Shown here in pieces: positions 1-33,621 of a stretch of 33,621 nucleotides of DNA; position 1 is the first letter of the stretch, and each line of letters starts with the position of its first letter. A program made the translations under genes and the position numbers. Below the pieces are notes generated by a model that saw only the letters and a program-made list of their open reading frames with translations, made no database searches and was not told where the DNA came from. This stretch comes from Desulfarculaceae bacterium (GTDB lineage: Bacteria > Desulfobacterota > Desulfarculia > Desulfarculales > Desulfarculaceae), in contig JANQFN010000393.1 in NCBI GenBank assembly GCA_028277825.1, positions 1 to 33,621 of the forward strand, read 5' to 3'.

Positions 1-2319
1 GAAGATGACCTTGCCTTCCTTCCATTCCGGCGGAACTTGGCCAAGCGCACTTAGCAGGGAGGGGGCCAAGTCTAAATATTGGACCGGGGTTTTGACCACT
101 AGCCCGCCTCTTTTACCGCCGGGCAGGCGGACCACCAGAGGACACGGATCTTCAATGCCTGATCCCCGGTTGTGATCGCTCATGTAAATCAAGATGGTGT
201 TTGCCCATTTGCCGCTCTCCTTTAGGGCGTCAACCACACGCCCCAAATGGGCGTCGACGGTAAGGATGGAGTCATCATACTCGTTTTCAAACCTAATTTG
301 GTCAGGGGCGGTTTTGGCGGAAAACTTGCGTTTGCCGATGATAAAGTTGGGACCGTGGGGGCCGAGCAAATGCAGGTGGGCAAACAGGGGGCGTTTTTCG
401 GTCCTAATTTTTTCAATGAGGTAATCCACCCTCTTGAAGTCATCAAGAGAATTGCGGGGGATGTTACCGGACACTAGTTGGCGCACCGATGGTTTGCGGT
501 GCTGCACGTATGTCACCCATCCGATGAGGACGCCCAGACGGTCCAACACTCCCTCGGCCAGTGAGTCCAAGAAATAAGCCTCTCTGGCAAACATCAGCCC
601 CGCCGTTAGCCTCCAGACGCTTTGTTCCAGCTCGATCTCATTTCCATTTATGTTGTGAAAGGCGTTTCTCAGGTTGTATCGCTGGGGATGCCCGTGCTGT
701 TCGTCAGAAAGATCCAGGGTGTAGTAGCCCCAATTGGCCAGGATTCCCGGCAGGTGCAGGTAGGAGTGCCGCCCGAACAGTACATCCACCTCCCATACCA
801 CCCGGCTGGTCAGCGGATGCACGCCAGTCATGATGCTGGCGATGCTGGGCCTGGTTTGGTGTCCGTTGGCGTAGGCCTGATCATAGCGGATCGACTCTGC
901 CAAAAGCCGGTCCAGGTTGGGCGATGTTTGGCGGGCATACCCATAGGCGCTCAGACGTTGAGGGTCCACCGAGTCTGGCAGAAAGAGGATGATGTTAGGC
1001 AGTGTGGCCGTCTTTGGCGGCCGGGTTATTACTTCCGCGACCTCTTCCCTGGTTATCAAATAGGCATGAATGGAATATGCCCCGGTGACCAACAGTAATA
1101 CAGCCGCGGCAATACCCAGAGCCTTGCCATGACCGCTGAGGGCCAGGTCCAGGCGCGAACGGCGAGCCAAGGCCAGAGCGGACAAGCTTGCCAGCATTAT
1201 TACGGCTGGATACAGGAAGGTGGTCAAGTCAGCCATGTCAATGCCCATGGCGCTGTACAGCCAGGCATCAAAATGGGTCAGCACCAGCGACACCAGGCAG
1301 GCGGCTAAAAATAACCGGCAGACCAAGCGTGTTGTCAAAAAAAGACTTCTACGCCCCGGCAAACAGACGGTCGCCATCCACAAAAAAAGCAAGGCGCCCA
1401 GGCCGAATATGAATCCCAGGGAAAGTGAGTTCAGGCCTACCAATAATAGGGTGGAGTTGTTGAAGCGTGACAAAAATGAGTAGTTGGTTAAGTGGAAAGC
1501 CAGATCCAGCACTATGGCTATCGCCACGAGCGTTGACCAAATGGATAGATAGGGCAGCAGACGGGTCCAAACTTCTTTTGCGTTGCGCGGCGCTTGCAAG
1601 TCAGCGGGCGTCCAAAGGGATTTCAAAAAACTCCTTGCTTGACGGGGTCTGACCAGTGCGGTCAACAAAAGACTGACTAAAACCAGAGGTAAGGTCAAAG
1701 GCTGGTTGGGGCGGGGCATCAACAGGTGGTTCCACCAGACATTGATGTTGCCGCTGTCGATATAATTCAGCGCGGTTCCCTGGAGCAGAACCGGCTCTTG
1801 GTCTCCAGGCCCTTGTACTTTTAGCTCGAAACCGCCTCTGGCAGGGGCGTTATGCAAATGCACCACCAAAAAGTAGGGGCCGGGCTCCAACTTCACTTTG
1901 GCTTGGCTAAAATTACGGGCCGAGACTCCGCGTTGATGAATCAACCGCTTGTGGTCTATGAAAAGGCTTCCATAGTCGTCGCAGGCCAACTCCAGGTGAT
2001 AGACGCCGGCCCGCTCGACCTTCCATACGGCAAAGGCCTGCAGTGAAGTATCCGGTGTGTCCAGGGTGGCTGTGGCTCCAGGGACATGCAGGCTTCGGAT
2101 TGACGGACCGCCCAACTCCTGGTTGGGGTAAATCTTCACGCGCATGCCCTGTTTTTGCCAGTCGACTTCGGGCAGCACCACCAAACGCCATACGTGGGGC
2201 CAGGCCATTTGCATGGCGAGCAATAGAAGGGCCAGTATGGCCAAGGCTGTCAGCGCCAGACCCCAGGCCGGTTTGGGCCGGCAACCTTTTTGTGGGGGAG
2301 AGGTTGTGGTTATGCTCAT
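1..2319 (-). CDS. Membrane-anchored sulfatase/alkaline-phosphatase-superfamily protein, C-terminus truncated by window edge
   Basis: Manual translation of the reverse strand from ATG at 2319 (MSITTTSPPQKGCRPKPAWGLALTALAILALLLLAMQMAWPHVWR...) stays open to the window edge in the segments read. Includes TM segments and sulfatase-fold motifs NIILFLPDSVDPQRLSAYGYARQTSPNLDRLL, GHQTRPSIASIMTGVHP, ILIYMSDHNRGSG. Absent from the ORF track because no stop lies in the window. Confidence 0.85.
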   Translation of the reverse strand, partial: MSITTTSPPQKGCRPKPAWGLALTALAILALLLLAMQMAWPHVWRLVVLPEVDWQKQGMRVKIYPNQELGGPSIRSLHVPGATATLDTPDTSLQAFAVWKVERAGVYHLELACDDYGSLFIDHKRLIHQRGVSARNFSQAKVKLEPGPYFLVVHLHNAPARGGFELKVQGPGDQEPVLLQGTALNYIDSGNINVWWNHLLMPRPNQPLTLPLVLVSLLLTALVRPRQARSFLKSLWTPADLQAPRNAKEVWTRLLPYLSIWSTLVAIAIVLDLAFHLTNYSFLSRFNNSTLLLVGLNSLSLGFIFGLGALLFLWMATVCLPGRRSLFLTTRLVCRLFLAACLVSLVLTHFDAWLYSAMGIDMADLTTFLYPAVIMLASLSALALARRSRLDLALSGHGKALGIAAAVLLLVTGAYSIHAYLITREEVAEVITRPPKTATLPNIILFLPDSVDPQRLSAYGYARQTSPNLDRLLAESIRYDQAYANGHQTRPSIASIMTGVHPLTSRVVWEVDVLFGRHSYLHLPGILANWGYYTLDLSDEQHGHPQRYNLRNAFHNINGNEIELEQSVWRLTAGLMFAREAYFLDSLAEGVLDRLGVLIGWVTYVQHRKPSVRQLVSGNIPRNSLDDFKRVDYLIEKIRTEKRPLFAHLHLLGPHGPNFIIGKRKFSAKTAPDQIRFENEYDDSILTVDAHLGRVVDALKESGKWANTILIYMSDHNRGSGIEDPCPLVVRLPGGKRGGLVVKTPVQYLDLAPSLLSALGQVPPEWKEGKVIF

Positions 2320-2911
2320 GGTGGTGTAGGTGTATTTTGGCCTGCTGTTAATGCAGGACGGCCGGCCTGTGGTAAAGGCACTTGCTATTCCCTCAGTTCA
2401 TCTGTCCAGTGGATTTTTGCAAGTCTGATGGCTTCCTACCTGTGCCTGGCGAAAATTTTTCGAACTTTGCATATCCCAGCCCAACACCTCGACTGTTTGA
2501 CTGTAACAAAAGCAATCTTTGTGCCAATATGCACAAAATGGCCCGATTCATGATTTTCCACGAAAATACTCTTTAATTGCCATATGTTAAACTAATAAAC
2601 CAAGATAAAGGCTGGGCAAAAAAATAATGCCAAACGTATTTAGCTGTCAAAATGTTTTACAATTGACAAGAATCACAACGTCGGTTTGTGATATCTTGAT
2701 TTACAGTTTCACAGTTTGCCGCACGGTCCTACATCTTGCGGTACTGCTTAAACAAACCATGTATTATTAAAAAGTTAGCCACTTGTCTTTAACAGTGGCA
2801 AGACAATGCACTCCACCAGTGGCCATCGCTGGTATATCTCTTGCTGACCTACTGGGAAACGCAAGGGGGGCAGGGGTAGTACTTTTACGGAAGGTAAAGG
2901 TGCGGATTCGG

Positions 2912-2939
2912 TTGACATTTATTTTTAGGCGAGTAATAC
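2912..2939 (+). promoter_or_regulatory. Possible sigma70 promoter for the antiporter gene (TTGACA-N16-TAATAC)
   Basis: TTGACA at 2912-2917 and TAATAC at 2934-2939, about 35 bp upstream of the ATG at 2974; -10 match is only moderate. Confidence 0.35.
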
Positions 2940-2973
2940 CCTAAATAATAAAAGCGCAATTTGTGGTGCCGCA

Positions 2974-4983
2974 ATGACCCTCCTGATCGACATAATCATC
3001 ATCCTGGGGCTTTCTTTAGGAGTCATTTATCTCTTTCACCGCCTGGGTATTCCTTCAATCGTGGGTTTCCTGCTGACCGGGGCTTTGGCCGGGCCCAACG
3101 GGCTTGGGCTTATCACCAACATGCATGAAGTGGAACTCATGGCCGAGGTGGGCGTGGTTCTTTTGCTGTTCACCATCGGCCTGGAATTCAGCCTCAAACA
3201 ACTGCTTCGGATCAAGGGCGATGTCCTGGTCGGAGGTCTGCTGCAGGTGGGCGGGGCCATCGCCTTGATGGCGTTTTTTGCCCGGCTAGGCGATGTTTCC
3301 TGGAACGTGTCCCTGTTCATCGGCTTTTTGGTGGCTCTCAGCAGTACGGCGATTGTACTCAAACTCTTGCAAGATCAGTCCAACCTGGAGAGCCTGGCCG
3401 GACGGCTGTGTTTGGCTATGCTGATTTTCCAGGACCTGGTGGTGGTCCCCATGATTCTGGCCGTGCCCCTTTTGGCCGGTGCGGGGGCGGACGGTCAGCT
3501 GCACTGGCTGCCTCTTGTCCTCAAGGGCCTGTTGGTGTTGGGTATTTTGGTGGTTGGCGGGCGCTGGCTGGTGCCTTGGGCCCTGTCGCGCGTTGCCGCC
3601 ACCCGCAGCCAGGAGATGTTTCTGATCATAGTGGTAGTGCTGTGCATGGGAATAGCAGTGCTCACCTGGTGGGCCGGGCTCTCCTTGGCCTTGGGTGCCT
3701 TTGCGGCCGGGCTGATAATATCGTCTTCACCGTTCGGGCTGCAGGCCGTGGGCAGCGTGCTGCCCATGCGCGATCTATTCACCAGCTTATTTTTTGTCTC
3801 CATAGGAATGCTCATCGACCCCTACTACGTTTGGGATCATCCCGGTCTGGTGCTCGCGGCCACGGGCATAGTGCTGGGTGTGAAGTTTCTCACCACCGGC
3901 GGAGCGGTTTTGCTTTTGGGCCACGGCCTCAAAGTAGCAGCAGCTTCCGGACTGGCCCTGATGCAAATGGGCGAGTTTTCCTTTGTGCTTTCCCGGCTCG
4001 GCGTCAAGTCGGGCTTGTTGCAGCAAGACATCTACAATCTTTTTTTGACCACGGCAGTGTTGACCATGATAATGGCGCCGTTTCTGCTCAATGCCGGTTT
4101 CCGCTTGGGTGACAGGGCCCCTGCATGGCTAGCGGCCATCGGCGTGGGGCGCCTGTGGGCTGGTTCTTGGCGCAAGGAAACCGAAAACAAGGCCTCGAAG
4201 CCGCCTGCCGAGGTGTTGGTGGTGGGTTTGGGGCCGGCGGGACGTAAAGTGGTAAAAGCGGCCCAACTGGCCGGCATCGCCTATAGGGTGGTGGAAATGA
4301 ATCCCCGCACGGTGCGCCGGGAAACAGACGCTGGTCTCGACATCGTTTATGGCGATGCTTGCAACCCCACGGTGCTGGAGCATGCCGGTTTAACAAAGGC
4401 CAGGGTCTTGGTTATTTCCATGGGCGATTCCCTGATCACCCGGAAGATAACCGCAGCCGCCAGATCCTTGAATCCGGCGGTGTACATCATCGCCCGGACC
4501 CGCTGGGAGCACGAGGTGGAAGAACTCAAGGGCTTAGGCGCCGACGAGGTTGTCCCCGAGGAGTTTGAAACCTCTCTACAGATATTTGCCAGCGTGCTCA
4601 GGCATCTCCTGGTGCCGGAGGGAGAGATAGCGCCTTTGTTGGCTCAACTGCGCAAAAAAGACTATGATTATTTGCGCAAGGCCAGCCCTAGCGACTGGAC
4701 GGACCGTAGGCTGACGGGACTGTTTGACGATATTGAGATAGCCACCTATCGTTTGGAAAACGAATCGCCGTTTGCAGGCAGATCTCTGGCCCAAAGCTCT
4801 TTACGCAAGAAACATGGGATTCATGTGGTGGCCATACGCCGAGCTGGTTGCGTGATAGCTTCGCCTGGTGGCGAAGATGAGGTTCAGGCCGGTGATTTGT
4901 TGGTGGTGATGGGTGCTCCCCAAAAGGTGTTTGCCGCGGCACCCCTGTTCCGGGGAACCCGTGACCAGCCTAAGCCGGAGTAA
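2974..4983 (+). CDS. CPA2-family monovalent cation:proton antiporter (Kef-type) with C-terminal TrkA-N/TrkA-C (RCK) domains
   Basis: 669-aa ORF; multi-TM N-terminus (GFLLTGALAGPNGLG, LLFTIGLEFSLKQL, ALSSTAIVLKLL, LIFQDLVVVPMI); Rossmann segment EVLVVGLGPAGRKVVKAAQLAG...VYGDACNPTVLEHAGL; C-terminal TrkA-C-like segment. Confidence 0.93.
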   Translation: MTLLIDIIIILGLSLGVIYLFHRLGIPSIVGFLLTGALAGPNGLGLITNMHEVELMAEVGVVLLLFTIGLEFSLKQLLRIKGDVLVGGLLQVGGAIALMAFFARLGDVSWNVSLFIGFLVALSSTAIVLKLLQDQSNLESLAGRLCLAMLIFQDLVVVPMILAVPLLAGAGADGQLHWLPLVLKGLLVLGILVVGGRWLVPWALSRVAATRSQEMFLIIVVVLCMGIAVLTWWAGLSLALGAFAAGLIISSSPFGLQAVGSVLPMRDLFTSLFFVSIGMLIDPYYVWDHPGLVLAATGIVLGVKFLTTGGAVLLLGHGLKVAAASGLALMQMGEFSFVLSRLGVKSGLLQQDIYNLFLTTAVLTMIMAPFLLNAGFRLGDRAPAWLAAIGVGRLWAGSWRKETENKASKPPAEVLVVGLGPAGRKVVKAAQLAGIAYRVVEMNPRTVRRETDAGLDIVYGDACNPTVLEHAGLTKARVLVISMGDSLITRKITAAARSLNPAVYIIARTRWEHEVEELKGLGADEVVPEEFETSLQIFASVLRHLLVPEGEIAPLLAQLRKKDYDYLRKASPSDWTDRRLTGLFDDIEIATYRLENESPFAGRSLAQSSLRKKHGIHVVAIRRAGCVIASPGGEDEVQAGDLLVVMGAPQKVFAAAPLFRGTRDQPKPE

Positions 4984-5110
4984 AGATCTGCCTGTTGCGC
5001 GGAACTGAAGGTTCCACTGTTTACCCCAATGGGAGCATAAGCAAAAAAAGCCGACTTGCCAATTGACGCTTGGTCGATGATAGTAAAAATTACTCGCTAG
5101 GGAGCGGAAC

Positions 5111-6520
5111 ATGTTTCGGGTGTTGATTGCCGAACCCAACGGCCGACTCAGGCAAAATTTGGAACGCCTGGTGATAGACCAGGGCTTCCGGGCTGTGCAA
5201 GCCCGGAATGCTGATGAGGCTCTGGCCGAAGTAGGGAGCAACTCGCCCGACCTGGTGTTGGTAAGCGTCGCCCTGCCCCCGGACGGGGGTTTGAAATTCC
5301 TAACCCTTGTCAAGGAAAGTGACCCCCGCTTGCCGGTGATTGTTACCGCCGCTCAGGGGGCCACCAATGAAACCATCGAGGCCATCAAACGGGGAGCCTT
5401 TGATTACGTAACCCTTCCTTATGAACCGGTGGATATGGCCTCCCTGATTCGCCAGGCCCTGGAATCGGGGCGCCTGGTCCGCTCCCCTGTGCAGTTGGAC
5501 AGCAAGGAAGAGCACGAGTTCATGGCCGGTGATGCCTTGTTGGGGCGCTCCCGGCCCATGCAGGAGTTGTACAAGGCCATCGGCCGGGTGGCGGCCACGG
5601 ACTCCACAGTGCTTATCCAAGGTGAAAGCGGCACCGGCAAGGAGTTGGTGGCCCGGGCGCTGTTCCAGCACTCCACCCGGGCGGACAAGCCCTTCGTGGT
5701 GGTCAATTGTGTGGCCATTCCCGAATCCCTTTTGGAGAGTGAGCTTTTTGGCTATGAAAAAGGGGCCTTCACCGGTGCCAACTCCCGGCGGATAGGAAAA
5801 ATCGAGCAGGCTGACGGGGGCACCATCTTTCTAGATGAAATCGGTGACATGCCCCTGGCCATACAGGCTAAAATGCTCCGGCTGCTGCAAGAGCGCAGCG
5901 TGGAGCGCATCGGAGGCCGTACCCCTCTGCCGGTTGACGTACGCATTCTTGCCGCCACCAACCGCGACTTGGCCCAGGCGGTGAGCCAAGGGCGTTTCCG
6001 CGAGGACCTTTTTTACCGCCTGAACGTGGTGCCCATCCACTTGCCCCCATTGCGTGAGCGGAGCGAGGATGTGCCCGTGTTGGCTGACTACTTTTTGGCT
6101 CGGGTCACCCGGGAATTGGGGGTGCGCAACCCCGGCATCACCCCCGAGGCTTACGAATTGTTGACCGCACACCCCTGGCCAGGCAACGTTCGCGAGTTGG
6201 CCAATGCCATGGAGAAATGCCTTATCTTCGGCCGGGGCCATCCGGTGGGGGCTGAGGAGGTGGGTTCGCTGGCGTTGAACCAGGATTCCGGCCCCGGCGG
6301 ATTGAATCCCGAGTTGGATGAAGCCATTAGGGCCTGGGCCCGCCAAGGCATCGCCTCAGGCCGCTCCAAATTACTGGCTGAAATGCTGGACCGGGTGGAG
6401 GAGCTAATCGTGTCCGAAGCTCTGGAGAACACCGGCGGCAACCGCACACGGGCCGCCCGGCTGCTGGGTATTTCCCGCCCCTCGCTGCTGACCCGCATAA
6501 AAAAGTACGGCATCGGCTAA
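5111..6520 (+). CDS. Sigma54-dependent transcriptional regulator, NtrC type (receiver-like + AAA+ + Fis HTH)
   Basis: 469 aa; Walker A GESGTGKE, GAFTGA loop (YEKGAFTGAN), Walker B GGTIFLDEIGDM, C-terminal Fis-type HTH NTGGNRTRAARLLGISRPSLLTRIKKYGI; N-terminal receiver is degenerate. Confidence 0.95.
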   Translation: MFRVLIAEPNGRLRQNLERLVIDQGFRAVQARNADEALAEVGSNSPDLVLVSVALPPDGGLKFLTLVKESDPRLPVIVTAAQGATNETIEAIKRGAFDYVTLPYEPVDMASLIRQALESGRLVRSPVQLDSKEEHEFMAGDALLGRSRPMQELYKAIGRVAATDSTVLIQGESGTGKELVARALFQHSTRADKPFVVVNCVAIPESLLESELFGYEKGAFTGANSRRIGKIEQADGGTIFLDEIGDMPLAIQAKMLRLLQERSVERIGGRTPLPVDVRILAATNRDLAQAVSQGRFREDLFYRLNVVPIHLPPLRERSEDVPVLADYFLARVTRELGVRNPGITPEAYELLTAHPWPGNVRELANAMEKCLIFGRGHPVGAEEVGSLALNQDSGPGGLNPELDEAIRAWARQGIASGRSKLLAEMLDRVEELIVSEALENTGGNRTRAARLLGISRPSLLTRIKKYGIG

Positions 6521-6559
6521 GCTCAAATTCATTTACAATTTGAGCGTAAGAAATTGTAA
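6521..6559. promoter_or_regulatory. Two overlapping perfect 9-bp dyads directly downstream of the NtrC-type gene; candidate enhancer (UAS) or hairpin
   Basis: GCTCAAATT(6521-6529)...AATTTGAGC(6537-6545) and TTACAATTT(6533-6541)...AAATTGTAA(6551-6559), both exact inverted repeats. Confidence 0.5.
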
Positions 6560-6693
6560 CGCTTTGTAAAAAATTCCGACACCAAACCTCTCTCACATCT
6601 ATTTTGTCGGCATTTCAAGAAGTACTTGTACAACTAGCTGATATTAATTGTTTTAACTGTAGTGATGGGGCACAGATCAGCTGGTAGTGAAGT

Positions 6694-6710
6694 TTGGCAC
6701 AACCTTTGCT
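6694..6710 (+). promoter_or_regulatory. Sigma54 (-24/-12) promoter
   Basis: TTGGCAC-A-ACCT-TTGCT matches YTGGCAC(R)N4TTGCW with the correct 10-nt GG-GC spacing; lies between an NtrC-type gene and the histidine kinase operon. Confidence 0.8.
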
Positions 6711-6746
6711 TTGTTGGTATGAGCATCTATCAACAGGAGAGGACCT

Positions 6747-8474
6747 TTGCGCTTAAACCCCAGCCGGCCCAACAGATACTATCGAGCCCTCACCCGCAAT
6801 CTGGTGCTGTTTGTGGTGGTGGTATCTCTTTTGCCGCTGCTGTTCACCGGGGCCATTCTCCTCTATCAGTTTGAGCAAGCCTATCAGAGTAAGGTCGAGG
6901 AGCATCTTGAGGTGCTGCTCAAAAAGCACCGCCGCACCATAGATGCCTTTTTACATGACCGCTTGGCCGACATCCGGGTGTTGACCCGCTCACTCACAGT
7001 GGCGCAGATGAAAGATTCGTCGTTGCTTCAAACCAAACTCAATTTGCTCCGCGAGGAATATAACGGCGTCTTCGTGGATTTGGGGCTGGTGGATCCGAAG
7101 GGTTTGCAGGTGGCCTATGCCGGCCCATTCAATTTGATAGGCGCAAATTACGCTGGGGCCAAATGGCTGGAGAGGGCCCGGGCCGATGAGTACTTCATTT
7201 CCAATGTTTTCGCCGGATTCAGGGGCAGCCCACACTTCATCGTGGCGGCTCATAAGCGCCTGAATGGGCAGGATTGGCTCTTGAAGGCGACCATTGATTT
7301 CGAGACCTTCAATGCCTTGGTGGAGAACATCCGCATTGGTCAGACCGGCTTCGTCTTCATTTTGGACCGCAAGGGCGAACTCCAGACCAAACCCCGTCAG
7401 GAAGTAGTATTGGCCAGTGGAGCCTGGAGGGAAATCTTGGCCCTTCCCCTAAAAGAGGGAAAGGTGACCATCATTGAACAGGCCGATTCTCTGGACCGGG
7501 AAACGATCTATGCCGCCGCCTCTTTAAAAAACAGCTCGTGGATAATTTGCGCTCAGCAGGAGCGTTCCGACGCTTTCATGCACTTACTGCGTGCCCAGCA
7601 GGCCGCGTTGGTCATCTTTGTGTTGGGGGGCGTGGCCATTGTGCTGGTCTCGCTTTTGTTGGCCCGCCGTCTGGTCAGGCGTATCGCCGAGGCCGACAGT
7701 CAGAAGGAAGCCATGAACGAAAAAATGATTGAGGCCGGACGCCTGGCCTCCATTGGTGAGTTAGCCGCTGGCATCGCCCACGAGATAAACAACCCGGTGG
7801 CCATAATGGTTGAGGAAGCCGGTTGGATCGAAGACCTCATGTCCGATGACGGACCTCTCAGCGAAGAGACTTTAGCCGAGATTCAAAGGGCCGTGCAGCA
7901 GATTCAGGAACAGGGCGACCGTTGCAAGCAGATTACCTACAAACTTTTGAGCTTCGCCCGCAAGACCGATCCCACGGTCAAGGAAGTGAGCATCAACCGG
8001 CTGGTAGAAGAAGTCATCGGCTTGGTGAGCCAGAAATCACGCTACGGAGGGGTGAAAATCATAACCGACTTATCCGCCGGGCTGCCCCCGGTGGCGGCGT
8101 CTCCTTCCGAGCTGCAGCAGGTGCTTTTAAACCTGGTCAATAATGCCGTGGACGCCATCGAGAGCGACGGGGGAACCGTGGAAGTGATCACTTCCCAGGA
8201 GCAGGGCGATATTCATTTAACGGTGACCGATACTGGTATTGGCATTGCCGAGTCCAACCTGGCCCGTATATTCGACCCATTTTACACTACCAAACCGGTT
8301 GGGCAGGGCACCGGCCTGGGGCTTTCCATCTGTTACGGCATCATCAACAAGTTGGGGGGCGAGATCAAGGTGACCAGCGTCAAGGGTAAGGGGTCAGCCT
8401 TCACCGTGACGTTACCTGCTGACCAAAACAACAATCCGGCCTCGGCATCTGCCGAACAGGCCGAGCAAAGTTAA
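6747..8474 (+). CDS. Membrane sensor histidine kinase with periplasmic Cache-like sensor domain
   Basis: 575 aa; N-terminal TM, periplasmic region, second TM (AALVIFVLGGVAIVLVSLLLA), H-box GELAAGIAHEINNPVAIM, N-box LLNLVNNAVDAIE, G boxes DTGIGI and GTGLGLS; TTG start preceded by AGGAGAGGA. Confidence 0.93.
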   Translation: MRLNPSRPNRYYRALTRNLVLFVVVVSLLPLLFTGAILLYQFEQAYQSKVEEHLEVLLKKHRRTIDAFLHDRLADIRVLTRSLTVAQMKDSSLLQTKLNLLREEYNGVFVDLGLVDPKGLQVAYAGPFNLIGANYAGAKWLERARADEYFISNVFAGFRGSPHFIVAAHKRLNGQDWLLKATIDFETFNALVENIRIGQTGFVFILDRKGELQTKPRQEVVLASGAWREILALPLKEGKVTIIEQADSLDRETIYAAASLKNSSWIICAQQERSDAFMHLLRAQQAALVIFVLGGVAIVLVSLLLARRLVRRIAEADSQKEAMNEKMIEAGRLASIGELAAGIAHEINNPVAIMVEEAGWIEDLMSDDGPLSEETLAEIQRAVQQIQEQGDRCKQITYKLLSFARKTDPTVKEVSINRLVEEVIGLVSQKSRYGGVKIITDLSAGLPPVAASPSELQQVLLNLVNNAVDAIESDGGTVEVITSQEQGDIHLTVTDTGIGIAESNLARIFDPFYTTKPVGQGTGLGLSICYGIINKLGGEIKVTSVKGKGSAFTVTLPADQNNNPASASAEQAEQS

Positions 8475-8507
8475 CGAACCAAAGCCTTTTTGTGTGGAGG
8501 AAGAACC

Positions 8508-8954
8508 ATGGTTCAAATCAATCCCTCAATTCTGCTGGTGGACGACGAAGTGCCCTTCGTGGAAACCATGGCCAAGCGATTGGCAAAGCGGGATTTGACC
8601 GTTGATACGGCTTTTGGAGGCCGCGAGGCCCTTAAAAAGCTGGACAGCGGCGGACCAAGCACCATCGACGTGGTCATTTTGGATGTCAAGATGCCGGGCA
8701 TGGACGGGTTGGAGACCTTGGCTGCAATCAAGTCCGCCCACCCCAACGTCGAGGTGATCATGCTGACCGGACACGCCACAGTGGAGAGTGCCATCGAGGG
8801 CATGAAGGGCGGGGCCTACGACTACCTCATGAAACCCTGTGAGATGGATTTGCTCATGTCCAAAGTCAACGAGGCGGTAGACAAAAAACGGGCCCATGAG
8901 GCCAAGATTTTGGATGCCCGCGTGCGCATGCATGCCCTCAGGAGAGAGTCTTAG
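8508..8954 (+). CDS. Single-domain response regulator (CheY-like receiver)
   Basis: ILLVDDE, VVILDVKMPGMDGLE, MLTGHA, YDYLMKP all intact; ATG at 8508 after GGAGGAAG is a better start than the GTG at 8490 in the ORF track. Confidence 0.92.
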   Translation: MVQINPSILLVDDEVPFVETMAKRLAKRDLTVDTAFGGREALKKLDSGGPSTIDVVILDVKMPGMDGLETLAAIKSAHPNVEVIMLTGHATVESAIEGMKGGAYDYLMKPCEMDLLMSKVNEAVDKKRAHEAKILDARVRMHALRRES

Positions 8955-8965
8955 AGGGAGCAGTC

Positions 8966-9346
8966 ATGAGCGAAGAAGGCGCCGAGCGGATCAAAATTCT
9001 TCTGGTGGATGACGAGCTGGGCTACCTGGAGGTGCTTCAAAAGCGCATGGACAGGCGTGGGCTGGCTGTCACTCCGGTGAGCAGCGGCACCGAGGCCATT
9101 CGTGTGGCGCGTCGGCAGAGTTTTGACGCGGCGGTGGTGGACCTGAAGATGGAAGACATGGATGGCATAGAGGTCCTCAAGGTCTTGAAGGTGATGGACC
9201 CCGATCTGGCGGTCATCATCCTCACCGGCCACGGTTCGGAGCAGGCCGCCCGGGAGGGCATGGCCCACGGCGCCTTCGACTACCTGACCAAACCCTGCGA
9301 GTTGAGCGACCTGTTGGAGCGCATTTACGCCTCGCAGAAGAGCTAG
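8966..9346 (+). CDS. Single-domain response regulator (CheY-like receiver)
   Basis: ILLVDDE, AAVVDLKMEDMDGIE, ILTGHG, FDYLTKP; 126 aa, no output domain. Confidence 0.92.
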   Translation: MSEEGAERIKILLVDDELGYLEVLQKRMDRRGLAVTPVSSGTEAIRVARRQSFDAAVVDLKMEDMDGIEVLKVLKVMDPDLAVIILTGHGSEQAAREGMAHGAFDYLTKPCELSDLLERIYASQKS

Positions 9347-9405
9347 GCACATTGCGGCCTGCTCTGGCGACAACCATAGCGATTCGGAGTGGAAGGTAAT
9401 TAGCA

Positions 9406-10722
9406 ATGAATTTCTTTAAAGGGTTAGGACAATTCATGATGGCCGGGGCCCATGCGCATGCCCGCTGGGAGCTAGCTACGGCCCGCACCATTATGGGTGA
9501 CAAAAAGAGATTGGCGATCCTGGGGCTGATGCTCCTGCCGGTTATCCTCGGCGGAATCGCCTTTGCCGATGAAATCGCCAATAATTTGCCGGATGTGCTG
9601 GGCGGCAAAAAGGCCTATAGCCCGGCCTTCTACAGTACAGGGATATTCATCGCCTCCATTCTCATTGGCCTTTGCGCCGGACTCATCACCGGTTGCATCG
9701 GCGCTGGTGGCGGTTTTATCATCGCCCCGGCCCTGATGAGCGCCGGCATAAAGGGCATCCTGGCGGTGGGCACCGACCTGTTCCACATTTTCGCCAAGGC
9801 CATCATGGGAAGCGTTATCCACCGTAAACTGGGCAACGTATCAGTGGCCCTTGCCGTGACCTTTTTAATCGGGGCCATCGGCGGGGCCACTTGTGGCGGG
9901 CTCGTAAACCGGGTGCTTTATGAGATCAACCCGGTGCTGAGCGATGCCTTCATCACCACCGTCTACGCGGTGATGCTCGGCGGCCTGGGCTTTTACGCCT
10001 TGGCGGACTTCTTCAAGTGCCGTAAAGACGCCGAGGCCTGTGAACTGCCCCACGGCGGCAAGGTAGAGGGCGCCGAGTTAGGCAACATGCCCAAGAAGCT
10101 GCAGGGGATGAAACTGCCCCCCATGGTGCGTTTCGACCAGAGCCTGGTGCCCGGCGGCAGGGCCATCAGCGCCTGGTTCTTGATCATCAGTGGTTTTGTG
10201 GTGGGGCTGGCCGCCGGAATCATGGGCGTGGGCGGTGGCTTCCTGACCTTCCCCATCTTCGTCTACACCCTGGGTGTCAGTTCCATGACCACGGTGGGCA
10301 CCGACATCTTCCAGATCGTGTTCACCGCCGGCTATGCCGCCATCAGTCAGTATGCAATCTTCGGGTTCATCTTCTACACTTTGGCCATGGGCATGCTCAT
10401 TGGTTCGCTCTTGGGCATCCAGATAGGCGCCATGGTCACCAAAGTGGTGCCCGGTGTGACTATCCGCGGCTTCTACGCCATGGCCGTGCTGGCCGGCTTC
10501 ATGAACCGCATTTTCGCCCTGCCCGGCAAGCTGAGTGAGATGGAGGTGCTGCCGCTGCCTAAAACCGCGGTGACCATTCTGGACCAGATAGGCATCTGGG
10601 CCTTTTTCGCGGTGATCGGCGGTTTCGCGGTTTGGGTGATCGGCACCTTTTTCAAAAACACCAAAAACCTCAAAACAGCCCATCCCCCGGGAATGGCTCC
10701 GGGCGAGGAGGTGGCCTCATGA
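9406..10722 (+). CDS. TauE/SafE-family membrane transporter (sulfite/anion exporter-like permease)
   Basis: 438 aa, multi-TM; internal repeat CIGAGGGFIIAPALMSAGIKGILAVGTDLFHIF / IMGVGGGFLTFPIFVYTLGVSSMTTVGTDIFQIV typical of the family. Confidence 0.9.
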   Translation: MNFFKGLGQFMMAGAHAHARWELATARTIMGDKKRLAILGLMLLPVILGGIAFADEIANNLPDVLGGKKAYSPAFYSTGIFIASILIGLCAGLITGCIGAGGGFIIAPALMSAGIKGILAVGTDLFHIFAKAIMGSVIHRKLGNVSVALAVTFLIGAIGGATCGGLVNRVLYEINPVLSDAFITTVYAVMLGGLGFYALADFFKCRKDAEACELPHGGKVEGAELGNMPKKLQGMKLPPMVRFDQSLVPGGRAISAWFLIISGFVVGLAAGIMGVGGGFLTFPIFVYTLGVSSMTTVGTDIFQIVFTAGYAAISQYAIFGFIFYTLAMGMLIGSLLGIQIGAMVTKVVPGVTIRGFYAMAVLAGFMNRIFALPGKLSEMEVLPLPKTAVTILDQIGIWAFFAVIGGFAVWVIGTFFKNTKNLKTAHPPGMAPGEEVAS

Positions 10723-11420
10723 ACTCCCACGGCAAGGACAAAAAGAAGCTGATAGGCGGCCTGCTGATGACCGTGGTGTTCGTCGTGGTGCTCATCATTT
10801 TCTTCATGCCCGTTTTTGGCAAGGGCCAAAACGGCCTGGACTACTTGGACAACCTATATAACTCCATATCCAAGAAATCGGCATTCTACATCCCCGAACT
10901 GGCCGCTCAGGCGAAGCAGTTCAATGACACCAAACTGGATGCCACCCTCGACTTGCCCGACAAGGCCACGGCGGCGCGGGCGGCTTTGTTGTTCGCCCGC
11001 TCCGGCGCCACGGCCAAACAAAGTGGCGACAAGTTGGCGGTTAGCGGCGACCTGGGAAAGGTGCTGGCCGCCACCCTGGCCGACAGCGAGACCATGTTCA
11101 ACAACCAGGGAGACAAGCTGAGCAGCCTCTATGGAGGCAAGGACGCCAGGCTGATGCTCTACACCTGGTGGAGCGCCTACAAGGCCCTGGAAAAATCTCT
11201 TAACCGGCAAGAGGCCTTTGCTCAGGCGAAATTCGTCAAGGTGGTGCAGGCCAAGGCGGTGGAGATGAGCTACAATTACTACGGTATCGAACCGCAAAGT
11301 ATCGGCGAACGCTGGCTGATCGTTTTGCTCTCTTTGTTGTTCTACACGGTCTACACTTTGTGGTTCGGTTTCGGAGTCATGTACCTGTTTGAAGGAAGCG
11401 GTTATCAACTGGAGCACTAA
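10719..11420 (+). CDS. Uncharacterised membrane protein with N- and C-terminal TM helices flanking a soluble domain
   Basis: ATG at 10719 overlaps the TGA of the permease gene (ATGA coupling); N-TM LIGGLLMTVVFVVVLIIFFMPVF, C-TM WLIVLLSLLFYTVYTLWFGFGVMYLF; the ORF-track start at 10632 overlaps the permease. Confidence 0.8.
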   Translation: MNSHGKDKKKLIGGLLMTVVFVVVLIIFFMPVFGKGQNGLDYLDNLYNSISKKSAFYIPELAAQAKQFNDTKLDATLDLPDKATAARAALLFARSGATAKQSGDKLAVSGDLGKVLAATLADSETMFNNQGDKLSSLYGGKDARLMLYTWWSAYKALEKSLNRQEAFAQAKFVKVVQAKAVEMSYNYYGIEPQSIGERWLIVLLSLLFYTVYTLWFGFGVMYLFEGSGYQLEH

Positions 11421-11429
11421 CCGGGGAGC

Positions 11430-11457
11430 GGGGCCGCTCGCAAGGGCGGCCCCTTTT
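11430..11457 (+). terminator. Intrinsic terminator after the permease/membrane protein genes
   Basis: GGGGCCGC(11430-11437)-TCGCAAGG-GCGGCCCC(11446-11453) followed by TTTTCTCCTTT. Confidence 0.85.
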
Positions 11458-11483
11458 CTCCTTTACCCCTATACTATGATCTC

Positions 11484-11912
11484 ATGCAGTTTGAGCATCC
11501 CATACGCGTCCTCCTGGTGGACGACGAGGAAGCCTTCAGCGAGGTCCTGGCCCGGCGTCTGACCCGGTTGGGATTGACCGTAGCCACCGCCAGCAGTGGG
11601 GCCCAGGCCCTCAGGGCTTTGGCTGCATCCCCGGTCGACGTAGTGGTGCTGGACGTGAAGATGCCTGACATGGACGGCTTGGAGGTCTTGGCCCGCGTGA
11701 AGGCCGCCCACCCCCTTATCGAAGTTATCATGCTCAGTGGGTACACCGACCTGCCCACCTCCATAAACGGTTTGGAGCTGGGGGCCTTTGATTACCTGCT
11801 CAAACCGGCGCCCCTGGAGGAGGTGGCTGATAAAATATATGACGCCTGGCAAAAAAAGGAGGTGGCCGAGAAGAAGCTCGCCGCGTTGCAAGCCGAAATT
11901 CCCAAGAGTTAA
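11484..11912 (+). CDS. Single-domain response regulator (CheY-like receiver)
   Basis: VLLVDDEE, VVVLDVKMPDMDGLE, MLSGYT, FDYLLKP; no output domain. Confidence 0.92.
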   Translation: MQFEHPIRVLLVDDEEAFSEVLARRLTRLGLTVATASSGAQALRALAASPVDVVVLDVKMPDMDGLEVLARVKAAHPLIEVIMLSGYTDLPTSINGLELGAFDYLLKPAPLEEVADKIYDAWQKKEVAEKKLAALQAEIPKS

Positions 11913-11930
11913 CATCCGGCAGGATGGGGC

Positions 11931-14546
11931 ATGGACAACTTCAAGGATAAAATCAAGCGCCTTTTTGGCAGACGAAGCGAGCCCCCGGCCGACGAGGCGG
12001 GCCTGGGCGAAGAGTTTAAGGCCCGATATCTCAGCTTTCGTAAACTGCTGGCGGCCAACAACAAAGCTTTGGAACTCATGGCCGAAATGGAGGCCGCGGC
12101 CGGTGGAGGCAGCGTCTTCGGCATGTCCTTCGTTCGTTCCCGCGCGACTGCCCTGGGGGTGAGCGTCTACACCATGGTGGACCAAATGGAACGCTTAGCC
12201 CCGGGTAAGTATTCCGCCCTTATGCCGCGCCTCAAACAAATTCAAGCCAATCTGGATGAGCTGCTTACCTCGGCGGATAAGCCCGGCAACGAAGAGTTGA
12301 TCTTGCCCCTGGGCGCCATAGACCAGAGCCGGGCCGACGAGGCAGGTGCCAAAATGGCCAACCTGGGTGAGATAAAAAACCACCTGGGGCTAACCGTGCC
12401 CCCGGGCTTTGTACTCACCGCCGCCGCCTGGCGGCTGCTGTTGGCCTCACAGGGGCTGGGTGAGGAGATCTCCCGCCGGCAACAAGCCGCGGATATTGAA
12501 AACGCGGCTGAATTATTCACCCTGAGCAGCCAACTTAGACAACTTATCGTGGATGCCCCCCTGCCTTCTTGGCTGGAGGAAGCCTTGGATGCCGCCTATG
12601 TCACCCTGGCCGGCGAAGCCAATGGCCGGGTGCGGGTGTCCATGCGCTCCAGCGCCTTGGGCGAGGACAGCGCCGAGGCCTCTTTTGCCGGCCAATACGC
12701 CACCCAGCTCAACGTGCATCCTGATTTTTTGTCTCAGAGCTACAAAGAAGTGGCGGCGAGTTTTTACAGCCCCCAAGCCATGCACTACCGCCTGGTGCGG
12801 GGCCTGCGCGATGACCAACTGGCCATGGCCGTGGGCTGCCTGGCCATGGTCCCGGCGGTCAGTGGCGGGGTGGCCTACACCGCCAGCCCCCTGGATCGGG
12901 CCGATCGCGATGTGCACTTGACCGCCGCCTGGGGTCTGCCCCGGGTGGTGGTGGATGGCGAGGCCGCGGGTGACCACTTTGTGGTTAGCCGCCGCGAACC
13001 TCACCGGGTACTGAGCCAGAGCGTTGAGAACAAAACCAGTGAATTGGTCTGCCATCAAGATGAAGGGACTTGCCGCCTGGAACTTACCGACGAACGGGCC
13101 AACCAGCCCTGCCTGAGCGACCGGCAGGCAGTGGAGGTGGCCCGGGCGGCGCTCAAGCTGGAAGCTCACTACGGAGGCCCGCAGGATGTGGAGTGGGCCT
13201 TTGATGGATCGGAGCGTTTGACCCTGTTGCAGTGCCGGCCCCTGAGTCCGGCCGAGGCTGTGTCAGCCACGCCCGCCAAACCGGATCGAGCTTCCAGCGG
13301 CCTGCCCGCTCCTTTGGCCAGCGGCGGCATCACCGCCAGCCCCGGAGCCGGGGCCGGAGCGGTGCACTGGGTAACCAAGGACGTTGACGCCCTCACTTTC
13401 CGCCCGGGTGCGGTGTTGGCTGTAGAGCGGCCCTCCCCCCGCTGGGCCGTATTGGTGGCCAAGGCGGCGGCGGTGGTCTCGGCCCAGGGCGGAGCCGCCG
13501 GCCATTTGGCCACGGTTTGCCGCGAATATGGAGTGCCGGCCTTGTTCGGCCTGAGCAATATCGCCGAAACCTTGGCTCCGGGCACGGAGGTTACCGTGGA
13601 TGCTTCGGCCCAGGCGGTCTACCCCGGCCGAGTGGAGAGGCTGCAGGCGGCCAAGCAAAAGCGGCCGGATTTCATGGCCAACAGCCCAGTGCAACGCCTG
13701 CTGGGGCAAGCCCTGGAGCTAATTTCTCCACTTAGCCTGCTTGATCCCGACTCGACCGCATTCAATGCCGCCAATGTCAAAACCCTGCACGACATCACCC
13801 GCTTTTGCCACGAGAAGAGCGTGGCCGAAATGTTCGCCTTTGGCAAAGAGCGCCGCTTCCCCAGACGAGCGGCCAAGCAACTCTATTTTCAGGTGCCCAT
13901 GCAGTGGTGGGTGCTGGACTTGGACGATGGCTTCAGCCACGAGGTAACGGGTAAATATGTCAAACTGGATGACATAGCCAGCCTTCCCATGTTGGCCGTG
14001 TGGGAAGGGATGACAGCCATCCCTTGGGAGGGACCGCCGGCGGTGAGTGGCCGCGGTTTGGCTTCGGTCATGTTTGAAGCCACCGCCAATCCGGCCCTGA
14101 CCACTGGAGTCAAGAGCCGCTATGCAAACCGCAACTACTTCATGATCGCCGAACACTTCATGAACTTGCAGTCACGTTTTGGTTTTCACTTTTGCGCGGT
14201 GGAGGCGTTGGCTGGGCCGCGGCCGCGGGAAAATTATCTGAGCTTCTCCTTCAAAGGAGGAGCGGCGGACAGCTCCCGCCGTATCGGCCGGGTGCATTTC
14301 ATCGGCGAGATTTTAGAAGAGCGCGGCTTTAGTGTGGAGTTGACGCAGGATAATTTGAGGGCCCGTTTGGAAAGGGATGAGCAAGCCGCTACTTTAAACG
14401 CGGTGAAAGTGGTGGGCTATATGTTGATGCACACTCGCCAACTGGACATGATCATGGCCGATCCAGGCCGGGCGGCTTATTACCGGGACAAAATAAACAC
14501 CGACTTGGATTCCTTGCAAGATGCCGCCTCACAGCCCCATAGTTGA
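11931..14546 (+). CDS. PEP-synthase-like phosphotransferase (PPDK N-terminal ATP-binding + PEP-utilizer mobile His domain) with unrecognised C-terminal domain
   Basis: 871 aa; ATP-binding region RVSMRSSALGEDSAEASFAGQYATQLNV and DVEWAFDGSERLTLLQCRPLS; mobile domain GGITASPGAGAGAVHWV...VVSAQGGAAGHLATVCREYGVPALFG; no PEP/pyruvate TIM barrel recognised after it. Confidence 0.85.
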   Translation: MDNFKDKIKRLFGRRSEPPADEAGLGEEFKARYLSFRKLLAANNKALELMAEMEAAAGGGSVFGMSFVRSRATALGVSVYTMVDQMERLAPGKYSALMPRLKQIQANLDELLTSADKPGNEELILPLGAIDQSRADEAGAKMANLGEIKNHLGLTVPPGFVLTAAAWRLLLASQGLGEEISRRQQAADIENAAELFTLSSQLRQLIVDAPLPSWLEEALDAAYVTLAGEANGRVRVSMRSSALGEDSAEASFAGQYATQLNVHPDFLSQSYKEVAASFYSPQAMHYRLVRGLRDDQLAMAVGCLAMVPAVSGGVAYTASPLDRADRDVHLTAAWGLPRVVVDGEAAGDHFVVSRREPHRVLSQSVENKTSELVCHQDEGTCRLELTDERANQPCLSDRQAVEVARAALKLEAHYGGPQDVEWAFDGSERLTLLQCRPLSPAEAVSATPAKPDRASSGLPAPLASGGITASPGAGAGAVHWVTKDVDALTFRPGAVLAVERPSPRWAVLVAKAAAVVSAQGGAAGHLATVCREYGVPALFGLSNIAETLAPGTEVTVDASAQAVYPGRVERLQAAKQKRPDFMANSPVQRLLGQALELISPLSLLDPDSTAFNAANVKTLHDITRFCHEKSVAEMFAFGKERRFPRRAAKQLYFQVPMQWWVLDLDDGFSHEVTGKYVKLDDIASLPMLAVWEGMTAIPWEGPPAVSGRGLASVMFEATANPALTTGVKSRYANRNYFMIAEHFMNLQSRFGFHFCAVEALAGPRPRENYLSFSFKGGAADSSRRIGRVHFIGEILEERGFSVELTQDNLRARLERDEQAATLNAVKVVGYMLMHTRQLDMIMADPGRAAYYRDKINTDLDSLQDAASQPHS

Positions 14547-14610
14547 CCTTAAATTCATTATTTTTTCGTGAGCCAAAATATCCCCTTCGCTTAACGGCAT
14601 ATTGAGCCCC

Positions 14611-15036
14611 TTACCGGGGTTCATTACCCGCAGCTTGCCGCGCTGCAAAATAGTTTAAAAGTTCATTTGTATCCATGAATTGATCGGCAAGTGCATCAGC
14701 CTCCGGCTCCATCGTTTTCTGTGAAAATATGACTTCTTTACCAAGTCCCTTAGCGAAGCCAATTTCAACACCAACTGCTCGACCTATGTACCCTTCTGCT
14801 TTATCATTTTGCTTTTTAGGACATAGTACATAAATTATTTTTGAATCTCGAATAGCTTTAAAATGGTCGCTCTGAAGCTTCTGCATTAATTCAACAGTAA
14901 CACCAGAATCTGGGATTACTGTACCAAGATTGGGAAACCGAACATCGATTCCGGCTTTTTGAAGTGTTTCAACAGTTTTTTTAATTTCAGCTTTAAAACT
15001 TACGCTTGCGCAAATTGTTACAGTCACCAATGTCAC
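14611..15036 (-). CDS. Small protein resembling the nucleoside 2-deoxyribosyltransferase-like fold
   Basis: 141 aa; VTICASVSFKAEIKKTVETLQKAGIDVRFPN, SKIIYVLCPKK, GYIGRAVGVEIGFAKGLGKEVIFS; AT-richer than the surroundings; GTG start possible at 15036 or 15027. Confidence 0.65.
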   Translation of the reverse strand: MTLVTVTICASVSFKAEIKKTVETLQKAGIDVRFPNLGTVIPDSGVTVELMQKLQSDHFKAIRDSKIIYVLCPKKQNDKAEGYIGRAVGVEIGFAKGLGKEVIFSQKTMEPEADALADQFMDTNELLNYFAARQAAGNEPR

Positions 15037-15061
15037 CTCTGTTTTGCGTTAAATTAGTTTT

Positions 15062-15247
15062 TTATGGAGAATGAGACTCCCTAAATCGTTGTTTCATGAA
15101 ATACCGCTCGACTTCCCCAGTGAGGCTGTGACCGGTTCCAGCATCACAACCCATGTCGATAGCGTCGGATAATTCCAACATAATCAATTCGTGTTCGGTG
15201 TAGTTCGGTGTACATTGAGGATTATGCGGCAGTAGCTGCGTTTTCAC
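15062..15247 (-). CDS. Small ORF of unknown function (61 aa), possibly a gene remnant
   Basis: MKTQLLPHNPQCTPNYTEHELIMLELSDAIDMGCDAGTGHSLTGEVERYFMKQRFRESHSP; same AT-richer patch as the preceding ORF; contains a 10-bp tandem duplication. Confidence 0.3.
   Translation of the reverse strand: MKTQLLPHNPQCTPNYTEHELIMLELSDAIDMGCDAGTGHSLTGEVERYFMKQRFRESHSP
15193..15212 (+). repeat. Tandem duplication of GTTCGGTGTA (2 x 10 bp)
   Basis: Read directly: GTTCGGTGTA at 15193-15202 and 15203-15212. Confidence 0.8.
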
Positions 15248-15253
15248 TTTTGA

Positions 15254-15700
15254 TCAGCTGCTCGCAGCCTCGACAAACTCCAGCAGAACGTTTTCTTCCG
15301 TTTTTATGCAGAAAATACGTGTCAACTCGCCGGTAGGCGTGGGCATGAGGGTCGCGGGCGTAAAGGGCTGCCACCCCTCCTGACGCAAGCGCTGGTGCAG
15401 ACCGTCCAGGTCCTCCACCTCCAGGCACAGTGAAATGGGCGCGGGCAGGACCGGGGCGCGGGCCGGCTGCTCCAGGACGGGCTCCCGCAGGTTGATCAGC
15501 TCCAGCAAGCCCTGGTCCGGCCCCCGCAGCATGACCAGTTCGGCGGATATGCTTTCCATGCCGAAAAGCGCGGCCATGTCCTTGCCGCCCAAAGGGCCCG
15601 CCCGCCAAAGCTCGGTGTAACCCAGCAGACCGGTGAACAACCTCAGGGAACGCTCCAGATCATTGCTGAACAGGGAGAGGTGATGCAGCTTGCTATTCAT
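15254..15700 (-). CDS. VOC/glyoxalase-family protein
   Basis: KLHHLSLFSNDLERSLRLFTGLLGY...LFGMESISAELVMLRG...PISLCLEVEDLDGLHQRLRQEGW...FCIKTEENVLLEFVEA; ATG at 15700 preferred over the TTG at 15712. Confidence 0.85.
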   Translation of the reverse strand: MNSKLHHLSLFSNDLERSLRLFTGLLGYTELWRAGPLGGKDMAALFGMESISAELVMLRGPDQGLLELINLREPVLEQPARAPVLPAPISLCLEVEDLDGLHQRLRQEGWQPFTPATLMPTPTGELTRIFCIKTEENVLLEFVEAASS

Positions 15701-15708
15701 GAAGTGTC

Positions 15709-16854
15709 TCAATTGGTGATGATTATCGCGGTGCAGGACTTGGCGTCCCCATCTTTGTCGCCGCCCATGCAGTGAGCCAGGCCCGTTCCAGCGCCGGCGA
15801 CCTGACGCTCCCCGGCCTCGTTACGCAACTGAGTGGCCAGTTCCCAGACCTGGGCCAGACCAGTGGCTCCGGGCGGGTGCCCCCGGCTTAGCAACCCGCC
15901 GGAGACGTTGACCGGGATGCGGCCGCCCAAGGCGGTATCGCCGCTGGCCGCCAATTTGCCGCCTTCGCCGGGCGCGCATAGCCCCAGGGCTTCGTAATGC
16001 AGTATTTCACCGATGGTGAAGGCGTCGTGGCACTCGATCAGGTCCAGATCAGCGGGTTGCATGCCGGCCAGGGCATAGGCCGAGGCACATACCCGGTAAT
16101 CAGTGCCCCATCGCGCCATGTCCTGGGGGTTGGCATAATCGCCAGTGCCGTAGGCCCAGGCGCGAACCCGCAAGCAGCGGTCCAGGGAGGGGACGGCTTC
16201 TTTGGCGCACAACAATACGGCGGCGGCGCCGTCGGCTATGGGGCAGCATTGCAGACGGGTCAAGGGATCGGCGATCATGGGCGAACCCAGGACTTCCGCA
16301 ACATTGGTGGGCTTGCGAAACTGGGCCATGGGGTTAAAGGAAGCGTGCTCCCGGTTCTTCACGGCCACCGCGGCCATCTGCTCGGCGGTGGTGCCGAACT
16401 CGGCCATGTGGCGCACAGCCCGCATGGCGAAGCTGGCCGGGGTTACCAGGCCCAACTGGGTGTCCAGCTCGGTGGCCCCGGAGTTAAGCAGCCCCGCCTC
16501 GGGCACGCACATCTTCTCCCCGCCCACCACCAACACCGCCCGGGCCTGGCCGGCGGCAATGGCGTTGCAGGCCAGGTAAAAGGCGGCCGAACCCGAAGTG
16601 CAGGCGTTCTCCAGGTTGAAGATGGGTATCTGGTTGATACCCACCGACCAGAATACGTTCTGGCCCACGGTGACGTCCTTGAACAGGGGCGCGGCGGTGG
16701 CGCTGGCAAAAAACCCCATGTCCACGCGGCCCGGCTCCAGACCCGCATCGGCCAGGGCCAGCCCGGCCGCCTCGCCGGCCAGGTCCACCAGGGTGCGCTC
16801 GGCGTGCACCCCAAAGGCCGTCATGCCCACACCGGCCAGGTAGACCTCATTCAT
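15709..16854 (-). CDS. Thiolase-family protein (SCP2/DUF35-associated thiolase type)
   Basis: MNEVYLAGVGMTAFG..., nucleophile region LENACTSGSAAFYLA, ECHDAFTIGEILHYE, SGGLLSRGHPPGATGLAQ; start corrected to ATG 16854. Confidence 0.92.
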   Translation of the reverse strand: MNEVYLAGVGMTAFGVHAERTLVDLAGEAAGLALADAGLEPGRVDMGFFASATAAPLFKDVTVGQNVFWSVGINQIPIFNLENACTSGSAAFYLACNAIAAGQARAVLVVGGEKMCVPEAGLLNSGATELDTQLGLVTPASFAMRAVRHMAEFGTTAEQMAAVAVKNREHASFNPMAQFRKPTNVAEVLGSPMIADPLTRLQCCPIADGAAAVLLCAKEAVPSLDRCLRVRAWAYGTGDYANPQDMARWGTDYRVCASAYALAGMQPADLDLIECHDAFTIGEILHYEALGLCAPGEGGKLAASGDTALGGRIPVNVSGGLLSRGHPPGATGLAQVWELATQLRNEAGERQVAGAGTGLAHCMGGDKDGDAKSCTAIIITN

Positions 16855-17284
16855 GAGCGCCCTCCTCCGCTGGCTGGAAAAACGGCCGCAGACAGGGGTT
16901 GCCGCGCAGATCGACCCCCATTTCGCCCACCGCCAGGCGCAGGGGCAGGCCGATCTCCAGCCTGTCCAGCGACTCCGGGTCCAGGAGGCCCAGCACTCTG
17001 AGGCCGCTGCCGTCCAGGTCCACATAGCCCACCCCATAGGGGCAGGGTAAGCCCCAGGACGGCTTCACCCGGACCACGGTGAAGGTGTAGAGCTTGCCAG
17101 TGGAGCCGAGGTTTTTCTCATCTATTGCTCCCAGGCAAAGGGGGCAGCGGGACGGCCGGGGGAAGAAATCCCGGTCGCAGGCGGGACAGGCACCTCCCAA
17201 CAGGGAGGAACCTTCCCCTTCCTGGCCGGTGGTGAATATCCCCGGCGCCACTGGGGGGAGTTGTGCGGTGCCTTCAGAGTGCAT
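16847..17284 (-). CDS. Zn-ribbon/OB-fold (DUF35-type) protein, thiolase partner
   Basis: ACPACDRDFFPRPSRCPLC zinc ribbon followed by an OB-like segment (GKLYTFTVVRVKPSWGLPCPYGVGYVDLDGSGLRVLGLL); overlaps the thiolase start by 8 bp. Confidence 0.88.
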   Translation of the reverse strand: MHSEGTAQLPPVAPGIFTTGQEGEGSSLLGGACPACDRDFFPRPSRCPLCLGAIDEKNLGSTGKLYTFTVVRVKPSWGLPCPYGVGYVDLDGSGLRVLGLLDPESLDRLEIGLPLRLAVGEMGVDLRGNPCLRPFFQPAEEGAHE

Positions 17285-17368
17285 GACTCTCCTTGGCGGG
17301 CTGGTCCCGGGGTGAGCCGGGCCCGGTCCGCGTTGGATGGGCGACGGTGTGCCGTCGGGTGCGGCGGC

Positions 17369-17695
17369 CTACAGCGGGAACAGGTCGTAGATTTTCTGGG
17401 CCACCATCAGGTCGCCGGTCATCTTGAGCTGCCCGCTCATGAAGGCCTGCATGCCGTCGATCTCCATGTTGACCATGCCCAAAAACAGATCGGTGCTGCA
17501 GATCTGGGACACCGTCGGGGCGTCGTTGGCCCCTTCGAAGAGCTCGGCCTTGCCGTCGGCCACCTTGATGTGCCAGGTGCCTCCGCCGTCGCCCACCACT
17601 TCCCACTGGAACACGGCTTCCAGATCCTCGGCGGCCTGGGGGTTGAAATTTTCGATCATTGCGTCAAAGGCTTGAGTAGGTTCGGTAAAGGCCAT
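17369..17695 (-). CDS. SCP2 sterol-carrier-domain protein
   Basis: MAFTEPTQAFDAMIENFNPQAAEDLEAVFQWEVVGDGGGTWHIKVADGKAELFEG...DLFLGMVNMEIDGMQAFMSGQLKMTGDLMVAQKIYDLFPL; typical SCP2 KMTGDLMVAQK-like ending. Confidence 0.88.
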   Translation of the reverse strand: MAFTEPTQAFDAMIENFNPQAAEDLEAVFQWEVVGDGGGTWHIKVADGKAELFEGANDAPTVSQICSTDLFLGMVNMEIDGMQAFMSGQLKMTGDLMVAQKIYDLFPL

Positions 17696-17717
17696 GATCC
17701 CGCTCCTTGTTGGCTGC

Positions 17718-17735
17718 GCGGACCGCGCGGTCCGC
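17718..17735. repeat. Perfect 18-bp palindrome between the alcohol dehydrogenase and SCP2 genes
   Basis: GCGGACCGC|GCGGTCCGC read directly; halves are exact reverse complements. Confidence 0.9.
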
Positions 17736-17756
17736 CTTGACATTTTCACAGTTCTC

Positions 17757-18797
17757 TCAAGGCTTGAGCATCACCTTGATGCATTGGTCCTTGTGGTTCT
17801 CAAACAGGTCGTAGGCCTCCATGGCCTCGGCAAGCGGAAAGGTGTGGGTGACCAGACCCGACAGGTCCACCTTGCCGTTGGCCAGCAGGCTCATCAGGGC
17901 CCCCATGTTGCCCAGGTCGGCCAGCCCCATGCTGATGCGCACCCCGTAGAGCCCCAACAGGGGCAGGGGCAGTTCCACCGACTTGGCGAACAGGCCCACC
18001 ACCGAGAGCATGCCTCCCCGGCGCAGGCTGCTCAGGGCCTGGCTGAAGCTCTCCGGCAGACCCGCCGCCTCCACGGCCACGTCCACCCCCCGCATGTCGG
18101 TCTCCGCCAGAATGCGGGTGACCGGGCTGCCCTGACTCACGTCGATGGGCTCGGCCCCCAGGACCGCGGCCAGCTCCAGGCGCTTGGGCACCATGTCCAG
18201 GGCATAAACCCGGCTCGGGCCGAAAAGCTGGGCCGAGGCCACCGCGGCCAGCCCAATGGGACCGCAGCCGAACACGGCCACCGTGTCGCCGGGACCAACC
18301 CCGCCCTGCTGGATGGCGTGGAAACCGGTGGAGAACACGTCACCCACCAGGATGGCCTGCTCGTCGCTCACATTGTCCGGGATGGGCACGGCGCACATGT
18401 CCGCGTTGGGCACGGCCACGTATTCGGTTTGGGCGCCGGACAGCGGCCGGCCCTGGAACATGCCCCCGCCCCACACCCCGCCCACGTGGCAGGTCTGCAC
18501 CTCGCCGCGCATGCAAGAGGGACAGTACCCGCACCACAGCCCGGCGGCCACAACCACCCGGTCGCCCGGCTTGAAACACTTCACGTCCGGGGCGGTCTCC
18601 TCCACCACCCCCGCGAACTCGTGGCCGATCACCGTGCCTGGGGAGATGGGTATCTCGCCGTATTTGATGTGCAGATCCGATCCGCAGATGGCCGAGGTGG
18701 TCACCCTGACCAGCATTTGCCCCGGCCCGTCCAACTGGGGCTTGGGCACCTCCTCCAGGGCCAACTGGTGTCCCGGCTTGAGCACCACTCCTTGCAT
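17757..18797 (-). CDS. Zinc-dependent medium-chain (MDR) alcohol dehydrogenase
   Basis: SAICGSDLHI, GHEFAGVVEE, structural-Zn region CGYCPSCMRGEVQTC, Rossmann VAVFGCGPIGLAAV. Confidence 0.93.
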   Translation of the reverse strand: MQGVVLKPGHQLALEEVPKPQLDGPGQMLVRVTTSAICGSDLHIKYGEIPISPGTVIGHEFAGVVEETAPDVKCFKPGDRVVVAAGLWCGYCPSCMRGEVQTCHVGGVWGGGMFQGRPLSGAQTEYVAVPNADMCAVPIPDNVSDEQAILVGDVFSTGFHAIQQGGVGPGDTVAVFGCGPIGLAAVASAQLFGPSRVYALDMVPKRLELAAVLGAEPIDVSQGSPVTRILAETDMRGVDVAVEAAGLPESFSQALSSLRRGGMLSVVGLFAKSVELPLPLLGLYGVRISMGLADLGNMGALMSLLANGKVDLSGLVTHTFPLAEAMEAYDLFENHKDQCIKVMLKP

Positions 18798-18819
18798 GAC
18801 TTACCCTCTCCCCTCGCCG

Positions 18820-20412
18820 TTATCGCTTGATTTTGTAGCCGGCTTTTTCCCGGTCCCAGGTGTCCTCGGTGACTCCCTCGTTTCTGAGCTGCACCTTCTG
18901 CACCCGCATGGTGGGCGTCTTGGGCAGCGTCTCCATGAAGCGCACGAAACGGGGAATCATGAAATAGGCCATGTTGGCCTGGCAGTAGTCCATGAGTTCT
19001 TCGGGGGCCAATTCCGCCCCGGGCTTGAGCACCAGGCAGACCATCACCTCGTCCTCGGCCAGCTCCGACTTGGCGGCCACCGCGGTGGACTCCAGCACCG
19101 CCGGGTGACTGTTGATGATGGCTTCCACCTCGAAGGAACTGATGTTTTCTCCGCCCCGGCGCAGAGCGTCTTTTTTGCGGTCCACGAATATGTAGGTGCC
19201 GTCGGGGTTGCGGCTCACATAATCCCCGGTGCGGAACCAGAGATCGCGCCAGGACTCCAGGGTGGCCTGGGGCATGCGGTAGTACTCCAGCATCATGGTG
19301 AAGGGCTCCTGGGGCCGCACGATCAGCTCGCCAGGCGTGCCGTCGGGCACCTCCAGGTCCTGGTCGTCCACCACCTTCACCCGGTAGCCCGGCACCGCCC
19401 GGCCGATGGTGCCTTTACGGCGGTCATGCATTGAGTTGACCACCGGCAGACCCAGCTCGGACATGCCGTAGCCCTCCACCAGCACCACGCCGAAGCGCTG
19501 CTCAAAGGCCTCGAACAGGTCCGGCGGGCAGCCGGCGCCCACCATCAGGCGCAGGGGGTTGTCCGCGTCCTCGGGCCTGGGCTCGGCCTTCATCAGGATG
19601 GGCAGGATGCTGCCGATGTAGTTGAACTCGGTGCAATCGTAGGCGCGCACCTCCTCCCAAAAGCGGCTGGCCGAAAAGCGGGGAGCCAGCACCATGCGGG
19701 CCCCACTCATCAGGGCGGGCATGGTGGAGAGGAACTGGGCGTTGCCGTGGAACAGGGGCAAGGCGTTGTACAGGCAGTCGTCCTCGCCGTAGTCGGCCAT
19801 GTCCTGGACCATCTGGCCCATGTACAGGGCGTAGTTCTGGGGCATCAGGGCGCCCTTGGAGGGCCCGGTGGTGCCGGAGGTGAACATGATGCCAAAGGGA
19901 TCGCTCCAGATGACCCGCGGCTGAGCGAAGCCGCCGTCGTTGTCCACGATATCCTGGTAGATGAAGTGGGCGGGCATCCCAGACGGCAGTTCGCCGGGCT
20001 GGTCCACCAGGATTATCCGCTGAAGCTTATCCAACTCGGGCAGGACCCCGGCCAGGCGCTCCAGCAGAGGCGCCTCCACCACCGCTGCGCTGCAGTCGGC
20101 CTGGTCCAGCATGTAGGACAGAAGCTTGCCGCGGTGGGCCACGTTGATGGGCACCTCCACCGCGCCCAGCATGCTCAGGCCGAACCAGACGAAGAGGTAT
20201 TCGGGCCGGTTGCCCATGAGGATGGCCACTTTGTCGCCGCGGCCTATGCCGGCCGCCTCCAGGCCGGCCGCGGCCCGGCGGGAATATTGCTCCAGGTCGG
20301 CGAAACTGTAGCTGTCCGGGCCGAAGCGCAAAAACTCGCGCCGGCCGTATTTCCGGGCCTGGCGGGCCACCAGGGCGTGGATGGTGTTGTCGTGCACCGG
20401 ATCAAAGGACAT
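18820..20412 (-). CDS. AMP-dependent acyl-CoA synthetase/ligase
   Basis: IMFTSGTTGPSKGALM, EGYGMSELGLP, WFRTGDYVSRNPDGTYIFVDRKKDALRRGGENISSFEVEAII; start corrected to ATG 20412 (MSFDPVHDNTIHALVARQ). Confidence 0.94.
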   Translation of the reverse strand: MSFDPVHDNTIHALVARQARKYGRREFLRFGPDSYSFADLEQYSRRAAAGLEAAGIGRGDKVAILMGNRPEYLFVWFGLSMLGAVEVPINVAHRGKLLSYMLDQADCSAAVVEAPLLERLAGVLPELDKLQRIILVDQPGELPSGMPAHFIYQDIVDNDGGFAQPRVIWSDPFGIMFTSGTTGPSKGALMPQNYALYMGQMVQDMADYGEDDCLYNALPLFHGNAQFLSTMPALMSGARMVLAPRFSASRFWEEVRAYDCTEFNYIGSILPILMKAEPRPEDADNPLRLMVGAGCPPDLFEAFEQRFGVVLVEGYGMSELGLPVVNSMHDRRKGTIGRAVPGYRVKVVDDQDLEVPDGTPGELIVRPQEPFTMMLEYYRMPQATLESWRDLWFRTGDYVSRNPDGTYIFVDRKKDALRRGGENISSFEVEAIINSHPAVLESTAVAAKSELAEDEVMVCLVLKPGAELAPEELMDYCQANMAYFMIPRFVRFMETLPKTPTMRVQKVQLRNEGVTEDTWDREKAGYKIKR

Positions 20413-20438
20413 GTTTGCTCCCAATGTCCTGGGGTTGC

Positions 20439-22499
20439 CTAAAAAGGCAGGCCGAAATCTCTCTTGGGCTTGGGGTGCGGGTAGCCGCCGTAATAGGTCA
20501 AAGCGCTGCGCGGCGGGGAGAGCTTGGCCCACTCCTCCTCGAACTGCTCCAGAGGCACCCCGCGCGCCTTGCGTTCTTGGAAGGCATCCCGGCGCAGCTT
20601 CTCGGTTCCCTCCTGGTCCACCAGCAGCGTCTCGGGGTCAAAGGCCACCTTGTACAGATTGGCCGCCGTCTCCCGGCTTACCAGACCCTCGCGCACGTCG
20701 GCCATCACCGCCTCGGCCTCGCGCTCCAGCACATCGCCGTAGCCCGCGCCCCCGCCGGCGGGCATGTAGTAAGTGTCGCCGTTGACAAAGGGGGTGATGC
20801 CCATGGTGATGTTATGCAGGCCGCGGTTGCCCTTCTCCGGGTTGCCCTCCTCGTAGAGTTGGTCCAGGTCCACCGGCAGATCGCGGTCGCTCTCGGCCAA
20901 GTGCTTTTTGATGTCGCTGCCGTGTACCGTCTGGATAAAGCCCGAGGGCACGGCGTAGCCCCCGAAGATACCCAGGGTGGCGGGGTACTTGCTGCCGTAG
21001 CCCAGCCCGCCCATGGCCAGCCAGGGCACGTGGTGGATGGCCACCCCGAAGCCCACTCCCGAGCCGCCCCGATATTTGCCGGGCCCGTAGGAGTTCTTGA
21101 AGTAGTTGCGGAACAAATACAAAAAAGGTCGGTCCGCCTCGGTGGTCTCCACGTCGGAGCAATCGCTCATGGTGGCGAAAAAAGCCCCGGCCCCGTTCAC
21201 TCCATCCTGGTCCGGCCGGGCCCCGGCCCCGGTGGCGTTGAGTTCGGGGCTGATGTCGGCCACCGGCTCCTCCCACTGGTTGAAGCCGCCGAAGTAAGGC
21301 ACCCCGAAGCCGCTGAACCAGGAGGCCACCGCCCGCTTGGGGTCCAGGTTGTAGATCATGCGCGCCCCGATCAGAAAGATGCCGTGCACGAAACAGGTCT
21401 GCACCGACGGGGCCAGGGCGGTGGGCGCGTCGCCGCTGGCCTTTACTATGGTCTTGTCCGGGAACTCCCAGTCCAGGGCATCCAACAGGGCGTTGTTGGC
21501 CGGCAGGTCGTGGAAGAACCAGCCGCAGAAATAGACCATGGCCAAGCCGATGATGCCCTGAAAGAAGCTGTTTTGGGGATGATTGTCCAGCAGGGGCGAA
21601 ACCCCGTCGAAGGTAAGCTTGAGCTTGTCACCTTTCTTTTCCAGGCAGATGCCGATCTTGACCAGCTTCTCCTCGCTGCCCACGATGTCTAAAAAGCGGG
21701 GCTGGCGCCAGGTGCCGTCGTTGAGCTTGGAAACCTTTTTGCGCGCCGCCCGGGCGGTGGTGGCCAGTATCTTGCGTAAGGCGCCCCGAAAGAACGCCAC
21801 CCCTTTCTCGGCCACGATCGCCTGAATGCGCCGCTCGACGATGCGGCAGGCGGCCAGGCGGGCCTTGATGTCCAGCACCATGGTGCGCGGGTCGCGGGTG
21901 GCGGTGCCCAGCATGGTCATGAGGTCCTCACGCAGGGTGTAATTCTCGCCCACCTTGATGGGGGGCACCATCAACCCTTCCTCGTAGCGCGACTTGGCCG
22001 CGATGGGCTGGCCGCCGGGCTCGGCCGAGCCGTTCTCACCGGTGTGCACGTTGGCCCCCACAAAACACAGCAGTTCACCTTCGGCGAACACCGGCACGCA
22101 CAGGCCCATGTCCGCCGCGTGCACCCCGGAGTAGAAGGGGTCGTTGAAAAAAAACGAATCCCCCGCCTCGACCCCGACCGTGGGGTCGTTCAGGTAGTGC
22201 TTGACGATGTACTTGACTGGAATCTGGCCCAGCACCGCGTGGAACCAAATGCCGGTGGCCACCACCGACAGATCGCCCAGGGCGGTGTAGATCCCGAAGG
22301 CCACGTCCCCCCAGCGCATGCCGGTGGAGGCTCCCAGTTTCATGGTGGTTTCCTTGCCCTCTAAGGCAATCATGTTCATCTTATGCTGGAATATCTCAAA
22401 ATCCAGATCCTCCACGCCCGCCATGGCCGCCTGTTCCTCCGGGGTGACCGCCTCGGGCTTGAGCCGCTCTACGACTTCGGTGTCTCTGGTGTAAGCCAT
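20439..22499 (-). CDS. Hydantoinase B/oxoprolinase-family subunit (acetone/acetophenone carboxylase-like)
   Basis: 686 aa; FEIFQHKMNMIALEGKETTMKLG, GDSFFFNDPFYSGVHAADMGLCVPVF, GANVHTGENGSAEPGGQP, PAGGGAGYGDVLEREAEAVMADVREGLVSRETA. Confidence 0.9.
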   Translation of the reverse strand: MAYTRDTEVVERLKPEAVTPEEQAAMAGVEDLDFEIFQHKMNMIALEGKETTMKLGASTGMRWGDVAFGIYTALGDLSVVATGIWFHAVLGQIPVKYIVKHYLNDPTVGVEAGDSFFFNDPFYSGVHAADMGLCVPVFAEGELLCFVGANVHTGENGSAEPGGQPIAAKSRYEEGLMVPPIKVGENYTLREDLMTMLGTATRDPRTMVLDIKARLAACRIVERRIQAIVAEKGVAFFRGALRKILATTARAARKKVSKLNDGTWRQPRFLDIVGSEEKLVKIGICLEKKGDKLKLTFDGVSPLLDNHPQNSFFQGIIGLAMVYFCGWFFHDLPANNALLDALDWEFPDKTIVKASGDAPTALAPSVQTCFVHGIFLIGARMIYNLDPKRAVASWFSGFGVPYFGGFNQWEEPVADISPELNATGAGARPDQDGVNGAGAFFATMSDCSDVETTEADRPFLYLFRNYFKNSYGPGKYRGGSGVGFGVAIHHVPWLAMGGLGYGSKYPATLGIFGGYAVPSGFIQTVHGSDIKKHLAESDRDLPVDLDQLYEEGNPEKGNRGLHNITMGITPFVNGDTYYMPAGGGAGYGDVLEREAEAVMADVREGLVSRETAANLYKVAFDPETLLVDQEGTEKLRRDAFQERKARGVPLEQFEEEWAKLSPPRSALTYYGGYPHPKPKRDFGLPF

Positions 22500-22517
22500 G
22501 CTCCGCTCTCCTCTTAT

Positions 22518-24683
22518 TTAGACCGGCTCCAGCACGCCGTTGAAAAACTGGTCCAGGGTGAAACGCCAGGAAGGTTCGATCACGAAGGTGGTGTGGCGGG
22601 CGTCCACCAGGGCCGGGCCGCTGATCTGGTTGCCCGGCAGCAGGTGGTGAAAATCATAAACCGCCGTTTGGCTGAACCCGCCCTGGCTGCGCCAATAGGC
22701 CCGCCGGGGTTCGCGGGCCGCCTCGGCCGGCGGCGCCGGTCCGGCCAGTTCGGCCGGGTTCCAGGAGGGCGGCGCCTGTTCCACCGTGGCGGTCAGGTAG
22801 AAGCACTCCACGTTGATGCCGCCCTGGAGAAAGGTGGCTTCCGGCGAGTACACCCGGGAATACTCCTGGGTGAAGGCGTCGCAGATGTCCTTGATGTGAT
22901 CGGGGTTTTCAAGGATCAGGTGGGGCGAGATCACCTTGGTGAGGTTGTATTGCATGCCGTAGCGCATGTCCAGCTCAAGCCGGAAGTTGATCGAATCCTC
23001 GCTGTATCCCTCCAGGCGCAGGTCGCGCACCGCCAGGTCCTTGAGTTCGGCCACCACCCGGTTGAAGCTTTCCAGGTCCGAAGAGTAGGACTGGTCCTTG
23101 TAGCGAAACAGTTTTTGGGTGGCCGAGTGATCCCACACCTGGCGCACCTTGACCGTGGAGGCCCCATAGGCCCCGGAGACCGGGGAATAATAGGGGGCCA
23201 GGACCTTGCTGACCCCCAGGTAAGGGGCAAAGCCACAGGCATGGGCCGGGCCGGCCCCGCCGCAAGTGAAGAGCATGAAGTCGCGCGGATCATGACCCTT
23301 GAGGGCCACCTCGTTGAAGGCCTCTTGTCCCATGTTGGCGTCCACCAGGGCCCTGATGCGGGCGGCGGCCTCGGCGGTTTCCAGACCCAGGGGATCGGCG
23401 ATCTTCTTGCGGATCACCTCCTCGCTCAACTCGGGGGCCAGGAGCATCTCGCCACCCAGATAATTGTCCGGGTCCAGATAACCCAGCACCAGGTCCGCGT
23501 CGGTGACGGTGGGTTCTTCGCCGCCCTGGTCGTAGCAGGCCGGACCGGGCATGGAGCCGGCCGACAGGGGGCCCAACTGAAGCGCGTTGTCCATCAGCTC
23601 GTTGAGCCAGGCGATGGAGCCGCCCCCGGCCCCAATGGACTTGACCTCAATGGCCGCGATGTTGGTGCGCCAGCGGTCGATGACCTGAATGAAGTCATAG
23701 GTCTTCAGGCGGCCGTCGGTGATCACCCCAATGTCAAATGAGGTGCCGCCCATGTCGGTGAAAACGATGTCCTGTTGACCGTACTCCCTTCCCAGGATGG
23801 CCGCCCCGTGCAACCCGGCCACAGGCCCGGCGTTGTGGGTGAGCACCGCCCGCGTGCGCGAGACCTTTTTCATGCCCCCGGTGTTTTGCACCAACTGCAG
23901 GGGCCGGGTGTAGCCGGAGGAGCGCAGGTCGTGGATCAGGGAGTTGAGCTCCTCGGCCATCACCCCGTGGATATAGGCGTTGACCACGGTGGTGACGAAG
24001 CGAGTGTACTCGCCCTGCTTGGGCGACACCTGGCAGGACAGAGTCACCGGCATGGAACCCAGGTAGTCCTCGGGATATTCCTCTTCGATGATCTGCTTGA
24101 TGGCCTGCTCGTGCACCGGATTGGCAAAGGACCACAGCAGACAGACCACGAAACCCATGGCCCCCCGGTCCACCAATAGCTGCAGCTTTTCCAGCACCTC
24201 CTCGGCCTGCAGGGGGCAAACCACGTTGCCCGCCGAGTCCACCCGCTCGCGCAGGCCAACCACCATGTCCCGGGGGATCAGGGGCTCGGCCTTGTTGATG
24301 CGGGCCAGGTCCTTGTTTTCGGTAACAGTCACGCCGTCGGCCCAGGAACGGGCCCGCCCCAGGAAGATGGTGTCCTCAAAGCCGGCGGTGGTGATGAGTC
24401 CCAGCTTGGGGCCGCTGCGCTCGATCAGGGCGTTGGTGCCCACCGTGGTGCAGTAGCGCACGGCCCTGGTCTGGGACAGCAACTGGTTTTGGCCCAGGCC
24501 GCACTCTTTGGCCAGGTCCTTAATGCCCCGCATGAAGCCCACGGACAGGTCATAGTGGGTGGTGGGGGTCTTGGACAGGCGAACTTCGCGCTCCGGGTCC
24601 TTTAGAAAGAAGTCGGTGAAGGTGCCTCCGACGTCTATGTTGATCTCGTAACCCGCTTGTGGTTGCTTGCTTGCCATGCTCAC
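22518..24683 (-). CDS. Hydantoinase A/oxoprolinase-family subunit (acetone/acetophenone carboxylase-like), copy 2
   Basis: INIDVGGTFTDFFLKD, YCTTVGTNALIERSGPKLGLITTAGFEDTIFLGR, FTDMGGTSFDIGV, SIGAGGGSIAW; GTG start at 24683 or ATG at 24677. Confidence 0.92.
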   Translation of the reverse strand: MSMASKQPQAGYEINIDVGGTFTDFFLKDPEREVRLSKTPTTHYDLSVGFMRGIKDLAKECGLGQNQLLSQTRAVRYCTTVGTNALIERSGPKLGLITTAGFEDTIFLGRARSWADGVTVTENKDLARINKAEPLIPRDMVVGLRERVDSAGNVVCPLQAEEVLEKLQLLVDRGAMGFVVCLLWSFANPVHEQAIKQIIEEEYPEDYLGSMPVTLSCQVSPKQGEYTRFVTTVVNAYIHGVMAEELNSLIHDLRSSGYTRPLQLVQNTGGMKKVSRTRAVLTHNAGPVAGLHGAAILGREYGQQDIVFTDMGGTSFDIGVITDGRLKTYDFIQVIDRWRTNIAAIEVKSIGAGGGSIAWLNELMDNALQLGPLSAGSMPGPACYDQGGEEPTVTDADLVLGYLDPDNYLGGEMLLAPELSEEVIRKKIADPLGLETAEAAARIRALVDANMGQEAFNEVALKGHDPRDFMLFTCGGAGPAHACGFAPYLGVSKVLAPYYSPVSGAYGASTVKVRQVWDHSATQKLFRYKDQSYSSDLESFNRVVAELKDLAVRDLRLEGYSEDSINFRLELDMRYGMQYNLTKVISPHLILENPDHIKDICDAFTQEYSRVYSPEATFLQGGINVECFYLTATVEQAPPSWNPAELAGPAPPAEAAREPRRAYWRSQGGFSQTAVYDFHHLLPGNQISGPALVDARHTTFVIEPSWRFTLDQFFNGVLEPV

Positions 24684-25633
24684 CTTCTCATCTGGCGTAT
24701 TTGTTTAACCAGTGCCAACAGGGCTTGGGGGTCGTGGCCGCGCTTTAAGGGCCCCAGGCTGGTAAAGAAAAAGTTGCGCCCCGGCTTTTCGGCCAAGGCC
24801 CGGCCGCCAATTTCCAGCATCTGCTGGCATTGCGCTGGGTCGGCCGGCGAGAGCCCCAGCCCGATGCCCAAGCAGTCCGCGGCCAGTTCCCACTGGGCCT
24901 CCAGGGGAGGGGCCTGCCCGGCCTGGTCCGGCCCCAGGATGTAGAGGTCCATTTTCAGCGCGGCCAGGTCTTGAATCTGCCCGGCCCGGTAGTCTTGCAG
25001 GTATAGTCCCGTGGCCACGTCGTAGTAAGCCGCGATTTTTTTGAGCGTGAAGTACAGGCGCTTTAAGGCCGGTGGCAGGGGCTGGGCCACCAGGGGCCCG
25101 CTCTCCATGAGCAGCAGCACGTCGGGCCGGAGCTTGCAGAATTCCTCGTAAACCGCCATCAGAGCCGGCTTGATCACCGCGGGATCGGCTTCGGCTCCTT
25201 CCGCCTTAAAAAGCTGCGAGGCCACGGTCAGAGGGCCGTTCACCGCGGCCACGCAGCCGCGCTGATTTTTGACCACCTCGAAGACGCGCTTGGTGGCTTC
25301 CAGGGCTCCGGGCAGGCGGCCGCGCGCCAGGGGGTCCTCTCGCGGCGCTCCGGGCGGCGGGCCCAGTTGGGGACGATCGCCGGACCATTGCAACTCACAG
25401 CCGCAGGCCTCGGCCAAAAGGCTGAAGTGGAAACCAGCCACCACCCCGTCCAGGTCGAAGAGTTCCACTGTCTTGGCCAGGCTGTTGGCCCACATGGTGG
25501 GGTCGCAGGTCAGCTCCTGGTGGCCAACTCCGCCCACCTGGGCGGTGATGCCCCTGAGCAGGGGCACATATGCCGGCCTGGGCGGCAGCTCACCCGCCAG
25601 GAACTGGTCAAATATGTCCCGGCCGCTGGTCAT
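24680..25633 (-). CDS. URO-D (uroporphyrinogen decarboxylase)-like protein, atypical
   Basis: MTSGRDIFDQFLAGELPPRPAYVPLLRGITAQVGG...TVELFDLDGVVAGFHFSLLAEACGCELQW...; start corrected to ATG 25633, which overlaps the TGA of the upstream gene (ATGA). Confidence 0.7.
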   Translation of the reverse strand: MTSGRDIFDQFLAGELPPRPAYVPLLRGITAQVGGVGHQELTCDPTMWANSLAKTVELFDLDGVVAGFHFSLLAEACGCELQWSGDRPQLGPPPGAPREDPLARGRLPGALEATKRVFEVVKNQRGCVAAVNGPLTVASQLFKAEGAEADPAVIKPALMAVYEEFCKLRPDVLLLMESGPLVAQPLPPALKRLYFTLKKIAAYYDVATGLYLQDYRAGQIQDLAALKMDLYILGPDQAGQAPPLEAQWELAADCLGIGLGLSPADPAQCQQMLEIGGRALAEKPGRNFFFTSLGPLKRGHDPQALLALVKQIRQMRR

Positions 25634-25962
25634 GCGCGTCCATACCGCTCGATGAGCGAGTCGATATCCAGCTCGATTTCGTGGGTGAGGGGATGCCCCG
25701 GAGGCAGGTACTCGTTTTCGATCATCACCCCGCAACCAGGGCAATAGAACTCGATGAGCCGGCAGAAGTCCGGGTCCGGAATGAAACCATAGGCCTGCCC
25801 CTCGGGTTTGGGAGGATAAACCTCCTCCAGAGGCTTTTCGGCCACAAGACAACCCTTCTTGTAATTCTGCCGCGCATCGACCAGTTCATGCCCGCAGCGT
25901 TGACAGCACCATTTTTGACTCTCCAGGTCCACTTCCAGGTATTCGGTGATCCTGACTTTCAT
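25630..25962 (-). CDS. Small Cys-rich subunit resembling acetone carboxylase gamma / acetophenone carboxylase small subunit
   Basis: 110 aa; WCCQRCGHELVDARQNYKKGCLV...FCRLIEFYCPGCGVMIENEYLPPGHPLTHEIELD; two CxxC knuckles; between HyuA-type and other carboxylase-like genes. Confidence 0.8.
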   Translation of the reverse strand: MKVRITEYLEVDLESQKWCCQRCGHELVDARQNYKKGCLVAEKPLEEVYPPKPEGQAYGFIPDPDFCRLIEFYCPGCGVMIENEYLPPGHPLTHEIELDIDSLIERYGRA

Positions 25963-25964
25963 GG

Positions 25965-28010
25965 CTAGGCCGCCTTTTCCAGCACGCAGTGATTGTATTG
26001 GTCCACTTTCAGTCTCCAGCCAGCGGGCACCAGGGCGGTGGTCTCCACGCTCTCCACCAGGACGGGGCCGTCCAGTTGGTGCCCAGGCCGGAGCAGGGCC
26101 TGGTCGTAGACCGGGATGTCCTGGGCCGGGACGCCGCTTTGCAGGTACACCGCCCTCTGACCCTTGCGGGACTGTTCGCTTTCCTCGGCCGGGGCCAAGG
26201 ACTGCTCCTCGATGGGATGCTGGGTGATGCCCGCCTGGGCCACCAGGCTGGCGGTGGTTATCAATAGCTCGCCGCTTACCTCCTGGCCCGCCGCGCTCAG
26301 AAGCTCCCGGGTCTGGGCGGCCACGGCCTCCACCTGGGCCGTATCGGCGAAGAAGTCGGGTTGCGCGGCCACGCGAACCTCATCGCCGCCGCCGGCCGGA
26401 CGCACCAGCAGTTCGGCCGCCCAGGTGATGGCCGCCTCGTCAAAGCCCTCTCCCCGCATGTCCTTTAGCGCCTCGGCCCGCATGGCCTCCATGGGCGCGG
26501 CCAGGCCCGCCAACTCCGCGCCCGGGGCCAGGGGCAGGTCCACCCGTTTGTAGTACACATGGCCCACGTCCAGGCTGGAGGAGCCAAAGGCCGAAAACAC
26601 CGCCGAGTGGGGGGTGAAGACGATCTTGGGCAGACCGGCCACCTCGGCCACGCCGCAGGCGTGGGCCGGACCGGCCCCGCCATAGACCGCCAGCAGAGGC
26701 GTGGCCTCCGCGTCCCAAATATTGCCCTTGAGCTTGGCCACCTGCTGGCCCATGGTTTGGTCCACCAGTGTTTTGATGGCCAGGGCCGCCTCCTCAACGC
26801 TCACCCCCAGGGGCCCGGCGATCTTGCTTTCAATGGCCTCCCGGGCCTTATCCAGGTGCAGGGTCATGCTGCCGCCCAGGAAGAAATCGGCATCCAGGAT
26901 GCCCAGCACCAAGTCCGCGTCAGCCACGGTGGGTTCGCCGCCGCCCAGGCCAAAGCAGGCCGGACCGGGCAGGGAGCCGGCCGACTGGGGCCCCACGAAA
27001 AGCTGGCCATCCTCCACCCGTGCGATGGAGCCTCCGCCGGCACCGATGGCCCGGATGCCCAGCATGGGCAAGTTCACTTTGATGCCCTCCACCTCGGGCT
27101 CCAGTTCGTAGGAAGGCTCGCCGCCGCGCACGAAACCCACGTCAAAGGAGGTTCCCCCCATGTCGGCCGAGATCAACTCGCTCTGTCCGTAGAGCTCGCC
27201 CAGCAGCTTAGCCCCCAAAAGGCCCGCGGCCGGGCCGGAGTTATAGGTGTTTAGGGCTCGGGTCTTGGCCACCCGGGCCACATTGCCGTTGTTGTGTCCG
27301 ATGAACAGGGTCTTGGCGAACAGCCGCCGCCGCAGGTCCTCGCCGGCCTTGTAGAGCAGGCGCACCATGGAGGCGTGAATATAGGCATTGAGCACCGCCG
27401 CGTTGGTCCGCTGGTTTCGGCCGGAGCGGCGGGTGATATCCGAGGAGAGAAAGATGGACACCGAGCCCAGGTAGTCGCGAGGGTACTCCCGCTTGACCGC
27501 CGTGCGCACCAGGCGCTCGTTGGCCGGGTTCAAGTCCGCGTTGTTCAGGGCCACCACCAAACAGCGCGCCCCCCGGTCGATGAGCTCCTGGGCTGCGGCC
27601 AAGGTGGCCGCCTCGTCCGGCGCGCGCACCACTTCGCCCTGGTCCGACATTTCCTCTTCCAGGGCCAGGACCATGTCCGGAAACACCAAGGGCGCGCCGT
27701 CGGCGCCCTGGCCCACCAGCTCCAGATCTTCCATACCCCGGCTGACCAGCAGACCTATCTTGCTGCCGCTGCGCTGGATGATGGTGTTGGTCCCAATGGT
27801 GTTGGAGAAGCGCACCAGATCAGTCTGGTAGAGCAACTGCGGCGTCTCCAGGCCCAGGCGGCCGGCCCCGGCCTTGATACACTCTTGGAAGCAGACTGTC
27901 AGGTCATGTGGGGTAGTGGGCACCTTGACCGTTACTACCTGCCCGTTCCACACGAAATAGCCGTCAGTGAATGTGCCGCCGGTGTCAATATCGATGGTGC
28001 AGCCCATCAT
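25965..28010 (-). CDS. Hydantoinase A/oxoprolinase-family subunit (acetone/acetophenone carboxylase-like), copy 1
   Basis: IDIDTGGTFTDGYFVW, FSNTIGTNTIIQRSGSKIGLLVSRGMEDL, SADMGGTSFDVGFV, AIGAGGGSIARVEDGQLFVGPQSAGSLPGPACFG. Confidence 0.92.
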   Translation of the reverse strand: MMGCTIDIDTGGTFTDGYFVWNGQVVTVKVPTTPHDLTVCFQECIKAGAGRLGLETPQLLYQTDLVRFSNTIGTNTIIQRSGSKIGLLVSRGMEDLELVGQGADGAPLVFPDMVLALEEEMSDQGEVVRAPDEAATLAAAQELIDRGARCLVVALNNADLNPANERLVRTAVKREYPRDYLGSVSIFLSSDITRRSGRNQRTNAAVLNAYIHASMVRLLYKAGEDLRRRLFAKTLFIGHNNGNVARVAKTRALNTYNSGPAAGLLGAKLLGELYGQSELISADMGGTSFDVGFVRGGEPSYELEPEVEGIKVNLPMLGIRAIGAGGGSIARVEDGQLFVGPQSAGSLPGPACFGLGGGEPTVADADLVLGILDADFFLGGSMTLHLDKAREAIESKIAGPLGVSVEEAALAIKTLVDQTMGQQVAKLKGNIWDAEATPLLAVYGGAGPAHACGVAEVAGLPKIVFTPHSAVFSAFGSSSLDVGHVYYKRVDLPLAPGAELAGLAAPMEAMRAEALKDMRGEGFDEAAITWAAELLVRPAGGGDEVRVAAQPDFFADTAQVEAVAAQTRELLSAAGQEVSGELLITTASLVAQAGITQHPIEEQSLAPAEESEQSRKGQRAVYLQSGVPAQDIPVYDQALLRPGHQLDGPVLVESVETTALVPAGWRLKVDQYNHCVLEKAA

Positions 28011-28081
28011 GATCCCTCGGTTTGAATTTTCAAGACTTTCTGAATCAGAGCCACCATGGCTTTGGCTGCGGTCCCGGCGGT

Positions 28082-28672
28082 CTATTCGCCAACGGAGCGC
28101 TTTATCATTCCCAATAAGATGAAATCGCAGATCTTGTCTATGGTCTCTTCCAAGGAAAGCGGTCCCTGGGGCCGGTACCAGCGCATGTGCCAGTTGATAA
28201 TGCCAAAAATATTGAAGGCCTGGATGCGCAACTCCTCGTCTCGCAGCTTTCCCGCGGCAGCCAGGTTCTGTAACTCGCCCATGTAGATGGCCATCACCTC
28301 CCGCTGTACACCACGGCTGTCCTCGCGGCCCTCTGGCGAAAGGCGCTCGTCGTCAAGCAGAAAGATCTTGTTTTCCCGGAACCGGGTGCCGGCCACCGTC
28401 AAATGGGTGCTAAGCAACAGGCGGAAGCGCTGCAAGGGCTCCAGGTCGCGGGAGACCACTTCTCTAAGTTGGTCCAACAGCACCTGGGAGTAGTGCCCCA
28501 TGATGGCCCGCAGGAGGCCCTCTTTGCTTCCGAAATAGTGATAGATGTTGGAGACGGTCATGCCCATCGCTGCGGCGATGTCTCTGACTGAAGTAGCTTG
28601 GTATCCCTTGGATGAGAAAAGCTCGGTTGCGGTGGCCAGCAGTTTGTCTTTGTTCAGTGGAGGTCTGGCCAT
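28082..28672 (-). CDS. TetR/AcrR-family transcriptional regulator
   Basis: LLATATELFSSKGYQATSVRDIAAAMGMTVSNIYHYFGSKEGLL HTH; 196 aa. Confidence 0.95.
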   Translation of the reverse strand: MARPPLNKDKLLATATELFSSKGYQATSVRDIAAAMGMTVSNIYHYFGSKEGLLRAIMGHYSQVLLDQLREVVSRDLEPLQRFRLLLSTHLTVAGTRFRENKIFLLDDERLSPEGREDSRGVQREVMAIYMGELQNLAAAGKLRDEELRIQAFNIFGIINWHMRWYRPQGPLSLEETIDKICDFILLGMIKRSVGE

Positions 28673-28716
28673 GCGTGGGGCTCTATCCTTTCACCGGCTG
28701 GCTGAGTCGTAGATTT

Positions 28717-28746
28717 AACATAACGAGCGTTCGATATGTTTGTCAA
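28717..28746 (-). promoter_or_regulatory. TetR-type operator embedded in a sigma70-like promoter of the tetR/carboxylase operon
   Basis: 24-bp imperfect palindrome AACATAACGAGC|GTTCGATATGTT (10 of 12 positions symmetric) at 28717-28740; on the minus strand TTGACA (28746-28741) lies directly upstream with 17-18 nt to TTATGT/TATGTT. Confidence 0.75.
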
Positions 28747-28838
28747 CCGTGTTTTTCCGCTTATGGTTCTTTGCAAAAATTCAGTTCTATATCTTAAAGG
28801 TGGCGGCTAGGGCCAAATGTGGGTTCGGAATGAACAAT

Positions 28839-28960
28839 CCCGCCGCAAGCAGCGGGGCGCCAAGGGGATGATCTCAGCTTTACAGTGCGGCAAGCCACGG
28901 GGAATGAACCCCCGTATGGAGGTTCAAGTCTGGGAGCAACCTCTAAAGACACCCATACCG
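28839..28960 (-). other. Multi-hairpin intergenic element (candidate structured RNA, 3' UTR or dispersed palindromic repeat)
   Basis: CCCGC/GCGGG (28839-28843/28852-28856), ACGGGG/CCCCGT (28897-28902/28910-28915), GAGGTT/AACCTC (28919-28924/28938-28943), GTATGG/CCATAC (28914-28919/28953-28958); GGAATGAAC occurs at 28828 and 28901. Confidence 0.45.
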
Positions 28961-28961
28961 G

Positions 28962-29498
28962 CTAATCCAACAGCACCATGCTGTAAAAAGCCGGCATGGC
29001 TTCTCCCTGGGGGTCAAAATCCACCTGTAAGCCCAGGGGCTCCACCGTAGCCGCGATGTCGATCCCATAGCAATCCATAGAGGGCCGGGCAAGGTGCGGG
29101 AAGCGGCAGGGCTCCGGATAAGCGCACTCGCTGCACAGATCACAAAGAGCCAGGGCCATGGCAAAGGGACAGCCATGTTGGAGCATTGCCTCCTTTTCCA
29201 AGGTCACCGTCACATCCTGGCTGTCCTTGGCATCCTTGGTTTGTACGACCATGGCTCTGCCGTAATGTGCGAAGGCCTTGTCGAATTGATCCTGATTCAA
29301 GATGGTGTGGGGCGGGCAGGTCCAATAGCGCCCCCAGCGGCTGCAGCCGAAGCGGCACTTGAAATGGGAGCGGGGGTCGAACACCACTTGGTCGGTTCTT
29401 ATCACCCTGGCGGCGGTGGCGCCCAGTTCCAGCGCCCTTTGCGTCAAGGACTCGAAGTGCTCATCTCCGGTTGTTATCTTGCTGGCTGACAAACTCAT
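28962..29498 (-). CDS. DUF2284-type Cys-rich putative metal-binding protein
   Basis: CRFGCSRWGRYWTCPPHT...HGCPFAMALALCDLCSECAYPEPCRFPHLARPSMDCYGID; start overlaps the stop of the upstream VWA gene (ATGA). Confidence 0.85.
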   Translation of the reverse strand: MSLSASKITTGDEHFESLTQRALELGATAARVIRTDQVVFDPRSHFKCRFGCSRWGRYWTCPPHTILNQDQFDKAFAHYGRAMVVQTKDAKDSQDVTVTLEKEAMLQHGCPFAMALALCDLCSECAYPEPCRFPHLARPSMDCYGIDIAATVEPLGLQVDFDPQGEAMPAFYSMVLLD

Positions 29499-31798
29499 GT
29501 CGTAAGCCTCCTGTACATGTTGGGCAGCACCGTGGGCAGCAACTCTACCCTCGGCACGATAATGCTTTGGGTTTGGGGGGAGATGCGTTTTAGGTAAGAA
29601 GCCCCTTTTTTGTCGGTGGTGATGATAAAGGGGCTTATCTGGTGCTTCTTGGCCTCCATCAAAGCCTTCTTGGTGTCTTCCACTGCGTAGTCCAGATTGC
29701 CGTACTCCGAATCATAGGGCCGACCGTCGGTGAGGATGATCAACAGGCGGATGGCGGCGGGCACCTGGTCCAGTTGGTGGATCGCATGGCGCACCACCGC
29801 GCCCATGCGGGTGAAATGAAGGGGTTGCAGATTGCCCAGGCGATACTGCACCGTCTGGTCGTATTCCTCCCAGAAATCCTTGACCATGAACATGTCCACC
29901 CGGAAGCGGCCCTCCGAGGAAAAGCCCATGATGCCGAAGGGGTCACCCAGGGAATCCAGGGCCTCGGCCATGAGCACCATGGCCTCTTTCTGGAGGTCCA
30001 TCACCCGGCGGCCAGCCACCTCTTCCTCGGTGGAGCCGCTTTGATCCAGCAAAAACAGCACGGCCACGTCGCGCACCCTCTTGTCGCGGCGCACGTATAC
30101 GTTTTCGTTGAGCCAGCCGCTGGTGCGCATCTCCACCAGGGACTGGATCAAGGCGTCGATGTCCAGGTTGTCGCCATAGGGCTGAGCCCGATATTTGCGG
30201 AACCTTTCCGGCTTGAGCCGGGCGAACTGGCTCCGGATCAGGTTGATAAGACCCTGGCGAGCCTCGCGGGTGGCGGCCACTATGTCGTTGGGGTCATCCT
30301 TGGCCATGCGTTGGCGCACCAGACACCAGTCTATCTTGTAGTCGCCAAGGTTCTTGTCCCACTCCCAGTAGTTGAAAGCCTCGTAGTCCTCGTCCAAATC
30401 CTCGGCCTCAGGTGAATCGAACTCTATGCTCTCAAACAGATCGTTGAGTTGCTTCCACAGGCCGGCCACCTCCCGCTGCCCTTTGGCCATCATGGCCTCA
30501 AGCAGCGCCTCCACCACCTCGGTGGGCAGATCGCTGATCTCCTGGGCCTTTTGTTGGAGCTGGGTGATGGCCGCGTTGGCCTCCTGCATCAACACCGGCA
30601 GAAAATCGCCCCACCAAAGCGGCGGCGGTGACATCTTCAAGGGCGGTTCCTGTGGATAGTGGGGCGGCAGCTGGCCTTGGGCCACCTTCTCCATGTCTTG
30701 ACGCAGACCGGGCATGGTGGTCAACAGCGCCCTTTCCGCGGCCAGGTGGGCCGTGGTGTGGGAGATGCTCTTGTCGCCGGTGATGAGCCTCAGCGCGGTC
30801 TGGTCCAACAGAGCGCACTGGTGCAGAGCCATCAGCTTGAACAGGACGAAGTCCGGCGCCTTGGGGGGCAGAAAGACGGTGCGGCCGTCGGTGGCCGCCC
30901 CGCCCCCGAAACCCTGCACCCCGGCCAGGCTCTCATTGGACCGCACCCGGATGGGCCGGCCCAGGTAGGCTTCGCAGATCAGGGCCAGGGTGCCCGCGGC
31001 CTCGGAAAGCTTGACGCCCGAGATCAGATAGTCGCGCTGCTCGCGGGCCTTGGCCGAGGTGGCGCTAAAATAGCCCACCAGGTCCTCTTCGCACTGGTTT
31101 TCGGCCATGCCTTTAAGCACCCACTGCTGGACCTCTTCGTCGTTGAGCAGGCGGCAGGTGTGGGAGCCCTTGCGCACGAATGCCTCGGCGGCGTGGGGTG
31201 AACAGTTGCAGATGCTTCCCGCCAGATTGAGCAGGTGTTGCCAGCGGGGCAGGTCAAAATCCCGCTCCCCGTTCAGGGACTCCTCCATGTAGGCTTTGGC
31301 CACCCGCCAGATGCCCTGGTTGCCATTGAGGATTTCCAGGGCCAACTCCCCCCAGGACAAGAATTCCTCGGGGCCGTGTTGGGCCAAGGCCTCGGCGGTC
31401 TGCTCCAGGAAAGCGCCCGCCACGTCGATGTCCCGCTCAGCCAGACGCAGCGTGAAACGGGTCCACTCCTCTAAGAGTCCATCCTGGCCGGCCATGGTTT
31501 TGGCGTTGGCAAAATAGGGGATCACCAGAGACCAACTGGTGGCCCCCAACAAAAGGGCCTTTTTCAATATCTCGTCCCTGCTGGGAACCTCCTTGAGCGA
31601 CTCCATGGCGTTCAAAGTCTGCATAAAGAAGTTGCGCGACCTGCGTGAACGCATATGGGCGATCAATGAGCAGAGCCTGACGTAGATGTCCTGCGAGCCG
31701 GCGGGCAGGCGAGTGAGCAACTGCGGATGGTCCCTTAGAAATTCACTCAAGCTACGCAGGTTCTTGGCGGTGGGATTTTTACAGGCCTGGTAGTTCAT
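29495..31798 (-). CDS. VWA-domain protein, NorD/CbbO-like
   Basis: C-terminal VWA with MIDAS VLFLLDQSGST...FTRMGAVVRHAI...LLIILTDGRPYDSEYGNLDYAVEDTKKAL; helical N-terminal region; ATG at 31798 preferred over the TTG at 31828. Confidence 0.88.
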   Translation of the reverse strand: MNYQACKNPTAKNLRSLSEFLRDHPQLLTRLPAGSQDIYVRLCSLIAHMRSRRSRNFFMQTLNAMESLKEVPSRDEILKKALLLGATSWSLVIPYFANAKTMAGQDGLLEEWTRFTLRLAERDIDVAGAFLEQTAEALAQHGPEEFLSWGELALEILNGNQGIWRVAKAYMEESLNGERDFDLPRWQHLLNLAGSICNCSPHAAEAFVRKGSHTCRLLNDEEVQQWVLKGMAENQCEEDLVGYFSATSAKAREQRDYLISGVKLSEAAGTLALICEAYLGRPIRVRSNESLAGVQGFGGGAATDGRTVFLPPKAPDFVLFKLMALHQCALLDQTALRLITGDKSISHTTAHLAAERALLTTMPGLRQDMEKVAQGQLPPHYPQEPPLKMSPPPLWWGDFLPVLMQEANAAITQLQQKAQEISDLPTEVVEALLEAMMAKGQREVAGLWKQLNDLFESIEFDSPEAEDLDEDYEAFNYWEWDKNLGDYKIDWCLVRQRMAKDDPNDIVAATREARQGLINLIRSQFARLKPERFRKYRAQPYGDNLDIDALIQSLVEMRTSGWLNENVYVRRDKRVRDVAVLFLLDQSGSTEEEVAGRRVMDLQKEAMVLMAEALDSLGDPFGIMGFSSEGRFRVDMFMVKDFWEEYDQTVQYRLGNLQPLHFTRMGAVVRHAIHQLDQVPAAIRLLIILTDGRPYDSEYGNLDYAVEDTKKALMEAKKHQISPFIITTDKKGASYLKRISPQTQSIIVPRVELLPTVLPNMYRRLTT

Positions 31799-31860
31799 GC
31801 TCTGCTCATGGTGCTTGCTGACCGGCAAGTTGCCGGCACAAACGGTCGGGGCTGGTCTCC

Positions 31861-32694
31861 TTAGAAGATGCCGTGCACGATCTCCCTTATGGCGGTCTGC
31901 ATCTCCTCATCGTCGGTCATGGGGCTGACAACCCCCGCCTCACAAGCTTCTCGGGGGGCCACCCCGCCGACCATGAGCTTGGCGGCATACACCAAGAGCC
32001 TGGTGCTGACGCCCTCCTCCAGGCCGTGTTGCTTGAGGTTTCTCACCATCTCGGCCAGTTTGACCAGGCTCTTGGCGTTGGCCTCATCCAGGCCGGTCTC
32101 CCGCATGACGATGTCCTGTTCCTTGTCCGGCGGAGGATAGGAAAAATCCATGGCCACGAAGCGCTGGCGGGTGGAGTGCTTCAAGTCCTTCATCACGCTC
32201 TGGTAGCCGGGGTTGTAGGAGATGACCAGCAGGAAGTCCGGATGGGCCTCCAAAAGCGCCGCCCGCTTTTCCTGAGGAAGGATGCGCCGGTCATCGGTGA
32301 GGGGGTGGATCACCACCGTGGTGTCCTTGCGGGCCTCCACCACCTCGTCCAAATAGCAGATGGCCCCATGACGCACCGCCAGGCTCAGGGGGCCGTCGGT
32401 CCACACCGTCTCCGAACCCTTGAGCAAAAAGCGGCCCACCAAGTCGGCGGCGGTGAGGTCCTCATGGCAGGCTACAGTGATCAAAGGCCGCTTCAGTTTC
32501 CAGGCCATGTGCTCCAAGAACCTGGTCTTGCCGCACCCGGTGGGGCCCTTGAGCATGGCCGGCAGCTTGAGTTCAAAGGCCTTGGCAAACATCTCCAATT
32601 CGTTGTTCACCGGCAGATAGAAAGGTTCCTCGGTCAGATGATAATCCTCGATAGCCAGTTCCACGGCTTCCGCTGCTTTTTGTCTCGTGGTCAT
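31861..32694 (-). CDS. MoxR-family AAA+ ATPase (NorQ/CbbQ-like)
   Basis: [18 protein letters not shown] Walker [28 protein letters not shown] Walker B region, [27 protein letters not shown] sensor region. Confidence 0.93.
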
Positions 32695-32734
32695 CTTTAC
32701 AGTCCGCTTGTTCTTCTACCCGGGAGATTGGTTA

Positions 32735-32772
32735 CCCCGGCGGGCCGGGAACGAATCCACGGCCCGCCGGGG
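32735..32772. repeat. Perfect 12-bp GC-rich stem-loop between the URO-D and MoxR genes
   Basis: CCCCGGCGGGCC(32735-32746), 14-nt loop, GGCCCGCCGGGG(32761-32772); no U-tract on the minus strand. Confidence 0.8.
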
Positions 32773-32804
32773 AGGTTTTCTGCCATTGTAACGCTAAATA
32801 TGTC

Positions 32805-33621
32805 CTAGTACTTACCGTAAAGTTCCGCAGCCTCCATCATGGCCATGGCGTTGAGCAGGCTTCCGTTGGGCGGAAACTCGCAGCCCGTGGCGAGCACAAA
32901 GCCTCCACCGGCGGCCAACTCACCGATTTCCTTCTTGCACTCCTCGCGCACCTCGTCCTGGGTGCCCAGGAAGGCGTATCTGGCCGGTTCCATGTAGCCG
33001 CAGATGCAGACCTTATCACCCCATTTCTCCTTGGCTTCCACCCAGTTCTCGCAGTCATCGGGGGGATAGGCGCAGGAGATAGCCACCGGATTCATGGCCT
33101 CGATCTGCACGTCAAAATATATACCGTTTCCGCAGTTGTGCACCATGACCATGGCGCCTGCCTCGCGCACCGCCTCGGCCAGACGCTTGGCGTAGGGCGC
33201 CTCGATCTCCTTCCACATCTTTTTGCTCATGATGGTCTGGGAGGCGAATAAGGTGTCCAGCACGATGGCGTGGACGCCGGCGGCCACCTGGGCCTTGATG
33301 AAGTCGATCAGCACTTCGGTGATGGTCTCCTCGGCAGCGTGTACCGCCTCGGGGTGCTTCATGCAATCAACAAACAGTTTCTCCGCCCCGCGCATCATGG
33401 AAAGGATGCCCAGGGGACCGTATACAAAGCCCATGATGGCCACAGTATCGGCGCGCTCGGTGGCCATCACATCCATCATCCTGATGTGCTCGGACATACG
33501 GGGACTCTTGGTGGGGTCCACTCGCTCGATCTTGAAGTAATCGTCCGGGCTCTTGATCCAGGGATTGTCATAGTTGGGGTGGGCGGTGTCCTCGATGGGA
33601 TAGATCACCTCCTGGCCCAGG
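32805..33621 (-). CDS. URO-D-family protein (MtaA/methyltransferase-like), N-terminus truncated by window edge
   Basis: MSEHIRMMDVMATERADTVAIMGFVYGPLGILSMMRG...VMVHNCGNGIYFDVQIEAMNPVAISC...ICGYMEPARYAFLGTQDEVREECKKEIGELAAGGGFVLATGCEFPPN; frame open to the right edge (LGQEVIYP...). Confidence 0.88.
   Translation of the reverse strand, partial: LGQEVIYPIEDTAHPNYDNPWIKSPDDYFKIERVDPTKSPRMSEHIRMMDVMATERADTVAIMGFVYGPLGILSMMRGAEKLFVDCMKHPEAVHAAEETITEVLIDFIKAQVAAGVHAIVLDTLFASQTIMSKKMWKEIEAPYAKRLAEAVREAGAMVMVHNCGNGIYFDVQIEAMNPVAISCAYPPDDCENWVEAKEKWGDKVCICGYMEPARYAFLGTQDEVREECKKEIGELAAGGGFVLATGCEFPPNGSLLNAMAMMEAAELYGKY

Follow-up and report, generated by a model that had tools for sequence, protein, structure and literature searches.

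Organisation and conservation of the operon

The DNA analysed here (the window) is a stretch of 33,621 nucleotides from a Desulfarculaceae bacterium. Between positions 6747 and 14546 it carries seven genes, all facing one direction, as proposed in a preliminary description made from the sequence. Each gene was found at the expected coordinates by open reading frame and Pfam analysis. In addition, there is an eighth member, which that description had overlooked. This encodes an NtrC-type sigma-54 activator and adjoins the 5' side of the kinase gene. The genes and control elements are as follows.

5111..6520, + strand: NtrC-type sigma-54 activator; receiver, AAA+ (GAFTGA) and Fis HTH (Pfam)
6565..6581, + strand: probable activator-binding site TGT-N11-ACA (TGTAAAAAATTCCGACA), from conservation in relatives and uniqueness in the genome
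6695..6710, + strand: sigma-54 (-24/-12) promoter TGGCACAACCTTTGCT, exact consensus
6747..8474, + strand: sensor histidine kinase; dCache_1, HisKA and HATPase_c (Pfam)
8508..8954, + strand: RR1, stand-alone receiver; Response_reg 1.5e-28, Asp/Asp/Asp/Lys intact
8966..9346, + strand: RR2, stand-alone receiver; Response_reg 3.6e-27, catalytic residues intact
9406..10722, + strand: TauE/SafE-family permease, 438 aa (TauE); PF01925 2e-36
10719..11420, + strand: TM2, two-helix membrane protein with a soluble domain; new family, start overlaps the TauE stop
11484..11912, + strand: RR3, stand-alone receiver; Response_reg 4.9e-29, catalytic residues intact, Ser for Thr
11931..14546, + strand: PPDK/PEP-synthase-like phosphohistidine enzyme (PPDK-like enzyme); PPDK_N 137-446 and PEP-utilizers 491-559 only (Pfam)

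Two other details of the preliminary description also hold. The three single-domain receivers are intact: in each of RR1, RR2 and RR3, the phospho-acceptor Asp is retained along with the acidic pair and the Lys. Similarly, the permease gene is coupled to the two-helix gene by an ATGA overlap (10719-10722).

Neighbourhood conservation was examined at 45 loci. The TauE gene lies directly 5' of the TM2 gene in 44 of these. At least one stand-alone receiver is encoded inside the operon in 32/45, the PPDK-like gene follows the pair by no more than three genes in 27/45, and an orthologous dCache kinase (at least 43% identity) is encoded 5' of the pair in 15/45. Kinase, receivers or PPDK-like enzyme are missing from many loci, with Usp proteins in their place, and hence the full gene set is no fixed unit. 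We conclude that a signalling and transport module is conserved, as had been proposed, with the permease at its core, but that conservation does not extend to the complete set.

The operon has a sigma-54 control region

The sequence TGGCAC-N5-TTGCT, upstream of the kinase gene, is a perfect -24/-12 promoter element; 0.06 matches per window are expected by chance, counting both strands. Similar sigma-54 sites occur 5' of the operon at about 18 other loci, compared to about 2 on the opposite strand. Adjoining this promoter is the gene for an AAA+ activator with both the GAFTGA motif and a Fis HTH. A gene of this type is also immediately 5' of the kinase gene in congeners L037 and L039, and in L041.

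The TGT-N11-ACA site has an equivalent position in L037, L038 and L039, and a related form in L041. It is the sole copy in its own 4.3-Mb genome, even when one mismatch is allowed. This pattern suggests that the site is probably bound by the NtrC-type protein. A perfect palindrome at 6533-6559 was also considered as the activator site. Since it is not conserved in congeners, we dropped this candidate and make no such claim for it. Because a sigma-54 promoter and a probable activator site precede the kinase gene, the unit has a transcriptional output. Note that the preliminary description had set direct control by the receivers against control of transcription. The activator, its probable dedicated site and the -24/-12 promoter belong to the unit, and the words 'rather than transcription' are not supported.

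TauE and TM2 are an obligate pair

TauE scores 126.3 bits against PF01925, where the curated cut-off is 32.6, and so belongs to the TauE/SafE (TSUP) family. TM2 represents a new family. Searches of Pfam, NCBIfam and PDB sequences gave no match, consistent with the earlier view that the protein has no known family, and a PDB fold search with the structure model (pLDDT 95) gave none either. Of 297 genomes sampled across the phylum, 71 contain the TauE subfamily and TM2, and these 71 are the same for both. Of the 72 genomes that have TM2, 71 thus have the TauE subfamily too; in the other, the locus is cut by a contig end. On the basis of this co-occurrence, and of their adjacency at 44/45 loci, TauE and TM2 are an obligate pair. 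The soluble domain of TM2 is probably periplasmic, a topology that, like a physical complex between the two proteins, we infer. At locus L106, a 630-residue frame was considered as a TauE-TM2 fusion and rejected as an out-of-frame overlap.

Little is known so far about the routes by which sulfate reducers take in sulfate and related anions, or about the control of this step. A survey published in 2018 identified several transporter families in these organisms, left abundant TSUP proteins without an assigned function, and put forward TSUP clade B as a candidate for sulfate transport (Marietou et al. 2018, PMC5840216). TSUP permeases, clade B included, share PF01925 with TauE; the latter has 438 residues and is always accompanied by TM2.

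Related systems in Desulfovibrio

The module was initially thought to look undescribed. This holds with a qualifier, since genetic work in Desulfovibrio has already described a sister system, known as the 'nitrate cluster' (DVU0251-DVU0245 / Dde_0597-0605; Korte et al. 2014, PMC4001038). Loss of its permease, partner, receiver or PPDK-like enzyme each results in nitrate resistance, and the cluster behaves as a nitrate entry route (PMC4001038). A mild thiosulfate defect of the mutants is given as unpublished data (PMC4001038). Desulfovibrio relatives of both the permease and enzyme families decide nitrate sensitivity, which is of practical concern for the control of oil-well souring.

In both systems, found in sulfate reducers, genes for a TauE-family permease, a small partner, a histidine kinase, a CheY-like lone receiver and a PPDK_N/PEP-utilizers enzyme are located together. 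The differences are in the components. Judged from sampled loci of the same make-up, the nitrate-cluster permease is of another subfamily (TauE2), with about 28-31% identity to TauE of the window. Its partner, DVU0250, is presumably a DUF4881 lipoprotein rather than TM2; a literature search on DUF4881, the type-2 partner family, found no paper. Further components of the nitrate cluster are a PtxB/PhnD-like protein and a phosphatase gene, and it has a single lone receiver, compared to three in the operon described here. The latter does not share the combination of TauE2, DUF4881 lipoprotein and PtxB/PhnD-like protein.

Other systems share fewer features. DVU2956 encodes a sigma-54 activator beside the sigma-54-dependent operon DVU2957-DVU2964, which is annotated as transmembrane transport and includes a TSUP gene, DVU2958 (Kazakov et al. 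2015, PMC4641369). This is a candidate likeness, but DVU2956 has no receiver domain and is divergent, whereas the window activator has a receiver and is co-directional. In the molybdate-responsive cluster DVU0539-DVU0545, a kinase and sigma-54 response regulator control a putative sulfate exporter, along with a small transmembrane protein and Usp proteins (Trotter et al. 2023, PMC10102598). The sulfate-reducing host is a further likeness. However, the transporter is of the PSE family instead of TauE, and there are neither lone receivers nor a PPDK-like enzyme. We also considered the magnetosome tauE of Desulfovibrio magneticus as a parallel, and set it aside; the gene downstream is on the opposite strand and so the arrangement is not the same.

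The phosphohistidine enzyme has a new C-terminal domain

The label 'PEP-synthase-like', used previously for the last gene product, is correct for only part of the protein. The ATP-grasp PPDK_N domain is present with conserved residues, and is followed by a swivelling phospho-His domain in which His525 (GGAAGHLA) aligns with the catalytic His of PEP synthase. These are the common features of the PEP synthase/rifampin phosphotransferase superfamily (COG0574-like). However, neither Pfam nor PDB searches matched a C-terminal PEP/pyruvate-binding TIM barrel, and the NCBIfam PEP_synth match is limited to its first 463 positions (295 of 740 bits). Instead, there is a new C-terminal domain of about 300 residues, for which no match was found. 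Because the PEP-forming barrel is absent, we judge from the sequence that the enzyme is not a PEP synthase. The match to RIF_Ptrans_rph is also partial (192 of 999 bits). In rifampin phosphotransferase the order is ATP, substrate and then His domain, whereas in the window enzyme the His domain is central, between the ATP-grasp and new domains. At another locus, L138, a PPDK-like protein is contained in an open frame of 1833 residues, the N-terminal half of which has no match.

One reading is that the enzyme is a metabolic phosphotransferase, making a small molecule, and that its co-transcription with the permease is coincidental. The intact ATP-grasp and phospho-His residues fit this, and distant relatives (rifampin phosphotransferase, prodigiosin ligases) do act on small molecules. 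Conversely, the PEP/pyruvate barrel is absent, PPDK-like paralogues repeatedly adjoin TauE-type permeases, kinases and receivers, and are frequently near TauE2-type permeases, and loss of the enzyme in the sister nitrate cluster phenocopies loss of the permease (PMC4001038). We consider the metabolic reading improbable. Note that a lone receiver directly adjoins a PPDK-like paralogue in just 6/26 cases, and so this particular pairing is loose.

The module follows the sulfate reduction pathway

In raw genome counts, which ignore kinship, dsrA is found in 71/72 genomes with TM2, and aprA in 70/72 genomes with the pair and 99/103 genomes with the PPDK-like family. The last of these families, on the same raw counts, occurs in 99 of the 120 aprA-positive genomes sampled and 4 others, making it a candidate sulfate-reducer-specific enzyme. 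Repeating the analysis in Nitrospirota, again with kinship ignored, 24/24 genomes with TM2 had dsrA. Thus, two protein families, the transporter pair and the PPDK-like enzyme, closely follow the occurrence of the pathway. In one complete genome, that of congener G282, the operon is located back-to-back with dsrAB. The pair is absent from 50/120 aprA-positive genomes and so is not required for sulfate reduction. Since relatives of the transporter and the enzyme are almost confined to sulfate reducers, the operon probably controls passage of a sulfur anion across the membrane.

Sulfite, a sulfonate or another small anion had been suggested as the substrate. Among 31 genomes with dsrA, but not aprA, the pair (2/31) and the PPDK-like family are nearly absent, which disfavours a sulfonate. 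The same genomes speak against the idea that the permease serves in export, or as an overflow valve, with sulfite (or a sulfonate) as its substrate and a build-up of sulfite as the trigger. Such a valve would be equally useful to them. In addition, the sister nitrate cluster behaves as an entry route. For export speak the Pfam family name, TauE/SafE, with the precedent of Cupriavidus TauE (discussed in PMC4287615), the association of the pair with dsrA and the dsrAB neighbourhood in G282. On balance, export is unlikely.

A possible phosphorelay-controlled permease

We give an even chance to the operon encoding, in this sulfate-reducing bacterium, a permease that is under phosphorelay control and carries a small sulfur oxyanion; sulfate is the likeliest substrate, with thiosulfate or sulfite next. 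In support we count the TauE-TM2 pairing, the association with dsrA and aprA, the dsrAB neighbourhood in G282, the shared mutant phenotype of the nitrate cluster, the PPDK-like paralogues near TauE2-type permeases, the receiver-SulP fusions described below and the sigma-54 control region. TauE and TM2 would form an obligate two-subunit carrier, with the soluble domain of TM2 probably outside the cytoplasmic membrane. An external cue would be read by the dCache kinase. This kinase may phosphorylate the upstream NtrC-type protein, which would bind DNA and activate transcription at the sigma-54 promoter, and may also charge RR1-RR3. The receivers, in turn, would bind the permease, TM2 or the PPDK-like enzyme instead of DNA. 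Given its residues, the PPDK-like enzyme is predicted to move phosphate from ATP to His525, and then to some acceptor recognised by its own C-terminal domain. Because of the Desulfovibrio genetics, this phosphotransfer may be needed for, or regulate, transport.

Direct control of the permease by receivers, part of the preliminary description, is plausible for two reasons. First, in a relative operon, L036, receivers are fused to two sulfate permeases of the SulP family. Second, receiver, enzyme, permease and partner share a loss phenotype in the nitrate cluster (PMC4001038). Both observations argue against ordinary transcriptional wiring, where the kinase and NtrC-type regulator set expression while RR1-RR3 merely buffer or relay phosphate, with no direct action on permease or enzyme. 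Note that an effect on expression could also explain why mutants of the nitrate-cluster lone receiver and PPDK-like enzyme phenocopy the permease mutant (PMC4001038). The activator, promoter and genome-unique site also fit transcriptional wiring, as do the many relatives in which the pair is accompanied by an NtrC-type gene while lone receivers are missing. We regard it as doubtful, but a serious contender. The lone receivers could also act elsewhere.

Returning to the phosphorelay-controlled permease, our most specific proposal is tentative, and we lean somewhat against its being correct in full. Here, in a dedicated system of sulfate reducers, the lone receivers, once phosphorylated, would directly open, close or energise sulfur-oxyanion transport by the two-subunit TauE permease, together with a phosphohistidine enzyme of a new kind that resembles PEP synthase but has no PEP domain. 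The permease would then be a phosphorelay- or phosphotransfer-gated carrier. If true, the direct link between receiver and permease would be an unusual form of regulation for an inorganic anion carrier.

The locus and its gene set

The preliminary description named seven co-directional genes, and all are present at the coordinates given there; it overlooked the adjoining upstream gene, which encodes an NtrC-type protein. The features are as follows.

5111-6520: NtrC-type sigma-54 activator, directly upstream of the kinase
6565-6581: TGT-N11-ACA element, putative activator site
6695-6710: sigma-54 promoter TGGCACAACCTTTGCT, exact consensus
6747-8474 (+): kinase
8508-8954, 8966-9346 and 11484-11912 (+): stand-alone receivers
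9406-10722 (+): TauE permease
10719-11420 (+): two-TM protein
11931-14546 (+): PPDK-like enzyme

The kinase has dCache (extracytoplasmic-type), HisKA and HATPase_c domains, and may sense an outside cue. Catalytic residues are intact in the three receivers, each retaining the acidic pair, phospho-acceptor Asp and Lys. The TauE stop and two-TM start overlap as ATGA. The window spans one entire contig of a fragmented genome (640 contigs). The gene arrangement is common to genus neighbours, and a 72%-identical two-TM protein was found in a Desulfarculaceae MAG.

A probable two-part permease

Sequence comparisons indicate that the operon core is a two-part permease, consisting of TauE and an obligate two-TM partner. 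The two-TM protein occurs in 72 of 297 genomes sampled from the phylum. Leaving aside one genome with a cut contig, the matching TauE subfamily has the identical distribution among genomes, and 44 of the 45 loci examined have the two genes side by side. The pairing is likewise kept in the Nitrospirota loci examined. The partner matched nothing in Pfam, NCBIfam or PDB sequences. Its AlphaFold model (pLDDT 95) has a helix (residues 8-29), a soluble mixed domain and a second helix (195-226); a Foldseek search of solved structures found none alike (best E 0.18). The N-terminus is positive, and the C-terminus is positively charged in many relatives, which suggests that the soluble domain lies outside the cytoplasm.

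The genes that follow the pair vary. Across Nitrospirota and several other families (loci L101-L119, L061, L064, L069 and L071) these encode universal stress proteins, with no PPDK-like enzyme. At some loci, a protein of ~400 residues, only weakly similar to the PPDK-like enzyme, precedes an AI-2E family transporter (L054:6131-7348 (-) and L035:6461-7669 (+)).

Occurrence and sulfate reduction

Genomes bearing the two-TM protein have the profile of sulfate reducers. As raw counts, ignoring kinship, dsrA is present in 71 of these 72 genomes versus 149 of 297 overall; the lone exception is 73% complete and carries aprA fragments. For Nitrospirota (118 genomes, 24 of them with the two-TM protein), the equivalent raw counts, again ignoring kinship, are 24 of 24 versus ~50 of 118. 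In the first phylum the pair is spread over 26 families, and it turns up again in the second. One of the main rival accounts has the permease as a sulfite exporter. The distribution of aprA gives a sharper split than dsrA. In raw counts with kinship ignored, 70 two-TM-bearing genomes are aprA-positive and 2 are not (120 of 297 are positive in total), and the PPDK-like family is found in 99 of the 120 plus 4 others. The 31 genomes with dsrA, and no aprA, mostly lack both (the pair is in 2 and the enzyme in 3). The module thus tracks the complete sulfate-reduction pathway rather than sulfite reductase by itself. The cargo may be a sulfur oxyanion, with sulfate the first candidate.

In G282, a complete congener, the back-to-back neighbours of the operon are a SYLF gene and dsrA-dsrB; a CobB/dsrN-like gene lies further out. 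Since no other genome of the two phylum samples was seen with this layout, closeness to dsrAB is just a hint of a link.

Predicted sigma-54 control

The upstream protein combines a receiver, an AAA+ domain with GAFTGA and a Fis HTH. Both the promoter and the TGT-N11-ACA element are inside the 226-bp gap before the kinase. Exact promoter matches in the window, counting both strands, number 2 against 0.06 expected. The element is in the same gap in 3 congeners, with a related form in locus L041. Allowing <=1 mismatch, there is 1 copy in the whole 4.3-Mb genome and 1 in G282. Known Desulfovibrio activator sites include a type with TGT/ACA half-sites 9, 11 or 12 bp apart (PMC4641369). Over 46 loci, the 6 kb preceding the two-TM gene contain ~19 near-consensus sigma-54 sites (GG and GC required, one mismatch tolerated) on the operon strand versus ~2 on the other. 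The activator gene, promoter and element together mean that the unit has its own transcriptional output, and the NtrC-type protein would switch the operon on.

A perfect inverted repeat after the NtrC gene, TTACAATTT-N9-AAATTGTAA (6533-6559), was rejected as a candidate; it is absent from congeners. The other exact promoter match, TGGCACAAAGATTGCT at 2511-2526 (-), is upstream of a gene at 1-2319 (-), truncated where the contig ends, for a 773-residue membrane protein resembling the sulfatase/phosphoethanolamine-transferase type.

In the main reading, the lone receivers may act on the permease, its two-TM partner or the PPDK-like enzyme; a further main rival is that the wiring is purely transcriptional. 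Locus L036, from a Candidatus Magnetobacteriaceae MAG (Nitrospirota), has the order HK-RR-RR-RR-TauE-TM2; two SulP sulfate permeases come next, both carrying STAS and, at the C-terminus, a receiver.

L036:9851-12412 (+): first SulP-receiver fusion
L036:12595-15135 (+): second SulP-receiver fusion

The PPDK-like enzyme and a related nitrate cluster

The description "PEP-synthase-like" does not extend to PEP synthase itself, since the C-terminal PEP barrel is absent. The protein has PPDK_N (137-446) and a mobile His domain (491-559), in which His525 takes the place of the catalytic His when aligned with PEP synthase. The 300 residues replacing the barrel have no Pfam match, and none in the PDB as far as alignments show, but contain numerous invariant residues (H620, D621, R624, H627, G751, H753, G776, G777). 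Just 1 other PPDK_N protein is encoded in the genome. The enzyme may pass phosphate from ATP, via His525, to an acceptor. Separately, the second half of a 1833-residue open frame, L138:5257-10758 (-), contains a PPDK-like protein; the first 945 residues of the frame have no Pfam match.

The remaining main rival is that the enzyme is unconnected with transport. At loci picked solely for a PPDK-like paralogue, ~12 of 20 have a permease of another subfamily, TauE2, within ~5 kb. TauE2 belongs to a sister module that also has a DUF4881 lipoprotein and a third protein, along with a kinase, a receiver and a PPDK-like enzyme, and that adjoins a window-type module in L052, L058, L060 and L113. The third protein has no Pfam match and, by position, is probably PhnD/PtxB-like.

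The sister module has the same make-up as the Desulfovibrio nitrate cluster DVU0251-0245; from size and position, we infer that the lipoprotein equates to DVU0250. For transposon mutants in the TauE, partner, lone receiver and PPDK-like genes of this cluster, growth is in every case the same with 100 mM nitrate as with none, and nitrite gives them no advantage (PMC4001038). Pooled D. vulgaris data for the TauE partner gene did not agree, and the authors proposed a leaky thiosulfate transporter (PMC4001038). The nitrate cluster foreshadows this kind of system. New, as far as the literature consulted shows, are an obligate two-TM partner without known fold, the link of both pair and PPDK-like family to aprA (raw counts, kinship ignored), a predicted dedicated sigma-54 branch, and receiver-permease fusions within the same operon type.

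Elsewhere in the window

Positions 15254-28672 (-) hold a catabolic-looking cluster: glyoxalase-like, thiolase, ADH, AMP ligase and URO-D-like genes, a TetR regulator, and two hydantoinase A subunits with one hydantoinase B, as in acetone carboxylase-like enzymes.
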